The notes beneath the pieces were generated by a model, which ran no database searches, had not been told where the DNA came from, and worked only from the letters and a program-made list of their open reading frames with translations. DNA of 58,295 nt from Chloroflexota bacterium (lineage in GTDB: Bacteria > Chloroflexota > UBA6077 > JACCZL01). The position numbers and the translations under genes are program-made. The stretch is taken from positions 1 to 58,295 of the forward strand of contig JADZEM010000071.1 in NCBI GenBank assembly GCA_020850535.1, in the 5' to 3' direction. Positions 1 through 58,295 of the stretch are shown here, one piece after another. How positions within the stretch are numbered: the first letter of the stretch is position 1; the number at the start of each line of letters is the position of its first letter.

Positions 1-186
1 CGCTCGCAAGCTCGCTCGTTCAGGATGACAGACTCATTGCTGACCGCTGACGCAAACGTCGAGCGTCAGCAGATGGGTGAGCGTTGACGGTCAGCGGGTG
101 AGGTCCTTCGCTGCGCTCAGGATGACATGGGGAGTTGCAGGATTATTCGATGCGCGGGGTCTTTTGACGTGGGTGGCGCCCGGCGC
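1..186. other. Intergenic stretch with low-complexity motifs
   Basis: No gene is supported here. The stretch carries two copies of a TCAGGATGACA motif (near 21 and 115) and GCTGACC/GCTGACG words like those in the heptamer array at 24504-24580. It looks like repeat-derived intergenic DNA downstream of the arylamine N-acetyltransferase gene. Confidence 0.5.
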
Positions 187-1077
187 CTATCGTCTCGTCG
201 TCGTGCTGCCGGCCCCAAGCTGCGAGAACGCCGCTCGTACGGCCAGCGCATCGCCGATGCGCAGCGCCGGCAGCCCGTAAACCTCGGCAGCCATCCGCTG
301 ATACGCAGCCTCGTCCGGGAGCGTGTCCGCCGACTTGCCGTGCTCCGTGTGGCGCGTCAGCACGGCGTCCTTCAGCGAATAGACCTCGGTGTCCGTCGAG
401 CGGACCATCGTCAGGCTGCCGGTCACCCAGCTGGCGTTGGGCGTGTGGTGGTGCTGGTAGCCAGCGTCGCGGTCGGCGTCGGCGGCCGGCGCGAGGCTGT
501 ATCGACAGTGCTGCTTCCACGCGCCGTCGATCATCCGATCCTGGAACAGCGCATCAGGCTCGTCGCCGTGGCGGAAACGGAAGGACAGACCGTGCCGGTG
601 AACCTCGACCGGCTGGCCGTCGAGCGGGAGCGGCTCGAAGATCGGCGCACCGTTGCCCAGATCGACCAGATACCGCCGTCCGCCGACCTCCACCACGACC
701 GCCTGGTGCCCGAACGGCAGGCTGATCTGCCCGAGCACCAGGTGAGCGCCGTACCCGAGCGTCGCCAGCAGCCGCGAGACCATCATCGCGATCTCGAAGC
801 AGACGCCCCCACCGGCCCGGCCTTCCCAGGCGGTGAGCAGGGCGTCGGAGTCGGGCTGCGGCGCCGGTCCGGTTGGATGATCGCGCCGCCGCAGCAGCGC
901 CGTGACATTCTCGAACGGCACGCGCAGGACGTGTGCCCGCACCAGCGCCGCCAACTGGTGACGGCTCGGCGGGCCGCCATCAAGGCCCAGCAGCGCGAGG
1001 TAGCGGTCGGTGTGGGCGTCGGAGAGTGGCTGAGGACGGCCGGCAGCGAAGGCCGGGCGCGAGTCGAACATCATCAC
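187..1077 (-). CDS. Arylamine N-acetyltransferase
   Basis: This 296-residue protein matches the NAT family, which moves an acetyl group from acetyl-CoA to arylamines or related acceptors through a cysteine thioester in the cytoplasm. The Cys-His-Asp triad is visible: Cys93 in a GGGVCFE motif, His124 in PFGHQAV and Asp139 in LVDLGNG. The family N-terminal motif HVLRVPFENV is at residues 49-58. Length is near the family norm of about 280. The start is ambiguous because GTG, ATG and ATG are consecutive codons at 1077, 1074 and 1071. It is transcribed away from the GNAT gene at 1144. The natural substrate cannot be told from sequence. Confidence 0.9.
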   Translation of the reverse strand: MMMFDSRPAFAAGRPQPLSDAHTDRYLALLGLDGGPPSRHQLAALVRAHVLRVPFENVTALLRRRDHPTGPAPQPDSDALLTAWEGRAGGGVCFEIAMMVSRLLATLGYGAHLVLGQISLPFGHQAVVVEVGGRRYLVDLGNGAPIFEPLPLDGQPVEVHRHGLSFRFRHGDEPDALFQDRMIDGAWKQHCRYSLAPAADADRDAGYQHHHTPNASWVTGSLTMVRSTDTEVYSLKDAVLTRHTEHGKSADTLPDEAAYQRMAAEVYGLPALRIGDALAVRAAFSQLGAGSTTTRR

Positions 1078-1131
1078 CCCTGGGAAACGCGGAGTAGCAG
1101 AGTATCATCGGGCGAGCCGGTGGGATGATCG

Positions 1132-1137
1132 TACTCT
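1132..1137 (+). promoter_or_regulatory. -10-like hexamer 6 bases before the GNAT start
   Basis: TACTCT lies exactly 6 bases before the GTG at 1144. The G-rich GAGGGG between them abuts the start codon, so it cannot act as a normally spaced ribosome binding site. This fits a leaderless transcript. It is inferred from position only. Confidence 0.45.
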
Positions 1138-1143
1138 GAGGGG

Positions 1144-1722
1144 GTGGGACGCGTGCAGCGTACCGAGGACGGTAGGAACGAAGCGACGCAGGAGGCGCGA
1201 CCACGGAGCGGTGATGCCCGAGTCGAACGGCCGTCGAGCGGCGACGACCGTGAGGCGGCACCTCAACCGATCTTCCGCCGGGCCGTCCGTGGCGACGTGC
1301 CGCGCATCGTCCAGATGCTGGCCGACGATGCCATCGGTGCGACGCGCGAGGCCTACGCCGATCCGCTCCCCGACGCCTACTGGCGGGCGTTCGCCGAGAT
1401 CGACGCCGACCCGCGCCAGTTGCTTCTGGTGGCCGAGGTGGCGGGCACGGTCGTTGGCGTGCTGCAACTGACGTTCATCCCATACCTGACCCACCAGGGG
1501 AGCAGTCGGGCGCTCATCGAGGGCGTCCGCATCGACAGCGGCCAGCGTGGCGGCGGGCTGGGCCGCGTGATGGTCGAGTGGGCTATCGCCGAGGCGCGCC
1601 GGCGGGGCTGCACGATGGTGCAGCTCACCACCGACAAGCGCCGCACCGAGGCGCGCCGCTTCTACGAGCGCCTCGGCTTCGTCGCCACGCACGAAGGGAT
1701 GAAACTGGGTCTTGGGTCGTAG
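1144..1722 (+). CDS. GNAT family N-acetyltransferase
   Basis: A 192-residue protein with a GNAT domain from about residue 42 to the end. The acetyl-CoA pyrophosphate-binding loop is visible as QRGGGLG near residues 133-139, followed by the helix VMVEWAIAEARRRG and the C-terminal ARRFYERLGF motif typical of the fold. The first ~40 residues are charged and low-complexity and may be disordered or not translated. A GTG start is used, placed 6 bases after a -10-like TACTCT. The substrate is unknown. It converges on the dehydratase operon and ends inside a hairpin. Confidence 0.85.
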   Translation: MGRVQRTEDGRNEATQEARPRSGDARVERPSSGDDREAAPQPIFRRAVRGDVPRIVQMLADDAIGATREAYADPLPDAYWRAFAEIDADPRQLLLVAEVAGTVVGVLQLTFIPYLTHQGSSRALIEGVRIDSGQRGGGLGRVMVEWAIAEARRRGCTMVQLTTDKRRTEARRFYERLGFVATHEGMKLGLGS

Positions 1723-1762
1723 GTCGAGGGTGGTGGGGAAACGCCCGCCACGATCCTCGACC
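1722..1762. terminator. Long hairpin between convergent genes
   Basis: GGTCGAGG at 1722 pairs with CCTCGACC ending at 1762, and the inner GTGGTGGG pairs with CCCGCCAC around a short AAACG loop. The stem begins on the last base of the GNAT stop codon. There is no T-run, so it is a bidirectional terminator-like hairpin rather than a classic intrinsic terminator. Confidence 0.5.
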
Positions 1763-1791
1763 CACGCCCCACGATCCTCGACCCTCGCTCC

Positions 1792-2943
1792 TCACCAGTT
1801 GGTGTAGCTGCCGTCGATGCGGCGCAGGTGGGGCACCTCGTACATCGAGAACGGGCTCTTGCGGGCCGCCTCGCGGTCGAACTCGACGCCCAGGCCGGGG
1901 CGGGTCGGCGGCAGGATGTAGCCGTCTTTCCACTCCATCTGGACCGGCACCACGTCTGGCAGCAGGACGTACGGCCTGGTCGGCTGCTCCTGCACGCCGA
2001 CGTTCGACGTGGCAAAGTTCAACTGAGCGCAGGCCGCCGAGGAGACCGGCCCGAGCGGGTTGTGGGTCGCCAGCTTGATGTAGTGCGTCTCGGCCCAGCC
2101 CGCGATCTTGCGGGCCTCGGTCAGGCCGCCGGCGATGCAGATGTCGATGCGGGCGTAGTCCGTCAGCTCCTCCTCGATGATCGAGCGGAACTCCCACTTG
2201 TTGTGGAACTGCTCGCCGATGGCCAGCGGCACGCTGACGTGCTGGCGGACTTGCCGGAGGCTGTACATGCTCTCGGCGCGGATCGGGTCTTCGATGAAGA
2301 ACGGGCGGTACTGCTCGACAGCGCGGCAGAACTGGATCGCCTCCGGCGGATCGACGCGCGTGTGCAGGTCGTAGCACAGCTCGATCTCGTCGCCGACGGC
2401 CTTGCGCATCGCCTCCCACTGGCCCAGGCCGTAGCGGATCGCCTGCTGCGGCTCGAAGATGCTGCCGTCCTTCAGCTCGCCGGCGCCCAGGCCCCAGCGG
2501 ATGAACTTCCAGCCCTCGTCGATGTGCCGCTGTGCGTTCTCGATCAGCGCCTCGGTCGTCTTGCCGGTGACGTGCGGGTAGCAAACGACCTTGTCCCGTG
2601 CGAGGCCGCCGAACAGCTCGTAGATCGGGACGTTGAGCGCCTTGCCCTTGATGTCCCACAGGGCGATGTCGATGGCGGCGATGGCCGAGGTGGTGATGTT
2701 GCCAGCCGGAAAGAAGCCGCCCCGGAACATCTCCTGCCAGAGCCGCTCGATCTGCATCGGGTTCTTGCCGACGAGGAAGCTCTTGAGGTGCTCGACGGCG
2801 CCGGCCACGGCCAGCTCGCGGCTGCTCAGGCCGGACTCGCCAACCCCGGAGATACCCTCGTCCGTGTCCACCACGACGAAGCAGAAGTTCTTCTTGCCCG
2901 GCCCCGCCGAGACGATGAACGGTTCGACATTGGTGATCTTCAT
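1792..2943 (-). CDS. Mandelate racemase/muconate lactonizing family dehydratase (galactonate-dehydratase-like), copy 1
   Basis: A 383-residue enolase-superfamily protein with the architecture of D-galactonate dehydratase: an N-terminal capping domain starting MKITNVE, a TIM barrel, and a C-terminal region ending in a Trp. Visible metal ligands are Asp192 in a D-L-H motif, Glu218 in FIEDP and Glu244 in IGEQ. His194 and His294 (in THNPLGPV) match the acid/base histidines of DgoD-type enzymes. It would dehydrate an acid sugar using Mg2+. The ATG at 2943 lies 20 bases after the stop of its upstream paralog, so the two are co-transcribed with the LacI gene. The exact acid sugar cannot be assigned. 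The reading frame stays open upstream, but that part only shadows the paralog. Confidence 0.85.
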   Translation of the reverse strand: MKITNVEPFIVSAGPGKKNFCFVVVDTDEGISGVGESGLSSRELAVAGAVEHLKSFLVGKNPMQIERLWQEMFRGGFFPAGNITTSAIAAIDIALWDIKGKALNVPIYELFGGLARDKVVCYPHVTGKTTEALIENAQRHIDEGWKFIRWGLGAGELKDGSIFEPQQAIRYGLGQWEAMRKAVGDEIELCYDLHTRVDPPEAIQFCRAVEQYRPFFIEDPIRAESMYSLRQVRQHVSVPLAIGEQFHNKWEFRSIIEEELTDYARIDICIAGGLTEARKIAGWAETHYIKLATHNPLGPVSSAACAQLNFATSNVGVQEQPTRPYVLLPDVVPVQMEWKDGYILPPTRPGLGVEFDREAARKSPFSMYEVPHLRRIDGSYTNW

Positions 2944-2963
2944 GCGTGCTCCGTGCGAGTCGT

Positions 2964-4133
2964 TTACCAGTTCGTGACGCTGCCGTCGCGGCGGAAGATG
3001 TGCTGCGTCTCGTGCGGCCGGTACGGGCTCTTCCGGGCCGCGTCGCGGTCGAACTCGACGCCGATGCCCGGGACGGTCGGCGGCAGCAGATAGCCGTTCT
3101 CCCAGGTGATGTGCGTGGTCACGACATCCGTCAGCAGGGTGGCCGGCGCGACCGGCTGCTCCTGGATGCCGAGCAGGCCCGTGGCGAGGTTTACCTGAAG
3201 GCAAGCCGCCGACGAGACCGGCCCGAGCGGATTGTGGGTCGCCAGCTTGATGTAGTACGCCTCGGCCCAGCCGGCGATCTTGCGCGTCTCCGAGATGCCG
3301 CCCGCGATGCAGACATCCACCCGGGCGTAGTCGGTCAGTTGCTCGGCGATGACCTCGCGGAACTCCCACTTGTGCGCCAACTGCTCGCCCACGGCGATCG
3401 GCACGTTGGTGTGCTGACGCACCTGTCGCAGGGTGTGCAGCCCCTCGGCCCGGACCGGATCCTCCATGAAGAAGGGCCGATACTGCTCGGCGGCCCGGCA
3501 CAGCTCGATGGCCTCCGGCGGGTCGAGCCGCTGGTGCATGTCGTGGATCAGCTCGACCCTGTCGCCAAACTCCTTGCGGAGCGCCTCGAAATGGGCCAGC
3601 ACCTTCGGCACGGCCTCGCGCGGCTCGTAGACGCTGCTCGGGAAGACGCTCATGCTCCAGCGCAGCGCCTTCCAGCCCTCTTCGACCTTCGGACGAGCCG
3701 CCTCGACCAGCGCCTCGGGAGACTCCCCGCGGATGTGTCCATAGCACATCACCTTGTCCCGCGCGAGGCCGCCCAGCAGCTGGTAGACGGGCACGCCGAG
3801 CGCCTTGCCCTTGATGTCCCACAGGGCGATGTCGATGGCAGCCATTGCCGACGTGCTGATGTTGTTCGAGGTGAAGAACGCCCCGCGCAGCATCTCCTGC
3901 CAGAGCCGCTCGATCTGCATCGGATCCCGGCCGACCAAGAACTGCTTGAAATGCTCGACGACGCCGGCCACGCCAAGCTCGCGGCTGCTCAGCCCGGCCT
4001 CGCCAACGCCGTAGATCCCCTCATCGGTGTCCACCACGACGAAGCAGAAGTTCTTGTTCTGGAAGCTCTTGCGCTCCGACCCCTCGTTCGCGCCGCCCCA
4101 GACGATGAATGTCTCGATATTCGTGATCTTCAC
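2964..4133 (-). CDS. Mandelate racemase/muconate lactonizing family dehydratase (galactonate-dehydratase-like), copy 2
   Basis: A 389-residue close paralog of the downstream enzyme, with the same D-x-H, EDP and GEQ ligand set (Asp198, His200, Glu224, Glu250) and the same THNPLGPVSSAA segment. It differs by a short N-terminal insertion around residues 14-27 and by a different 159-170 loop, where substrate specificity is often set in this family. It starts with GTG at 4133, 12 bases after the LacI stop. Tandem retention of two diverged copies suggests two related acid sugars or epimers. That is inference; only family membership and metal ligands are visible. Confidence 0.85.
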   Translation of the reverse strand: MKITNIETFIVWGGANEGSERKSFQNKNFCFVVVDTDEGIYGVGEAGLSSRELGVAGVVEHFKQFLVGRDPMQIERLWQEMLRGAFFTSNNISTSAMAAIDIALWDIKGKALGVPVYQLLGGLARDKVMCYGHIRGESPEALVEAARPKVEEGWKALRWSMSVFPSSVYEPREAVPKVLAHFEALRKEFGDRVELIHDMHQRLDPPEAIELCRAAEQYRPFFMEDPVRAEGLHTLRQVRQHTNVPIAVGEQLAHKWEFREVIAEQLTDYARVDVCIAGGISETRKIAGWAEAYYIKLATHNPLGPVSSAACLQVNLATGLLGIQEQPVAPATLLTDVVTTHITWENGYLLPPTVPGIGVEFDRDAARKSPYRPHETQHIFRRDGSVTNW

Positions 4134-4145
4134 GCGCAGTCCCCT

Positions 4146-5291
4146 TCAGTCAGCGTGGATCGTGGCTGCCACTGGTGTGGCCCGCCAGCCAGATACTGGC
4201 CCGCCCGACGACTCCCGCACCACGAGATGCGTCGGCAGGACCCGCTCCCGCTCGTCCGGCTGACGCCCCTCGACCAGCCCGATCAGCGTCTCCGCGCCGA
4301 TCCGGCCGAGGTCGGTGCGGGGGTGCTCGACGGTCGTGAGCGACGGTCGGGTGTAGCGCGACAGCTCGATGCCGTCGAACGCCGAGAGCGCCAGGTCCTC
4401 CGGCACGCGCACCGCCGCGTCGTGCAGGCCGCGCAGCACGCCGACGGCCAGCAGATCGTTCGAGATGAAGCCGGCCGTGACGCCGCCGCTGGCCAGCCGC
4501 TGCCACTTCAAGCCAGCCTCGTAGCCGGAAGGCAGCCGCCGCCCGTGATCCGCCGTCAGGAGCAGATCGTCGGTGTAGGCCAGTCCGGCCTCGGCCAGCG
4601 CCCGGCGGTAGCCCCGATACCGGTCCGCCGAGGCCGTCTGCTCGTCCTCGGCGGGCGGCGACGACCGAATCGTCATGTGGGCGATGCGCTGATGGCCCAG
4701 GTCGACGAGATGCCGCGTGGACTGGTAGGCGCCCTCTTCGTTGTCCACGCGCACGGCCGGCACGGACGGGTCGGGCGAGCGGTCGAGCAGCGCCACCACC
4801 GGCGTGCCGCTCTGAGCCAGCGCGACGCGCGCCTCATTGCGGCGCGCCAGGGCGTCCAGGACCGGCCGGCCTTCGGAGTCGAACGGCGAGCGCATCGTGG
4901 CGACGAGCGCGCCGTCCACCCGGCCGCCGCGCAGCCGCTCCAGCAGCCGCACCTCGTGGTCGGGCGAGCGCGCTTCCATGATCAGGACGTCGTAGCCCTG
5001 CGTCTCGGCCGCCGCCACGGCCGCCGTGGCAAGCTCGCCGTGGTAGGGGATGTCGACCTGGGTGATCAGCAGCGCCAGCGCGAACGCCTTCCCGCGCCGC
5101 AGGCTGCGGGCGGCATGGTTCGGGGTGTAGCCGAGCCGACGCACGGCTTCGAGGACCGACTGGCGGGTCGCCTCGCTGATCCGGAGGGAGCTGGCCTGCC
5201 CGTTGACGACCAGCGAGACGGTCGCTGTCGAGACCTGGGCCTCGCGCGCGACATCCGCGATGGTGACCGTCTTCGACTTCTCGGGAGGCAT
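4146..5291 (-). CDS. LacI family transcriptional regulator
   Basis: A 381-residue repressor. The N-terminal helix-turn-helix reads VTIADVAREAQVSTATVSLV, with hinge helix RRLGYTPNHAARSL, followed by a periplasmic-binding-protein-like effector domain ending in a typical TTVEHPRTDLGRIGAETL segment. The start ATG at 5291 has a GAGGG ribosome binding site 5 bases upstream. The open frame continues upstream, but that extension lacks family similarity. It is the first gene of an operon with two acid-sugar dehydratases, so it probably senses their substrate or product. A LacI-type operator lies 34 bases upstream, suggesting autoregulation. Confidence 0.9.
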   Translation of the reverse strand: MPPEKSKTVTIADVAREAQVSTATVSLVVNGQASSLRISEATRQSVLEAVRRLGYTPNHAARSLRRGKAFALALLITQVDIPYHGELATAAVAAAETQGYDVLIMEARSPDHEVRLLERLRGGRVDGALVATMRSPFDSEGRPVLDALARRNEARVALAQSGTPVVALLDRSPDPSVPAVRVDNEEGAYQSTRHLVDLGHQRIAHMTIRSSPPAEDEQTASADRYRGYRRALAEAGLAYTDDLLLTADHGRRLPSGYEAGLKWQRLASGGVTAGFISNDLLAVGVLRGLHDAAVRVPEDLALSAFDGIELSRYTRPSLTTVEHPRTDLGRIGAETLIGLVEGRQPDERERVLPTHLVVRESSGGPVSGWRATPVAATIHAD

Positions 5292-5324
5292 CGTTACCCT
5301 CGGCACGCCCTCAGCATTCGTCGT

Positions 5325-5335
5325 TAAACGCTTTA
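5325..5335. promoter_or_regulatory. Candidate LacI-family operator
   Basis: TAAACGCTTTA is an imperfect palindrome around a central CG, the usual shape of LacI/CcpA-family operators. It sits 34 bases upstream of the LacI start codon, where it could block the operon promoter. No footprint is available; the call rests on shape and position. Confidence 0.5.
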
Positions 5336-5477
5336 GCAGGGAGAGGATAGCACTCGCGCGGGCCGGCGGCCACGTCAGGACTGCTCGGCTCGACGGCTGG
5401 CCCGGCTCCCTGGTACGCTCCCAGTGCGCCCGCCACGTGGCTGGCGTCGGCGTCTTGCAGGGAGAGGCACGCACTCG

Positions 5478-5780
5478 ATGAAGCTGACACCACGCGAGCA
5501 GGATCGCCTGACCATCTTCACGATGGCCGAACTGGCACGGCGTCGGCGGGCGCGCGGCCTGCGACTCAATCATCCGGAGGCCGTGGCCCTGATCTGCGAC
5601 GAGGTGCTGGAGGAGGCTCGCGCGGGCCGGCCCTACGCCGAGGTGTTGACGCTCGGCGGGCAGCTCCTGGAGCGCCACGAAGTGATGGACGGCGTGCCGG
5701 AGATGATCCCGTCCATCCAGATCGAGGCGATGTTCCCGGATGGCTCGAAGCTGCTGACGATCCACCGCCCGATCGAGTAG
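5478..5780 (+). CDS. ureA: Urease gamma subunit
   Basis: A 100-residue protein of standard UreA length, starting [11 protein letters not shown] and containing the family segments [19 protein letters not shown] and [17 protein letters not shown]. Urease gamma is a structural subunit of the nickel enzyme that splits urea into ammonia and carbamate. The ATG at 5478 is preceded by GGGAGAGG. The ureB gene follows after 107 bases occupied by a 15-bp tandem repeat. No ureC or ureDEFG is present in the window, so function depends on an alpha subunit elsewhere or has been lost. Confidence 0.93.
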
Positions 5781-5840
5781 CCTCCGATCATGTAGCCTCC
5801 GATCACGTAGCCTCCGATCATGTAGCCTCCGATCATGTAG
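5766..5840. repeat. 15-bp tandem repeat between ureA and ureB
   Basis: Four copies of CCTCCGATCATGTAG (one with a C for T) occupy 5781-5840. The last 15 bases of ureA, 5766-5780, resemble the unit (CGCCCGATCGAGTAG), so the array may have grown from the ureA stop region. Every unit carries a TAG in the ureA frame. Confidence 0.9.
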
Positions 5841-5887
5841 CCTTCAGTCAGGACCGGGAGCTTCGCCGCGGTGAGGACGACAGCGCC

Positions 5888-6274
5888 ATGAGTGAGCAGC
5901 CAGTGCCGTTCATCCCCGGCCAGACGCTGGTGGGCGATGAGCCAGTCCGCGCCAACGTCGGGCGGCGCACGGCGACCATCGACGTGACCAACACCTCCGT
6001 CTGGCCCGTGCACATCGGGTCGCACTACCACTTCTTCGAGGCGAACCGCCGCCTGCGCTTCGACCGCGCGGCGGCCTTCGGCATGCGGCTCGACATCCTG
6101 GCCGGCGCGACGGTCCGCTGGGCGCCCGGCGAGACCCATACCGTGCGGCTGGTCGAGTTCGCCGGGGCGCGCGAGATCCACGGCTTCAACGGGCTGGTGG
6201 ACGGCCCGCTGACCCCGGAAGCGAAGGAAGCGGCGCTGGCGCGCGCCCGGAAGCGCGGCTTCCTGGGCGCGTAG
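5888..6274 (+). CDS. ureB: Urease beta subunit
   Basis: A 128-residue UreB with the family motifs IPGQTL at the N-terminus, NTSVWPVHIGSHYHFFEANR, and FDRAAAFGMRLDI. In the holoenzyme it packs against the alpha and gamma subunits. The ATG at 5888 follows a GAGGA-like sequence. The next gene downstream lies on the opposite strand, so the usual ureC partner is missing here. Length and motifs look intact, so the gene does not appear decayed. Confidence 0.93.
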   Translation: MSEQPVPFIPGQTLVGDEPVRANVGRRTATIDVTNTSVWPVHIGSHYHFFEANRRLRFDRAAAFGMRLDILAGATVRWAPGETHTVRLVEFAGAREIHGFNGLVDGPLTPEAKEAALARARKRGFLGA

Positions 6275-6372
6275 CCTGCGTGCGCGCCTGCACCGCGCGC
6301 CCGGACCACCCGGCTCCTACCAGCCCCGCTCGTACCGACGCCGGTCGACCACCTGCAGCGCTCCCCGACGCC

Positions 6373-7848
6373 TCAGGCCGGTTCACCCTCGCCGGCGCGG
6401 AGCGGGGGAGAGGCGGCCGACCCGGCGGCCGACGATGTCCTGAGGCGGGCGCGGACCAGATCCACAAGCCAGGCCACGCCGCCGACGGCCAGCACCGCCA
6501 GGAAGGGGTCCGTCGGGTAGCGATACCGCGAGACGTTGCCGACCAGCGCCGCGCTGATGAACAGCAGCGCGAACGCAGCCAGTCCGAGCGCCACGGCTGG
6601 CCGCCACGCTGGCCACAACAGCGCCCCGAGCAGCCCGAGCAGCGCCAGGACCGGCAGGAGCGGGCCGACGTAGCCCGGCTGCCAGATCGAGACCAGCAGC
6701 GAGGCGAACGGCGCAGCACGGTCCTCGGCGGCCGTCGCCGGCTGCAGCAGGTGCGCGCTGTCCGGCTCCTCCCAGCGCTGGCGGGCCGTGTCCGCCGTGT
6801 TGCGGAAGTCGCGCAGTTGCTCGACCGAGCCATCGGCCATCCGCACGAAGCGTTGGACGGTGCCGGCGGCGTAGTAGCCCGGCTGGCGGAGGATCGCCTC
6901 GACAGCCAGGGTCCGCATCAACCGGTCGGCCTCGGCGGCTGACAGGTTCAGCTCCTTGCGAAGCCGGGTGTGGATCGCCTTGCCGGACGAGCCGTTGTCG
7001 GCGGCCTGCTGCAGGATGCGGCGCGCCCGGACCCGGTCAGCCGGCTCGTTGGCGTGCAGGGCTGGATCGTAGTAGGTGAACGCGCCACGGTCATGACGGG
7101 CGGTCCGCCCGATCAGGCTCTGTCCGAGGCTGCCAACGCCCGCCGAGTCCTGCTCGACGAACGAGCGGATCACCCAGGGCGCCATCATCAGCGCGAAGCC
7201 GGCCACGGCCACACTCACCTGCAGGAGGATCGGCCGCCACGCGCGCCAGGACCGGGCGACGACCAGCACAGCCACCGGGATCACCAGGACGAGGATCTGC
7301 GCCACTGGCCGCGTCAGCGTCGCCATTCCGAGTAGCAGCCCGGCCAGCAGGAAGAGCAGCAGATGGCCCGTCCGCAGGGCGGCGACCAGTGCCGTCAGCG
7401 TGCCGACGATCAGCGGCACGAACAGCGCCTCGGTCATGACCGAATGCTCGGAGAGGATCAGGCCGCCGTTCAGGGCGATGGTCAGCGCGGCCACCGTCCC
7501 GACGGCTCGCCCGGTCCGGGCCGGCGTGAAGCTCAGCCGGCCCAACGCGAAGGTCAGCCCGGCCGTCAGGACGCCGAGCGCATGCTGCACGAAGACCAGC
7601 GACCGTAGGTCCTCGCCGCCGGCCGCGATGGCGAATGCCACCAGCCACGGGTAGCCGGGCGTGCGCTTCGAGTTGAGGTCGTAGTCGATGCCACGCGCCA
7701 GGGCGTAGCCCGGAGCCAGATACCCCTCGCTGTCGCCGGTGGCGAAGACGGGCGCCCGGTAGAGGAACGCGCCGCGCACCAGGGCGGCCACCAGCAGCAC
7801 CAGCAACAGCGCCGCGAGGTCAGGATGCTTGCGAATCCAGGTGGTCAT
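6373..7848 (-). CDS. PMT/ArnT-like membrane glycosyltransferase (GT-C), paralog 1
   Basis: A 491-residue polytopic protein with about 10-11 hydrophobic segments and the GT-C layout: a first large extracytoplasmic loop with Asp39 in a GDSEGY motif, then RTPGYPW and LVFVQHALGV. Such enzymes move sugars from polyprenyl-phosphate donors onto proteins or lipids outside the membrane. It is the last of four paralogs, sharing conserved TRPVAQ and RYRYPxDPxxA motifs. Its ATG overlaps the upstream stop by 4 bases (ATGA), implying coupled translation. The last ~15 residues (PLRAGEGEPA) derive from a dispersed GC-rich repeat. Donor and acceptor are unknown. Confidence 0.85.
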   Translation of the reverse strand: MTTWIRKHPDLAALLLVLLVAALVRGAFLYRAPVFATGDSEGYLAPGYALARGIDYDLNSKRTPGYPWLVAFAIAAGGEDLRSLVFVQHALGVLTAGLTFALGRLSFTPARTGRAVGTVAALTIALNGGLILSEHSVMTEALFVPLIVGTLTALVAALRTGHLLLFLLAGLLLGMATLTRPVAQILVLVIPVAVLVVARSWRAWRPILLQVSVAVAGFALMMAPWVIRSFVEQDSAGVGSLGQSLIGRTARHDRGAFTYYDPALHANEPADRVRARRILQQAADNGSSGKAIHTRLRKELNLSAAEADRLMRTLAVEAILRQPGYYAAGTVQRFVRMADGSVEQLRDFRNTADTARQRWEEPDSAHLLQPATAAEDRAAPFASLLVSIWQPGYVGPLLPVLALLGLLGALLWPAWRPAVALGLAAFALLFISAALVGNVSRYRYPTDPFLAVLAVGGVAWLVDLVRARLRTSSAAGSAASPPLRAGEGEPA

Positions 7849-9554
7849 GCGTGGGACACCGGGAGGCCATCGTTTCCAGGGAGGCCCTCACGTCCAGAGA
7901 GGCCCTCACGTCCAGAGAGGCCCTCACGTCCAGAGAGGCCCTCACCCCCCGCCCCCCTCCGCTGCGCGGCGCGAGCATCGGCTACGCCGACGTCCCTCTG
8001 CTCACGAACGACGGGGCCCCTCGCTTCGCGGATCCCCGTGTCGGGGGAGGGGGAGATGGCGCCCCCGCTCCCTGTACGCGGGAACGGGGGCGGGGGGGTG
8101 AGGGCGTTCTCGGCAGTTGCGGCCTTACGTCCCCACGAGTGCCAGGCGGCCACCACCAGCCCGACGACCCCGCTCGCCATCAGCACGGCGATGGCCGGGT
8201 CCACGGGATACCGGTAGCGCTCCTGCGGGCCGTTCAGGGCCGCGCTGGCGACCACCAGGAACAGGACGCTCGCGCCGAGCAGCAGGCCCGGCCGCCACCC
8301 GCGCAGCAGCGAGACCGTCGCGCCGAGCACGAACAACACCAGCGGCAGCGGCGTCCACTGCGATGCCTGCCAGACCCTCAGCGAACTGTTCGCGAAACGG
8401 GCGTCGTCCTCCGAGCGCTGGTTGACCAGCAGTGTGCGCGTTCGGTCGGCCCACTCCACATCCTTGCGTTCGGACTCGTGCTCGCGGAGGCGCATCTCGA
8501 CGCCGTTGAAGATCCGCAGCCCGAACCACAGCGAGCCCTGCACGAAGTAGAGCGGCTGACGGACTATCGCCTGCAACGCCAGGTCGCGCATGACAGTGTT
8601 GACCTCGATAGGGTCCAGGTCAAGCTCTTGCCGCAGCCGCTGCGCGATGGTGCCGTCGGAGTCGCCACGATTGGCCCCCTCCTGAATCAGCTTCGCGGCG
8701 CGGGCCTTGAGCGGGTCAGCCTCCGGGCGGGCCGGATCGGCGAAGACGAAGCCCCGGTCATAGGAGGCCGTACGGGCCACCAGCGTGCGCCCGAAGGTGC
8801 TCGGCGAGGCGAGGTTGTGCTCCAGCTGGTTGCGGATCGACCACGGCGCGATGGCGACGCCGTACCCCAGCCCCACGGCCACCGCTGCCAGCAACGCGCG
8901 CCGCGACGGCCTCGGCCAGGACAGGATACCGAGCGCTCGCCAGGAGGCGGCCGTCAGGTAGGCTGCCAGCACGGCCAGCGGCAGAAACCCCTGGGCAATC
9001 GGCTTGACCATGGCCGCCAGGCCGACCAGCAGGCCGCTCAGCAGCCAGAGCCGCGGGGCGTCGCGGCGACAGGCCCACAGCAGCACCGTCAGCATCAGCG
9101 TGACGCAGAACGCAAACAGCGTCTCGGTCAGCAGGTAGTGCTCGTAGACGACCAGCGGCGCGGAGACCGCCGTCAGCAGGCCGGCCACGACGCCCACAAT
9201 GCGCCCGGCGCCGGCCCGCGGCCCGGCGGCCAGCCGGCCGAGCAGGAAGGCCAGCGCCGCCGTCACCACGCCCAGCAGATGCTGGAGCAGCGTGATGCCT
9301 CGGAGATCGTCGCCGGTCAGGATCAGTGCAAGGACCAGGAAGAGCGGATAGCCAGGGGTGCGTCGCAGCCCCAGCTCGAACTGGCCCGTGTGGACGAGAT
9401 CCCAGGCCGGCAGGAAGTAGGCCTGACTGTCCTTGGCGATGAACGGCACGATCCGCATCGCAAAGCCGAGCTTGAACGCCAGCGCGGCCAGCACCACCAG
9501 GGTCAGGCAGACCGCGTCAGAGTGGCGACGGAGGGTGGCGAGCGCTCCACTCAC
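7845..9554 (-). CDS. PMT/ArnT-like membrane glycosyltransferase (GT-C), paralog 2
   Basis: A 569-residue paralog with Asp42 in the KDSQAY motif of the first loop, RRTPGYPLFL, LLQHLLGV and a C-terminal RYRYPVDPAIAVL. The GTG start at 9554 overlaps the upstream stop by 4 bases (GTGA). After the last membrane segment the frame continues for about 85 residues encoded by a GC-rich hairpin repeat and an 18-bp tandem repeat (REGLSG units). The other paralogs lack this tail, so it is probably read-through of inserted repeats and not a functional domain. The product should be an extracytoplasmic glycosyltransferase using a lipid-linked sugar. Confidence 0.82.
   Translation of the reverse strand: MSGALATLRRHSDAVCLTLVVLAALAFKLGFAMRIVPFIAKDSQAYFLPAWDLVHTGQFELGLRRTPGYPLFLVLALILTGDDLRGITLLQHLLGVVTAALAFLLGRLAAGPRAGAGRIVGVVAGLLTAVSAPLVVYEHYLLTETLFAFCVTLMLTVLLWACRRDAPRLWLLSGLLVGLAAMVKPIAQGFLPLAVLAAYLTAASWRALGILSWPRPSRRALLAAVAVGLGYGVAIAPWSIRNQLEHNLASPSTFGRTLVARTASYDRGFVFADPARPEADPLKARAAKLIQEGANRGDSDGTIAQRLRQELDLDPIEVNTVMRDLALQAIVRQPLYFVQGSLWFGLRIFNGVEMRLREHESERKDVEWADRTRTLLVNQRSEDDARFANSSLRVWQASQWTPLPLVLFVLGATVSLLRGWRPGLLLGASVLFLVVASAALNGPQERYRYPVDPAIAVLMASGVVGLVVAAWHSWGRKAATAENALTPPPPFPRTGSGGAISPSPDTGIREARGPVVREQRDVGVADARAAQRRGAGGEGLSGREGLSGREGLSGREGLPGNDGLPVSHA
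7881..7945. repeat. 18-bp tandem repeat in a glycosyltransferase tail
   Basis: Three full copies and one partial copy of GAGGCCCTCACGTCCAGA, in frame with paralog 2 and translated on the minus strand as repeated REGLSG units just before its stop codon. Confidence 0.9.
8061..8091. repeat. GC-rich REP-like hairpin, copy 1
   Basis: GCCCCCGCTCCC pairs with GGGAACGGGGGC around a 7-base loop with one mismatch. It belongs to the same kind of dispersed hairpin as those at 39009 and 44572. Here it lies inside the coding tail of a glycosyltransferase. Confidence 0.6.
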
Positions 9555-11095
9555 CGGGTCGCCTCGGGGATCGGGCCGCCCGGGGACGGGACCGGCCCGG
9601 GCCGTGCGCCGCCGCGCTCGCCGGCCCCGCCTGCCCTTCCTGCCGCACGCTTCCGCCCTCTCCTGACGGCCACCAGCAGCCAGGACGCCAGGATGCTGAC
9701 GGCGCCCGCCGCCAGCAGCGCGAGGATCGGGTCCAGCGGGTAGCGGTAGCGGGGGACCGGCCCGTCCAACGCCGCCGAGAGCAGCAGGATGCCGAGGCCG
9801 GCCAGCCCCGGGATCAGGGCCGGCCGCGCCGCCAGGCCGGCCAGCAGCAGGCCCAGCGCCGCCAGCAGCGGGAGGATCGGCCCGACGCTCGACGGCTGGA
9901 ACAGGTCGGTCAGCCACTGGGCCGTGTCAACGCCGCGCTGCTCGGCCGCCGTGGCCGGCCCGAGCAGGTGATCGACGCGCGCCTCCCACTGCTCGGCCCA
10001 GTCCTTGCTGCTCCGCATCACCCAGCGGTCGGAGTAGGTGTCTTCCTTCTCCTTGCCCAGGACGATCTGCCACGCCATCTTGAGACTGCCGACGAGGTAG
10101 TAGGTCTTGTTCTCCAGGATGACGTCCGTCGCGACCTCGCGCATGATCCGGTCGGACTGGGCCTGCGTCAGCCCGTACTCTTTCATCAGGCCGGCCTGCG
10201 TGGAGCGCACCGACCGGCTGTTCCGGATCGTGTTGCGCTTGCCGCGAATGAACTGGCGGGCTTCGCTCTTGAAGTCGCCCTCGACGACCGGGCGCGCCTG
10301 GTCGAAGAAGCCCTCGTCGTACTTGATGGTCCGCGCCACCAGGCTGCGCCCCAGGCCACCGGCCGCCGCGAGCGTGCCGTGCTCGGCCAGGTTGCGGAGC
10401 ATCCAGGGAACCAGGACCAGGGCGAACCCGACGCCGACCAGGGCCGTGCCGCGCACGATGGGCCACGGACGCCGCCATGACGCCGGGTGACAGATCAGGA
10501 ACGCCACCGGAACCAGGGCCACCAGCGCCTGCGCCACCGGCCGCGTCAGCGCCGTGACGCCGAGCAGCAGGCCGGCCGCCAGCGCCCAGCCCCACGCGCC
10601 ACCCCGCGCCGCCAGCACCAGCAGCACCAGCGTCGCCAGCAGCAGGAAGGTGAACAGCGTCTCGGTCATGACGCTCTGGCCGGAGAGGATCAGCGCGCCG
10701 TTGGCGGCCACCAGCAGCCCTGCCAGCAGGCCGGCCCAGCGTCCGGCCACCGGCCCGAACGTCAGCCGGCCGAGCAGGTAGGTCAGCAGCGCCAGCCCGA
10801 CGCCGAGCAGGTGCTGCGCGAACGCCAGCGCCCGCAGATCTTCGCCGAGCGTCGCGATGACGCCGGCCACGAAGAAGGCGTATCCGGGCGGCCGGCGCAG
10901 CTCCGGCTCGAACTCGTTGCCGAAGAGCAGGTCGTAGCCGGGCAGGTAGTGCGACTGACTGTCCCCGGTCAGGATGACCGGCACGCGGTACAGGAAGGCC
11001 AGCCGCAGCAGCAGCGCCGTCACGCCGATCACCGAGACGGCGCTCAGGTCAGGATGCCGCCGAACCAGCGCCAGCGCGGAACGTCCGAGCCTCAT
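9551..11095 (-). CDS. PMT/ArnT-like membrane glycosyltransferase (GT-C), paralog 3
   Basis: A 514-residue paralog with Asp45 in the GDSQSHYLPGYD loop, RRPPGYAFFV, FAQHLLGVGL, TRPVAQALV and RYRYPLDPILALL. The ATG at 11095 lies 3 bases after the stop of paralog 4, and its own stop overlaps the start of paralog 2. The extracytoplasmic domain between the sixth and last membrane segments is rich in Arg/Lys/Asp and differs most among paralogs, which would fit different acceptors. The C-terminal tail is basic and Pro/Gly-rich. Function is assigned by fold family only. Confidence 0.85.
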   Translation of the reverse strand: MRLGRSALALVRRHPDLSAVSVIGVTALLLRLAFLYRVPVILTGDSQSHYLPGYDLLFGNEFEPELRRPPGYAFFVAGVIATLGEDLRALAFAQHLLGVGLALLTYLLGRLTFGPVAGRWAGLLAGLLVAANGALILSGQSVMTETLFTFLLLATLVLLVLAARGGAWGWALAAGLLLGVTALTRPVAQALVALVPVAFLICHPASWRRPWPIVRGTALVGVGFALVLVPWMLRNLAEHGTLAAAGGLGRSLVARTIKYDEGFFDQARPVVEGDFKSEARQFIRGKRNTIRNSRSVRSTQAGLMKEYGLTQAQSDRIMREVATDVILENKTYYLVGSLKMAWQIVLGKEKEDTYSDRWVMRSSKDWAEQWEARVDHLLGPATAAEQRGVDTAQWLTDLFQPSSVGPILPLLAALGLLLAGLAARPALIPGLAGLGILLLSAALDGPVPRYRYPLDPILALLAAGAVSILASWLLVAVRRGRKRAAGRAGGAGERGGARPGPVPSPGGPIPEATR

Positions 11096-11098
11096 CCG

Positions 11099-12622
11099 CT
11101 ACACCCCTCGCGGGGCCTGCCCGGCGGCCGGCGGCACCACGGACGGCGGCACGACGGTCGGCGCGGGGCCGGCCACGGAGACACTGCGGCCCCGCGTCGC
11201 CTCGATCAGCCGGCCGACAGCCCAGGTCAGCGCGCCGGCCGCTACCAGCGCGATCAGCGGGTCGGCCGGGTAGCGGTAGCGGACGACCGGGCCGTCCAGC
11301 GCGGCGCAGGTCACGATCAGCGCCAGGGCCGACAGGCTCAGCAGCAGGGCCGGCCGCAGCCGCGCCGAGGCGGCCACGAGGACGGTCCCGAGGACGAACA
11401 GGGCCGGCATCAGGCCGCCCCAGGCGGGCGGCTGCACCAGGTCCACGACGCCACTGGCCCGCTCAAGCTCGTTGCGTTGCGGCGTGCTGGCCCGGCTCAA
11501 CAGGTGCTCGATGCGGTCATCCCATTCGTCCCGGCTCAGGCGGGCGTTCTGGGTCTTCCAGTCCGTGGAGAGCTTCTCCGGCTCGCCGGCCAGCAGGCTC
11601 CAGGTCATCCTGGCCGTGCCGCGAAGGTAGTACCACGGGTTCTCCAGAATGACGTCAGTCGCCAGCACCCGCATGAAGCCGTTGATCTCGGCGTCGGTCA
11701 TCCCGAAGCGATCCTGGACGCGGCGGTAGATCACCCCATCGGAGAGCCGCTGCCGCACGCCGTTCTGCACAAGCTGCCGGGCGATCCCCTCGCGCCGCTC
11801 GTAGATGTCGGCCTGCTTCTCGTCGTACCATTTGAAACCGGTGTCGTGCTTGGCCGTCCGCGCCAGGAGCGTCTGCCCGAGCGCACCGGCCGCCGTCAGA
11901 CTGCCATGCTCGAGCTGATTGCGGATCATCCACGGGAGCATCACCGAGGCCAGCCCGACGCCGATCAGGATGGTCGGCAGGACGATCCGGCGCAGCGAGC
12001 GCTCGTTGACGAGCAGCACGAACGGCAGGACCGGGATCAGCACCTGGGCGACCGGCTTGCAGAGCAGGCTCAGCCCCAACAGCAGACCGGCCCCGAAGAA
12101 GGCTGGACGACGGCCGGATCGCATGGCCCAGAGGAAGACGACGAACGTCAGCAGCAGCAGGAAGATCAGGACCGTCTCGGGCATCAGGTAGTGCTCGGAG
12201 ATCAGCAGCGCGCCGTTCGCCGCCGTGATCAGCGCGGCGATCAGCCCGGCCACCCGACCCACCGTCTGCCGCCCGAGGATGTAGACCAGGACGGCGCAGG
12301 CCACCCCAAGCAGATGCTGCGCGAACGCAATGGCCTGTAGCTCCTCGCCAAACAGCGCCATCGACCCGACCAGGAACAGCGGGTAGGTCGGGGTGCGCCG
12401 CACCGAGATGTCGAAGCCGTAGCCGTTCAGGAGATCCCAGGCCGGCAGGAAGTAGCTGACGCTGTCGCGCAGCAGAAAGACCGGCACGCGGAACGTGAAC
12501 GCCACACGTATGGCCACGGCGACCAGCAGAATCAGGCCGACCGCCACCGCGTCCGGGTGTGCCCTGAGCACCGCGCGGACACGCCCGCCGATCGTGGGTA
12601 CACCCTCCGCGCGATCGGTCAT
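11099..12622 (-). CDS. PMT/ArnT-like membrane glycosyltransferase (GT-C), paralog 4
   Basis: A 507-residue paralog, first of the four in transcription order. Asp53 sits in LRDSVSYFLPAWD, followed by RRTPTYPLFL, FAQHLLGVACAVL, SEHYLMPETV and RYRYPADPLIALV. About 10 membrane segments can be counted. The ATG at 12622 comes 24 bases after the stop of the DPM1/GtrB-like gene, whose product could supply the polyprenyl-phosphate sugar donor. The C-terminal ~35 residues are Pro/Val-rich and probably cytoplasmic or disordered. Confidence 0.85.
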   Translation of the reverse strand: MTDRAEGVPTIGGRVRAVLRAHPDAVAVGLILLVAVAIRVAFTFRVPVFLLRDSVSYFLPAWDLLNGYGFDISVRRTPTYPLFLVGSMALFGEELQAIAFAQHLLGVACAVLVYILGRQTVGRVAGLIAALITAANGALLISEHYLMPETVLIFLLLLTFVVFLWAMRSGRRPAFFGAGLLLGLSLLCKPVAQVLIPVLPFVLLVNERSLRRIVLPTILIGVGLASVMLPWMIRNQLEHGSLTAAGALGQTLLARTAKHDTGFKWYDEKQADIYERREGIARQLVQNGVRQRLSDGVIYRRVQDRFGMTDAEINGFMRVLATDVILENPWYYLRGTARMTWSLLAGEPEKLSTDWKTQNARLSRDEWDDRIEHLLSRASTPQRNELERASGVVDLVQPPAWGGLMPALFVLGTVLVAASARLRPALLLSLSALALIVTCAALDGPVVRYRYPADPLIALVAAGALTWAVGRLIEATRGRSVSVAGPAPTVVPPSVVPPAAGQAPRGV

Positions 12623-12646
12623 CGCCTGGGCCTCTCCAACGGTGAG

Positions 12647-13735
12647 TTAGCTGCCGCGCGCGCTGCCGCCAACGCCGGCCAGCGGCCGGGCGCCGTTCCG
12701 TCGAGCAGCGGCGGACCGGCCGCCGAACTTCACGTAGCGCACCCCACGGCCCGCGCCGGCATCCGACTGGCGGATCGGCTGCCGGCCGGCCAGCCCCCGA
12801 CCGAGCATCGTCCGGATGACGTAGGTGCGTTTGCCTTGCGACTCGAACCACGTCCGCGTGACCAGCTCCGCCAGCAAGCCTTGGGTGATGAACAGCAGGC
12901 CGGCCAGGAAGGCGAACACGGCGATCAGCATGACCGGGTTGCGGTGGACCCGCACGTCCTCGAAGACGCGCGAGTAGAGCGTGAACAGGACCGCCAGCGC
13001 ACCGAACAGGAAGCAGACCGCGCCGAGGCCGCCGAAGAGCTGGATCGGCTTGGTCGAGTAGCTGCTCAGGAACTTGAGGGTCAGCAGATCCAACAGCACC
13101 TTGATGGTGCGGTTGATGCCGTACTTGGACTTGCCGTACTTGCGCGCCCGGTGGTTGACCGCCAGCTCGGTGACCGTCGCGCCAGACCAGTGCGCGTAGG
13201 CCGGGATGAACCGGTGCATCTCGCCGTACAGGCGGACGTTCTTGAGCACCTCGCGGCGATACGCCTTGAGCGTGCACCCATAGTCGTGCAGCTCGACGCC
13301 GCTCACCTTCGAGATCAGCCAGTTGGCCATCCGCGAGGGGAGCTTGCGGCTGATCTCGGCGTCCTGGCGGTTCTTGCGCCACCCGCTGACGACGTCGAAG
13401 TCGCCCTCGTCCATCGTCTGGAGCAGGCGCGGGATCTCGGCAGGATCGTTCTGGAGATCGCCATCCATGAAGATGACGACGTCCCCGCGCGACGCTTCGA
13501 GGCCGGCGGCCAGCGCCGGCGTCTGCCCGAAGTTGCGGCGGAACTGGATGACGACGACTTCCGGATGCTGCTCGGCGATCTGCTTCAGCAGGCCGAAGCT
13601 GCCATCCTTGCTGCCGTCGTCGACGTACAGGATCTCGTAGGGCCGGCCGAGCTTGACCAGCACGCCCTGGAGCTCTTCATGCAGCTCCGGGATATTCTCG
13701 ACCTCGTTGTAGATGGGGACGACGATAGAGAGCAC
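12647..13735 (-). CDS. DPM1/GtrB-like family 2 glycosyltransferase
   Basis: A 362-residue enzyme with an N-terminal GT-A domain starting at LSIVVPIYNEVEN, the nucleotide-sugar site DDGSKDGS, and the DxD-type motif DGDLQND near residues 90-96. Two C-terminal membrane segments follow (about 230-300). This is the layout of GtrB/dolichol-phosphate-mannose synthase relatives, which load a sugar from a nucleotide donor onto a polyprenyl phosphate at the inner membrane face. The GTG at 13735 is the best start because similarity begins there; the open frame extends far upstream without support. It leads an operon with four GT-C enzymes that would use such donors. Confidence 0.88.
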   Translation of the reverse strand: MLSIVVPIYNEVENIPELHEELQGVLVKLGRPYEILYVDDGSKDGSFGLLKQIAEQHPEVVVIQFRRNFGQTPALAAGLEASRGDVVIFMDGDLQNDPAEIPRLLQTMDEGDFDVVSGWRKNRQDAEISRKLPSRMANWLISKVSGVELHDYGCTLKAYRREVLKNVRLYGEMHRFIPAYAHWSGATVTELAVNHRARKYGKSKYGINRTIKVLLDLLTLKFLSSYSTKPIQLFGGLGAVCFLFGALAVLFTLYSRVFEDVRVHRNPVMLIAVFAFLAGLLFITQGLLAELVTRTWFESQGKRTYVIRTMLGRGLAGRQPIRQSDAGAGRGVRYVKFGGRSAAARRNGARPLAGVGGSARGS

Positions 13736-13904
13736 CAGAACAACCCCGGCCCACGGGATGTGGGGCAGTATACAGCAGACGAGCGAGTGGCAGACGAGAC
13801 CCGCGCACGTAATGTGCCCGGACGCGTCTCTGAACGGCGTATCATGAACCTGGGGCGGCGAGCGCCAGAGTGTCAACCCCTCGACGCCCGGAGGACTCTG
13901 CCGA

Positions 13905-15971
13905 ATGAACCACTCCTCCGACGCAGCACGGTCGCGCCTCGCGTTGCGTGGTCGCGCGGCGCTCACGGGCCTGTTGCTCGTGGGGCTGCTCATCTCTTCG
14001 GCGTTCGCGCCGGCCTCGATGTTCGCGCCGCTGCGCGTGGGCGCGGAGCCGGGCACGTCGTCTGTCGACGCGCCGGACGTCGACCGCTCTGCCCAGCCGA
14101 TGATGTCGCCGGATGTCGATGCGCCTCGGGCCGTCGTCAACCAGGGCGACGCTGAGCCGGGCATCACGCTGATCACGGCGGTCTACAACTCGATCCAGGA
14201 TCGCTTCTTCAAACCGCTCGACTCGCGCGATCTGCTGGACGCCGCCTGGGAAGGCGCGCGGCGGGCGCTGGCCGAGCAGCGCAAGCTGCCCTCGGGCGTC
14301 GCCGATCCGCAGTTCACCGGCGACCGCAACGGCGACCTGCAGGCGTTTGTAGCCCAGTACCGGGCGCTGCTCTCGGCGGCCGGGTCCGGCGTGGACGCCA
14401 ACCGTGTCGCGATGGCGACCTCCGACCTGATGACCCAGAGCGTCGGCGAGCAGCACACGGTCTTCCTCCCGCCGGAGGCGTTCGCGCGCTTCCGCCAGAG
14501 CCTGACCAGCGATTCGGGCCGGGTGGGCCTCGGCATCCTGATCCAGGGGCAGAGCGCGCCGTTCCGGATCGGCTCGGTGGTCCCGGGCGCGCCCGCCGAG
14601 AAGGCCGGCGTGATGGACAACGACATCATCCTGGCGGTCGATGGCCGCAGCACCAGCCGCATGGAGCTGCGCGACGTCTCGGATGCCCTGCGCGGCGAAG
14701 AGGGCCAGAGCGTCACCCTGACCCTGCAGCGCGGCGACGGCGGCCAGACGATGGACATCGTGGTCACCCGGGCGCGCTTCAGCGAGCCGCCGCTGACCAT
14801 GAAGGTGCTCCCTGAGGGCGTCTGCCATTTCCGCCTCTCGACCTTCCCGGTAGCGTTCATCGTCGGGCCGACGGGCCGGACCATCGGCGAGGATCTCGAC
14901 TACTACCTGGAGCAGTGCGAGCAGGCCGGCGGCAAGGGCTGGATCATGGATCTCCGCGGCAACGGCGGCGGCGCCAGCCTCGTACAGGTGCTCGGGCGGT
15001 TCATCGACGCCGGGCCGATCCTCGTGGAGCGCGACAAGATCGGCGGGCGGTACGAACAGGCCACCGACGGTCATCTCTTCCGGGTGCAGCGCCCACTGGT
15101 CGTTCTGATCGACGGCAACTCGGCCTCGGCCTCCGAGGGCTTTGCCTCGGCGGTGCAGGAGTACAAGCGCGGCGTGGTCATGGGCCGTCAGTCGGCCGGC
15201 GCGCTCAACACCGGCAACATCGTGCCGCTGCCGCTGGGCGCGGGCATGATGGTGGCGATCCGGCAGGTCTTCACCGGCAAGCAGGAGATCGCCGTTGACG
15301 AGGTTGGCGTGACGCCGGACGTGTCGCTCAACATGGGGCGCGATCCGTCTGTCGCACCCCCAGAGGCGATTCAAGCAGCGCTTAGCCCGCCGGCCGACGT
15401 CGGGCCGCTGCCGGCCGGGCCGTCCACCACCGATGGGCTCTTGACCGCCGAGCAGATGAAGCAGCGGGCCGCTCCCGTCCTGCTCCAGGCCGGGGATGCC
15501 AGCCGCCCGGAGGACCAGCAGGTCCGTGGCGAGATGGCGTTCGACACGCTGCACTACTACGCCAGCGACTATCCGAGCATCGCCGCCGCCCGCGCCCGCG
15601 CGATCCGCCTCGGCTGGCAGGGCGTCTATGCGCGGTGGATCGGGGCCGGCTTCCCACCCCCATACGCCATCACCGTCAGCTTCTATCGCGACGGCGACGG
15701 CGCACACAAGGACATGCGCGAGATCTACGAGGCGGATGAGCCACGCAATCCGCCCCAGTACAAGGACGTCGATTCGCCGGTGACGCTCGGCGATGAGACG
15801 CTGGCGCAGGTCGGGACCGGCCAGAACGAGGGCCGGATCTGGATCTCGTGGCGGCGCGGCGGGACCGTCTACACGGTGTCGCAGAACGTCCCGCCCGGCG
15901 ACACCGCCAGCTTCGACGAGCTGGCCCGGCTGGCCCAGATCGTGGACTCGCGAGCAGCCGCCAACCCCTGA
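13905..15971 (+). CDS. Secreted S41 (CtpA-like) peptidase with PDZ domain, catalytic Lys not conserved
   Basis: A 688-residue exported protein with a signal peptide around residues 17-36, a PDZ domain about 205-290, and an S41 core with DLRGNGGG (349-356) and DGNSASASEG (403-412). Ser408 aligns with the usual nucleophile. The Lys normally 25 residues later in a GKG motif is Ala433 here (RQSAGALNTG), so the Ser-Lys dyad is incomplete. A further ~160 residues at the C-terminus are unassigned. The ATG at 13905 has GGAGGA 9 bases upstream. It is divergent from the glycosyltransferase operon. It may be a pseudoprotease or use other residues. Confidence 0.8.
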   Translation: MNHSSDAARSRLALRGRAALTGLLLVGLLISSAFAPASMFAPLRVGAEPGTSSVDAPDVDRSAQPMMSPDVDAPRAVVNQGDAEPGITLITAVYNSIQDRFFKPLDSRDLLDAAWEGARRALAEQRKLPSGVADPQFTGDRNGDLQAFVAQYRALLSAAGSGVDANRVAMATSDLMTQSVGEQHTVFLPPEAFARFRQSLTSDSGRVGLGILIQGQSAPFRIGSVVPGAPAEKAGVMDNDIILAVDGRSTSRMELRDVSDALRGEEGQSVTLTLQRGDGGQTMDIVVTRARFSEPPLTMKVLPEGVCHFRLSTFPVAFIVGPTGRTIGEDLDYYLEQCEQAGGKGWIMDLRGNGGGASLVQVLGRFIDAGPILVERDKIGGRYEQATDGHLFRVQRPLVVLIDGNSASASEGFASAVQEYKRGVVMGRQSAGALNTGNIVPLPLGAGMMVAIRQVFTGKQEIAVDEVGVTPDVSLNMGRDPSVAPPEAIQAALSPPADVGPLPAGPSTTDGLLTAEQMKQRAAPVLLQAGDASRPEDQQVRGEMAFDTLHYYASDYPSIAAARARAIRLGWQGVYARWIGAGFPPPYAITVSFYRDGDGAHKDMREIYEADEPRNPPQYKDVDSPVTLGDETLAQVGTGQNEGRIWISWRRGGTVYTVSQNVPPGDTASFDELARLAQIVDSRAAANP

Positions 15972-15995
15972 CACGAACGAGCTAAGCTGAGCAGC

Positions 15996-16033
15996 GCCAC
16001 GCCGGCCGCCGCGTAGCTCGCGGCCGGTGTGGC
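15996..16033. terminator. Hairpin between convergent genes
   Basis: A 14-bp stem (15996-16009 with 16020-16033, one G-T pair) sits between the S41 gene and the convergent membrane-protein gene ending at 16053. There is no clear T-run on either strand, so it is called a bidirectional terminator-like hairpin. Confidence 0.55.
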
Positions 16034-16052
16034 AGGCGGGCCCCGCCGCGAC

Positions 16053-16538
16053 CTACCGGCGGTCCTGGCGGTGCAGCTCGTGGCCGAGGATCGTCCGCAG
16101 GGCGACGAACGCTGCCGTCAGCCGCTGCGCCGAGGACAGCGGAACATACCGCCCGCCCTCGGTTCGGATGAACCCGTTCCGTTCGAGTTGTTCCAGCCGC
16201 ATGGCGACCATCGCCGACGACTGCGCCTCCTCCGTCAGGACGGCTTCAGGCAGCGGCCCCTGGCGCAGGCGCAGGAGCATCGAGACGGTGACGCTGCTGA
16301 TGACCAGCGTGAAGAGGAAGATGTACAGCTCGCTGAGGAAGGCGAACAGCGCCAGCCCGGCCACGACCTCCGACGAGATGCCGTAGAGCACCAGCAAGGC
16401 CAGGGCCAGCAGCACGCCGACCGCCCCTCCCCCGACCACGTACCGGATCACGTTGCTGATCGGCAGTGGCAGCCGTACCACCACGAGATGACACCCGATT
16501 GCCAGCAGGAACGCCCCCAGCGACAGCACGAGCCACAT
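16053..16538 (-). CDS. Membrane protein with C-terminal winged-helix-like region (pair member 2)
   Basis: A 161-residue protein with three predicted membrane segments (about 2-24, 31-54 and 58-90) and a soluble C-terminus. That region reads as a helix, a turn and a wing: MVAMRLEQLERNGFIR, then EGGRYVPLSSAQRLTAAF. The pattern of short wing followed by a Leu/Ala helix resembles MarR/ArsR-type winged helices. It starts 5 bases after its partner gene and has the same design. I do not recognise a named family. It may be a membrane-tethered regulator or scaffold for the neighbouring glycan genes; that is inference from layout. Confidence 0.7.
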   Translation of the reverse strand: MWLVLSLGAFLLAIGCHLVVVRLPLPISNVIRYVVGGGAVGVLLALALLVLYGISSEVVAGLALFAFLSELYIFLFTLVISSVTVSMLLRLRQGPLPEAVLTEEAQSSAMVAMRLEQLERNGFIRTEGGRYVPLSSAQRLTAAFVALRTILGHELHRQDRR

Positions 16539-16543
16539 CTCGG

Positions 16544-17107
16544 CTACCCGGCCTTGACCTGGGTCCGCGTGTCGACCAGCGACCGCAACGCGCCGAGCGC
16601 CCGCGCCGCTGTCCGCCCGCGCGGCGTCAGCGAAACCTGCCCATCCACCACGGAGACGAGGCCGAGCCGCACCAGTGTGTCGGTGCGCCCGAGCTTCTTG
16701 CGCGAGCCGATCCCCTCAAGGTGCTGCATGTCGAGCGGCGAGCGGGTCGCATTGGACTCGACGACCGCCCGCACGATCTGGAGCGAGTAGCTGCCTTCCG
16801 TCAACGACCACACTTCGAGGAACGAGAGGCTGTAGATGCCGTGGAGCATCACGAGGCCCACGAGCACCGCGAACGAGACGCCGGAGGCTGGGACGAGCAG
16901 CCAGAGGCCCGCCACCACCAGGGTGAAGACCATCGCCGACGCGAGGTGGTACCGAAACGCGCCCCGTTCTGTCACGAAAGCACGGAAGCGCCGCAACACT
17001 ACGAGATAGGCCAGCAGGTGCAGCAGCAGGTAGCCGACGCCCGCCAACCAGAGAGGCAACTGAGTCACGGCTGTCTGTCCCACATCGGCGACGATTGTAT
17101 CAGGCAT
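16544..17107 (-). CDS. Membrane protein with C-terminal winged-helix-like region (pair member 1)
   Basis: A 187-residue protein with three membrane segments (about 15-39, 54-77 and 78-100). Its cytosolic C-terminus has the strong winged-helix signature LVRLGLVSVVDGQVSLTPRG followed by RTAARALGALRSL. It is followed at once by a gene of the same layout. The ATG at 17107 has no clear Shine-Dalgarno sequence. It lies between a sugar aminotransferase and a DPM1/GT-C cluster, which suggests a role in surface polysaccharide assembly or its control. No named family is recognised. Confidence 0.72.
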   Translation of the reverse strand: MPDTIVADVGQTAVTQLPLWLAGVGYLLLHLLAYLVVLRRFRAFVTERGAFRYHLASAMVFTLVVAGLWLLVPASGVSFAVLVGLVMLHGIYSLSFLEVWSLTEGSYSLQIVRAVVESNATRSPLDMQHLEGIGSRKKLGRTDTLVRLGLVSVVDGQVSLTPRGRTAARALGALRSLVDTRTQVKAG

Positions 17108-17189
17108 CCGGGCGAGGCCAGCCCACCATCACACGGCGCGCCCGGCCAGCAGCAGGCCGGCGGCAAGCGCGGCAGCCGCGTCGCCTGCC

Positions 17190-17233
17190 GAGGCGCGCCG
17201 GGCTGACAGGCGAGGCGCGCCGGGCTGACAGGC
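17190..17233. repeat. 22-bp direct duplication at a gene end
   Basis: Two adjacent copies of a 22-bp unit beginning GAGGCGCGCCGGGCTGACAG abut the stop codon of the DegT-family gene. The unit contains the GGCTGAC word found in other repeats of this window. Confidence 0.85.
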
Positions 17234-18387
17234 TAGCGGACCGATCGGCCATCAGCGGGGCGCGCACCTGTGTAGAACGCCCGGATCGCCTCCGCGACGT
17301 ACGTCAACTCCTCGTCCGTCAGGGTGTGGTAGATCGGGATGGCCAGGATCTGCTCGGCCTGCCGCTCGGTGACGGGGAACGCGCCGGGCGCGTAGTCCAG
17401 CTCGGCGGCGACCGTCTGCAGGTGCATCGGGATCGCATAGTGGACCGCCGTGCCGATGCCACGCTCCTTCAAGTAGGCCTGGAGAGCGTCGCGGTCTTCA
17501 GCCAGGATCTTGAAGACCTGATAGACGGCCCGCTCATACGGCTCCTCGGCGGGCGTCCGCACCTGCGGGATATCGGCCAGGAGCGCACGGTACCGGCGGG
17601 CGTTGGCGCGCCGCTGCTCGGTCCACGCCTCCAGGTACTTGAGCTTGACCAGCAGCGCCGCCGCCTGGATCGTGTCGAGGCGCGAGTTCCCGCTCCAGAC
17701 CACGGCGTCGTCTCGGGTCTTCAGCCCGAGGTTTCGCATGATCCTGACCTCTTCATACAGCGCGCGGTTGTCGGTCGTGAGGATGCCGCCGTCGCCAATG
17801 GCGCTCAGCGTCTTAAGCGGGTGCAAACTGAACGCCCCGGCCGCCCCGAACGCGCCCACGCGCGTGCCACGGTACTCGGCCAGGACCGCCTGGGCAGCAT
17901 CCTCGACGACGGGAATCCCATGCTCGTCGGCGATCCGCATGATCTCATCCATGCGGGCCGCGCGCCCCGTGAGGTGGACGGGCACAATCGCCTTCGTCCG
18001 TGGGGTGATCGCGCGCAGCAGGCAGGCAGGGTCCATGTTGTAGTCGTCGCCCACGTCCACCAGGACCGGGCGCGCGCCGATCATCGCCGCGCAGCCGGCG
18101 CTGGCGATGAACGAGTTCGCGGCAGTGATGACCTCGTCGCCCGGGCCGACGCCGAGCGCCCGCAGGGCCAGGATCAGTGCATCGGTGCCCGAGTTCACCC
18201 CGACGGCGTACTGCACGCCGATGGCCTCGGCGAACTGGCGCTCCAGCTCGTCGACCTCGGCCCCGAGGACGAACATCCCGCTGTCGATGACGCGGCCCAT
18301 CGCCTCCAGCAGCTCGCCCTTGATGGCGGCGTGCTGTGCGGCCAGGTTGACGAACGGCACTTGCATGGTCTTCACGCTGTTCACCAC
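17233..18387 (-). CDS. DegT/DnrJ/EryC1/StrS family sugar aminotransferase
   Basis: A 384-residue PLP enzyme that adds an amino group to a nucleotide-linked keto-sugar. Visible motifs are NSGTDALILAL near the cofactor phosphate site, VVEDAAQA with Asp163, and the Schiff-base Lys192 in SLHPLKTLSAIGDGG. Length is typical. The GTG at 18387 is chosen because AGAGG lies 6 bases upstream; an in-frame ATG at 18366 starts at the conserved MQVPFVNL and is the alternative. It probably makes an amino-deoxy-sugar for the glycan assembled by the neighbouring transferases. The exact keto-sugar is not resolvable. Confidence 0.9.
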   Translation of the reverse strand: MVNSVKTMQVPFVNLAAQHAAIKGELLEAMGRVIDSGMFVLGAEVDELERQFAEAIGVQYAVGVNSGTDALILALRALGVGPGDEVITAANSFIASAGCAAMIGARPVLVDVGDDYNMDPACLLRAITPRTKAIVPVHLTGRAARMDEIMRIADEHGIPVVEDAAQAVLAEYRGTRVGAFGAAGAFSLHPLKTLSAIGDGGILTTDNRALYEEVRIMRNLGLKTRDDAVVWSGNSRLDTIQAAALLVKLKYLEAWTEQRRANARRYRALLADIPQVRTPAEEPYERAVYQVFKILAEDRDALQAYLKERGIGTAVHYAIPMHLQTVAAELDYAPGAFPVTERQAEQILAIPIYHTLTDEELTYVAEAIRAFYTGARPADGRSVR

Positions 18388-18481
18388 GGTCTACCTCTGG
18401 CCGGCGCGGGCAAACGTACGTCGCTCGGCGGGATGGAGTATATCCACGTCTCTACATGACGAAACAGGCCGGGCGCCTGAG

Positions 18482-21325
18482 TTACGAGCAGCCCCGCCCG
18501 CCGCCATCAACCTGGAGCAGGTCGCTCTGGTAGGCCGGTCCGCGCTTCTCTGTCGTCGATGGCTGCACGGTCACGAAGAGTGTCCCGGCGACGCCGTCTG
18601 GCACGACGAGCGGACCGGGCGCTGCCTGCTCGCGCAGCAGGCAGCTGACGCCAGATGGCTCGCGCAGGTACAGCCGCAGCATCGTCCCGGCCTCGGGCGT
18701 CTCCTTCTGATGCGCGTACCGATAGGTTACGTCGAGCGAGAGTCCCCCCGCCGTCTGGCGCGGCGTCACCAGCACGCGCGATGCGCCCGCTGCACCGGGC
18801 GCCGGCTTCAGGTACGGCGGGTAGACCCAGTCCAGCTCGACGATGGCCCAGCTTCCGGCCGGCGATGGATCGCGCGCGGTCACGCGGTACTGAAGGTACG
18901 GCTGCTCGGCACTGTCGGCGCGACGCACCAGCGGCAGGTCGTTGCAGGAGCCGCCATACCCCCGGAGGTCCTGCGCCCGGATCAGCGCATCGGCCAGCGA
19001 CTGGTACCGCGTGCACAGGTAGTAGCGCGGCTCGCGGTAGGCCGAGTTGGTGGCCCGGTCCCGCAGCCAGACGTACGTTTGCAGCTCCTGGGCCACCCGG
19101 TAGCCGTCGTCGGTCAGCTCGATGCGCGCCTGCCCGATGGTCGCGTCGATGTACGCCCACTGGCCGGTGTAGGCAGCGGGCGGGGCCATGTACCGATTCC
19201 CGACGAATGACTGGCCGAGGTAGGGCGGCTCGGCCAGGGTTTTCAGGAAGGCAAAATGGGTCGGCGGCAGCAGCGTCAGATAGCCAAGCTGCACCTTGCC
19301 CCAGGCCACGACGCTCACGCCGCCCAGCCCTATCAGCGCCACCCCGAGGAGGCCCAATGTCACACTGGCCGGGAGACGTCTTCGACCGAGATCGGGCGGG
19401 CCGAGGTGATGGCGCAGCAGGCCCGCTGCCCCGGCGAGCGCTCGGCAGCCAGCCTGAACGGCGACAGACAAACCGATGGCCAGGGCCACATCTACCGCGA
19501 ACACGAACAGTGGCGCGCCGCGCGAGAGGTAGCCGCTGATCACGTAGCCGGGCGAGAGCACGTAGGTGGCGTAGAGGGCAACATCGCCGAGCACGACGAA
19601 CGAGAGCAGGCCGCCGAGGTGGCTTGCGCGGTCTCCTCCGAGGAGAGGGCGACTGCCGAACAGCACCAGCGCGGCGGCCAGCCCGGCGGCCGCCAGCAGC
19701 AGCGCCACGACCGCCCCGTGCGGCAGCCCCAGCCCGAGATACCCCTGCCAGAGCGGCGCGGCCTGCTGGTTGTAGAGCGCCGACTGCCCGCGCACGAAGG
19801 CGTTGACGGCCAGCAGCAGCCCGGCGGCCAGGACCGCCCGCCCGAGCGCGATGCGCGCCAGCAGTTGCCAGCGTGGGAGCGTGCCCCAGAGCAGCCCCAG
19901 CGCGACCACGCCCGCCACGAGCAGGCCGGCGTACCCGAGGCCGCGCGTCTGGCGCAGGAACGACGCCTGACTCTGCGGCAGACCCAGGACGGCTTGATCT
20001 CGCAGCAGGGTGACGGCCAGCAGCAGCGTCGGCACGCCAAGCAGGACCAGCACAAGGGTTGCCCGCGGCGCAGCCGTCCGCCGACATTCGGCCCAGGCCG
20101 GCCAGGTCAGCGGCATCTCGAAGCGCAGCGACAGGCGCACCAGCCCGAGCGGCGTCCGCCAGCGGTCTCGCAGCAGCCACGCCGAGCCGGCCGCCTGCCG
20201 CCCACCCCGCACGAGCGGCGACGGCCAGCGGACCGAGCCGAGCAGCCAGCCAAGCCAGACGGTCCCCAGCAGGAGCGTGAGGAACGGCGTGAGCGCCTCG
20301 AAGTGCCACGTCGCGAGCTGTCCGAAGAAGGCGCCCGGGCCGCGCAGGCCGCGCACGTCGATGATGTTGAACCAGAACACGATGGGATGCTGGCGAAAGA
20401 ACGTATCCAGCCGCTCCAGCATGGCCGGGCTGTCAGCGGCGAGGTTCCGAGCGAAGTAGGTCAGGTACAGGTCCTCGGCGAAGACGCGCGGCCCCAGGAA
20501 GAGCGCGCCCTGGAGCATCAAGATCGCCAGGGCCAGCCCACCACCGGCCGCCTGGAGCGCCCAGAATCGCAGCGCCGTCCGCCAGGCCCAGCGGTACCAC
20601 CAGCCAGCAGAGAACGCCGTGAACAGCGCAACGTACGCCACGAAGATCAGCTCAAAATAGAACAGCGCCAGGAAGTTGAGGAACGTCAGCACCGCCCAGC
20701 GCCGGGAGCGGTTCCCACCCAGGCCATCCACGCACAGCAGCGACGAGAACACGAAGAAGACGTGCCAGACGCGGTAGGTCACCACCTGCCACTGCGCGAA
20801 GAACAGGTAGTCGGTCAGCAACAGCAGGCAGGCGAGCAGGGCGAAGCGTGGCCCGGCCCGGCGGGCCAGAAACTCGAAGGCGAAGACGACGGCCGCGATG
20901 CCGATGGTGAACGTCGTCACGACGATCTGCGATTCGGCGGTCCGCGCCCCGAGTGCGTAGATCAGGTAGGCGAAGAGGCGTGGGAAGTTTCCCTGGTGGC
21001 TGTGGACGAACGGATGGGCGGCCGGCTCCGGCCCGTACGCCTCGTCGGTGAGGCCCCAACTGGTGAAGAAGTCGAACGTGTACAGGTTGTGGGCGTGCCA
21101 GAGCGCCGAGAACGTCTCGGTGTTGTCGTAGACGTAGGGCAGCCGGTCCGTGCTGAAGACAAACCAGCCGTACAGACCAAGGTAGATCGCGAGCAGCAGC
21201 CCGAGCGACACCGTATGCCAGCGCCGGTCGGCTGGGGGGCGCCCGGCCGTCACGGACGATACCGCGCCTGGCACAATCTGCGAGCGCTCAGCCTCAGGCG
21301 TGGGATTCGACACGGGGCCGCGCAT
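18482..21325 (-). CDS. Large polytopic membrane protein, GT-C-like
   Basis: A 947-residue protein with roughly 14-18 hydrophobic segments and a C-terminal extracytoplasmic domain from about residue 690. The N-terminus has one membrane segment followed by a loop with an acidic motif (YDNTETFSALWHAHNLY, 70-86), as in GT-C enzymes with a catalytic Asp/Glu in the first loop. Cys residues near 790, 815 and 890 in the C-terminal domain could form disulfides. It sits between a methyltransferase and a sugar aminotransferase. It could be a glycosyltransferase or a glycan polymerase/flippase. I cannot name a specific family. Confidence 0.75.
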   Translation of the reverse strand: MRGPVSNPTPEAERSQIVPGAVSSVTAGRPPADRRWHTVSLGLLLAIYLGLYGWFVFSTDRLPYVYDNTETFSALWHAHNLYTFDFFTSWGLTDEAYGPEPAAHPFVHSHQGNFPRLFAYLIYALGARTAESQIVVTTFTIGIAAVVFAFEFLARRAGPRFALLACLLLLTDYLFFAQWQVVTYRVWHVFFVFSSLLCVDGLGGNRSRRWAVLTFLNFLALFYFELIFVAYVALFTAFSAGWWYRWAWRTALRFWALQAAGGGLALAILMLQGALFLGPRVFAEDLYLTYFARNLAADSPAMLERLDTFFRQHPIVFWFNIIDVRGLRGPGAFFGQLATWHFEALTPFLTLLLGTVWLGWLLGSVRWPSPLVRGGRQAAGSAWLLRDRWRTPLGLVRLSLRFEMPLTWPAWAECRRTAAPRATLVLVLLGVPTLLLAVTLLRDQAVLGLPQSQASFLRQTRGLGYAGLLVAGVVALGLLWGTLPRWQLLARIALGRAVLAAGLLLAVNAFVRGQSALYNQQAAPLWQGYLGLGLPHGAVVALLLAAAGLAAALVLFGSRPLLGGDRASHLGGLLSFVVLGDVALYATYVLSPGYVISGYLSRGAPLFVFAVDVALAIGLSVAVQAGCRALAGAAGLLRHHLGPPDLGRRRLPASVTLGLLGVALIGLGGVSVVAWGKVQLGYLTLLPPTHFAFLKTLAEPPYLGQSFVGNRYMAPPAAYTGQWAYIDATIGQARIELTDDGYRVAQELQTYVWLRDRATNSAYREPRYYLCTRYQSLADALIRAQDLRGYGGSCNDLPLVRRADSAEQPYLQYRVTARDPSPAGSWAIVELDWVYPPYLKPAPGAAGASRVLVTPRQTAGGLSLDVTYRYAHQKETPEAGTMLRLYLREPSGVSCLLREQAAPGPLVVPDGVAGTLFVTVQPSTTEKRGPAYQSDLLQVDGGGRGCS

Positions 21326-21361
21326 CAGTGGTCGGCGGATGCGCTCGGCCCGCCAACGCCC

Positions 21362-22234
21362 CTAGAACCGCCACCGGTACAAGTTGACATTGAACGGGTA
21401 CAGGAAGCGCGGCACCTGGAGCCACGGCAGGCTGAAGGCTGGCGGGAAGGTGCTGAGCATCGAGGTATCGAATCGCTGCACGGAGAACGCTGTCGGTGGG
21501 AGGGCTGCCCGCCCGGCCGCCTCGTAGACGTGCTCGGCGTAGAAGAACATGTCGAGCTTCGGGCCGAGCACCTTGCGCGCCGTGTTCCAGAGCAGCCGCT
21601 CGGCGTGCCAGACCGGCAGCCACGGGCTGACCTCGAAGATCGCCAGCTCGCCGCCGGGCTTCACGACCCGCCCAAGCTCCCGCAGCGTCCGCATCAGGTT
21701 CTGCCGGTTCTGTGCGACGGTCGTTCCGGTGATGTGGTGGACCGCGTAATAGGCGAGCACCAGGTCGACCGACCGATCGGCGAGCGGGGCTTCGAGCGCC
21801 GAGCCGTAGACCCGCATGTCAACCTCGCGGTTCACGCGGATCGACTCATAGGACGCTTCAAGGCCGATAACGTAGGTGTCGGCCGGCTTGGTGTACGGCA
21901 GCGTCGGCCCGCACCCGATGTCCAGCACGATCATTCCGGGCTTCAGCATCGCCTCGACCACGCCGGCCTGCCGCTCGTAGCAGAGGCAGCGCACGCCTTC
22001 ACTGGCGTTGCCTTCGGTCATCACCTCGTGGCGGTCGTCGAAGAACGAGAGCGCCGAGGTGTCGCCGAGCACGACGACATCATGGGTCAGCAGACCGACG
22101 TACCCACACGCCGCGTTCTGGCAGCGAAGCTCCCCGCCCTGGGCGGCAAACCGGGAGCGGCACCGCGGACAGGCGAGCAATCGCTCAGCATCATCCCCAA
22201 GCGACGAAGCAGCCATCGGCGCGATCAGACTCAA
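21362..22234 (-). CDS. SAM-dependent methyltransferase with N-terminal zinc ribbon
   Basis: A 290-residue protein. Cys22, Cys25, Cys38 and Cys43 form a Trm112-like zinc ribbon, then a class I methyltransferase fold begins with the SAM motif VLDIGCGP (103-110) and continues through SALEAPLADRSVDLVLAYYA. The segment RELGRVVKPGGELAIFEV is the post-II/III region. The start is TTG at 22234 or, if shorter, ATG at 22216. Its place before the large membrane protein and sugar aminotransferase suggests methylation of a sugar or lipid-linked glycan. The acceptor is unknown. Confidence 0.82.
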   Translation of the reverse strand: MSLIAPMAASSLGDDAERLLACPRCRSRFAAQGGELRCQNAACGYVGLLTHDVVVLGDTSALSFFDDRHEVMTEGNASEGVRCLCYERQAGVVEAMLKPGMIVLDIGCGPTLPYTKPADTYVIGLEASYESIRVNREVDMRVYGSALEAPLADRSVDLVLAYYAVHHITGTTVAQNRQNLMRTLRELGRVVKPGGELAIFEVSPWLPVWHAERLLWNTARKVLGPKLDMFFYAEHVYEAAGRAALPPTAFSVQRFDTSMLSTFPPAFSLPWLQVPRFLYPFNVNLYRWRF

Positions 22235-22508
22235 AACGGTAGCCCCACCCCAGGCGCAATCCTCTGACAGACGTGTGCACGGCGTCGGCGTGCGCCCGGC
22301 GCGGCGATGTCCGCGACACGAGCCGCGCGCGCCATGCGGCGCTCACGTCTCCTTGTTGCCCTGCCTCGCAGATTCCAAGACCGAGGCGCGCACCTTGCAG
22401 CCGACGTCAGCGGGGGATTGCCGAGCGACCAGGAAACCGTGTGCGCCACCGGGAACGTGATGGTACGGAACCATCCGCGCACACGTCAACGCGCCAGACC
22501 CGTGGGGC

Positions 22509-22708
22509 AGGGCGATTGCATGTTGATGTCGTCGTGCCGCCGCGTCGGGGCTTGAAAGCCCCGCCTACGATCCTGCAGTCGCTGCGCGACGCTCCAGTCG
22601 CACCAGCCCCAGCCGTTCCCGGCGTCCGTCGCGCAGCGACGGCGTGACTGTAGGCGGGGACTTCAGTCCCCGACGAGGTCGCAGGACGTGCTCGTCATGC
22701 AATCGCCT
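22509..22708 (+). repeat. Structured ~215-bp repeat element, copy A (variant end)
   Basis: Begins AGGGCGATTGCATGTTGATG and ends CATGCAATCGCCT. Inside are hairpins GGGGCTTGAAAGCCCC and GGGGACTTCAGTCCCC and two GTCGC...GCGAC hairpins; CCCCGCCTAC and GTAGGCGGGG also pair across the centre. The right end lacks the TCGGGGACACCAATGAAC part seen in the other copies. No coding function is supported. Confidence 0.85.
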
Positions 22709-22722
22709 TGAGGGCAGCGCCA

Positions 22723-22936
22723 GTGCAATCGTATGTTGATGTCGTCGTGCCGCCGCGTCGGGGCTTGAAAGCCCCGCCTACACTCCTGCAGTCGCTGCGC
22801 GACGCTCCAGTCGCACCAGTGCCGGCCGTTCCCGACGGCCGTCGCGCAGCGACGGCGTGACCGTAGGCGGGGACTTCAGTCCCCGACCGCCCGTTCCATG
22901 ATGCTTCGGGGACACCAATGAACATGCCATCGCCCT
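22723..22936 (+). repeat. Structured ~215-bp repeat element, copy B
   Basis: A full-length copy in the same orientation as copy A and 14 bases after it. It runs from GTGCAATCGTATGTTGATG to GAACATGCCATCGCCCT and has the same four hairpins. An apparent small ORF through it is an artefact of the repeat. Confidence 0.87.
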
Positions 22937-23053
22937 GACCCGTGGGGATGTGAGAACGCCTGTCACCACGGGGCCGGCGAGGAAGTCCGATGAGTCCCGC
23001 TGCGTGACGCCGAGCGCGCTGGAGCGTGCGCTCCAGAGACTCGAGGTACGCGA
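22937..23053. other. Gap between repeat element and lexA end
   Basis: About 120 bases with no recognisable gene. GCGCGCTGGAGCGTGCGCTCCAGAG contains a short inverted repeat (CTGGAGCG/CGCTCCAG) at about 23020-23037 that may help terminate lexA. Confidence 0.3.
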
Positions 23054-23695
23054 CTACAGGTAGCGGACGACCTGGACGACCTTCCCCTGTACGCGCAGTT
23101 GGGACGGATCGACGTAGATCGGCTGCATGGCCGCGTTCGCAGGCTGCAGCCGTACCTGACCACGCTCGCGGTACAGCCGCTTGAGGGTGGCGACGCCCTC
23201 CGTGGACGGCCCCTGGCTCATCAGCAGCGCCACCACGATGTCGCCGTTCTCAGCCGTCTCCTGCGGGCGGATCACCACCAGATCGCCGTCGTCGATCAGA
23301 TCCTCGATCATCGACTTGCCCTTGACCTGGAGGGCGTAGCAGCCGTCCGGCACGGTGCCCGCGCCAAGCTCCAGGTAGTCATCGTGCTGTTCGAGCGCCT
23401 CAATCGGCTCACCAGCGGCGATCCGGCCGACAATCGGCACCCGCACCAGCGATGGCCGCGCAAGCGTGGCGGTCTGGCCGGGCTGCCCCACCAGCCCCAG
23501 CCCGCGCGACACTTCCCGATCCCGGCGGATCATCCCGCTCCGTTCGAGCGCGCGCAGGTTGTAGTCGACCACGGAGGTCGAGGAAATCCCGACGGCCTGG
23601 CCGATCTCCCGGATACTCGGCGGGTAGCCGTGGTCACTGGTGTACTCAGCCAGAAAGTCGAGGATCCGCTGCTGGCGGTCGGACAGCTTCCGCAT
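23054..23695 (-). CDS. lexA: LexA repressor
   Basis: A 213-residue SOS repressor. The N-terminal winged helix (LSDRQQRILDFLAEY to about 65) binds DNA and the C-terminal S24 domain self-cleaves when RecA is activated. The cleavage bond Ala94-Gly95 is in RIAAGEPIEA, the nucleophile is Ser128 in KGKSMIEDL, and the general base is Lys172 in TLKRLYRE. A ~7-residue insertion (SQGPSTEG) lengthens the Ser-Lys spacing relative to E. coli. ATG at 23695 follows GAGGAG by 5 bases. A LexA box overlaps its own promoter, so it is autoregulated. Confidence 0.97.
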   Translation of the reverse strand: MRKLSDRQQRILDFLAEYTSDHGYPPSIREIGQAVGISSTSVVDYNLRALERSGMIRRDREVSRGLGLVGQPGQTATLARPSLVRVPIVGRIAAGEPIEALEQHDDYLELGAGTVPDGCYALQVKGKSMIEDLIDDGDLVVIRPQETAENGDIVVALLMSQGPSTEGVATLKRLYRERGQVRLQPANAAMQPIYVDPSQLRVQGKVVQVVRYL

Positions 23696-23725
23696 CTCAT
23701 CTCCTCAGGCTGCCGACATCCGCAG

Positions 23726-23731
23726 CCTATA
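23726..23731 (-). promoter_or_regulatory. -10 element of lexA
   Basis: On the minus strand TATAGG lies just downstream of the LexA box and 30 bases before the start codon. Repressor binding would block polymerase here. Confidence 0.5.
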
Positions 23732-23743
23732 GAACAGGCGTTC
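23732..23743. promoter_or_regulatory. LexA box upstream of lexA
   Basis: GAACAGGCGTTC is a perfect GAAC-N4-GTTC palindrome, the Gram-positive/Chloroflexi-type SOS operator. It overlaps the lexA promoter region and fits autoregulation. A second box of this form is at 36789. Confidence 0.88.
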
Positions 23744-23944
23744 TCAGGGATCGTACCACTCTCGAAGGTGCCGGTCAACTACTTGTGCACACGAATGTCA
23801 CGCTCGGGAACAGTTCGTAACACGGTCGTTCGAGAACGAGAACCCGGTCTGGCCTGCCGGCAGCCGCTGGGCGGGCTGAAGCCGGCAGCGTGCAAAGCAG
23901 CCTGTGTTGCGCGCATGCGGCAGCGGGCGTACGATGCTCTCAGG

Positions 23945-24580
<636 letters not shown>

Positions 24581-24583
24581 AGC

Positions 24584-26059
24584 CTACGTCTGGCTGACGG
24601 CTCCGGCCAGCGCCCGCGCCACCGACTCGACATCGGGGATCGGCGGCTGCGTCATCACGGCGACTCCGTCCTCAACGTAGGCCGGGTGCCGCATCCCGTT
24701 CAGCACGCAGCTCACCCCGGGCGTCGATGCCACGAACCCCAGGGCGATGCGTGAGAGACGCTCGTTCCAGAGCGGCAACGGCAGCGACGGCTGAATCGCC
24801 GCTCGAATCTGCTCGGCCACGCGGGAATCCTGGCGGGTGGCCCTGGCCTGGAGCGGCTCGATCAGGGCGTTCAACTGGTCCTGGTACGCCTGGATCTCCG
24901 CCAGCTTCGCCGGATCCGGCAGCGTGCCCAGGGCCGCGACCAGCTCCCGCAGCCCACGCTGAGCCTCCGGCACGATCTCCGAGCGGAAGATCTGCTGAAA
25001 CGCCTGCGGATAGGCGATCTCCTCCCAGATGCTCAGCAACAGCTCGGCGACGCGCGGCGGCACGATGCCGGGCGCAGCGTGCGCCAACTGGGCCTCGCGC
25101 TCCCCGAGCCGCTCCACCTGTGCCCGCAGGATCTCGTCGCTGCCGGGCGCGCCCGGTCGGGGCGGATCGGCCAGCCGGATCAGCCGCCCTGGCCGTCCGC
25201 CGATCCGCGCCATCGCGTTGAGCGGCCGATTGACCAGCACGCCGAGGTCGTGGCGCAGGGCCGCGCCCAGGGCCGTGCCCTCGGGCGTGTTCCGTTCCAG
25301 CAGCGCGCCGGCCTCGAACAGGTTGTACGGTAGCTGGAGGACCGCCATCTGCCCGCCTGACGCCTCGACCATCCGCGTCACGCTCGTCGCCTCGGGATCG
25401 TCCTCGGGCAGCACGCAGCTGTTAGACGAGACGCCGTACGCGCCGATGCGCCCGTTCGCCGCGGCGCCGTCGAGATACGCGAACGCCCGGGCGAGACGGT
25501 CGTAGAACTCGGCGCGGATCTGGTCCAGCAACCGTCCATCCTGGTGGTGGGCGGCGTCCAGCAGGAAGTACTCCGGGTTGTGGAGCAGCAGCACGTCGAT
25601 GGTTTCGAGGCCCAGCCGGTCGAGCGCGCGGGACAGCTGATCGTCCAGAAACGCCGGCGAGATGCAGTACCAGCAGCCGTCCATGTACTTGACCATCTCG
25701 GGGAACGGCTGGCCCGCCGCCTCGCGCTGCTGGGCAAGCTCCAGGTTCGGCCCCTGGACGTACCCGATCTTGCTGACCACGACGATCTCGTCGCGCGGCA
25801 GGGCGGACTCGGCCAGCACCTCGCCGATGAGGCGCTCGGAATCCCCGAGCATGTAGTTGGACGAGGTGTCGAGCAGGTTCACGCCGGCCTCGAGCGCCGC
25901 CCGCAACGCCTCGCCGTGCAACGGGTCACGACGGCCCGTGCGGTAGCCTCCGAACCCGACCGACGACACGGTCAGGCCGGTACGGCCCAGGCGGCGGTAG
26001 CCCTCGCGTCCGGCAGCCCGCCGGGCCGTCCCCTGTGGCGTCGCCCGCCCCGCGATCAT
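24584..26059 (-). CDS. Aldo/keto reductase with large helical insertion
   Basis: A 491-residue NADPH-dependent oxidoreductase of the AKR barrel family. The tetrad is visible as Asp64 and Tyr69 (LLDTSSNYM), Lys97 (VVSKIGY) and His160 (LLLHNPEY). The family norm is 310-340 residues. The excess is mostly a ~130-residue helical insertion (about 310-440, EILRAQVERLGEREAQLAH and following) before the last barrel strand VSCVLNGMR. The ATG at 26059 overlaps the stop of a truncated Uma2 gene (ATGA). Substrate unknown. Confidence 0.83.
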   Translation of the reverse strand: MIAGRATPQGTARRAAGREGYRRLGRTGLTVSSVGFGGYRTGRRDPLHGEALRAALEAGVNLLDTSSNYMLGDSERLIGEVLAESALPRDEIVVVSKIGYVQGPNLELAQQREAAGQPFPEMVKYMDGCWYCISPAFLDDQLSRALDRLGLETIDVLLLHNPEYFLLDAAHHQDGRLLDQIRAEFYDRLARAFAYLDGAAANGRIGAYGVSSNSCVLPEDDPEATSVTRMVEASGGQMAVLQLPYNLFEAGALLERNTPEGTALGAALRHDLGVLVNRPLNAMARIGGRPGRLIRLADPPRPGAPGSDEILRAQVERLGEREAQLAHAAPGIVPPRVAELLLSIWEEIAYPQAFQQIFRSEIVPEAQRGLRELVAALGTLPDPAKLAEIQAYQDQLNALIEPLQARATRQDSRVAEQIRAAIQPSLPLPLWNERLSRIALGFVASTPGVSCVLNGMRHPAYVEDGVAVMTQPPIPDVESVARALAGAVSQT

Positions 26060-26283
26060 CGGCCGGTCACGCGAAGCTCGCTGAAGGCGAAGGCCAGCCG
26101 ACGCGGCCGTGCGTAGGCATTGATCGCCGCGCCAACCGTCATTTGCACGGCGGCGTGATCCCAACCCGGAGACATCTTCTCCGTCACCACCCCCTGCGCG
26201 TACTCCAGGATCGGGTCGTGCTCGTACCTGGCCAGGAACTCGTCCAGGGTCATCTGCTCTGAGGCTATCGACATGGTGGGCAC
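26056..26283 (-). pseudogene. Truncated Uma2 (DUF820) family fragment
   Basis: A 75-residue open frame with the Uma2 N-terminal pattern: MTLDEFLARYEHDP, ILEYAQGVVTEKMSPG, then FSELRVTG. Full Uma2 proteins have about 180-190 residues and carry the Asp and Glu-x-Lys nuclease residues in the missing part (compare the complete copy at 38404). The stop overlaps the start of the aldo/keto reductase gene. It is probably a remnant, though it could supply translation to the next gene. The start may be the GTG at 26283 or the ATG at 26274. Confidence 0.65.
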
Positions 26284-26415
26284 CCCCAGGCGCGCTCACT
26301 CTATCGTACCGCTCCGGCGCGGGGCACAATCCGCGCCGACAGCGCCGGCCATGGTACAAAATCGATTTCGTCGACACCGTTTGGTCTGACCACGCCTCAG
26401 AGGAGACGCCCCCAC

Positions 26416-27342
26416 ATGCGGTACACCACCTTCGGACGGACCGGCCTCACCGTCTCGCGGCTCTCGATGGGCTGCAATCGGCTCGGCGATCCTGGCGCCG
26501 ACCCGGCTCAGTGGCCGCCTCTGGTCCGCAAGGCGCTCGACCTGGGCGTCACGTTCTTCGACACCTCCGAGAACTACAACGAGAGCCGCAGCGAGTCTGT
26601 CCTCGGGGAGGCCATCAGCGGCTACGATGGTCCGACCGTCATCGCCACCAAGGGCGGCTTCGGAACCGGCGCAGGCATCATCCGCGACTTCTCGGCCGAA
26701 GCGATCCTGCGCGGCGCGCGCGGCAGTCACGAGCGGCTGCGCCGCAAGAGCATCGAGCTGTACATGCTCCACAGCCCGACCGTCGAGCAGTTGGAGCAGT
26801 CCACCTACCCTGACGCCATCGAGCAGCTCAAGGCCGAAGGCACGATCGACTACTTCGGCATCTCGACCTCGAACCACGCCTCGGGCATCTGGGCCATCGA
26901 GCACGGCGCGGACTTCCTCCAGATCGAGTACGACATGCTCAACCCGACCGCCGAGGCTGAGCTGCTGCCGCTCGCGATCGAGCGCAACATCGGCATCATG
27001 ATCCGGACACCGCTGGCTCGTGGCCTGCTGAGCGGCAAGTTCGCGGCGGGCCAGCCGATCCCGGCCGAGCAGCAGTGGCGTCGCCCGACCGGCGATCAAC
27101 TCCAGCTACGCCTCGACCGTATCGAGCAGCTCCGCTTCCTGATCCGGCCGGGTCAGACGCTGGCGCAGGCGGCGCTGCGCTGGCTGCTGGCCCAGCCCGG
27201 CGTCCACTGTGTGATCCCCGGCGCGCGCACCGTCGAGCAGCTTGAGGACAACATCAGCGCCATCGACGGGGACATCACCGAGCACGAGCTGGCCCGCGTC
27301 AAGGAGATCCAGGCCGGCTGGTGGAAGGACGGTCGCTGGTAG
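26416..27342 (+). CDS. Aldo/keto reductase, tandem copy 1
   Basis: A 308-residue AKR-family oxidoreductase with tetrad Asp49 and Tyr54 (FFDTSENYN), Lys79 (IATKGG) and His119 (YMLHSP), and an NADP phosphate-binding C-terminal region GVHCVIPGARTVEQLEDN. ATG at 26416 follows GAGGAGA by 9 bases. A close paralog follows after 168 bases. These enzymes reduce aldehydes or keto-sugars; given the acid-sugar and sugar ABC genes nearby, a sugar substrate is plausible but unproven. Confidence 0.92.
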   Translation: MRYTTFGRTGLTVSRLSMGCNRLGDPGADPAQWPPLVRKALDLGVTFFDTSENYNESRSESVLGEAISGYDGPTVIATKGGFGTGAGIIRDFSAEAILRGARGSHERLRRKSIELYMLHSPTVEQLEQSTYPDAIEQLKAEGTIDYFGISTSNHASGIWAIEHGADFLQIEYDMLNPTAEAELLPLAIERNIGIMIRTPLARGLLSGKFAAGQPIPAEQQWRRPTGDQLQLRLDRIEQLRFLIRPGQTLAQAALRWLLAQPGVHCVIPGARTVEQLEDNISAIDGDITEHELARVKEIQAGWWKDGRW

Positions 27343-27510
27343 CACACCGGGCGCGGCGAGCCCCCGCCACCCCCGCTGACCGACCGACGCGACGTGGTAC
27401 AAGACCGTGGCAGCCAGAGGCCGTCGTCTCCGGCTCCCAGCACGAACTGACGCGATCCGCTGACGCCGGACCCCACTGGGGTCTGGCGTCGCGCTTTGGA
27501 GTCACCCGCT

Positions 27511-28443
27511 ATGCGCTACACCACCTTCGGACGGACCGGCCTCGACGTCTCGCGGCTCTCGATGGGCTGCAACCGCCTCGGCGACGATGGCGCCGACCCG
27601 GCCCAGTGGCCGCCGCTCGTCCGGCGGGCCCTGGAGATGGGCGTCACCTTCTTCGACACCTCGAACAGCTACAACCAGGGGCGCAGCGAGGAGGTTCTGG
27701 GCGAGGTCACCAGCGCCTGGCCCACCCCGACGGTCGTCGCGACCAAGGGCGGCGTCCCGGTCATGACCAACGACTACCCCAACCGCGAGTTCTCGGCCGA
27801 GACGATCCAGCAAGTCGCCGAGGACAGCCTCAAGCGGCTGCGGCGTGACGCCATCGACCTGTACATGCTGCACAGCCCGAGCGTCCGGCAACTGGAGACG
27901 CACACCTGGGCGAAGGCCATCGACCGGCTCAAGGCCGACGGGAAGGTCCGCTACTTCGGCATTTCGACCGATGACCATGCCTCGGGCGTCTGGGCCATCA
28001 ACCACGGGGCGGACTTCCTCCAAATCGAGTACGACATCCTCGACCCCTCCGCCGAGGATGAGCTGCTGCCGCTGGCCCGCAAGCACGACATCGGCATCAT
28101 GATCCGCACGCCCCTGGCGCGCGGCCTGCTGAGCGGCAAGTTCCCGTCCGGCCAGGCGATCCCGGCCGAGCAGCAGTGGCGTCGTCCGACCGGCGACCGG
28201 CTCTCGCTGCGGTTGGGCCGTGTGGACCAGTTGCGGTTCCTGGTGCGCGACGGGCAGACCCTCGCCCAGGCGGCGCTGCGCTGGCTGCTGGCCCAGCCCG
28301 GCGTCCACTGCGTCATCCCCGGCGCCCGCACCGTCGAGCAGCTTGAGGACAACATCCAGGCCATCGATGGCGACATCACCGCCGAGGAAGTCGCCAGGGT
28401 GGCCGAGCTGCAGCGTCAGTGGCGCGCTGAGGGCCGCTGGTAG
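27511..28443 (+). CDS. Aldo/keto reductase, tandem copy 2
   Basis: A 310-residue close paralog of the preceding gene. The two share MRYTTFGRTGL at the start, LARGLLSGKF in the middle and a near-identical C-terminus GVHCVIPGARTVEQLEDN. The tetrad is kept: FFDTSNSYN, VATKGG, YMLHSP. ATG at 27511 has GGAG 9 bases upstream. They differ in the 84-100 loop that borders the active site, which would fit divergence in substrate after duplication. Confidence 0.92.
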   Translation: MRYTTFGRTGLDVSRLSMGCNRLGDDGADPAQWPPLVRRALEMGVTFFDTSNSYNQGRSEEVLGEVTSAWPTPTVVATKGGVPVMTNDYPNREFSAETIQQVAEDSLKRLRRDAIDLYMLHSPSVRQLETHTWAKAIDRLKADGKVRYFGISTDDHASGVWAINHGADFLQIEYDILDPSAEDELLPLARKHDIGIMIRTPLARGLLSGKFPSGQAIPAEQQWRRPTGDRLSLRLGRVDQLRFLVRDGQTLAQAALRWLLAQPGVHCVIPGARTVEQLEDNIQAIDGDITAEEVARVAELQRQWRAEGRW

Positions 28444-28457
28444 GCTGAGGTCGCGCG

Positions 28458-29132
28458 ATGCCGCTCCAGAACCGCGTCACGCCGTTCGGCCTGCTCGTCG
28501 CCGTGCCCGAGCGCGGCACGCTGATGGGCAATCGCGGCATCCTGCACGACGCCGGGGGCCGCCTGCGCCGCCGCTGGGCCGGCCGGGCCTGGATCGCCTG
28601 CCTGCTCCAGTTCCGGGGCCGGCGCGGGCCGGTGATGGCCCCAGGCCACTACACGCGCCTCTTCTTTCTCGACGAGCCGACGACGCTGGCGGCCGGCCAC
28701 CGGCCCTGCGCCGAGTGCCGCCACGCCGACTTCGTGCGCTTCCGCGAGGCCTGGGCGGCTGGCAACGTCCACCTGGGCCTCGGATCGCGACCGCGCGCCG
28801 CCGAGATCGACCGCGTGCTGCACGCCGAGCGGGTGGGACCGGGCGGCCGTAAGCGCACCCATCCTGCCGACCTCGCCACGCTCCCCGACGGCGCGGTGGT
28901 GACGTTCGACGCTGCTCACTCCGCGAGCGCCATGCTCCCGGACACACGGGGCGCCGGCCCTGCCGATCCTGACGCCTGTCTCGTCTGGCAGCGGCGGCTC
29001 TGGCAGTGGACCCCTGGCGGCTACCGGGCGACGGATCGCCCGCTCGACGGCCCGGCCGCCCTGCTGACGCCACCGTCCATCGTCGCAGCGCTCGAAGCCG
29101 GCTACGCGCCGATGCCGCCCGCTGTCCCGTGA
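28458..29132 (+). CDS. Conserved protein of unknown function
   Basis: A 224-residue soluble protein starting 14 bases after the aldo/keto reductase stop, so probably co-transcribed. The first ~110 residues read like a widespread uncharacterised family: VTPFGLLVAVPERGTLMGNR, then PGHYTRLFFLDEPTTLAAGH and RPCAECRHADF. The His-x-Pro-Cys-x-x-Cys segment (80-87) might bind a metal. The last ~90 residues are less conserved. No function is known to me. Confidence 0.75.
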   Translation: MPLQNRVTPFGLLVAVPERGTLMGNRGILHDAGGRLRRRWAGRAWIACLLQFRGRRGPVMAPGHYTRLFFLDEPTTLAAGHRPCAECRHADFVRFREAWAAGNVHLGLGSRPRAAEIDRVLHAERVGPGGRKRTHPADLATLPDGAVVTFDAAHSASAMLPDTRGAGPADPDACLVWQRRLWQWTPGGYRATDRPLDGPAALLTPPSIVAALEAGYAPMPPAVP

Positions 29133-29144
29133 TGCCGCCGTCGC

Positions 29145-30332
29145 TCAGGTGACGCCGCCGACCACCGCAGGCCGCTGACGACGACGCCCCGCCAGCCACG
29201 CGGTCATCACGTCGCCCAGGCACGGCCGACCGATCAAGTAGCCCTGGATCTCGTCGCAGTCCAGCGACCGCGCGACGGCGAGCTGCCCGGCCGTCTCGAT
29301 CCCTTCGGCCACCACCCGCACCCCAACCCGGTGCGCCAGCGTGGTCACAGCGCTCACAATCGCCTGGTGCACCGTGTCACGCTCGATGTCTACGAGAAAT
29401 GCGCGGTCGATCTTGAGCGTCGAGACCGGGAAGCGCGAGAGGTACGCCAGCGACGAGTAGCCGGTCCCAAAGTCGTCTACAGCCAGGTGGACGCCGAGCG
29501 CCCGCAACTGGCCGAGCGCCTCCAGCGTCGACTCAGCGTGCTCCGCGACAACGCTCTCGGTCAGCTCCAGTTCGAGCGAGGCCGGGTCGATGCCGGACTC
29601 GGCCAGCAGCGCGGCCACCAGCGACGGCAGATCGCCATACTGGATCTGCCGCGCCGAGATGTTCACGCAGATGCGGTCCGGGGCCACACCGTCACGCTGC
29701 CACAGGGCCATCTGCTCGACGGCTCGGCGCAGCACCCACGCGCCCAGTGGCACGATCAGGCCGCTCTCTTCGGCCAGCGGGATGAACCGGTCGGGCGGGA
29801 TCAGCCCGTGCTCGACGTGCTCCCACCGCACCAGCACCTCGACGCCAAACGTGCCCGGCCCGGCCAGCCCGACGATCGGCTGAAAGTGCAGCAGCAGCTC
29901 GTCCTGCGCGATAGCCGACCGCAGCTCGGCCTCCAGGGCCGCGCGCCCGGCAAGCGCGGGCGAGTGCGGGGCGACGACGCTCAGCGCTCGCCCCACCAGC
30001 ACGCCGCCCCCGGCCCCCAGCGTGACGCCCAGCAGCAGGCCGCCCAGAATGGTCTCCTGCGCGAGACCTGCCGGCGCGTCCGTCAGCACGATCAGCATCA
30101 CGGCGACCGGCAGCAGCCCCGAGATCGCGCAGGCAGCCAGCAGCCGCCAGTGCCATGGCGCACGGGCTGCCGAGTCCATCGCCGCATGGACACAGGCGGC
30201 CTGTCCCACGCTGGGCGCCGCCCCCGGCCACGGCGACGACGACCCGGCGCATGCCAGGGCGGCGGCCTGTTGGTGCGCGCCGGCCGGGATCCTATCGCGC
30301 GTTGGCGCGTGGCCTGTGTCGCCGTTCATCAC
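29145..30332 (-). CDS. EAL-domain cyclic-di-GMP phosphodiesterase-like protein, membrane anchored
   Basis: A 395-residue protein with two membrane segments (about 62-84 and 93-115) and a C-terminal EAL domain (130-380). The signature is EVL at 165-167 in place of EAL. Other catalytic signatures are present: VNISARQ with Asn224, LELTES, DDFGTGYSSL (286-295), KIDRAF (Lys307) and EGIE (343-346). It should hydrolyse c-di-GMP to pGpG at the inner membrane face. There is no GGDEF domain. The start is GTG at 30332 or ATG at 30329. It is divergent from metX. Confidence 0.88.
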   Translation of the reverse strand: MMNGDTGHAPTRDRIPAGAHQQAAALACAGSSSPWPGAAPSVGQAACVHAAMDSAARAPWHWRLLAACAISGLLPVAVMLIVLTDAPAGLAQETILGGLLLGVTLGAGGGVLVGRALSVVAPHSPALAGRAALEAELRSAIAQDELLLHFQPIVGLAGPGTFGVEVLVRWEHVEHGLIPPDRFIPLAEESGLIVPLGAWVLRRAVEQMALWQRDGVAPDRICVNISARQIQYGDLPSLVAALLAESGIDPASLELELTESVVAEHAESTLEALGQLRALGVHLAVDDFGTGYSSLAYLSRFPVSTLKIDRAFLVDIERDTVHQAIVSAVTTLAHRVGVRVVAEGIETAGQLAVARSLDCDEIQGYLIGRPCLGDVMTAWLAGRRRQRPAVVGGVT

Positions 30333-30464
30333 GTGTTACGTGGGGATGTCAGAGCAGATTCGGTCGTTTCTCCCTGTTGCATCTCTGTGTCAACTCGGTC
30401 AGGGCGAAGCGGTCGTACCTGCTCGCGGCGGCGCTTCATCATGTGACCAGCGTACCGCGTCGCG

Positions 30465-31901
30465 GTGCAGGAAACTGTGCCGTGGGGGATTGTCGGCCTG
30501 TTCGCCCAGCCCCTAGACTCACCGTCAACACGAGCGCACCAGCTGCCGGGCAGGAGGCCCGAGCAGCCGGAGGAGCGCAGCCTGAGGAGCACCCCCATCA
30601 GCACGACCCAGCCGCTGGCTCCTGCCACCCGCCCGCCACGCCCTCGTCGTCGGCCGCTGGCGGATGACGCCGGCTCGGCGGGCGTCGTCAGCACGCGCTA
30701 CGTGACGTTCGGTTCCGTGGAGCGTCCGCTGCTCCTGGAACGCGGCGGGCAGCTGGGGCCGGTCACGCTCGCCTACGAGACGTACGGCACGCTGGCCCCG
30801 GACGGCGGCAACGCGATCCTGGCCTGCCACGCACTCTCGGGCGACGCGCACGCGGCCGGCTGGAGCACCGAAACAAACGCCCCGAGCGCCGTAGACGGCA
30901 TGGGGGCGGACGACAAGGGCATCGTTGCACGCGGCGGGCTGGGCTGGTGGGACGGCATGATCGGCCCCGGCAAGGCGTTCGACACGACCGAGTACTTCGT
31001 GATCTGCTCGAACGTCATCGGAAGCTGCCGTGGCTCAACCGGCCCCGCCTCGACCGACCCGGCCAGCGGACGGCCCTACGGCTCACGCTTTCCGCTGGTC
31101 ACGGTCGGCGATATGGTCCGCGCCCAACGCGAGCTGCTCCGGCAGCTCGGCGTCGAACGGCTGCTGGCGGTCGCCGGCGGCTCGCTGGGCGGCAACCAGG
31201 CGCTGGAGTGGACCATCGCCTTCCCGGAGCTGGTCGGCGGGTGCGTCGCCATCGCCACCTGCGCCAGCCTGAGCCCGCAGGGCATCGCCTGGAACGAGAT
31301 CGGGCGGCAGGCGATCGTGGCCGATCCAGCCTGGAAGGGCGGCGACTACTACGACGGCCCGCAGCCGGCGCTCGGGCTGGCGGTGGCGCGGATGATCGGG
31401 CACGTCACCTACCTGAGCGAGCAGTCGATGATGGCGAAGTTCGGGCGCGAGCGACGCCTGCCAGACCCGTCGCACCTCGCACGGGAGCACGTCGCGACGG
31501 CCGCCCACGGGGATCCTACGCTCGGCCCGTTCGAGGTGGAGAGCTACCTGCACTACCAGGGTCAGCGGTTCGTGGACCGGTTCGACGCCAACGCGTACCT
31601 CGCCATCAGCCGCGCCATCGACGAGTTCGATCTGGCGGCGGCCTGGGGGCACGGCTCGCTGGCGAAGGCGTTCGAGCGGGCGCGCGCGACGTTCCTGGCG
31701 CTCTCGTTCAGCTCGGACTGGCTCTATCCGCCGCATGAGTCGCAGCGGATCGCCGAGGCGCTCCGAGAGGCCGGCCGCGAGGTGACCTACCGCAACCTCA
31801 AATCGGGGTACGGCCACGACGCCTTCCTGCTGGAAGAGGGCCGCCAGACGAGCCTGATCCGGCCGTTCCTGGCCCGCCTGCGGGAGCAGACCCGCCGCTG
31901 A
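30465..31901 (+). CDS. metX: Homoserine O-acyltransferase (MetX)
   Basis: An alpha/beta-hydrolase that acylates L-homoserine in methionine synthesis. Numbered from GTG 30465, the triad is Ser240 in GGSLGGNQALEW, Asp418 in SSDWLYPP and His451 in GYGHDAFLL. The oxyanion and family motif CHALSGDAHAAGW is at 121-133. The homologous part begins at TRYVTFGS (residue 77), leaving a Pro/Arg-rich N-terminus of doubtful reality. No ATG, GTG or TTG occurs in frame between codon 5 and GTG 30702, although SD-like GAGGAG sequences lie at about 30570-30590. The true start is uncertain. Confidence 0.9.
   Translation: MQETVPWGIVGLFAQPLDSPSTRAHQLPGRRPEQPEERSLRSTPISTTQPLAPATRPPRPRRRPLADDAGSAGVVSTRYVTFGSVERPLLLERGGQLGPVTLAYETYGTLAPDGGNAILACHALSGDAHAAGWSTETNAPSAVDGMGADDKGIVARGGLGWWDGMIGPGKAFDTTEYFVICSNVIGSCRGSTGPASTDPASGRPYGSRFPLVTVGDMVRAQRELLRQLGVERLLAVAGGSLGGNQALEWTIAFPELVGGCVAIATCASLSPQGIAWNEIGRQAIVADPAWKGGDYYDGPQPALGLAVARMIGHVTYLSEQSMMAKFGRERRLPDPSHLAREHVATAAHGDPTLGPFEVESYLHYQGQRFVDRFDANAYLAISRAIDEFDLAAAWGHGSLAKAFERARATFLALSFSSDWLYPPHESQRIAEALREAGREVTYRNLKSGYGHDAFLLEEGRQTSLIRPFLARLREQTRR
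30490..30519 (+). promoter_or_regulatory. Candidate promoter inside the metX 5' region
   Basis: TTGTCG (30490-30495) and TAGACT (30514-30519) are separated by 18 bases and form a plausible -35/-10 pair. If real, transcription starts near 30526 and the GTG at 30465 cannot be the start codon. Confidence 0.35.
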
Positions 31902-31959
31902 CCGCCCGTCCGGTTCCGTAGCGATACGCTCCACGGCCGACCCAGGCGCCAGACATACC

Positions 31960-31987
31960 GAAGCGCGGGCCTCACGGCCCGCGCTTC
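31960..31987. terminator. Hairpin between metX and the convergent amt operon
   Basis: A perfect 12-bp stem (GAAGCGCGGGCC with GGCCCGCGCTTC) closes on a TCAC loop. It is centred between the metX stop and the end of the amt operon on the other strand. There is no T-run; it is probably bidirectional. Confidence 0.65.
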
Positions 31988-32040
31988 ACAAACGGTCCGC
32001 CGTCGACGGGGAGCGGCGTGCCAGCGCCGCCCCTGCCAGA

Positions 32041-32166
32041 CTACACCCGGACCGGCGCTCCGTGCGGCACGACCGCGCCAGCCTCGTTCGTCGCCGGCAG
32101 CGCAACCCAGCTGGCGATCAGGGCGAAGAAGGAGATCAGCGACGCGGCGAGGATGATGCTGTCCAT
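32041..32166 (-). CDS. Small single-pass membrane peptide downstream of amt
   Basis: A 41-residue ORF starting at ATG 32166, with GGGAGA 9 bases upstream, and ending in TAG at 32041. It reads MDSIILAASLISFFALIASW and continues with a short polar tail. Residues 4-23 form one hydrophobic helix. It is 81 bases after the amt stop on the same strand, so probably co-transcribed, where many bacteria have glnK. No family is recognised. A small subunit or modulator of the transporter is a reasonable guess. The good ribosome binding site and helix argue for a real gene. Confidence 0.55.
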   Translation of the reverse strand: MDSIILAASLISFFALIASWVALPATNEAGAVVPHGAPVRV

Positions 32167-32247
32167 CTGAAGGTCTCTCCCAATCAAGGTGTGCGCGCGG
32201 AGCGCAAGGCGTCGAGCGGAGCGCTTTCTGTACGTCTGTGGTTCAGA

Positions 32248-33534
32248 CTAGAGCTGGTAGGCAGGCTCGCCGTGCTGCGAGAGATCGAGGCCCAGGACCT
32301 CTTCCTGCTCGGGGACACGGAGGCCGATGATCGCGTCGACAAGCTTGAGGATGATGAAGGTCATCACCCCGCAGAAGACCCAGGCCACCACGACCGTGAT
32401 CAACTGCGTGACGAACAGGCTGGGATTGCCGTACAGGAGGCCGTCCTTGCCCGCCGGGTTGACGGCGGCCGAGGCGAAGATACCCGTCGCGATGGCGCCC
32501 CAGGTGCCGCCGATGCCGTGCACCGCCCAGACATCCAGCGCGTCGTCGACCCGCAGCCGCTCGCGGAGCTGGATCGCGAAGTAGCAGACCACGCCGCCAC
32601 CGAGGCCGATCAGGATGGCCGAGGTCGGGGTCACGAATCCGGCCGCGGGGGTGATCGCCACCAGGCCCGCGACAGCGCCCGCCGCTGCACCGAGCACGCT
32701 CGGGTGGCCCTTGTGCGCCCAGGCGACCGTCACCCAGGCCAGCGCACCCATCGCCGCCGCCGTGTTCGTGGTCACGAAGGCCGTCGCCGCGAGGCCGTTC
32801 GCCCCGAGCGCGCTGCCAGCGTTGAACCCGAACCAGCCGAACCAGAGCAGGCCAGCGCCAAGCACTGTCATGGTGAGATCGTGCGGCTCCATCTTCTCCT
32901 TGCCCAGGCCAACGCGGTGGCCGAGGACTGTCGCGGCGACGATGGCCGAGACGCCCGAGGAGATGTGGACGACGAGACCGCCAGCAAAATCGAGCGCGCC
33001 GAGCGCCCGGATCCAGCCGAGCTTCTCGTTCGGGCCGCCGACATCGGTGCCCGCCCAGACCCAGTGGCAGAGCGGCGCGTAGACGAACGTTGCCCACAGG
33101 AGGCTGAACAGCACGAACGCCTTGAAGCGCTTGCGCTCGGCGAAGGCGCCCGTGATGAGCGCTGGTGTGATGATGGCGAACATCATCTGGAACGCCATGA
33201 AGGCGTAGTGCGGAATGGTGGCCGCGTAGTCTGCGTTGGGCTCAACGCCGACACCATTCAGGCCAACCCACTGCAGCCCACCGATGAACCCGCCGATGGA
33301 CGGGCCGAAAGCCAGGCTGTATCCCCAAAGAACCCATTCGACACTGATAAGGCCGAGGATAAAGAACGAGTGCATGAGCGTCGACAGGACGTTCTTCGGG
33401 CGGACCAGTCCGCCGTAGAAGAGCGCCAGGCCCGGAGTCATCAGCATGACGAGCGCGGCGGATGCCAGCACCCACGCAGTGTCTCCTGCCGACTGGGCGG
33501 CCTTTACTGCCGCTTCCAGTTCTTCTGGGCTCAT
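32248..33534 (-). CDS. amt: Ammonium transporter (Amt/MEP family)
   Basis: A 428-residue, 11-segment membrane channel for ammonium. Recognisable family segments are GLALFYGGLVRPKNVLSTLM, WVLWGYSLAFG, GALDFAGGLVVHISSG with the first pore His, LLWFGWFGFNAGSALGAN, and DDALDVWAVHGIGGTWGAI with the second conserved His. The C-terminal tail GLDLSQHGEPAYQL contains the usual regulatory end. ATG at 33534 follows GGGAGGG by 11 bases; an upstream in-frame start would cross a terminator and is not supported. A 41-residue membrane ORF follows. Confidence 0.95.
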   Translation of the reverse strand: MSPEELEAAVKAAQSAGDTAWVLASAALVMLMTPGLALFYGGLVRPKNVLSTLMHSFFILGLISVEWVLWGYSLAFGPSIGGFIGGLQWVGLNGVGVEPNADYAATIPHYAFMAFQMMFAIITPALITGAFAERKRFKAFVLFSLLWATFVYAPLCHWVWAGTDVGGPNEKLGWIRALGALDFAGGLVVHISSGVSAIVAATVLGHRVGLGKEKMEPHDLTMTVLGAGLLWFGWFGFNAGSALGANGLAATAFVTTNTAAAMGALAWVTVAWAHKGHPSVLGAAAGAVAGLVAITPAAGFVTPTSAILIGLGGGVVCYFAIQLRERLRVDDALDVWAVHGIGGTWGAIATGIFASAAVNPAGKDGLLYGNPSLFVTQLITVVVAWVFCGVMTFIILKLVDAIIGLRVPEQEEVLGLDLSQHGEPAYQL

Positions 33535-33610
33535 AGGGCCGTAGTCCCTCCCGCTGGTGATACGTGAAGAGTAGGCCTGTTTCAAACCCACGCCAACGGG
33601 CGTCCCGTAC

Positions 33611-33652
33611 AGAAAAGAAAAACGGGCCTTGTGCATTTCGCACAAGGCCCGT
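33611..33652 (-). terminator. Rho-independent terminator
   Basis: A perfect 13-bp stem (33622-33634 with 33640-33652) with loop ATTTC is followed on the minus strand by a T-rich tract (33611-33621). It terminates the 33696-34529 gene just before the amt transcription unit. Confidence 0.92.
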
Positions 33653-33695
33653 TGTCGCCTCCGACGAAACTCGTCGGCGTTCTCGAAGGGAGCAG

Positions 33696-34529
33696 CTAGT
33701 TACGGCCTCGCGGGCCACGCTGGCCGGCGCCCTGACCGGGCGTCCTGTCCAACATGGCGTCAATGTTCGCCGTCATGCGCTCCGTCATCTGCTTGGCCTG
33801 GTCGGCCGTCAGGCGGCCCGCGGCCACCGCCTCGTCGATCCGAGCCTGGTGCGCTTCGAGCAGCTTCGCCTTGAGCGTGTCACGGCTGATGCCCTTCGCC
33901 TCGGCCACCTGCGCGAGGCTCTTGCCAGCCATCATCTCCGTGCGAAGCTCCTGCGGAGTCATCCCCAGGATGTTGGCGATATCCTGCGGGCCGCCCTGCC
34001 GCATGCCCGGACCGCCCTGCTGACCCTGACCCTGGCGCGGGCCCGGTCCCTGGCGCGGACCCATGCCCTGCTGGGGGCCGCCCTGGCGCGGACCCATCCC
34101 CTGCGGGCCCATACCCTGCCGTGGACCCTGGCCGTTCTGGATCGCCTGGATCAGCTGGTTGGCGCGGTCCTGATCGAGCTTGCCATCCGCCACGGCCTTG
34201 TTGATCAGGTCGATGCGGGCCTGCTTCTGCGCCTCCTGCAGCTGTGTCGAGCTGACGCCCAGCCGCCCGGCCAGGGCGTCCTGGTACGCCTGATGCATCT
34301 GTTCGCGCTGCTGCTGGTCGCCCTGCTGCATGCCCCGGCCACCGCGCGGCCCTGGCTTCGTGGCTGGCGTCGGCGTGGCTGCCTGCTGCAGCTGCGTCAG
34401 CCCGGCCACGTCGGTGGCGGCCCAGGCCGAGCCAGACGGGAGCACCATGCTGGTGCCGGCGATCGCTGCGATCAGGGCCAGCGAGGCGCCCGCCGCCGCG
34501 ATCCTGGTCTTGGTCGTTCGTGCGTTCAT
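33696..34529 (-). CDS. Secreted Gln/Gly/Met-rich protein with repeated helical motifs
   Basis: A 277-residue protein with a signal peptide (about 10-38, ending SAWA). Two related helical units (about 82-133, YQDALAGRLGVSSTQLQEAQ and following; and 181-262, PQDIANILGMTPQELRTEM and following) flank a low-complexity centre of MGPRQG-type repeats (135-178). The unit pattern, a short LGV/LGM helix then an IDxAVAxGKLTxxQA hairpin, occurs in exported DUF2680-like proteins of unknown role. It ends in a strong terminator. The promoter region carries two TGCTAACG direct repeats. Confidence 0.75.
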   Translation of the reverse strand: MNARTTKTRIAAAGASLALIAAIAGTSMVLPSGSAWAATDVAGLTQLQQAATPTPATKPGPRGGRGMQQGDQQQREQMHQAYQDALAGRLGVSSTQLQEAQKQARIDLINKAVADGKLDQDRANQLIQAIQNGQGPRQGMGPQGMGPRQGGPQQGMGPRQGPGPRQGQGQQGGPGMRQGGPQDIANILGMTPQELRTEMMAGKSLAQVAEAKGISRDTLKAKLLEAHQARIDEAVAAGRLTADQAKQMTERMTANIDAMLDRTPGQGAGQRGPRGRN

Positions 34530-34597
34530 GTGGGAGTCTCCAGTGCCAGGCGGCGTCGCCGTTCGGGGCGTTTCATCCGCGCGCTCCTGACACTTGA

Positions 34598-34603
34598 ATC
34601 GTA
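34598..34603 (-). promoter_or_regulatory. -10 element of the secreted-protein gene
   Basis: TACGAT on the minus strand lies about 70 bases before the start codon and just downstream of the TGCTAACG direct repeats, giving a sensible promoter layout. Confidence 0.4.
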
Positions 34604-34612
34604 GTGTTGAAT

Positions 34613-34631
34613 TGCTAACGACCTGCTAACG
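34613..34631. promoter_or_regulatory. Direct repeats TGCTAACG with 11-bp period
   Basis: Two perfect TGCTAACG copies (34613-34620 and 34624-34631) lie one helical turn apart, near the -35 position of the minus-strand gene. OmpR/PhoB-type response regulators bind repeats with this spacing. Confidence 0.5.
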
Positions 34632-34732
34632 CCGGAGCAAGCGCAGGTCAAGTCTGACGGTCGGGCCGCGGTTCATGTACGGGACCCCGGCGCCGCGTGC
34701 GGCTGGTGGATGCTGCCCGACTTTCACGAGTG

Positions 34733-34738
34733 TACACT
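34733..34738 (+). promoter_or_regulatory. -10-like hexamer 6 bases before a start codon
   Basis: TACACT ends exactly 6 bases before the ATG at 34745 and there is no Shine-Dalgarno sequence, suggesting a leaderless transcript. Confidence 0.5.
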
Positions 34739-34744
34739 GCCGCC

Positions 34745-35842
34745 ATGAGCGGACCGCCCCTCTTCGCCCAGCTTGCCGCGCGCTTCGGCGCGCAGCCCGA
34801 ACGGCTCGCCGTCGAGAGCCTCGCCTTCCTGCTGTCTGGCTCGGGCGCGGTGCGCGCCGCCGTCGGCGACCTCTGCACGATCGCTGCGCCACAGCTTGCA
34901 TCAGTCAGCCAGGGGCTGCGGTTCGGGAGCAGGCCGGACGCTGACGAGCGACGTCAGGCAGGGCCGGTCGGCCTGGACCGGCACGGCGCGGCGCGCGTCA
35001 TCGTGGACGGCCGCTTCTGGTCCGCCCTGCCAGCCGATCAGCCAGTCAGTGCGCTTCGGCAGCTCGCGCCACACGTCGAGAGCGCCCTGCTGATCCTCGC
35101 GCCGCCGGAGCGGTTTACGGCGCTCTGGGCCGAGGTTCGCCGCCGCTGCCGGCTGGCGGGCCTGCCGGTCCACGGCGACCATGCTATCGGCGATCCGATC
35201 CGTTGGACGCGGGTGGGCGAGCGACAGACTGTCATCCTGACGAGCTGGAGCGCCGTGCTGGCCGGGGCGCGCACACGGCTCCAGGCGGCAGGCGACGCTG
35301 ACACTCTGGCCGAGATCGAGCAGCTGGCTGGCCTGTGCGCGCAGCTCGACGGGGAGGCGTTCATGCCGCTCGGGATCGACGAGCTGTCGAGCACGGTGGC
35401 GCGGCGGCTCTCGCAGCTGGCCGGGCTGGTCGAGCAATTGGCCCAGAACTGTCAGGGCAGCGGCCTGTGCCTGAGCGCCGAGCCTGACGGTCATGCCGAG
35501 CCGGGCCACCTCGGGTATCGGCTGCGGTTCTCGGGCGTCTCGCTGGTGGTCTGCTTCAGCGTCTCACGGTGGGCGGCGCTCCGCGAGACGCCCTTCTGGC
35601 TGCTGGTCTACGACGCCGATGGCCGCCCGGCACGGGGCGTCGAGGCGCGCCTGGGGGCGCTGGCGTCCGAGATTCCCCCACGCTTGCTGCGAGACGCCGA
35701 GTCCGACGCGCCGCTGGTACCGCTCATCCCGCCGGTCGGCGTGGACCGCGAGGCCGTCTTGTCGGAGCTGGAACGGCAGGTTGAGGCGGTCGCGCGCTTG
35801 CTCGGAGAAGGCCCCACGACCGGGTTCGGCTCGGCCGGCTGA
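34745..35842 (+). CDS. Degenerate PD-(D/E)XK nuclease-like protein
   Basis: A 365-residue soluble protein. Residues 5-45 (LFAQLAARFGAQPERLAVES and following) and 73-118 (VGLDRHGAARVIVDGRFW, ADQPV, then ALLILAPPERFTALW) follow a family of PD-(D/E)XK-superfamily proteins that I recall as having PDLVGFD and IEAKFWAGL at these places. Here the first acidic residue is replaced (AGPVGLD) and the E-x-K triplet is D-G-R (88-90), so nuclease activity is doubtful. The C-terminal half is unassigned. The ATG directly follows a -10 hexamer. Its 3' end overlaps the convergent LexA-box gene by 235 bases. Confidence 0.65.
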   Translation: MSGPPLFAQLAARFGAQPERLAVESLAFLLSGSGAVRAAVGDLCTIAAPQLASVSQGLRFGSRPDADERRQAGPVGLDRHGAARVIVDGRFWSALPADQPVSALRQLAPHVESALLILAPPERFTALWAEVRRRCRLAGLPVHGDHAIGDPIRWTRVGERQTVILTSWSAVLAGARTRLQAAGDADTLAEIEQLAGLCAQLDGEAFMPLGIDELSSTVARRLSQLAGLVEQLAQNCQGSGLCLSAEPDGHAEPGHLGYRLRFSGVSLVVCFSVSRWAALRETPFWLLVYDADGRPARGVEARLGALASEIPPRLLRDAESDAPLVPLIPPVGVDREAVLSELERQVEAVARLLGEGPTTGFGSAG

Positions 35843-36744
35843 CTGGCCTTCCGGGCGGATCGCGCCGAGCCTGACGGCACGGTTGCCGCCGGTTTGGGAG
35901 CCGTGGCCAACGACCTGGATGCGGCCGGCACTCCAGCCGCCTCGACCGCCTGGCGGTCACGCCGGCGAGCCGGCCGCTTCACGCCCGACGGCTCGACCTC
36001 GGCGGCGACTCCATCAGCCAATGCTGCGCTCTCGGCGGCTGACTCGCCCGACGGCGAGCCAACCCGCTTCCGCCGAGCGCCACGCGTCGCGCGAGCCGGC
36101 GGAGCGGCTGGTTCGAGCAGCATCGCAGCATCCCGATCCGGGCGGCCAGCGGCGGCAGGCCGGGCGTCCGCGTCAGCAGTGTCGGTATCCAGTCCAGCAG
36201 GCGAGACAGCCACGACAGCGTCAGCGCGATCAGCGCGATCAGCGCGATCAGCGCCCGGAGCATGGTCGAGTGCGGCCTCCCGCGCTACGGCCTCCGACTC
36301 GCCCGGCACCGCCGGTGGCAGCCCGAGCGGCGCGTCGATCTGCGCCTCGGCCGCACGCCAGCCGCCCTCCTGCCGCTTGCGCTCGCGCCGACGCCGGGTG
36401 GTGGCACGGACCGGCCGCGCCGGACCGCTCTCGGCGAGCACGGCACGCTCGTCGGCCACCACGACAGCCGCGACAGATGCCGACTCCATCACGGCCCCGG
36501 CCTTGCGTCGGCGGGCGCGGGCTGGCTCCAGCGACTCGTCCCGCCCGACCCAGAAATGATGCTTCAGTACCGACGGGTCTGGCCGGACCAGCAGCGTCGT
36601 ATCGGCAAACAGCTCGTCGGGGTGGACGTGGCAGCAGTTGGCCGGACGGCCGAACCGGGCGGCAAAGCGCTCGGCAGCCTCGGCGAGCCGGGCCTGCGGG
36701 GACAGGCGGCGGTTGGCATCGTACCAGAGGAGCCCGAGCTTCAT
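35608..36744 (-). CDS. LexA-box-controlled protein of unknown function with long disordered tail
   Basis: A 378-residue open frame. Only the first ~75 residues look folded: MKLGLLWYDANRRLSP, AAERFAARFGRPANCCHVHP, then LKHHFWVGRDE. The rest is Ala/Arg/Pro/Ser-rich with a 9-bp repeat coding ADR units. ATG at 36744 has GAGGAGG 7-8 bases upstream. TACAAT and a perfect LexA box (36789-36800) lie just upstream, so it should be induced by DNA damage. The last ~78 codons overlap the convergent gene, so the true end could be earlier through a frameshift I cannot see. Function unknown. Confidence 0.62.
   Translation of the reverse strand: MKLGLLWYDANRRLSPQARLAEAAERFAARFGRPANCCHVHPDELFADTTLLVRPDPSVLKHHFWVGRDESLEPARARRRKAGAVMESASVAAVVVADERAVLAESGPARPVRATTRRRRERKRQEGGWRAAEAQIDAPLGLPPAVPGESEAVAREAALDHAPGADRADRADRADAVVAVSPAGLDTDTADADARPAAAGRPDRDAAMLLEPAAPPARATRGARRKRVGSPSGESAAESAALADGVAAEVEPSGVKRPARRRDRQAVEAAGVPAASRSLATAPKPAATVPSGSARSARKASQPAEPNPVVGPSPSKRATASTCRSSSDKTASRSTPTGGMSGTSGASDSASRSKRGGISDASAPRRASTPRAGRPSAS
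36221..36254. repeat. 9-bp tandem repeat in a coding region
   Basis: TCAGCGCGA is repeated 3.8 times in frame, giving Ala-Asp-Arg units in the disordered tail of the LexA-box gene. Confidence 0.88.
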
Positions 36745-36788
36745 GACGCCCTCCTCGGCGCAGGCGGGAGACGATCCGGATCGTGATA

Positions 36789-36800
36789 GAACTGGTGTTC
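36789..36800. promoter_or_regulatory. LexA box
   Basis: GAACTGGTGTTC is a perfect GAAC-N4-GTTC operator, flanked like the lexA site (AGAAC...GTTCT). It overlaps the likely start point downstream of TACAAT (minus strand, 36802-36807), so it should repress the 35608-36744 gene. tsaD begins 59 bases away on the other strand and has its own -10. Confidence 0.85.
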
Positions 36801-36843
36801 TATTGTACACCGGTCGGTCCGCGGCCGTCTGTTCCCGGGCCGC

Positions 36844-36849
36844 TACAAT
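36844..36849 (+). promoter_or_regulatory. -10 element of tsaD
   Basis: TACAAT lies 9 bases before the ATG at 36859. With a start point about 7 bases downstream the leader would be about 3 bases, so the mRNA is probably nearly leaderless. No ribosome binding site is visible. Confidence 0.5.
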
Positions 36850-36858
36850 TCTGTGATC

Positions 36859-37860
36859 ATGCGCGTTCTGGGTATCGAGAGCTCCTGCGACGAGACGGCC
36901 TCCGCCATCGTGGTGGACGGGCGTCTGCTCGAATCGAACGTGGTCGCCTCGCAGGAGGATGTCCACCGCGAGACCGGCGGCGTGGTCCCCGAGACGGCGT
37001 CGCGGCTGCACTTGCGGGCCATCGGGCCGGTCATCCAGCGGGCCTTCGCCGAGGCCGGCCGCACCTGGGACGACATCGACGTGATCGCGGTGACGCGCGG
37101 TCCGGGTCTGGCCGGGTCATTGCTGGTGGGCGTGAACGCGGCCAAGGCGCTGGCGTTCGCGCGCGGGCTGCCGCTGGTGGGGGTCAACCACCTGGAGGGG
37201 CACGTCTACGCGAACTGGCTGGTGGAGGGCGTCGAGCCGGTCTTCCCCGTCATCTGCCTGATCGTCTCGGGCGGCCACTCCGACATCGTGCTGATGCGCG
37301 GCCACGGTCAGTACGAGCGGCTCGGCTGGACCCTTGACGATGCGCCCGGCGAGGCGTTCGACAAGGCGGCGCGGATGATGGGCCTGCGCTATCCTGGCGG
37401 CCCGTCGATCCAGAAAGCCGCCGCCACCGGCGACCCGACCCGCTACCCGTTGCCGCGCGCCTGGCTGCGCCCGACCTGGAACTTCAGCTTCAGCGGCCTG
37501 AAGACGGCCGTCCACCGAACCGTCCACGAGGCTGGCGACAGCCTGAACGTCCCTGATCTGGCGGCCTCGTTTCAGGAAGCGGTCGTGGACGTCCTCGCCA
37601 CCAAGGCCGTTGAGGCCGCCCGCGAGCACGGCGCGAACACCATCGCGCTGGCGGGCGGCGTCGCGTCGAATCTGGCGCTGCGTCAGCGAGTCCAGCAGTT
37701 GAGCGGCGGCCCGGTGCTGATCCCGCCGGTCTCGCTGTGCACCGACAACGGCGCGATGATCGCGTCAGTCGGCTACTTCCGCTACGCGGCCGGCGAGCGC
37801 TCGGCCCTCGACCTCGACGTGATCCCGGTCCTGCCGATCGCCGAGCGCGCCGCCAGTTAG
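36859..37860 (+). CDS. tsaD: tRNA N6-adenosine threonylcarbamoyltransferase TsaD
   Basis: A 333-residue enzyme that transfers threonylcarbamoyl to A37 of ANN-decoding tRNAs, with TsaB and TsaE. It has the ASKHA-fold start [13 protein letters not shown], the metal-binding His111 and His115 in [23 protein letters not shown] and the C-terminal [13 protein letters not shown]. Length is standard. ATG 36859 is preferred over the GTG at 36853, which would lie too close to the -10. Its stop overlaps the stop of the convergent HepT-like gene. Confidence 0.97.
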
Positions 37861-38333
37861 CTCACCGCCTCACGGTCCGGCTGATCGCCATCGTCGGGAC
37901 ACTCCGGCTCGGGGCGGCGCAGACCGAACGCCACCAGCACGCCATCGGCAAACTGGGTCAAATCGTTGGTCCAGACCTCGGCGTGGCGCTCGATGTAGTC
38001 GTCGTCCAGGTGGTCGAACTCCTCATGCGCCAGCGTCACGAGCCGCGTGGACGTAGCCAGTCGCTCGCTCAGGTCCGGGTCGATCACGTCATGCCGGGCC
38101 AGCATCCGGAATAGCGCCATGTGGTGATCCCAGTGCTCCCAGCCGGCATCGAGGATGATCGTCTCGGCGAGGGCGATGGCCGATTCAAGGGCGCGCAGCA
38201 TATTGTGCTCGACCAGATCGTCGATCTCACGCTGGAGCAGGAAATCGTGGCGTGACCCGCGCGTCTCACGCACGCGCGCGACATGCCGGTCCAGGCGCTG
38301 AATCCAGTAGAGCGTGCCGCGCGGATCCTTCAC
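37857..38333 (-). CDS. HepT-like (DUF86-type) protein without cognate nucleotidyltransferase
   Basis: A 158-residue all-helical protein. Arg97-x5-His103 ([16 protein letters not shown]) matches the R-x(4-6)-H RNase motif of HepT toxins and the following helices fit the fold. In HepT the motif continues HxY, where the Tyr is AMPylated by the MntA antitoxin. Here that position is Glu105. No MntA gene is adjacent; a Uma2 gene lies 70 bases upstream on the same strand. GTG at 38333 has GGAGG 7 bases upstream. It may be a diverged toxin or a housekeeping relative. Confidence 0.6.
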
Positions 38334-38403
38334 CAAGCGCCCTCCTGGCTCACGCTCCAACGACGCTCCGTATCGTCGACGCCACCTGCAGCTCGCGCTT
38401 GCG

Positions 38404-38952
38404 TCAGTCTGCCAGCTCGTCCAGCGGGATCTCAAGCCCTGGGAACAGTGTCGGGCGGAAGACCTCGCCGGGGTCAACCGTGCAGACCAATTGGTAGCCC
38501 CGCTCGCCGAGCACCCGTTCCTCGATGCGTGGGCCTTCGGGATCGAGGATCCAGTAGTGCGTCACGCCGGCCGCACCGTAGCGGCGCAGCTTGATGCCCC
38601 GATCCCGGGCCTCGGTACTCGGCGACAGCACCTCGACCACCAGATCAGGCGGCCCCTCGACGCCCCGCTCGGAGATGTAGTGCGCCCGCTCGTGCGAGAT
38701 GAAGATGATATCCGGCTCCAGGCCGTTCTCATCATCCAGTACCACGCCAGTGGGGGCCGGCACGACATAGCCAAGATGATGGTCATCAACCCAGTTGATG
38801 ACGCGCTTGTTCAGTCGATTGAGTTGTAGCTGGTGCCTCCATGCCGGACTTGGACTCACGTAGAGCTCCCCATCGATTACCTCGTAGATTTTGCCGTTGT
38901 CCGGTGCGTCCCAGATGTCCGACGCCAGGAAGCGAACGCCGTGTGCCGCCAT
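38404..38952 (-). CDS. Uma2 family (DUF820) putative endonuclease
   Basis: A 182-residue protein with the full Uma2 restriction-endonuclease-like fold: YEVIDGELYVSPSPAWRHQ, then GLEPDIIFIS with the catalytic Asp, and PPDLVVEVLSPSTEARDRGIK with the Glu and Lys positions, followed by VTHYWILDPEG. ATG at 38952 has AGGAGG 6 bases upstream. Such genes are numerous in Chloroflexota and cyanobacteria and their role is unclear. It precedes the HepT-like gene. A truncated relative is at 26056. Confidence 0.88.
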   Translation of the reverse strand: MAAHGVRFLASDIWDAPDNGKIYEVIDGELYVSPSPAWRHQLQLNRLNKRVINWVDDHHLGYVVPAPTGVVLDDENGLEPDIIFISHERAHYISERGVEGPPDLVVEVLSPSTEARDRGIKLRRYGAAGVTHYWILDPEGPRIEERVLGERGYQLVCTVDPGEVFRPTLFPGLEIPLDELAD

Positions 38953-39008
38953 CTCCAGCCTCCTACAGCCAGTGTACACGCGCCACGCCCGACTACGGAC
39001 AAGAAAGG

Positions 39009-39037
39009 CCCCCTCTCCCGGTGTGCGGGAAAGGGGG
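39009..39037. repeat. GC-rich REP-like hairpin, copy 2
   Basis: CCCCCTCTCCCG pairs with CGGGAAAGGGGG around a GTGTG loop, one mismatch. It lies between the Uma2 gene and the end of the sugar ABC operon and may end that transcript. Its core matches the copy at 44572. Confidence 0.7.
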
Positions 39038-39065
39038 GGTGGGAGTGGCGGGAGCCAGCGAGCGC

Positions 39066-39968
39066 CTACCCCTTGACCGACCCTGCCGTCAGCCCGCTCA
39101 CCACGAACCGCTGCGCCACGAAGTACAGCAGCACCACCGGCATGCTCATCAGCGTGGCTCCGGCCATGATCATTCCCCACAGGAAGATGTCCCCGAAGAC
39201 CAGCTTCGTCATGCCCGGCGAGAGCGTCATCTTGGTGCTGTCGTTCATCAAGATGAAGGCGTAGAGGTACTCGTTCCAGGAGAGCGTGAAGGCGAAGATC
39301 GTCGCGGCGGCCACGCCCGGCGCGGCCAGCGGCAGGATGATCAGCACCATCGCCTGCACCCGCGTCGCGCCGTCCACCAGCGCCGCTTCCTCAAGCTCGC
39401 GCGGGATGCTGGTCAGGTACGCCCGCAGCATCCAGGTGCAGAACGGCACCGTGAAGATCAGGTAGCTCAGCACCAGCCCGAAATAGTCGTCGGTCAGGCC
39501 GAGCACGCTGAGGATCACGAAGACCGGCACCACGAGCAGCGTGGCCGGGAAGATGTACGCCAGGAAGAACGTCCCCGCCAGGAAGCCCCGCCCTGGGTAG
39601 CGCAGCCGTGCCAGGCTGTAGGCCGCCATCGTCCCGACGACCACCGCCAGCAGCGTGGTGATCATCGAGACCGCCGCGCTGTTCCACATCCAGAGCATGA
39701 ACGGGTACTCGCGGATGAGCTGCGCGAAGGCGTCCAGCGTGATCCGCTTGGGCAGCAGGCTGATCTTCGCGCTGTACGAGAGCGTCGGCGGATCGAACGC
39801 CGTCAGCAGCATCCAGTACAGCGGGAAGATCACGATCACCAGGGCAGTCCCCAGCACGGACCACTGGAGCACCAGCTTGACGATGCGCTCCTGCTGAAGC
39901 GTCCCGGACCGGCTCGCGCCCGAGCCGCGCGCCTCCTGCACATTGATGGTCTGAACGGCGTTGCTCAT
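39066..39968 (-). CDS. Sugar ABC transporter permease, MalG-type
   Basis: A 300-residue inner-membrane permease with six membrane segments and the EAA loop that contacts the ATPase: EEAALVDGATRVQAMVLIIL (about 197-216). The start ATG at 39968 overlaps the stop of the MalF-type gene (ATGA), so the two are translationally coupled. It is the last gene of the operon; no ATP-binding protein gene follows, so a shared MsmK/UgpC-type ATPase elsewhere is expected. Substrate is probably a sugar or glycerol phosphate derivative. Confidence 0.93.
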   Translation of the reverse strand: MSNAVQTINVQEARGSGASRSGTLQQERIVKLVLQWSVLGTALVIVIFPLYWMLLTAFDPPTLSYSAKISLLPKRITLDAFAQLIREYPFMLWMWNSAAVSMITTLLAVVVGTMAAYSLARLRYPGRGFLAGTFFLAYIFPATLLVVPVFVILSVLGLTDDYFGLVLSYLIFTVPFCTWMLRAYLTSIPRELEEAALVDGATRVQAMVLIILPLAAPGVAAATIFAFTLSWNEYLYAFILMNDSTKMTLSPGMTKLVFGDIFLWGMIMAGATLMSMPVVLLYFVAQRFVVSGLTAGSVKG

Positions 39969-40891
39969 CCTGCTTCCTCCCGCTTGTTCAAGAAGCGCGT
40001 CAGCAGCACGATCAACACGATCAGCAGCGGCAGCATCAGCACCGAGATCGCCACGCCCTTGCCAAGCTCCAGGCCGCGAATCGCCACCTTGTAGGTCAGC
40101 GTCGCCAGCACGTCCGTCGCGTTGCCGGGTCCGCCCTTCGTCAGCAGCCAGATGATCGCGAAGTCGTTCAGGGTGAAAATGGTCGAGAGCAGCGTCACCA
40201 CCGCCATCACCGGCGCCAGCCCCGGCAGCGTGACGTGGCGGAACCGAGCGACCATCCCCGCGCCATCGACCTTGGCGGCGTCGTACTGGTCGCTGCCGAC
40301 CGTCTGGAGGCCGGCCAGCAGGGTCATGCTGAAGAAGGGGAACCCCTTCCAGACGTTGACGGCAATGACCGAGATCATCGCCAGGACCGGGTCGCTCAGG
40401 AACAGCACCGGCCGTTCGACCAGCCCCGTGCCCATGAGGACATGGTTGAAGACGCCGGCCACGTCGCTGTACATCCACATCCAGATCAGGACCGCCACCA
40501 GGGATGGCAGCGCCCACGGCAGGATCATGATCGAGCGGACGATGCCGCGCCCTGGCATCGACTCGTTCAGGGCCAGCGCGACCGCCGTGCCGATGACCAG
40601 CTTCAGCGCCACCGAGCTGCCGGCGAAGACCAGGACGTTGCGGACCACGATCCAGAACGTCCAGTCCGTGACCAGCGTGATGTAGTTGTCCAGCCCGATG
40701 AACGGCGCGGCGGCCTGCCCGATCAGCTTCTTCTGGAGGCTCATGATCACAGCGGTCAGGAACGGGTAGCCGACCAGCATGAGCAGCAGGAACGCCGCTG
40801 GCGCGAGCAACAGGTAGCCGAGCGTGGCGTCGCGCGGCAGGCGGAAGCGTCTCGCGGACGAGACGGGCACGGCGGCAGTTCTCAGCGCCAT
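39965..40891 (-). CDS. Sugar ABC transporter permease, MalF/UgpA-type
   Basis: A 308-residue permease with six membrane segments and the EAA-type loop QYDAAKVDGAGMVARFRHVT (about 211-230). It forms the channel with the MalG-type partner. ATG at 40891 lies 81 bases after the binding-protein stop, and its own stop overlaps the next start by 4 bases. The order binding protein, MalF, MalG is the usual CUT1 carbohydrate operon order. Confidence 0.93.
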   Translation of the reverse strand: MALRTAAVPVSSARRFRLPRDATLGYLLLAPAAFLLLMLVGYPFLTAVIMSLQKKLIGQAAAPFIGLDNYITLVTDWTFWIVVRNVLVFAGSSVALKLVIGTAVALALNESMPGRGIVRSIMILPWALPSLVAVLIWMWMYSDVAGVFNHVLMGTGLVERPVLFLSDPVLAMISVIAVNVWKGFPFFSMTLLAGLQTVGSDQYDAAKVDGAGMVARFRHVTLPGLAPVMAVVTLLSTIFTLNDFAIIWLLTKGGPGNATDVLATLTYKVAIRGLELGKGVAISVLMLPLLIVLIVLLTRFLNKREEAG

Positions 40892-40972
40892 GGTGACTCC
40901 CGTGTCTCAGGAACGGGCACGAGCGGCCCACGATCCACGGATCAGCGGGCCGCTCGCTCCCAGGGGATCAGG

Positions 40973-42397
40973 CTACGGCTTCTTGAACTTCGCCTCGGCT
41001 TCCTTCGCCTTCTGGTCCAGGAACTTGATCGCCTCCTCGGGGCTCTTGCCGTTCGCGCCGACCATCTGCATCGCCTCGCCCATAGCCGAGACGCCGAGGT
41101 CGTCGAAGACGGGGTTGCGCCCGCCGTCGGCGAACGGCGCCAGCGCGTACGGGATGATCTCCTGCTGGATCTGCTTGTTCCACTCGTCCTTGGTGAAGAA
41201 GTCGATGTTGGCGTAGTTCTTCAGCGCCGAGAACCAGTAGGAGCCGGCCGCCTCGAGGTTGCCAGGGTACCGCTCCTTCGAGAGCGCCTTCATGATGATC
41301 CGCTTGGACTCCTCGATGTACGGGGAGTTCTTGTTGATCACGAACATGAACCCGTCAGCCGTGGTGACCGGCGGGTTGCCGCCGCTGCCCGGCCAGGGTG
41401 TGAAGATCGAGTTCTTGAGCATGTTCATGTCGTCCTTCCGCATCGAAAGGACGGTGCTGCCGGTGTTCGAGATCGCGGCGACCTGCCCGCTGAGCCAGGC
41501 CTTGTTGTTGCCAGCGGCGTCCCACTGAAGGACGCCCTGCGGCATCACCTTGTGGGTGGTGTACATGTCCGTATACGCCTTGAAACCAGCGATGTTCTTC
41601 GGCGTGTCGAGGGTGGCTTTCGCCTCCTTGTCGAACATCCTGCCGCCGTGCGCCATCATCGCGCAGAGCAGGTTGCCGGCAAAGTCCGCGTTCGCCATCT
41701 GGCCACCGAAGCCGTACATGGCCCCCTTGGTGACCTTCTTGAACCCCTCGATCATCTCCTCCCACGTCTTGAACGGGACGGTCACGCCGGCGGCGGAGAA
41801 GACATCCTTCCGCAGGTGGAGCAGCCACGGCTCGACGTTGATCGGGATGCCGATGCGCTTGCCGTTCATCAGCGAGAACTTCTCGGGCGCGTCGAACCAG
41901 CCGCCGCCGGTCTTCCCGACCTCGTCGTACAGGTCCGGCACTTCCAGGCCAAAGCCGTTCTGGTACCAGAGCGCCCCGCTGGTGGTCATCGTCACGTCTG
42001 GAAGCTGCTTCGCCTCCATCGCCACGACTTCCTTCTGCACGTGGTCGTCGTTGCTGAACATCTCGATCTTGACCTCGAAGCCGCTCTCCTGGGCCGCCAT
42101 CTTGACGGAGTCCGAGAGCCAGGCGTTCGACTCGGGCAAGAACTGCTGCCGACCCCAGAAGGTCACGACCTTGCCAGCGCCGGAGGTCTTGGCTGGCGCT
42201 TGCTGAGCCGCTGCTGCCGGCTGGGCCGGCTGGCCGGCCGGTGCCGCCGCTGCAGGCTTCGTCTCGGCCGGCTTGCTCTCAGCCGGCTTCGCGCCAGGAG
42301 CCTGGACTGTGCCCGTACAGGCGCTCAAGAGCGCCGCGCTCGCGGTCAGGCCCAGGCCAAGCAGGAAACTACGTCGCTGAATCCGCACGCTGGTCAT
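40973..42397 (-). CDS. Sugar ABC transporter substrate-binding lipoprotein
   Basis: A 474-residue family 1 solute-binding protein. The N-terminus has a twin-arginine RRSFLLGLG and a lipobox LLSAC, suggesting Tat export and lipid anchoring. A Pro/Ala/Lys linker (about 30-70) precedes the binding domain (VVTFWGRQQFLPESNAW onward). ATG at 42397 has GAGAGG 8 bases upstream; the in-frame GTG at 42406 overlaps that site and is less likely. It delivers a sugar to the two permeases downstream. A 29-bp palindrome lies about 100 bases upstream. Confidence 0.9.
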   Translation of the reverse strand: MTSVRIQRRSFLLGLGLTASAALLSACTGTVQAPGAKPAESKPAETKPAAAAPAGQPAQPAAAAQQAPAKTSGAGKVVTFWGRQQFLPESNAWLSDSVKMAAQESGFEVKIEMFSNDDHVQKEVVAMEAKQLPDVTMTTSGALWYQNGFGLEVPDLYDEVGKTGGGWFDAPEKFSLMNGKRIGIPINVEPWLLHLRKDVFSAAGVTVPFKTWEEMIEGFKKVTKGAMYGFGGQMANADFAGNLLCAMMAHGGRMFDKEAKATLDTPKNIAGFKAYTDMYTTHKVMPQGVLQWDAAGNNKAWLSGQVAAISNTGSTVLSMRKDDMNMLKNSIFTPWPGSGGNPPVTTADGFMFVINKNSPYIEESKRIIMKALSKERYPGNLEAAGSYWFSALKNYANIDFFTKDEWNKQIQQEIIPYALAPFADGGRNPVFDDLGVSAMGEAMQMVGANGKSPEEAIKFLDQKAKEAEAKFKKP

Positions 42398-42494
42398 CCT
42401 CGACACCTCTCAGTGGGTACGCATGTGGCGCGCCGGTGCGCCAGAACCTCGATCCACGGACGGTTGCGCGGTCGCGTATGCAGTTTGGCGATCG

Positions 42495-42523
42495 CCGGGA
42501 TGGTGCGTCGTGCATCATCCCGG
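42495..42523. promoter_or_regulatory. 29-bp near-perfect palindrome upstream of the sugar ABC operon
   Basis: Arms CCGGGATG-N-TGC and GCA-N-CATCCCGG flank a 5-base centre at about 42509. It lies about 100 bases before the ABC operon start and 180 bases before the cupin. It could be an operator for a dimeric regulator; an RNA hairpin is the alternative. Confidence 0.5.
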
Positions 42524-42592
42524 AAGTCTCGTCATGGTACTCCGCTGCCACTCGAAGGGCAAGAGTGACCGAGACGAGCGCCCAGGGCGATC

Positions 42593-42658
42593 CCATGATG
42601 GCCTCGTCGTGCAGCCCCGACGGGGCTTTGGGAACACCAACGATCATGCAATCATCCT
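42593..42658. repeat. Decayed or variant fragment of the structured repeat element
   Basis: CCATGATG followed by GGGAACACCAACGATCATGC and AATCATCCT matches one end of the elements at 22.5 and 57.7 kb. It contains an extra GCCCCGACGGGGC hairpin. Only one end is recognisable. Confidence 0.6.
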
Positions 42659-42704
42659 GCGGCTAACCTGCCATCAATCGCGCACACGACGGCGTGGAGG
42701 CACC

Positions 42705-43073
42705 ATGGAGATCACACGGATCTGGTCTACAGCGGACGGCGTCGCCCACTTCGAGCAGATGGCCGAGCCATCCTCATTCGCCGAGTACGTCCCCGGCATG
42801 CCCACAGAGCGCACCACGCCGCGCGCCGCCACCGAGGCGCACGTCGCGATCACCCCGGTCGGGATGCTGATGCCGTGGCACCCCTCGCCGCGCCGGCACC
42901 TGTGCATTACGCTGTCGGGGGAGGTTGAGATTCGCGTGGGCGATGGCAGCACCCGCCGGTTCACGGCTGGCGGCATGTACCTCGGCGAGGACCGCTCCGG
43001 CCAGGGCCACGAAACCGAGGCCATCGGGCCGGAGCCGTGGGTTCACCTGGTCGTCTCGCTGGCCGACGAGTGA
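42705..43073 (+). CDS. Cupin-domain protein
   Basis: A 122-residue single-domain cupin. The first motif region PWHPSPRRHLCITLSGEVEI and second motif region GGMYLGEDRSGQGHETEAI carry His residues placed to bind a metal. ATG at 42705 has GGAGG 4 bases upstream. It is divergent from the sugar ABC operon and could be a sugar isomerase or a small-molecule binding protein; the fold alone does not tell. Confidence 0.82.
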   Translation: MEITRIWSTADGVAHFEQMAEPSSFAEYVPGMPTERTTPRAATEAHVAITPVGMLMPWHPSPRRHLCITLSGEVEIRVGDGSTRRFTAGGMYLGEDRSGQGHETEAIGPEPWVHLVVSLADE

Positions 43074-43112
43074 CGATACCTTGATGAGGCAGGCCTGCGG
43101 GACGACGCGGGC

Positions 43113-44636
43113 CTACTGGCCGGTCGCTGAGAGCGTCACGGCGCCGGTGTCGTCGAACTTTGCGCCCTTGACCTCGCGGCCAGAGACGAGGTTCAGGGTG
43201 GTGTCGCCATTCGCATCGAACGACCAGCGCCCCAGGATGCCGTCGTAGTCGCGGGTCGCCAGCACGGCGTCGCGGATGGCCGCGCGGTCCTTGCGGCCAG
43301 CCCGCTTGATGGCGTCGAGCGCCACCTTCGTCGCCTCGTAGGCGTAGGCGGCGTACACCTCCGGCTCGGCCCCGGTCCGCACCTTGAATGAGCGATACCA
43401 CTCGCCACCACGCCCCGTCAGCTTGCTCGGCGCGATGCCGCTGAACGTCACCAGGACGCCCTCGGAGGCGTCGCCCAACGCCTCGACAAAGGTCGGCTGG
43501 TAGAGGCCGTCCGGCCCCATCAGCCTGACGTTCGGCCCGAGCGAAGCGCGCAGCTCCTTGAAGACACGCGACGCGCTGTTCTCGGTCAGGCCGCCGTAGT
43601 AGACCAGATCGGGGCTGGCGCTCTTGACCTTGCCGGCGATGCCGAAGAAGTCCGGCGCGCGCGGATCGACGGCCTCGGGCGGGCCGATCACCTGCATGCC
43701 GAGCTTGCCCGCCTGCTCCGCGAACGCCGCCGCCAGCGTCCGACCGTACAGCTCGGTATCGTGGAGCACGTAGACCTTGTTCGCGCCGAGTGACTTCGCC
43801 CAGAACGCCGCCGCGGCGCCCTGGACCTCGTCGGCCGGGATCGTCCGCGCGAAGTTCCGCTTGCCGTTGGGATAGAGGCTCTCCGGCTCGCCGCCGTCAC
43901 CTCGGCCGGGCCGAGTCAGCCCGCTGTACGTGGCCGAGGGGCTGATCGCCACCAGGTCGGCCCCATTGAGGATCGGGATCGCCACCCGCGCCGCGCCCGA
44001 GTTGTATGGCCCGAGGTAGACCATCGCATCCGGATCGGCCGCCGCCTTCTGCGCGTTCTCGGCCTCCTTGCCCGCATCCCAGGCGTTGCGCTCAGCCGTG
44101 GCGTCGTCCCAGTCTTCGTACACGATCTGCGCGCCGTCCACCCGGCTGGATACCTCGTCAAGCGCCAGCTTGATGGCGAAGACGATGGAGTCGGTCTGGG
44201 TCTTCGCCGGCCCGATCCTGGGCAGCGAGGACACGATCTTGATCGGGCCGGCAAGCTGGCCCGGTGCACCGGGTGAGGCGGCAGCGGCCACCGGCGCGAC
44301 GGGCACCACCACGTTCGCCGCGCCGGCCGGCCTGGGGGACGGCTGCGGCGCGGACGCGGTCGCCGGCGACACGGCAGCGGCCGGCGGGGCCGTTGGCTTC
44401 GCGGCGACGCTCGCAGGTGAGGCGGCTGCACCAACGGTGGGCGATTCCGCGGCGGCCGGTGAGGGCGGCAACGGCGCGCGCGTCGGCGGGATCGTGATGC
44501 CGCCGCTGCTGCACGCCGTCAGCAGCGTCAGCGCCAGAGCTGTCAGAACGAGGCGCGTCAGACGAACAACTCCCCCTCTCCCGCGTGCGGGGGAGGGGGT
44601 TGGGGGGTGGGGGGTTCGGAGCCCGCTCCGGATCAA
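43113..44636 (-). CDS. Branched-chain amino acid type ABC substrate-binding lipoprotein
   Basis: A 507-residue open frame from TTG 44636, which overlaps the leuD stop (TTGA). The lipoprotein signal is [18 protein letters not shown] (about 24-41). A long Ala/Pro-rich linker (45-130) precedes a LivJ-like periplasmic binding domain ([12 protein letters not shown] onward, with [12 protein letters not shown] and [15 protein letters not shown]). The first ~22 residues come from a GC-rich hairpin repeat, so translation may start closer to the signal, but no ATG, GTG or TTG is available there. No permease genes are nearby. The ligand may be an amino acid or another small molecule. Confidence 0.82.
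44572..44599. repeat. GC-rich REP-like hairpin, copy 3
   Basis: CCCCCTCTCCCGC pairs with GCGGGGGAGGGGG, one mismatch. It lies just after leuD and inside the 5' end of the binding-protein frame. Confidence 0.7.
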
Positions 44637-45262
44637 GCTGTCCCGGACAACATCTGCAGCTCGACGGTCGTGCGCGGGGTCGTCGGGAGCCAGGCCGGCC
44701 GCCGCGTCTCGAACTCCGAGATGGCGTCCTCGTGCGCCAGCGTCAGCCCGATGTCGTCCAGGCCGTTGAGCAGGCAGTGCTTGCGGAACGGCTCGATCTC
44801 AAACGTGTAGTCCAGGCCGTGCCCGTCCGAGATCGTCTGGTTCTCAAGGTCGATGGTCAGCCCGAAACCCGGCTCGCCGTTCGCCCAGTCGGCGATCGTC
44901 TTGCACTGCTCCTCGGGCAGCCGGATCAGCAGGATGCCGTTCTTGGCCGCGTTGTTGAAGAAGATGTCCGCGAACGACGGCGCGATGACGGCCCGGAAGC
45001 CGTACTGCTGGAGCGCCCAGGGCGCGTGCTCACGCGAGGAGCCGCAGCCGAAGTTGTCGCCGGCCACCAGCACCGAGCCGTCTGCATACTCTGTCCGGTT
45101 CAGGACGAAGTCCGGATCGCTGCGCCAGCGCTCGAAGAGGAACTGGCCCCAGCCGGTCCGCTCGATGCGCTTCAGGTGCACGGCCGGGATGATCTGGTCG
45201 GTGTCAACATTGGTGCGGTACAGCGGGACGACCTTGCCCGCGTGGGTCGTGAACTTCTCCAT
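44633..45262 (-). CDS. leuD: 3-Isopropylmalate dehydratase small subunit
   Basis: A 209-residue LeuD that pairs with LeuC to interconvert 2- and 3-isopropylmalate in leucine synthesis. Recognisable segments are [32 protein letters not shown] and [19 protein letters not shown] at 45262 lies 7 bases after the leuC stop. Its own stop overlaps a TTG that opens the next frame. Length is standard for bacterial LeuD. Confidence 0.97.
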
Positions 45263-45269
45263 GACGACT

Positions 45270-46700
45270 CTATCCTTCCATCTTCCAGTCGCGGATGTCC
45301 ACGAAATGGCCGGCGATGGCCGCCGCCGCCGCCATGGCCGGGCTGACGAGGTGGGTCCGGCCGCCGCGTCCCTGCCGCCCCTCGAAGTTGCGGTTCGAGG
45401 TCGAGGCGCAGCGCTCGCCGGGCGCCAGGATGTCGGGGTTCATACCCAGGCACATCGAGCAGCCGGCCTCGCGCCACTCGAAACCGGCATCCAGGAAGAC
45501 CTTGTCCAGCCCCATCTTCTCGGCCTGGACCTTGACCTGCTGCGAGCCGGGCACGACCAGCGCCCGCACCTTCGGGTTGACGGTGTGCCCACGCACGACC
45601 TGCGCCGCGATGGTCAGATCCTCGATGCGCGAGTTGGTGCACGAGCCGATGAATACCCGGTCCAGCGAGATGTCCTCCATCGCCGTGCCGGCCTTCAGGT
45701 CCATGTAGGCCAGGGCGCGCTCGGCGGCCTCGCGGGCCGTCTCCGACTCCATCGCGTTCGGGTCGGGCACGCGGCCCGTCACCGGGACCACCATGCTCGG
45801 GTTGGTGCCCCACGACACGAACGGCGCAAGCTCGGCAGCATCGAAGATCTCGACGCGGTCGTAGGTCGCCCCCTCGTCGGTCTTGAGCGAGCGCCAGTAG
45901 TCGAGGGCCTGTTCCCAGAGCTTCCCCTTCGGCGCGTGCGGACGGCCCTCGATGTACCGGAACGTCGTCTCGTCCGGGGCGACGATGCCGACCCGGCCGC
46001 CGCCCTCGATGGACATGTTCGAGACGGTCATCCGTCCTTCCATCGAGAGGCTGCGGATCGCCGAGCCCGTGTACTCGATGGCGTGACCGGTCGCGCCGCC
46101 GATGCCGATGCGCCCGATGATCCCGAGGATGATGTCCTTGGCCGTCACGCCGGCCGGCAGCTCGCCGTCAACCCGGATCTCCATCAGCTTCGGGCGGGCC
46201 TGGATCAGCGTCTGCGTCGCCAGGACGTGCTCGACCTCGGAGGTGCCGATGCCGAATGCCACCGCGCCAAATGCACCGTGGGTGGCGGTGTGGCTGTCGC
46301 CGCAGACCACCGTCATGCCCGGCAGGGTCAGGCCCAGCTCGGGACCGATGACGTGCACGATGCCCTGCATCGGGCTGAGCGCGCCCTCCAGCCGCAGCCC
46401 GAACTCCGCGCAGTTGCGGTCGAGCGCGTCAAGCTGCTGCTTGGAGATCGGGTCTTCGATGGGCAACGTGCGGTCGGTGGTAGCGACGTTGTGGTCGGCC
46501 GTGGCGATGGTCAGGTCGGTCCGCCGAACCTGCCGGCCGCTGAGGCGGAGGCTCTCGAACGGCTGCGGCGACGTGACCTCGTGTACGAGATGCAGGTCGA
46601 TGTAGATGAGCGCCGGCTCGCCGGGCTCTTCGCGGACGACGTGGTCTTGCCAGACTTTCTCGAACAGCGTGCGCGGGGCACTGGAACCGTTGGCGCCCAT
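45270..46700 (-). CDS. leuC: 3-Isopropylmalate dehydratase large subunit
   Basis: A 476-residue aconitase-superfamily subunit holding a [4Fe-4S] cluster. The cluster Cys are in FIGSCTNSR and in [12 protein letters not shown], and the substrate region [13 protein letters not shown] is present. ATG at 46700 follows GAGGGG at 8 bases and AAGG closer in. The frame stays open upstream without family support. It forms an operon with leuD. No leuA or leuB is in the window. A hairpin (GCCGCGCTC/GAGCGCGGC, about 46788-46811) lies in the leader, but I see no T-box or leader peptide. Confidence 0.97.
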
Positions 46701-46867
46701 GCCTTCACCCCTCGTGGACTCGATGCCCGCCCCCGGCCTGGATCGCCCCTGCTCGCACAAGCGCAGGCGGCCTGGCGGATGTTGCCTGCCGCGCTCGACG
46801 GCGAGCGCGGCAGCCAGCATCTGGTGGCAGGCATCCTTCTAGCAGCGATGCTACCGGCAGATCAGCT

Positions 46868-46893
46868 AAAAGGGCAAGACCGATTTCCTGCCC
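46868..46893 (-). terminator. Rho-independent terminator after the flavin reductase gene
   Basis: On the minus strand GGGCAGGA pairs with TCTTGCCC around a 6-base loop and is followed by TTTT. It is 35 bases after the flavin reductase stop and separates it from leuC. Confidence 0.7.
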
Positions 46894-46927
46894 ATGCCAT
46901 CACGACCTATGATATCGACGGCGGTGG

Positions 46928-47584
46928 TCAGCGGCCCTGGTAGTTCGGGTTCGGCCGGATCATCTCGAACTGCTCGTTCGTGCGGGTGTAGCCGTCGCCG
47001 GCCATCCGCCCGACTGCCCGCAGCTGATCCATCCGGATCCGGAACCGCTCGGCGTCAAACAGGTCGTCGCGGACGTGCCACGCCACGATCTCCCCAATGA
47101 TCAGCACCGCGCCGGTCACGGGATCGCCGACCGGCACCGTCTGGACCACTTTGCATTCCATGTTGATCGGCGCTTCGGCCACCCGCATCGGGCGGACGCG
47201 GCTGCTCGGGAGCGGCGTCAGGCCGGCCGTCACCAGCTCGTCAACATCCGAGGGGAACTCCTCAGAGGTGGCATTCATCGCCTCGCCCACGTCCTCGCTG
47301 ACAAGATTCAGCACGAACTCGGGCACCTCCAGCACGTTCTGGAGGGTGTCCTTCGGCTTGCCGTCACGCAGCCCGGTCGAGACGACGACCGTCGGCGGGT
47401 TCCCGGTCGCGGCCATGAAGAAGCTGTACGGCGCGAGGTTGCCGACGTCGTTGGCCGAGACGGTGGAGACCCAACCGATGGGCCGTGGCACGACTGACCC
47501 GATCAGCAGCTTGTACGCGTCGCGCGGGGAGATCTCGCGGGTGTCGAGGTACACAGACCCTCCGAGGCCGGCCGAACAAGGCAT
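46928..47584 (-). CDS. Flavin reductase-like, FMN-binding protein
   Basis: A 218-residue split-barrel protein. The region SVVPRPIGWVSTVSANDVGN (about 30-49), LAPYSFFMAATGNPPTVVV and the later GDPVTGAVLIIGEIVAWHV match the flavoredoxin/flavin reductase family, which binds FMN and often supplies reduced flavin. The ATG at 47584 lacks a clear ribosome binding site. A GTG at 47554 follows GGAGGG by 3 bases and starts just before the conserved part, so the first 10 residues are uncertain. Confidence 0.85.
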   Translation of the reverse strand: MPCSAGLGGSVYLDTREISPRDAYKLLIGSVVPRPIGWVSTVSANDVGNLAPYSFFMAATGNPPTVVVSTGLRDGKPKDTLQNVLEVPEFVLNLVSEDVGEAMNATSEEFPSDVDELVTAGLTPLPSSRVRPMRVAEAPINMECKVVQTVPVGDPVTGAVLIIGEIVAWHVRDDLFDAERFRIRMDQLRAVGRMAGDGYTRTNEQFEMIRPNPNYQGR

Positions 47585-48012
47585 GGTGTGGAGGGCATGG
47601 TACCGTCTACGGCGGTCACCCAGCAGGCCGCTCGTCGGGGGCGGGACCGGGCAATCGCCGTCCCACCCCCGAGGCTTGTCGCACCGACGTTCCGATCACG
47701 CGGACCGCACTACCCCACCTATTGGCCCCGTCGCCAATGGCTCGGCCGGCTGTCGCTGGAGCCGGACCCGTCGTGACCGATCCGAACGCGGTAGAGACAC
47801 GGTACCACCGACCACTGGCCGTCGCAACGATTGTTCCGTCGATAGTGGGCAGAGGTGGCTTGACGTAGCGCATTCGTGACGCGTGCTGCTCGGGCAGAGG
47901 GTGAGGGGTAACACAGCACAGATTGCGCTGCATTCTTCGGACACAGATTGACTGGGCGGTACAATCTCTGAAAGGTGGCACGTTGTGCTGCCGCCCGCCG
48001 GGAGGGCCAGTT
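47585..48012. other. Intergenic region with the NfeD gene promoter
   Basis: About 430 bases between divergent genes. The only signal I can support is TACAAT at 47960-47965, about 47 bases before the NfeD start. Open frames here have no protein-like composition. Confidence 0.5.
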
Positions 48013-49455
48013 ATGCGTCCGACGCTCGTGCGCGCACTCCGCCTGACCGCCTTCGCCCTGCTGCTGGCCGCCGGACTGCTCTCGCTGGCCGGCCCCGGCC
48101 TCCAGGGCGCGAGCGATGCCCCCGTCGCGCAGGCCCAGGACACGGTCGCGCCGGTCTCCGTCGTGACCGTCCGAGGCGTCATCAACCCGACGCTCGCGCA
48201 CTTTGTCAACCGCTCCATCGACGCCGCCGAACAGAGTGGCGCGCAGGCCGTCGTCCTCCAGCTCGACACGCCCGGCGGCCTCGACTCGTCGATGCGCCAG
48301 ATCATCCAGCGCATCCTGGCCGCGCGCATCCCGGTGATCGTCTACGTCGGGCCGCCGGGCGCGCGGGCCGGCTCGGCCGGCGTCTACATCACCTACGCGG
48401 CGCACGTCGCGGCGATGGCCCCGAACACCAACATCGGGTCGGCCACGCCCGTGGCGATGGGCGAGAGCGGCGAGCAGCAGATGTCGCCGGAGATGCGCGC
48501 GAAAGTCACCAACGACGCCATCGCCTACATCCGCTCGCTGGCCGAGCAGCGCGACCGCAACGCCGCCTGGGCCGAGCAGGCCGTCCGCGAGGGCGCGAAC
48601 GTCTCAGCGCAGCAGGCGCTCAGCCTGGGCGTCGTCGACCTGATGGCGAACGACGTGCCCGACCTGCTCCGCAAGCTCGATGGGCGCGCCGTGGAGACCG
48701 CCGCTGGCACGGTCGCGCTTCAGACGGCACAGGCGTCCACCCAGGCGGTGAGCATGAACCTGGTGGACGCGCTGCTGCACGCGCTGAGCGATCCGACCAT
48801 CGCCTACTTGCTGATCAGCCTCGGAACCATGGGCCTCTTCTTCGAGCTGTCGAACCCCGGCAGCATCCTGCCGGGCGTGGTCGGCGGGATCTGCCTGCTG
48901 CTCGGCTTCTACGCCCTGGGCACCCTGCCCGTAAACTACGCCGGGCTGCTGCTGATGGGGTTCGCGTTCCTCCTCTTCGTCATCGACCTGTTCGCGCCGA
49001 GCCACGGCGTCCTGACGGCGGGCGGACTGGTGGCGTTCGTGTTCGGCTCGCTGATGCTGTTCAACGTGCCAGAGGCCGCCCCGTGGATCACCCTGTCGGC
49101 ATGGACCGTAGTCGGCGTCACCGCGACGATGGCCGGCTTCTTCCTGGTTGTGGCGCGGCTGGTGTCACGCTCGCAGCACCTGAAGCCGGCCGCCGGCGCC
49201 GAGGCGCTCATCGGGCAGGTCGGCAGGGTGCGCTCGCCGCTGACGCCGGCCGGCATGGTGTTCGTGGACGGCGCACTCTGGGAGGCGACCGCCGAGGGCG
49301 GAGGCGACCCGATCCCCGCTGGCGCGCGCGTCGAGGTGCTGGCGCTCGACGGTTTGCTCCTGCGCGTGCGGCCAGTCCGCGAAACAGCGACGGAAGCGCC
49401 GGTCTCGCCGCCGTCGCCAAACGCCGCATCGGTCGGGGTCAAGACTCGCCCCTGA
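48013..49455 (+). CDS. NfeD-family membrane serine protease
   Basis: A 480-residue protein with a signal peptide (about 8-27), an extracytoplasmic ClpP-like protease domain (45-255) with Ser121 in GARAGSAGVYITY, about five membrane segments (270-400), and a C-terminal OB-fold NfeD domain (GQVGRVRSPLTPAGMVFVDG). This is the long NfeD form linked to membrane quality control and usually partnered by a stomatin-like protein. No stomatin gene is adjacent. ATG at 48013 has GGAGGG 6 bases upstream. Confidence 0.92.
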   Translation: MRPTLVRALRLTAFALLLAAGLLSLAGPGLQGASDAPVAQAQDTVAPVSVVTVRGVINPTLAHFVNRSIDAAEQSGAQAVVLQLDTPGGLDSSMRQIIQRILAARIPVIVYVGPPGARAGSAGVYITYAAHVAAMAPNTNIGSATPVAMGESGEQQMSPEMRAKVTNDAIAYIRSLAEQRDRNAAWAEQAVREGANVSAQQALSLGVVDLMANDVPDLLRKLDGRAVETAAGTVALQTAQASTQAVSMNLVDALLHALSDPTIAYLLISLGTMGLFFELSNPGSILPGVVGGICLLLGFYALGTLPVNYAGLLLMGFAFLLFVIDLFAPSHGVLTAGGLVAFVFGSLMLFNVPEAAPWITLSAWTVVGVTATMAGFFLVVARLVSRSQHLKPAAGAEALIGQVGRVRSPLTPAGMVFVDGALWEATAEGGGDPIPAGARVEVLALDGLLLRVRPVRETATEAPVSPPSPNAASVGVKTRP

Positions 49456-49499
49456 ACGCATCGTCACCCTCTGGGAGCGCGGACATCCCAGAAAGTTTG

Positions 49500-49727
49500 C
49501 TATGGCGTCGGCGGCTTCCACGGGTCGAACGCCAGGAACGCCTTGCCCTGGTACGTCGCCGCCCGGATCGAGAGCGTCTGCCCGTCGGCAAATCGGACCC
49601 GGAAATGCTGGAGGTCCGAGGTCACCGACTCGATCTGCCGCCCCACGAGCCAGCTCCAGTCAACCGTACAGCCCTCGTCAGTCGTCGCTGCCGCGTCAGC
49701 CTTCGATAGATCGTCGTGCGTTGCCAT
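49500..49727 (-). CDS. Small protein of unknown function
   Basis: A 75-residue protein with a short polar N-terminus and a compact core (about 22-75: WSWLVGRQIESVTSD, then FRVRFADGQTLSIRAATYQG and FDPWKPP). The alternating pattern suggests a small beta-sheet domain. ATG at 49727 is preceded by GAGAGA. It lies between the NfeD and HtrA genes and may be an independent unit. No family is recognised. Confidence 0.6.
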   Translation of the reverse strand: MATHDDLSKADAAATTDEGCTVDWSWLVGRQIESVTSDLQHFRVRFADGQTLSIRAATYQGKAFLAFDPWKPPTP

Positions 49728-49788
49728 CGTCGTCTCTCTCCACGCATTCTGTCACGACAGGCGAGCGCCTCTCACGGGCCGCCGGGCG

Positions 49789-50991
49789 CTACCGTGACTC
49801 GGCCGGGTACTCGCCCAGGGTCACCTGCACGGTCTGCTGCGAGCCGTCGCGGACCAGGGTGACCGACACCGTGTCGCCCACGTTCAGACTGTCGATGCTG
49901 GCCACTAGGTCTGCCACCCGCGTCACGGCGCGCCGCTCGATCTCCAGGATCACGTCGCCGCTGGCCGGGTTCTCGTTCGTGCCGCCCCGGATGCCGGCCC
50001 GCTCGGCCGGGCCGCCGGGCGTCGCCTCGCGGACCAGGATGCCCTGGTCGATCTTCACGGCCAGCTGTTCGGCCAGGACCGGCGTGAGCGCCACGCCCGC
50101 GATGCCCAGCCAGGGCCGCGCGACCTTCTGCCCGGAGATCAGGTTCGGCATGATCTGCAGGGCCGTGTTGATCGGCACCGCGAACCCGACGCTCAGTTGC
50201 GAACGGTCCACCAGCGTGGTGATGCCGACCACCTCGCCGCGCGAGTTGAGCAGCGGCCCACCCGAGTTGCCGGGGTTGATGGCTGCGTCCGTCTGGATCA
50301 TGTCCAGCAGCGGGCGGCGGCCGGCGTCCTCGATGGGCCGGCCCACGCCGCTCACCACGCCGACGGTCAGCGTCCGCGCGAACCCGTACGGGTTACCGAT
50401 CACCACCGCCAACTGTCCGACGCGGACCGCCGTGCTGTCGCCCAGCATCACGGGCCGCAGCCGCTCGGAGGGCGCCTCGATCTTCAACAGGGCGATGTCG
50501 TTCAGGGTGTCGCGCCCGCGCACCTCGGCCGGCATCTTCAGCCCGTCGGCCAGCGTCACCTCGATGCGCGAGGCGTCCCGAATGACGTGCTCATTCGTGA
50601 GGATGTGGCCCTGGGCGTCCACCAGAAAGCCCGAGCCGGATCCCTGCCGCGCTCCGGTGTTCTGCGCCGATGCGCTCGCACGGGGCACCTGGACCGAGAC
50701 GTTCACCACCGACGGCGCGACCCGCTCGAACAGGTCGGCGACAGCGTCCTCATCCAGCCCGAGCGGCCCGAGGGTGCGGTTGGTCGAGACCGGCGGCGCA
50801 ACCTGGGCCGAGGCGCGGGGCGTCGGCGCTGTCGCCGTTGGCGCGCCTGGGGCGGCGGGTGTCGGTGTCCCTGCCGTCTGCTGCAGCGCGGCGGGGCGCA
50901 CCCCCAGCAGCAGGCCGGCTCCGACCGTCAGTCCCACGCCGAGCGCCAGCCCGAAGCTGACGGCGAGCAGATAGCGTCCGAGCAGGGTCAC
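49789..50991 (-). CDS. HtrA/DegP-like serine protease, membrane anchored
   Basis: A 400-residue S1C protease. An N-terminal membrane anchor (5-30) and a Pro/Thr linker precede the protease domain with His135 (TNEHVI), Asp165 (LNDIALLKI) and Ser243 (NPGNSGGPLL). A PDZ domain follows (about 300-395: PWLGIAGVALTPVLAEQL, SGDVILEIERRAV). It degrades misfolded envelope proteins. The GTG at 50991 is chosen because TATAGT lies about 35 bases upstream; the longer open frame would start before that promoter. Confidence 0.9.
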   Translation of the reverse strand: MTLLGRYLLAVSFGLALGVGLTVGAGLLLGVRPAALQQTAGTPTPAAPGAPTATAPTPRASAQVAPPVSTNRTLGPLGLDEDAVADLFERVAPSVVNVSVQVPRASASAQNTGARQGSGSGFLVDAQGHILTNEHVIRDASRIEVTLADGLKMPAEVRGRDTLNDIALLKIEAPSERLRPVMLGDSTAVRVGQLAVVIGNPYGFARTLTVGVVSGVGRPIEDAGRRPLLDMIQTDAAINPGNSGGPLLNSRGEVVGITTLVDRSQLSVGFAVPINTALQIMPNLISGQKVARPWLGIAGVALTPVLAEQLAVKIDQGILVREATPGGPAERAGIRGGTNENPASGDVILEIERRAVTRVADLVASIDSLNVGDTVSVTLVRDGSQQTVQVTLGEYPAESR

Positions 50992-51025
50992 GCCAGACCA
51001 CCGTCCGCAACGTTGGATGCGCTGA

Positions 51026-51031
51026 CTATAG
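51026..51031 (-). promoter_or_regulatory. -10 element of the HtrA gene
   Basis: TATAGT on the minus strand would give a start point near 51019 and a leader of about 27 bases before GTG 50991. The -35 region is weak. Confidence 0.5.
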
Positions 51032-51192
51032 GGGCGCGGCCGGACGCCGAGCCACAGTTTCACGGGGCCGCCCCCGGCGACAACCGACGTTTTCAGAGGG
51101 ACGACGGACGGGCCATCACTCCGAGAATGCAGAGATCGTTGGGACAAGTGAGGTCGCATAACCGCTGCGATACCAAGCTTATCGGCGCGACA

Positions 51193-51987
51193 ATGCATCA
51201 GGCAGAGATGTCCGCCGACCGGGAGCCACGCTCGATGCCCAGCGACATGCCGCACGAGGTCGTCAACGGAGCCGCCGCCCAAACGCGGCCGGTCAAACGC
51301 GTCCTGGCGCTGCCCAGTCGCGAGGGGCTGCTGATCTGCGCTGCCAGCCTGATGCCGGCCTACCTCTTCGGCTTGATGGGGCTCCTCAACGTGCTCGGCC
51401 TGATCGCCATGGCCCAGGCCGGCCCTGGGGAAGACCCGCGCGGCCCGGCCGCCGGCTGGCTGCACTTCGGGCACCAGCTGCTGAGCACAGCGTTCGCGCT
51501 GCTGGTCTGCTGGCTCTTCCTGATCCGCCGGCCCTCGACGGCCGGACGCGGCGTCGGCGGGCGGATCTCGGACATCGCGGCAGTGGCCGGGACCGTCGTG
51601 GCGATGGGCATCGGGATGGCCCCGCGCACCGTCGACAACCTCTACGCGCTGGCGACGGCCGAGGCGCTGCTCTCGGTCGGCCTCGTCGTGATGGTGATCG
51701 GGCTGGCCAGCCTCGGCCGCTCGTTTGGGATCATGCCGCGAGCGCGCGGCCTCGTCCAGCACGGGCTGTACCGCTGGATTCGCCACCCGATCTACCTCGG
51801 CGAGTTCCTGGCCTTCGGCGGCATGCTGGTGCTGGCCGTCAGCCCGCTCACGGTGACCGTCTACGCCGTGTTCGTGGCGCTCCAGGTGTACAGGATGGTG
51901 GTCGAGGAGCGGACGCTCAGCGAGGCGTACCCAGTGTACGCTGAGTACTGCACCCGTACCGCGCGCTTGCTGCCCGGCGTTTACTAG
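51193..51987 (+). CDS. Isoprenylcysteine carboxyl methyltransferase-like membrane protein
   Basis: A 264-residue protein with about six membrane segments. The C-terminal part GLYRWIRHPIYLGEFLAFGG followed by RMVVEERTLSEAYPVYAEYC has the RHPxY and E-E-x-x-L patterns of ICMT/PEMT-type integral membrane methyltransferases, which methylate lipids or small molecules with SAM. The start could be ATG 51193, 51208 or 51235; the last has GGGAG 9 bases upstream. A prepilin peptidase gene follows after 21 bases. Substrate unknown. Confidence 0.82.
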   Translation: MHQAEMSADREPRSMPSDMPHEVVNGAAAQTRPVKRVLALPSREGLLICAASLMPAYLFGLMGLLNVLGLIAMAQAGPGEDPRGPAAGWLHFGHQLLSTAFALLVCWLFLIRRPSTAGRGVGGRISDIAAVAGTVVAMGIGMAPRTVDNLYALATAEALLSVGLVVMVIGLASLGRSFGIMPRARGLVQHGLYRWIRHPIYLGEFLAFGGMLVLAVSPLTVTVYAVFVALQVYRMVVEERTLSEAYPVYAEYCTRTARLLPGVY

Positions 51988-52008
51988 ACATTCGAGTCAG
52001 GGGGGACC

Positions 52009-52743
52009 GTGGGCGAGATCGCGATGCTGTTGGGGATGCTGGCGGCCGGGCTGGGGGCGGGCACGCTGGTAACCATGATTGCCAGAAGCCTGCCCGAGCG
52101 CAACCGGTTCATCAGTCGGCCAATCTGCGCGGAGCAGGGCTGCACGCTGGATTGGCACGCTGCCAGTCAGGCCCTCCGTGCCGCTGGCGTGGCTCGTGAC
52201 TGCCCGACCTGCGGGGCCGGCCCGGCCCGCGGCGACATCCTGCTGGAGCTGGCAACGGCTGGCATCTTCGGCGCGCTGGCCCTGGTGACGTCAACGGGCT
52301 TTGCCCTGGCGATCAACGCCGTCTTCGCCACCCTGCTGATGATGATCCTCGCCATCGACCTGCGCCATCGGCAGGTCTACCTGATCATGGGGTACGGCGG
52401 CATCCTGCTGGCCCTGCTGGTCGCCCCGATGAGTATGAGCGGCGGCCTGCTCAGCGCGGCGGTCGGGGGCATCGTCGGCGGGCTGGCCTTCGGCGGCCTG
52501 TACCTGCTGGGCCGGGTCATCTACCGCGGCGGCGAGCCGCTCGGGACGGGCGACATCACTATCGCCGCCCTGCTCGGCGCGATGGCCGGTTTCCCCGGCA
52601 TCCTGACCGCGCTGCTGGTCGGCATCCTCACGGGCGGCGTCGGCGCGGTCCTCATCCTGACGCTCGGCGGCTCCCGCAAGGTGTTCATGCCGTACGGGCC
52701 AGCGCTGTGCGTCGGCGGCCTCTGGGTGATGCTCGTCCGCTAG
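52009..52743 (+). CDS. Type IV prepilin peptidase (A24 family)
   Basis: A 244-residue membrane aspartic protease that trims leader peptides of type IV pilin-like proteins. Catalytic aspartates are Asp117 in AIDLRH and Asp182 in the GxGD motif LGTGDITIAALLG. Cys40, Cys45, Cys65 and Cys68 form the zinc site of the N-terminal cytosolic domain. GTG at 52009 follows a GGGGGG run. No other pilus gene is in the window. Its stop overlaps the stop of the convergent GT-C gene by 4 bases. Confidence 0.9.
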   Translation: MGEIAMLLGMLAAGLGAGTLVTMIARSLPERNRFISRPICAEQGCTLDWHAASQALRAAGVARDCPTCGAGPARGDILLELATAGIFGALALVTSTGFALAINAVFATLLMMILAIDLRHRQVYLIMGYGGILLALLVAPMSMSGGLLSAAVGGIVGGLAFGGLYLLGRVIYRGGEPLGTGDITIAALLGAMAGFPGILTALLVGILTGGVGAVLILTLGGSRKVFMPYGPALCVGGLWVMLVR

Positions 52744-54299
52744 CGGCTCGCCAGCTCCGGGCCGTTCCGCACGAAGACGCGGGCCTTGCGCCGGTCATTC
52801 GTGTCCACCGGGCGGTACGCCGCCTGGATATGGGCGTAGACGGCCGGCGCATACTCGCGGAAGCGGTAGCGGTCCCAGATGCGCGAGTCCTGGTCCAGTA
52901 CGATCACCGCCACCTGCTGCCGCTCGATGTCGGCGATCAAGCGCTCCTGCGCCCCGGGCACGTCGGCGATCCACGGCAGGAAGTAGGTGTAGAAGCTGCC
53001 GGGCCGGCGCTCCTCGGCAAGGTAGCCCTGTGGCGCGATGGGCAAGTAGAGGACCGGCGCGTCCGGCGCGGCGTAGCGCTGCACCAGCGTCTCAGATTCG
53101 AGCGATGCCGCCAGCTCGTCGCGCGCCATGAGGTCGACCGGCAGCGCGAAGAAGTAGACCCGCAGCGCCAGCAGCAGCGTCGCCAGCGCGAGGCCAGCCA
53201 GGACGAATCGCCAGCGTGTCAGCCCGCCGAGCAAGTACCCGCAGCCGATCGCTGCGAGCGCCAGGTACGCCGAGAGATGGAAGCCATCCCGTGAGACGGC
53301 CAGCGGCAGGATCAGCACCAGCGCCAGCCGAAACAGCCGCGCGCCGGACCGCAGCCAGACCAGCGCGCCCAGCAGCAGCAGCGACAACAGCTCGAAGGCC
53401 GCGCCGAAGGTCGCCGTGCTGGCCGCCATCTCCTCGCCGATCAGCCAGTCCATGCCGAAGCTGAAACGGTGCCGTGCGAAAGAGAACGTCGCCCAGAGCA
53501 GGGCCAGCGGGTCTGTCAGGTGGACGGGCAGATACGGGCCGTACACCTGGGTATTGAAGACCACGGCCTGTTCCACGAACGCCGGCAGCGTGCCCTGGAG
53601 CGCCAGCGCCAGCGGCCAGCCGAGCAGGCCCGCCGCGCACGCCCCGATGACTGGCGTAGACGGTCGGCCGGCGGCCAGCACCACCAGCGGCGTCAGCACC
53701 ACGGCCATCATCAGCCCGAGCGGACTTGACGACGAGAGGACCGTCAACGCCGTCACCCGCACGGCGATACCAGGAAGCCCCCGAAGCTGCCGCCCGCGCT
53801 CGGTCAGGAGCGCCAGGGTCACGATCAGGCCGGCGCAGATGAACGTCTCAGCCAGGTAGAGGTGCAGGTAGTAGAGCGGGGCGGCCAGCGCCATCACCAG
53901 CAGGCCGACCGACGCCAGCGCGCTGCGGGCCGTCCAGGCGAAGAGTGCGCCCGCCGCCGTCAGCAGCAGCGCGCCCAGGACGCGTCCGGCCAGCATCGAG
54001 CAGGCCGCGCCCTCGCCGAACGCCGCCAGCGCGTAGTACGGCGCCGGGAAGTGATGCGAGAAAATGTCCCGGTACGGGAGGTCGCCGCGCACGATCTGGC
54101 AGGCGGTCAGGACGTTGTCGGCCTCGTCCACGAAGGCGGGCGCGCGCACGATCCCCAGGAAGGCCAGGAGCGTCAGCGCGAGGGCCGCGCCGGTGAGCTG
54201 CAGGCGGGTGTCCGCGAGCTGGCGCACCGCCGTCGGCATCCGCAGCAGGGAGAACGCCAGCGGCCGCCCAACGGCGACGAGCACAGAAGATCGGCTCAA
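52740..54299 (-). CDS. GT-C-type membrane glycosyltransferase-like protein
   Basis: A 519-residue polytopic protein with about 10-12 membrane segments. The first loop has an acidic pair in FVDEADNVLTACQIVRGDLP (Asp58/Glu59), as in PMT-like enzymes, followed by YRDIFSHHFPAPYYAL. A C-terminal extracytoplasmic domain follows residue ~400. It is not a close relative of the four paralogs at 6-13 kb. The start is uncertain: TTG 54299, GTG 54284 or ATG 54239. It may glycosylate a surface polymer or protein. Confidence 0.75.
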   Translation of the reverse strand: MSRSSVLVAVGRPLAFSLLRMPTAVRQLADTRLQLTGAALALTLLAFLGIVRAPAFVDEADNVLTACQIVRGDLPYRDIFSHHFPAPYYALAAFGEGAACSMLAGRVLGALLLTAAGALFAWTARSALASVGLLVMALAAPLYYLHLYLAETFICAGLIVTLALLTERGRQLRGLPGIAVRVTALTVLSSSSPLGLMMAVVLTPLVVLAAGRPSTPVIGACAAGLLGWPLALALQGTLPAFVEQAVVFNTQVYGPYLPVHLTDPLALLWATFSFARHRFSFGMDWLIGEEMAASTATFGAAFELLSLLLLGALVWLRSGARLFRLALVLILPLAVSRDGFHLSAYLALAAIGCGYLLGGLTRWRFVLAGLALATLLLALRVYFFALPVDLMARDELAASLESETLVQRYAAPDAPVLYLPIAPQGYLAEERRPGSFYTYFLPWIADVPGAQERLIADIERQQVAVIVLDQDSRIWDRYRFREYAPAVYAHIQAAYRPVDTNDRRKARVFVRNGPELASR

Positions 54300-54417
54300 G
54301 GAGATCCCAGGGGCGCAGGAGTCGCGGCGAGGCGCGCGCCAGTCCGCGCCCCCGATCCTGAATGCCGAGGGTACACGCGGTCATCTACCGAAACGGACCG
54401 CGCGCCGTCCGGACTCG

Positions 54418-54912
54418 TCAGCGGCGGCCGGCCGCCAGGGCCTTCCCGATGGCCTCGGTGACGGCCGGCGTCAGCGGGCCGTTGTAGACGATCCGCGTGA
54501 TCTCGAGCGCGCCCTGCACGCCGGCGTGCGCGGCCGGGCCGGCGTTGCCGAGCAGCAGGCGGGTTGCCAGGTGCTTCACGATCTGCGGAGCGGCCAGTCC
54601 GGCGCACACGCCGGCCGCCAGGATCGCCCGTTTCGGCACCACCGGCAGCCGCACCACCGAGAGCGGCCACCGATGCTGCCGGGCCGGCAGCACCTCGCCG
54701 ATGCGGACCGGGCGCACGGCCCCCGAGGCTGTCAGGAGCACGGGCTGTTCGAGCGTCGGGTGAGCATCGCCGTCGGCGACGGCCGGCCGCGGCAGGGCCA
54801 GGTCGGGCGCATCAGCGGCCACCGGCGTGGCCGTCACGTCGGCTACCTGGGCCATCTGGGCCACCGACGACTCGTGCCCGCGCTGCCACCATCGCCAGTT
54901 CGGTCGCCGCAT
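54418..54912 (-). CDS. Protein of unknown function
   Basis: A 164-residue protein beginning MRRPNWRWWQRG. ATG at 54912 is chosen because GGAGGGA lies 6 bases upstream. The middle carries a Val/Ala/Pro-rich region and the C-terminal half has a hydrophobic stretch around 112-132 (RAILAAGVCAGLAAPQIVKH) that may be amphipathic or one membrane helix. The C-terminus ITRIVYNGPLTPAVTEAIGK looks like a short folded motif. No family is recognised. Confidence 0.55.
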   Translation of the reverse strand: MRRPNWRWWQRGHESSVAQMAQVADVTATPVAADAPDLALPRPAVADGDAHPTLEQPVLLTASGAVRPVRIGEVLPARQHRWPLSVVRLPVVPKRAILAAGVCAGLAAPQIVKHLATRLLLGNAGPAAHAGVQGALEITRIVYNGPLTPAVTEAIGKALAAGRR

Positions 54913-55155
54913 CCCCACTCCCTCCGACACCCGGCCGCTCTCATACATCGTCAGACCAGAATCTGCCCGCGAGGATACGTCCTGAGCGGTGCGTTCGGTC
55001 AAGCTGCATGGTGATAGCGCCCTCCGTGCTCCGGACGCCACATAGCCGGCCACCACGCCCGTTTTGCGTGGCGGACGGCCATGCATGCAAGAGCCATTCC
55101 AGCGGGCCTCCTGAAGCGCCCGAACCGGAGCCGGCGGGCGGTGGGGTGGGAGGCG

Positions 55156-55527
55156 TCAGGCTGCCCCGATCGTCTCGGCGTTCTTCTGCGAGATGATCTG
55201 CTGCAACCACCGCGCGACATCGTCCGCGATGTAGTGCGAGACCTCGTCTGGATCGTAGGTGTAGCTCAGCGACTGTTCACCGACAACCAGCGTTCGCCCG
55301 CCACGGGAGAGCGGCTGGTACGCCAGCAGACCGGCCTGGAGCCGGCGCTCGGCTGGCCGATGGTGCAGGCGAAGTTCGAGCCACGCCCCGTCCGAGCCGC
55401 GTCCGGACGCTTCCGCCCAGGCGACGCCCCGCGCCAGACCGCCGCGCTGTCGCTTCAATCCGGCCTCGCTCAGGTCACTCTTGAGGCCAGCCACGAGGCC
55501 AGCCAGGGTGTCGTCGAGAATCGCCAT
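55156..55527 (-). CDS. Protein of unknown function
   Basis: A 123-residue soluble protein (MAILDDTLAGLVAGLKSD at the start). The centre AWLELRLHHRPAERR and the C-terminus SYTYDPDEVSHYIADDVARW suggest a small alpha/beta fold with an acidic C-terminal helix. Only the part from ATG 55527 has protein-like composition, although the frame stays open much further upstream through other genes. Function unknown. Confidence 0.6.
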   Translation of the reverse strand: MAILDDTLAGLVAGLKSDLSEAGLKRQRGGLARGVAWAEASGRGSDGAWLELRLHHRPAERRLQAGLLAYQPLSRGGRTLVVGEQSLSYTYDPDEVSHYIADDVARWLQQIISQKNAETIGAA

Positions 55528-55709
55528 TCGTCGTCCAAAAGTCAGTAGTGGCGCGCCCACAACACCGTAGCACCGCTGCGCGCGCCGGCCCGTTACGGGC
55601 GCTACACGGCCTCGCCACGCCGGCATTACATCGAGCAGCGGGGGCGCTGGAGCACGAGTGCTGGAGCAGGCGCCCTTCGAGAACGCGTGACGCCACCGGG
55701 GCTGGACGG

Positions 55710-55715
55710 TAGAAT
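55710..55715 (+). promoter_or_regulatory. -10 element of the SCO1664-like gene
   Basis: TAGAAT is placed about 46 bases before ATG 55762 and marks a plausible promoter, making the in-frame ATG at 55714 unlikely as a start. Confidence 0.45.
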
Positions 55716-55761
55716 GGCGAAGGGGCAGCGTCGCCTCAGGACACCGGGGGCGCCACGGACG

Positions 55762-56568
55762 ATGACCGAGCGTGGATTCGAGATCGGCGGGATCGGCATT
55801 GGTGCGGCAGGCGGACGTGACGGCGAGCGCAACGGCGACGCATGCGCCTGGGTCACCCGCGACGAGGTCCACACGCTCCTGGAGAGTGCCGAGGTCGAGA
55901 CGCTGGAGTCGATCCCCTGGAGCTCGAACTACACGTTCGTCGCCCACCTGCGGATCGAGGAGTATCCCCAGTTCTACGCCGTCTACAAGCCTCGGCGCGG
56001 CGAGATCCCCCTCTACGACTTTCCAGACGGCACGCTCTACAAGCGCGAGCGCGCCGCCTACCTCGCCTGCGTCGCGCTGGGCTGGGACTTCATCCCACCG
56101 ACGGTCATCCGCGACGGTCCGCACGGGGTCGGGTCGTATCAGTTGCTGGTGGACGTCGATCCGCGCGCCGACTACTTCAAGTACAAGGATCAGCACGTCT
56201 CCGAGGTCCAGTGCATCGGCCTGTTCGACGTCGTGGCGAACAACGCCGACCGCAAGGCCGGCCACATCCTGAAGGACCGGCGCGGCAAGCTCTGGGGCAT
56301 CGACCATGGCCTGACCTTCAACACGGACCACAAGCTGCGGACGGTCATCTGGGACTGGCAGGGCGAGTCGATCCCCGGGCCGCTCAAACACCAGCTTGAG
56401 GCCTTTCGCCGCGATCCGAAGCGCGTCTCGACGCTGCGAACCCAGCTGCTGGAGCTGCTGACGCCGGCCGAAGTCGATCTGTTCTTCAAGCGGATCGAGG
56501 TGATAGCCACGCGCGGGCAGTATCCGCCGATGCACTCGCGGCGGGCGGTGCCCTGGCCCTGGTACTGA
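55762..56568 (+). CDS. SCO1664-family protein with kinase-like fold
   Basis: A 268-residue protein matching the SCO1664 family, distant relatives of PI3/PI4-type kinases. Visible segments are SNYTFVAHLRIEEYPQFYAV, YKPRRGEIPLYDFPDGTLYK with the likely ATP-binding Lys, VANNADRKAGHIL (catalytic-loop-like Asn-Asn-x-Asp) and LWGIDHGLTFN (metal-site-like Asp). No substrate is established. ATG 55762 is chosen because a -10 lies upstream and similarity starts later. The trmI gene follows after 75 bases. Confidence 0.8.
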   Translation: MTERGFEIGGIGIGAAGGRDGERNGDACAWVTRDEVHTLLESAEVETLESIPWSSNYTFVAHLRIEEYPQFYAVYKPRRGEIPLYDFPDGTLYKRERAAYLACVALGWDFIPPTVIRDGPHGVGSYQLLVDVDPRADYFKYKDQHVSEVQCIGLFDVVANNADRKAGHILKDRRGKLWGIDHGLTFNTDHKLRTVIWDWQGESIPGPLKHQLEAFRRDPKRVSTLRTQLLELLTPAEVDLFFKRIEVIATRGQYPPMHSRRAVPWPWY

Positions 56569-56631
56569 CCCGGGAACCAGGAGGCGCACTGTGCGGCTTG
56601 CCGCTGGTGGCTGCCGCGCGCTGGCGCCTGC

Positions 56632-56637
56632 TAGGGT
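56632..56637 (+). promoter_or_regulatory. -10-like hexamer 6 bases before the trmI start
   Basis: TAGGGT ends 6 bases before GTG 56644, with no ribosome binding site between them. The spacing is the same as for the genes at 1144 and 34745. Confidence 0.4.
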
Positions 56638-56643
56638 TACCGC

Positions 56644-57654
56644 GTGACTGCCGATCTGTTGACCGAGGGCGAGACCGTCCTGCTGCTCGACAAGAGCGAG
56701 AATCGCCGACTGGTGCGCCTGCGCGCCGGCGCAAAGGCCCACGGACACCGGGGCTACCTGGAGCATGACCGGATCATCGGGCAGCGCGAGGGCGTGCTGG
56801 TGCGTAGCTCGACTGGCGCGACCTTCCTGGTGTTCCGCCCGCGCCTTGCCGACTACGTGCTGGAGATGCCGCGCAAGTCGGCCATCATCTACCCGAAAGA
56901 TGCCGGCTTCATTCTCCTCTGGGCGGACATCTACCCCGGGGCGACGGTCATCGAGTCGGGGATGGGCTCCGGCGGCCTGACCCTGGCGCTCTTGCGGGCA
57001 GTAGGTCCGACGGGGCAGGTGATCGTCTACGAGCACCGCGCCGACATGATCGAGGCCGCCCTGCAGAATCTGCGCGGCTTCACCCCGCCGACCGGCCTCG
57101 GCGCGCCGCTGGACGACGAGCACCGCGCCCTGCTCGACGATGCCGCCGCTCTCGACGGCGAGGAGCGCAACGCGCCCAGCGAGTTCCCGAACCTGATCGT
57201 CCGCAACCAGGACATCTACGAGGGTCTGGAAGAGACCGAGGTTGACCGCATCATCCTCGACCTGTCAGAGCCGTGGAGAGTGTTGCCGCACGCGCTGGAC
57301 GTGTTGCGGCCGGGCGGGATGCTGGCCTGCTACAGCCCGTCGATCGTCCAGGTGCAGCGGACCGTCGAAGAGCTGAACGCCACGCGCGCCTTCGCTCAGA
57401 CCGAGACGCTGGAAGTGCTGTACCGGCCCTGGCACCTCAAGGGACAAGCCGTGCGGCCCGTGCAGCAGATGGTCAGTCACACGGCGTTTCTGACGTTCTC
57501 GCGGCGCGTGGCTGCGCGCGGCCGGCGGCCCGACGACGACGTACCGGATGGCGCAGAGACCGTCGAGGCCCCGGCTGACGAGATTGTCGAGCACGGCGTC
57601 GGGGTGGGCGCGGCCGGCGAAGACGAAGACCTGACCGAGCTGGACGCCCTGTAG
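56644..57654 (+). CDS. trmI: tRNA (adenine-58-N1)-methyltransferase TrmI
   Basis: A 336-residue enzyme that makes m1A58 in the T-loop of tRNA. The N-terminal beta domain (1-90) contains GQREGVLVRSSTG and YPKDAGFILLWADIYPG. The SAM motif VIESGMGSGGLTLALL is at 102-117, and LDLSEPWRVLPHAL matches the catalytic region. An insertion (about 143-178) and an acidic C-terminal tail of ~45 residues lengthen it beyond the usual ~280. A GTG start follows a -10 hexamer by 6 bases. It neighbours an SCO1664-like gene. Confidence 0.95.
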   Translation: MTADLLTEGETVLLLDKSENRRLVRLRAGAKAHGHRGYLEHDRIIGQREGVLVRSSTGATFLVFRPRLADYVLEMPRKSAIIYPKDAGFILLWADIYPGATVIESGMGSGGLTLALLRAVGPTGQVIVYEHRADMIEAALQNLRGFTPPTGLGAPLDDEHRALLDDAAALDGEERNAPSEFPNLIVRNQDIYEGLEETEVDRIILDLSEPWRVLPHALDVLRPGGMLACYSPSIVQVQRTVEELNATRAFAQTETLEVLYRPWHLKGQAVRPVQQMVSHTAFLTFSRRVAARGRRPDDDVPDGAETVEAPADEIVEHGVGVGAAGEDEDLTELDAL

Positions 57655-57680
57655 CGCGGCCCCCGGGTTACCTCACCCCC

Positions 57681-57895
57681 AGGGCGATTGCATGTTCATT
57701 GGTGTCCCCGAAGCATCATGGAACGGGCAGGCGGGGACTGAAGTCCCCGCCTACACGCATTCAGTCGCTGCGCGACGGACACTGGGAACAGCAGCAACAG
57801 GCGAGACTGGAGCGTCGCGCAGCGACTGCAGGATGGTAGGCGGGGCTTTCAAGCCCCGACGCGGCGGCACGACGACATCAACATGCAATCACCCT
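57681..57895 (-). repeat. Structured ~215-bp repeat element, copy C
   Basis: A full-length copy, inverted relative to copies A and B. It begins AGGGCGATTGCATGTTCATT and ends CATCAACATGCAATCACCCT, so the ends form a ~16-bp terminal inverted repeat. It is followed by 12 bases and the next copy. Confidence 0.9.
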
Positions 57896-57907
57896 GCACG
57901 TGACCGC

Positions 57908-58122
57908 AGGGCGATTGCATGTTCATTGGTGTCCCCGAAGCATCATGGAACGGGCGGTCGGGGACTGAAGTCCCCGCCTACAGTCACGCCGTCGCTGCGC
58001 GACGGACGCAGGGAACGGCTGGGGCTGGCGAGCCTGGAGCGCCGCGCAGCGACTGCAGGATGGTAGGCGGGGCTTTCAAGCCCCGACGCGGCGGCACGAC
58101 GCGCTCAACATACGATTGCACT
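57908..58122 (-). repeat. Structured ~215-bp repeat element, copy D
   Basis: A full-length copy in the orientation of copy C, with the same hairpins (GGGGACTGAAGTCCCC, two GTCGC/GCGAC stems, GGGGCTTTCAAGCCCC). The right end is AACATACGATTGCACT, like one end of copy B. The start-to-start period from copy C is 227 bases. Confidence 0.9.
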
Positions 58123-58134
58123 GGTAGCAGCATC

Positions 58135-58295
58135 AGGGTGATTGCACGATCGTTGGTGTCCCCGAAGCATCATGGAACGGGCGGTCGGGGACTGAAGTCC
58201 CCGCCTACAGTCACGCCGTCGCTGCGCGACGGCCGTCGGGAACGGCCGGCACTGGTGCGACTGGAGCGTCGCGCAGCGACTGCAGGATCGTAGGC
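58135..58295 (-). repeat. Structured ~215-bp repeat element, copy E (cut by window end)
   Basis: Starts AGGGTGATTGCACGATCGTT and runs to the window edge, 12 bases after copy D. The left end has the ACGATCGTT variant also seen in the fragment at 42593-42658. Confidence 0.85.

What the first reader, a model, noticed from the sequence alone, without database searches (positions are those of the whole stretch)
16053..17107. Two adjacent membrane proteins with matching 3-TM plus winged-helix layout
Both small proteins have three membrane segments then a cytosolic domain with a winged-helix pattern (clearest in LVRLGLVSVVDGQVSLTPRG). They are separated by 5 bases and sit inside a glycan cluster. 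Membrane-tethered winged-helix pairs of this size are not a family I recognise. They could be heterodimeric membrane regulators or non-DNA-binding adaptors of a glycosyl-transfer complex.
Basis: partly seen in the sequence, partly recalled or inferred. Interest (0 to 1): 0.65.

Follow-up and report, generated by a model that had tools for sequence, protein, structure and literature searches.

The report
Paired membrane winged-helix proteins beside glycan genes
Two small neighbouring genes encode a matched pair of related membrane proteins that end in a winged-helix domain in the cell interior; the pair recurs, always beside genes that build surface sugars, in a few distantly related bacteria, and belongs to no named protein family.

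Summary
A (16544-17107, minus strand, 187 aa) and B (16053-16538, minus strand, 161 aa) are real genes 5 bases apart. Each has three membrane segments, N-out/C-in, and a C-terminal cytosolic domain. AlphaFold2 gives B a confident winged helix (pLDDT about 90 there; best PDB matches PadR/LmrR/MarR/HxlR, Z 10-11.6). A has the same helix-strand order at low confidence. The soluble domains of A and B are homologous (hhalign 97.3%, E 2e-11; best of 60 shuffled controls 3.3%). The pair occurs four times: here, again in the same genome (contig C111), in a Chloroflexota MAG, and in a MAG labelled Actinobacteria; a fifth genome has A alone. All five loci lie among glycan genes with a large GT-C-like membrane protein; in three the nearby GT2 has no membrane segment. 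No Pfam, NCBIfam, PHROGs or PADLOC family claims window A or B. Conservation peaks at the membrane-cytosol junction and B's last helix, not in the wing or B's DNA-reading helix; PadR DNA-contact motifs are missing; the domain follows TM3 with no linker. I therefore favour a heterodimeric membrane adaptor of lipid-linked glycan assembly (0.45) over a membrane-tethered regulator (0.30). Function is untested.

The parts
16544..17107 (-). Protein A, 187 aa: three membrane segments, N-out, then a cytosolic winged-helix-type domain
   Evidence: ORF and coding GC3; homologs 44% in G011 and by profile in C111, G009, AC_55; AF2 helix/strand order
16844..17053 (-). A: the three hydrophobic segments (residues 19-37, 50-68, 70-88)
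   Evidence: hydropathy; AF2 helices 3-43, 47-71, 76-118
16547..16786 (-). A: junction helix and winged-helix-type domain (residues 108-187)
   Evidence: hhalign of the soluble parts of A and B 97.3%, E 2e-11; AF2 order H-H-E-E-H at low confidence
16053..16538 (-). Protein B, 161 aa: three membrane segments, N-out, then a cytosolic winged helix
   Evidence: ORF and coding GC3; homologs in C111, G009, AC_55; AF2 pLDDT 77, winged helix about 90; PDB matches Z 10-11.6
16299..16532 (-). B: the three hydrophobic segments (residues 3-21, 33-51, 62-80)
   Evidence: hydropathy; AF2 helices 2-21, 27-52, 56-91
16056..16295 (-). B: winged-helix domain (residues 82-161), continuous with TM3, wing reduced to a 2-residue turn
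   Evidence: AF2 H56-91, H98-103, H108-120, E124-127, E130-133, H135-160
17233..18387 (-). DegT/DnrJ/EryC1 aminotransferase, first gene upstream of A on the same strand
   Evidence: PF01041 5e-109; 54% identical to the DegT of the AC_55 locus
18482..21325 (-). 947-aa multi-span membrane protein, GT-C-like, same strand
   Evidence: 14 hydrophobic segments; no Pfam family; GT-C assignment is inference from size, topology and context
21362..22234 (-). Class I methyltransferase, start of the run MT - GT-C-like - DegT - A - B
   Evidence: PF08241 9e-12
17190..17233 (+). Two exact head-to-tail copies of a 22-base sequence between DegT and A; possible control element, unproven
   Evidence: no other exact copy in the genome, nearest others have 2 mismatches
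12647..13834 (-). GT2 with its own membrane segments, then three GT-C (PMT_2-type) paralogs down to 6373; wider glycan neighbourhood
   Evidence: PF00535 2e-32, PF13231 1e-15; paralogs 38-44% identical

Best explanation
A and B are two ancient paralogs that work as one heterodimeric unit in the cytoplasmic membrane. Their winged-helix domains sit directly on the inner face of the membrane and act as protein-protein adaptors. They would pair through their last helices and hold cytosolic glycan enzymes (GT2, SDR, aminotransferase) beside the polyprenyl-linked glycan machinery and its GT-C enzyme, rather than read DNA. Shown here: pairing, homology of the soluble domains, topology (by hydropathy and charge), B's winged-helix fold (by prediction), glycan context, and the pattern of conservation. 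Inferred: the heterodimer, binding of enzymes, and absence of DNA binding.
For: (1) The pair is kept in order and close together in four loci whose enzymes differ. (2) Soluble domains homologous: hhalign 97.3%, E 2e-11, 60 shuffles at most 3.3%. (3) Among the three canonical members, conservation is highest at the TM3-cytosol junction (A 'YNLAERGFSL' 93% identity, B 'LFLLYMPFYY' 77%) and in B's last helix ('AVKxLWxLGPGG' 70-78%). It is low in A's wing (13%) and in B's helix 2, helix 3 and wing (17-33%). (4) In B the TM3 helix runs straight into helix 1 with no linker, and the wing turn is 2 residues. (5) None of the three PadR DNA-contact motifs (PMC3506622) is present in any of nine members; the stretch around window B's helix 3 has net charge -2. 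(6) GT-C-like proteins lie in all five loci. GT2s in G009, AC_55 and G011 have no membrane segment, the situation in which human DPM1 needs DPM3 as anchor (PMC7728079). (7) In C111, G009 and AC_55 A starts between 4 bases inside and about 28 bases after the previous gene, so the pair is embedded in an enzyme operon.
Against: No complex was modelled or measured. The start of helix 3 in canonical A ('GxGxxWMxxKRI', 60% identity) is conserved and partly basic, which would suit DNA or another ligand. Soluble domains are on average mildly basic (net -2 to +8). No single soluble enzyme is present in all loci: GT2 is not adjacent in the window or C111, and DegT was not found in C111 or G009. G011 has A without B. 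Sso10a also has a short wing and binds DNA (own knowledge). The loss of PadR motifs only excludes PadR-style DNA reading.
Confidence: 0.45

Rival explanations
1. Membrane-tethered one-component regulators: the three membrane segments sense an envelope or carrier-lipid signal, and the paired winged helices bind DNA as a heterodimer to control the glycan cluster.
For: The nearest folds of B are DNA-binding PadR/MarR/HxlR regulators. Transmembrane transcription regulators are common and 27% have more than two TM regions (PMC10269533). Canonical A has a conserved extracytoplasmic 'TPPDLGFLP' loop (67%) that could be a sensor. A unique tandem 22-base repeat lies just upstream of A. Window A's helix-3 region is basic (5 K/R against 1 acid).
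Against: No linker between TM3 and the domain; reduced wing; PadR motifs absent; conservation low in the wing and in B's helix 3. The tandem repeat is not found at the second copy of the pair. The window and G011 A proteins have a shortened outer loop. Three of four pairs have little room for a promoter of their own.
Confidence: 0.3
2. Accessory subunits of a lipid-linked sugar transporter or flippase (GtrA-like in role): the membrane part is the working part and the winged helix is a cytosolic lid or regulatory domain, as FeoC is proposed to be for FeoB.
For: GT-C enzymes act on the outer face and need flipped carrier-linked sugars (established knowledge). The strongest constraint is at TM3 and its cytosolic end, with a conserved outer loop in canonical A. 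GT-C-like genes in all five loci.
Against: The membrane parts of A and B show no significant similarity to each other; three segments is few for a transporter.
Confidence: 0.13
3. Two generic small membrane proteins of unknown role whose shared layout and context reflect hitch-hiking in variable glycan loci rather than a joint function.
For: The family is rare and patchy, sequence drifts fast (22-44% identity), G011 has A alone, and surface-glycan loci collect orphan genes.
Against: Pairing in four loci, including two in one genome with different neighbours, and homologous soluble domains.
Confidence: 0.1

Closest known systems
PadR subfamily 2 (LmrR, bcPadR1) and HxlR/MarR winged-helix regulators
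   Same: B's soluble domain has the same predicted fold (Z 10-11.6 over about 80-98 residues) with a long last helix, which in PadR-s2 is the dimerisation helix
   Different: Preceded by three membrane segments; none of the PadR-s2 motifs YGYE, EGT(L/I)YPxLxRLE, G(P/R)RKYYx(L/I)TxxG; encoded as a pair of paralogs; no Pfam regulator family reached
Transmembrane transcription regulators (CadC/ToxR, archaeal ArnR/ArnR1)
   Same: Winged-helix or HTH domain in the cytosol, anchored in the membrane; ArnR/ArnR1 are also two related membrane-bound proteins
   Different: ArnR/ArnR1 have an N-terminal HTH, HAMP and sensor domains and two C-terminal TMs (PMC6396743); here three N-terminal TMs run straight into a C-terminal winged helix without linker or sensor domain
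DPM2/DPM3 subunits of eukaryotic dolichyl-phosphate mannose synthase
   Same: Small paired membrane proteins associated with a GT2 that lacks its own membrane segment (three of five loci); a functional analogy only
   Different: DPM2 is described as a 2-TM protein; no winged helix is known to me in DPM2/DPM3; no sequence relation is claimed; the association with GT2 is by gene neighbourhood only
FeoC, a small winged-helix protein of the FeoABC transporter
   Same: A winged helix tied to a membrane machine (own knowledge; a lead only)
   Different: FeoC is soluble and single; no homology tested
Pfam PF25213 HVO_A0261_N
   Same: Weak hits from window A, window B, G009 B and AC_55 B
   Different: 14.4-15.1 bits against a cut-off of 35

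Membership tests
PadR-like regulators (PF03551), subfamily 2 | wHTH fold with one C-terminal dimerisation helix | tested here: met
   B model matches PadR/LmrR at Z 10-11.6; for A only weak matches; dimerisation itself not tested
PadR-like regulators (PF03551), subfamily 2 | Sequence motifs YGYE(I/L), EGT(L/I)YPxLxRLE, G(P/R)RKYYx(L/I)TxxG | tested here: not met
   No motif in any of nine members (motifs from PMC3506622); no PF03551 hit
PadR-like regulators (PF03551), subfamily 2 | Two-domain protein with the wHTH at the N-terminus | tested here: not met
   Three N-terminal membrane segments in 9 of 9 members; the winged helix is C-terminal
Transmembrane transcription regulators (TTR) | At least one transmembrane region | tested here: met
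   Three in each protein
Transmembrane transcription regulators (TTR) | A recognised DNA-binding domain model | tested here: not met
   No DNA-binding Pfam or NCBIfam model reaches its cut-off in window A or B; in relatives (Pfam only) just HemN_C in C111 B at 24.3 against 24.0
Transmembrane transcription regulators (TTR) | Binds DNA and changes transcription | not testable with these tools
   Sequence evidence leans against but does not decide
HVO_A0261_N (PF25213) | Pfam gathering score 35 bits | tested here: not met
   14.4-15.1 bits
DPM2/DPM3-type GT2 membrane subunits | Found with a GT2 that lacks membrane segments | tested here: inconclusive
   True in G009, AC_55 and G011, not for the window or C111
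DPM2/DPM3-type GT2 membrane subunits | Sequence or structural homology to DPM2/DPM3 | not tested
   No DPM sequence was compared directly; no DPM family appeared in the Pfam scans

The most novel reading that the evidence does not exclude
A previously undescribed family of paired, paralogous membrane proteins in which two winged helices, normally DNA-binding, have been turned into membrane-surface docking domains that organise lipid-linked glycan assembly across different gene clusters and distant bacterial lineages.
Probability: 0.35. Interest if true: 0.7.

Novelty: new variant of a known kind. Interest (0 to 1): 0.5.

Why it matters
If the adaptor reading is right, the winged helix gains a non-DNA role at the membrane surface in bacterial glycan assembly, and a two-gene marker becomes available for an unrecognised kind of glycan locus. 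If the regulator reading is right, it would be a heterodimeric membrane-tethered regulator with an unusual inverted layout (three membrane segments first, winged helix last, no linker). Either way a pair of orphan proteins gains a family definition and testable partners.

Tried and rejected
Known families: Pfam, NCBIfam, PADLOC and PHROGs gave nothing above cut-off for window A or B. HemN_C in C111 B (24.3 bits, cut-off 24) was taken as a partial winged-helix match, not membership. PDB sequence search: mostly sub-threshold winged helices, 2pg4 for A and YodB for B. Plasmids and IMG/VR: no relatives, so no sign of a mobile or phage element. A direct BLAST of window A against window B finds nothing; the relation shows only in profiles. 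Profile cross-hits of 18-28 bits between A and B were first taken as proof, then discounted, because an unrelated LysE-type transporter (G281, L028) scored 22 bits on its membrane part; the soluble-only hhalign with shuffled controls replaced them. The G015 hit is a membrane stretch of an unrelated protein. The tree puts A and B on opposite sides but with weak support (49/23), so one duplication is likely, not shown. AF2 used only window, L017 and L018 rows, as the tool requires. In the structural second look A's rows are mostly helix packing; no conclusion on A's membrane fold was drawn.

Full report
WHAT IS THERE. Two minus-strand ORFs lie at 16544-17107 (A, 187 aa) and 16053-16538 (B, 161 aa), with 5 bases between A's stop and B's start. 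Both have coding-type third-position GC (0.87, 0.91). They close a same-strand run: methyltransferase (21362-22234), a 947-aa multi-span protein (18482-21325), a DegT/DnrJ/EryC1 aminotransferase (17233-18387), A, B. The gaps are 36, 94, 125 and 5 bases. Below B an S41 protease (13905-15971, plus strand) converges; beyond it lie a GT2 and three GT-C paralogs.

RELATIVES. The same genome (7.65 Mb, 227 contigs) holds a second A-B pair on contig C111, in the same order with 125 bases between the two; B against B' gives blastp E 1e-9 over 83 residues. A lone A, 44% identical, is in G011 of the same order. Profiles found a third pair in G009 of the same order, which is MAG CP_BM_ER_18, labelled Chloroflexota. 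A pattern scan of the species genomes (84,980 held) added a fourth pair, in MAG AC_55, labelled Actinobacteria. Four hundred genomes of the window's phylum gave no further true member, nor did 396 of AC_55's phylum. The family is rare and patchy, but the species scan used only two short peptide patterns, so more divergent members would be missed.

ARCHITECTURE. All nine members have exactly three hydrophobic segments; K/R-rich first loops put the N-terminus outside and the C-terminal domain in the cytosol. AF2 on shallow alignments gives B a clear winged helix (H56-91 running from TM3 into helix 1, H98-103, H108-120, E124-127, E130-133, H135-160). The nearest solved folds are PadR, LmrR, MarR and HxlR regulators at Z 10-11.6. 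A has the same order of elements at low confidence.

A AND B ARE PARALOGS. Full-length profiles align at 97.7%. Because hydrophobic stretches alone can mislead (a LysE-type transporter scored 22 bits), I compared the soluble parts alone: 97.3%, E 2e-11, score 58.9. The best of 60 column-shuffled controls reached 3.3% and score 17. The membrane parts alone show no significant similarity. The tree separates A from B but with weak support.

CONTEXT. C111: a 1150-aa YfhO-like protein overlapping A by 4 bases, and an Acyl_transf_3. G009: YfhO, methyltransferase, GT2-SDR fusion, A, B, Acyl_transf_3. AC_55: a 531-aa multi-span GT-C-like protein and a DegT 54% identical to the window's, then transketolase, GT2, epimerase, a nucleotidyltransferase-PfkB protein, SDR (58.5% identical to the SDR part of the G009 fusion), a SIS protein, a HAD-like protein (read from sequence), transaldolase, A, B. 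G011: GT2, GT2, A, a DegT remnant, then a WecB-like epimerase, an oxidoreductase and a UDP-sugar dehydrogenase (the last three read from sequence). So five of five loci are glycan loci with a large multi-span GT-C-like protein, but no single soluble enzyme is constant. The GT2s next to or in line with A-B in G009, AC_55 and G011 have no membrane segments.

FUNCTION. Three features speak against ordinary DNA reading. Conservation is highest at the membrane-cytosol junction and at B's last helix, and low in the wing of A and in helix 2, helix 3 and wing of B. The domain follows TM3 without linker and has a 2-residue wing turn. The PadR-s2 DNA-contact motifs (PMC3506622) are absent and the stretch around window B's helix 3 is net acidic. 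Features that keep the regulator alive: the fold itself, a conserved basic start of helix 3 and a conserved outer loop in canonical A, the basic helix-3 region of window A, a tandem 22-base repeat upstream of A (not found at the second pair), and the known abundance of multi-TM regulators (PMC10269533). I commit to a heterodimeric membrane adaptor for lipid-linked glycan assembly at 0.45, with the regulator at 0.30.

COMPARISON. It works like, but is not shown to be a member of, three things: PadR-fold dimers (fold shared, motifs and layout not), transmembrane transcription regulators (TM met, recognised DNA-binding model not met, DNA binding untested), and DPM2/DPM3 (functional analogy for a TM-less GT2; PMC7728079). 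No existing family in the libraries searched claims window A or B.

LIMITS. AF2 used three-row alignments. Heterodimer, enzyme docking and absence of DNA binding are inferences.

Noticed in passing
window 17190-17233: Two exact head-to-tail copies of GAGGCGCGCCGGGCTGACAGGC at the DegT stop codon and upstream of A; no other exact copy in the genome. Could be a control element or a slipped duplication.
   Followed up: partly
window 6373-12622: Three tandem GT-C (PMT_2-type) paralogs on the minus strand, 38-44% identical to each other, downstream of a GT2.
   Followed up: partly
window 18482-21325: A 947-aa protein with 14 hydrophobic segments that matches no Pfam family; GT-C-like by layout.
   Followed up: partly
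window 23054-23695 (-): A LexA-like repressor (read from sequence) lies just upstream of the methyltransferase of this run.
   Followed up: no
window 26416-27342 and 27496-28443: Two adjacent aldo/keto-reductase-like genes with near-identical starts, a tandem duplication by eye.
   Followed up: no
L018/L032 (MAG AC_55): A sugar locus with transketolase, transaldolase, SIS, HAD-like and nucleotidyltransferase-PfkB genes, suggesting an unusual heptose-type or branched sugar; A-B follows the transaldolase.
   Followed up: partly
L017:8305-9972: A GT2 fused to a short-chain dehydrogenase; in AC_55 the same two are separate genes (45% and 58.5% identical).
   Followed up: partly
L008:8892-9311: In G011 the gene after the lone A looks like a DegT aminotransferase remnant; only its C-terminal part is found in frame.
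   Followed up: partly

Follow-up and report, generated by a model that had tools for sequence, protein, structure and literature searches.

The locus examined here raises two linked questions: does a palindrome resembling a LexA box mark a gene of the SOS response, and what could the product of that gene do? The SOS response of the Chloroflexota is little described in the literature searched. The window, meaning the whole stretch of DNA analysed, is contig C71 (JADZEM010000071.1, 58,295 nucleotides) of a Chloroflexota bacterium, whose genome comprises 7.65 Mb in 227 contigs and is 96% complete. A preliminary description had proposed that a second LexA box in this window controls a protein unlike known SOS proteins.

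Box, promoter and gene start in the window

The features needed for the argument are the following.

23054 to 23695, minus strand: lexA (TIGR00498, E 1.8e-55; PF01726 and PF00717)
23731 to 23744, no strand assigned: LexA box of lexA, AGAACAGGCGTTCT, second in the window by matrix score
34745 to 35842, plus strand: convergent gene whose codon signature is good; Pfam gave nothing at E ≤ 0.05
35608 to 36744, minus strand: probable SOS gene of a new family, 378 aa as annotated, assigned by family search
35608 to 36528, minus strand: low-complexity tail of this gene, its frame doubtful past about residue 280 according to codon-position GC
36529 to 36744, minus strand: conserved domain, residues 1–72, predicted beta-alpha-beta-beta-beta (alignments A1 and A2; AlphaFold2 pLDDT 87–95 for residues 1–70)
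36750 to 36756, minus strand: ribosome-binding site GAGGAGG before the ATG, read from the sequence
36788 to 36801, no strand assigned: predicted LexA (SOS) box AGAACTGGTGTTCT, the top-scoring site of the window with the relatives' matrix
36802 to 36807, minus strand: putative -10 element TACAAT, abutting the box, read from the sequence
36859 to 37860, plus strand: tsaD (PF00814, E 5.9e-93), divergent neighbour not tracked by the box

The box is intergenic, between the divergent tsaD and the minus-strand gene 36744–35608 (hereafter the family gene), and it lies 5' of the latter at 43–44 bp from the ATG. The order on the minus strand is TACAAT, box, ATG, and between the box and the ATG stands GAGGAGG, the good ribosome-binding site already reported. 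The box had also been placed at the start of the gene; it does lie over the promoter, abutting TACAAT, but it does not overlap the start codon. The family gene has a LexA-type palindrome over its promoter, and the repressor gene lexA, with a matching autoregulatory box, is present in the same genome and window. The likeness to that autoregulatory box is borne out, as the 14-base form is also lexA's own site. The promoters of relatives are built alike: TATAAT (L011) and TACAAT (L012) abut or nearly abut the box on its 5' side, and in L014 the box is exactly the 17-bp spacer separating TTGACA from TACAAT.

The box might be a chance palindrome, and the 12-base core GAACTGGTGTTC (36789–36800, read from the sequence) gives this reading its footing. 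The core occurs twice in the window against 0.46 expected, a count of at least two is reached in 10 of 100 shuffles, and genome-wide there are 57 cores against 56 for the reversed control, that is, no enrichment. The core alone is weak evidence for a real box, and without enrichment we rejected it as a regulon marker. The 14-base form is found nine times in the 7.65 Mb, against one for its control. Sharper separation came from a 22-bp matrix made of 54 distinct boxes of relatives, with the window's own box left out. In a scan of the window it ranks the box of the family gene first (23.9 bits) and that of lexA second (14.6 bits), the next site reaching 3.7 bits, and the best score in 40 simulated windows is 19.4. 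A matrix that omits its own family still gives the window box 17.4 bits. The score above all simulated windows, together with the phylogenetic conservation described below, makes a chance origin exceedingly improbable.

The nine 14-base sites of the genome include those of lexA, the family gene, a DUF5131 gene, and an HhH gene ahead of one for a ResIII-type helicase; of the others, one precedes a phage-portal-like frame, one falls within a long coding frame, and three are further sites. In the DUF5131 locus of this genome (L005, 1502–2398), a strong LexA-type box precedes a Gp37/Gp68-like gene (PF07505, E 4.4e-93), near a frame that we take to be TcmP-like. In L006 (1502–3014) a strong LexA-type box is followed by the HhH_8/HHH_5 gene and the ResIII-type helicase gene, a candidate second SOS repair operon of the genome. 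In L009 (1–1514) a LexA-type box lies 84 bp before the putative phage-portal-like reading frame, perhaps an SOS-controlled prophage.

A nuclease-like gene had been named as a neighbour of the family gene. Past tsaD, on the minus strand (37860–39180), a HepT-like gene (PF01934, E 4.2e-07) overlaps a gene for a putative Uma2 endonuclease (PF05685, E 1.7e-36), and this pair is perhaps what was meant. The immediate neighbours, however, are tsaD and the unmatched plus-strand gene; the earlier wording is only loosely apt, and the nuclease-like neighbour looks incidental.

The family and its box across the Chloroflexota

A single-sequence scan of the genome contigs for relatives gave 350 pattern matches and no confirmed one, because the family is too divergent. 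With the first 80 residues as query, relatives were found in 9 of 61 genomes. A profile made from those nine (A1) found the family in 5 of the 29 same-class genomes searched, and in the phylum at large it was positive in 85 of 400 genomes, with 94 gene copies in total. All 94 copies were taken (loci L019–L108 and L191–L194); four of these joined the set late, and core densities and partner counts refer to the earlier 90 loci. The named members are Chloroflexota, save L122, which is named Gracilibacteria. A mobile-element origin was considered and rejected: limited searches returned no relatives from viral contigs (profile A3) or from plasmids (one member as query).

Boxes were scored within 1400 bp upstream of each gene, with a matrix derived from every family but the one under test (leave-one-family-out). 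A search upstream of homologs had been proposed in the preliminary description as a check on its reading, which the lack of a box there would have refuted. The reading withstood this check: 78 of the 94 copies have a box of at least 13 bits ahead of the gene or operon, against none of 91 downstream controls, whose maximum is 6.4 bits; this threshold was chosen after the result of the all-copies matrix, which had first been applied to the 29 copies without an exact core. At least one boxed copy is present in 78 of the 85 genomes, and 14 of the 16 families are box-positive, a breadth that favours the suggestion of a new member of the SOS response. Among the 90 loci, the density of the exact core is 1.889 per kb at -100 to 0, 0.574 at -1000 to -100 and 0.051 further up, and it falls downstream to 0.023 at 0 to +1000 and to 0 at +1000 to +3000. 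A scrambled control palindrome gives 0, 0.025, 0.010, 0.023 and 0.009 per kb in the same five bins.

No site of at least 13 bits precedes the other 16 copies. Among them are second copies from f26 and f57 as well as the three loci of f67/f80, where L042 and L084 are FtsK-associated yet lack a box. Two f45 members are far under the threshold, and three further copies come nearer to it, with 12.1, 11.2 and 10.3 bits. In L067, L070 and L072 another gene stands between the box and the family gene, and the link between the two is uncertain. The second copies of the Chloroflexia that show no LexA box within the sequence covered (L033, L037, L051, L056, L095, L096, L102 and L106, with only 110 bp of upstream sequence in L095) are possibly constitutive paralogs.

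The position of the box also allows a reading in which it serves tsaD, or both genes, and the family gene is a bystander: tsaD starts 58 bp past the box on the opposite strand. Across the phylum, however, no more than 3 of 94 loci have tsaD in divergent orientation, and it is the family gene or its operon that the box tracks. Regulation of tsaD was rejected on this ground as very improbable. Because the box stands upstream of relatives, is absent downstream of them and does not track tsaD, we infer that the window gene is almost certainly under LexA repression as part of the SOS response, and that it is one of a conserved, Chloroflexota-wide family.

The protein, its partners and a proposed role

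The preliminary description had noted a conserved N-terminus of about 75 residues that matches no known SOS protein. The lack of a match stands, since Pfam, NCBIfam and PHROGs gave no family among the proteins tested; the extent of the conserved part is amended to about residues 1–72. For 70 members, Pfam returned nothing above noise, with scattered matches at E ≤ 1 (best 0.0081). In the alignment of these 70 (A2), W7 is invariant and D9, K19, A23, Y27, P35, W65 and G67 are nearly so. AlphaFold2 models of two members have mean pLDDT of 85.1 and 88.5 and a confident core, predicted as a strand, a long helix and three strands. Comparison of the two models with solved structures gave best Z scores of 5.0 and 4.6, which are weak and tied among many unrelated folds, including HK97 capsid, encapsulin, chorismate mutase and the FtsZ C-terminal domain. 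With Foldseek, PDB matches have E of at least 0.74, and the best viral match (E 0.007) is to an unnamed protein; a sequence-profile search of the PDB found nothing under E 0.49. With weak, tied matches only (Z ≤ 5.0), the fold was rejected as a functional clue. Several uncharacterised Bacillus phage proteins of 80–130 aa score Foldseek probabilities of 0.93–0.98 against the family fold, with E of 0.06–0.13.

Most members are about 67–135 aa long, and those of f45 reach 534 aa. In the window protein, the coding signature is kept in the first part of the tail. From about residue 280 onward the codon-position pattern follows instead the convergent plus-strand gene, which shares 235 bp with the annotated 3' end. 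Because the pattern there matches the convergent gene, the annotated end may be wrong. A short tandem repeat, GATCAGCGC, lies in the tail at 36231–36256, where the codon pattern begins to degrade, and is a possible slippage or assembly problem. With regard to a frameshift in the tail, the other frames were inspected for stops and motifs only.

Because the core is neutral on average, with a median net charge of 0 in the 70 members, it is unlikely to be a generic DNA binder. The tails could nevertheless bind DNA, and tailed members might be SOS-induced nucleoid proteins in which DNA is coated or compacted by a tail that is basic and disordered, the domain serving only as its anchor. The f45 tails suit such a role: they are rich in K, A, P and T, with 15–27% K+R against 0–12% D+E, and in this they resemble histone H1-type tails. 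Most f20 and f57 members, however, are tail-less proteins of about 75–85 aa, the core has the neutral charge noted above, and the tail of the window protein, part of it doubtful, has a balance that leans less to the basic side (16% K+R, 11% D+E). We regard a nucleoid protein as quite unlikely.

The f45 tails also hold a motif like those that bind the beta clamp. Five of the ten (L071, L089, L099, L101 and L192) contain Q-x-[ST]-L-W or Q-x-x-S-L-W, and where the motif is present the tail has one or two Trp. Shuffling of the tails reproduces this clamp-like pattern in 0–0.4%, a figure for a single clade and for a pattern defined after viewing four tails and then tested. The FtsK-like partner in L084 has QVDLW in a C-terminal extension. 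Published work gives QLxLF as the beta-binding consensus (PMC4549789) and QLPLWG as the motif of ImuB (PMC10421592). The frame of the window protein, tail included, is without a QLxLF-type motif.

Operons of relatives supply two recurrent partners, counted as BLAST clusters of ORFs over the 90 loci, with operons deduced from spacing. The first, an FtsK-derived ATPase, lies upstream on the same strand in 29 loci and falls into one BLAST cluster with genuine FtsK/SpoIIIE ATPases. Its stop is at most 47 bp before the family start, or overlaps it, in 27 of the 29; L042 and L084 have an intervening gene. The partners share a P-loop and a C-terminal FtsK-like region with FtsK/SpoIIIE (alignment A4), and 15 of 22 tested match FtsK_SpoIIIE. 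The Walker A motif is preserved intact in 26 of the 29, a TM-like stretch occurs in none of the 29, and most are short, about 260–310 aa. The ATPase gene is directly upstream in most members of f20, f47 and f58. In L052 and L054, lexA with its own box comes first and is followed at once by a further box, the FtsK-like gene and, last, the family gene; lexA of L054 was checked with Pfam.

The second partner is a protein of about 95 aa, encoded upstream in 21 of the 90 loci, in Chloroflexia lineages, with a conserved Arg, Tyr and C-terminal Trp (alignment A5). The gap to the family gene is 151–569 bp in 5 of the 21, and DUF6504 is matched by 4 of 13 proteins tested (best 4e-08). The ImuB-C domain is described in PMC3765255 as small, with two conserved basic residues and a C-terminal Trp, and a DNA-damage-guiding role is proposed for it there. 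The partner fits this description and appears to be an ImuB-C/DUF6504-like protein. A DUF6504 search of 61 relatives gave 13 matches, of which five (L181, L184, L186, L187 and L190) have an imuB-like gene, a dnaE-like gene or both alongside; for L184, L186, L187 and L190 the imuB-like gene was examined with Pfam, and for L181 and L186 the dnaE-like one. L186 and L187 are imuB–DUF6504–dnaE2 cassettes with a LexA-type box just 5' of imuB. Because DUF6504 sits with imuB and dnaE elsewhere in the phylum, the Chloroflexia neighbour is probably a relative of a mutasome-cassette component.

A complementary distribution with ImuB was considered and found uninformative: one type of ImuB is matched strongly in only 6 of 400 genomes, none of which carries the family, too few to mean much, and another type (G021, at locus L187) gave scores similar to those of Pol IV. 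The family gene of the window is solo: no FtsK-like gene adjoins it, and the search for DUF6504 found none in its genome.

The FtsK-derived partner admits another reading under the same LexA control, namely that the protein is an SOS checkpoint of division or chromosome segregation, acting with an FtsK-type motor as a functional analogue of SulA or YneA. Division inhibitors of the SOS response tend to be small proteins without kinship from one phylum to the next, and the ATPase gene stands directly upstream in most f20, f47 and f58 members. The predicted models also show a weak likeness to the FtsZ C-terminal domain (5v68, Z 3.9, rmsd 3.1, 62 aligned; 5mn5, Z 3.8, rmsd 3.5, 60 aligned). However, chorismate mutase, HK97 capsid and encapsulin score level with that match, the FtsK-like partners have no membrane segment, and the ImuB-C and clamp-like motifs favour replication. 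Of the alternatives to a fork-accessory role this checkpoint is the foremost, and we consider it doubtful.

We favour a fork-accessory mechanism, beginning with the predicted LexA regulation, which is strongly supported by conservation. LexA bound to the box at the -10 and start region would block transcription; upon DNA damage, RecA-stimulated self-cleavage of LexA would free the promoter, and the small domain protein would accumulate. The domain may then act as a protein–protein adaptor at damaged, stalled or gapped replication forks. In the Chloroflexia it would work with the ImuB-C/DUF6504-like translesion protein, in the f20, f47 and f58 lineages with the soluble, FtsK-derived DNA-translocating ATPase, and in f45 it could contact the beta clamp itself through the tail motif. 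The fork-accessory role draws on the operons and motifs of relatives, from which function is transferred at 19–56% identity to the window protein, and we hold it with moderate confidence. The explanation as a whole, a LexA-repressed gene whose adaptor domain serves damaged forks with translesion and translocation factors, likewise seems moderately probable. A more specific version is tentative: in an undescribed SOS complex, the adaptor would link the beta clamp at stalled forks to one of two partners, a soluble FtsK-derived motor or an ImuB-C protein that stands alone. If true, it would be a mutasome or fork-remodelling system made of parts other than UmuDC or ImuAB-DnaE2.

Comparison with known SOS systems

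A search by title and abstract, with subscription papers and preprints outside its scope, found no paper on a Chloroflexota LexA regulon. In the text searched, PMC3323433 refers to the phylum a single time, among groups due for analysis or having multiple chromosomes, and PMC3765255 and PMC12926913 do not contain its name. The kind of gene, one under LexA control, is known, and the protein family and its pairings appear to be undescribed in the literature searched. A Pfam-less domain predicted to be LexA-controlled in 14 of 16 family-level groups offers a target in the culturable Herpetosiphon and Chloroflexus, and the family could show how damage is tolerated in bacteria without the usual mutagenic polymerase cassettes.

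The window gene resembles those of other bacterial LexA/SOS regulons in the GAACN4GTTC form of its box, in the position of the box at the promoter and in that the window also contains lexA, preceded by the same box. It differs in that its product has no Pfam, NCBIfam or PHROGs match and, in the searches made, belongs to Chloroflexota genomes only. ImuB-C/DUF6504 (PF20114), a standalone SOS factor documented in PMC3765255, is likewise small, LexA-linked and found with varied repair partners, and the Chloroflexia neighbour of the family is ImuB-C-like. The family fold, however, is predicted as beta-alpha-beta-beta-beta, whereas ImuB-C is mainly beta, and none of the 70 family members matches PF20114 at E ≤ 1; it is the neighbour, not the family protein, that is DUF6504-like. 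The YolD family SOS factor, named in PMC3765255, is also small, SOS-linked, of poorly understood role and encoded beside translesion genes; it is matched by none of the 70 members at E ≤ 1, though a remote kinship may exist.

The ImuA-ImuB-DnaE2 mutasome shares with the proposed system the DUF6504/ImuB-C component and the logic of a clamp motif, and a LexA box precedes the cassette in L186 and L187. The family, by contrast, is not part of such cassettes, and the six strong-ImuB genomes lack it. FtsK/SpoIIIE translocases are the source of the upstream partner in 29 loci, although the partner is divergent, mostly about 260–310 aa and without the membrane part. In E. coli, ftsK is under SOS control.
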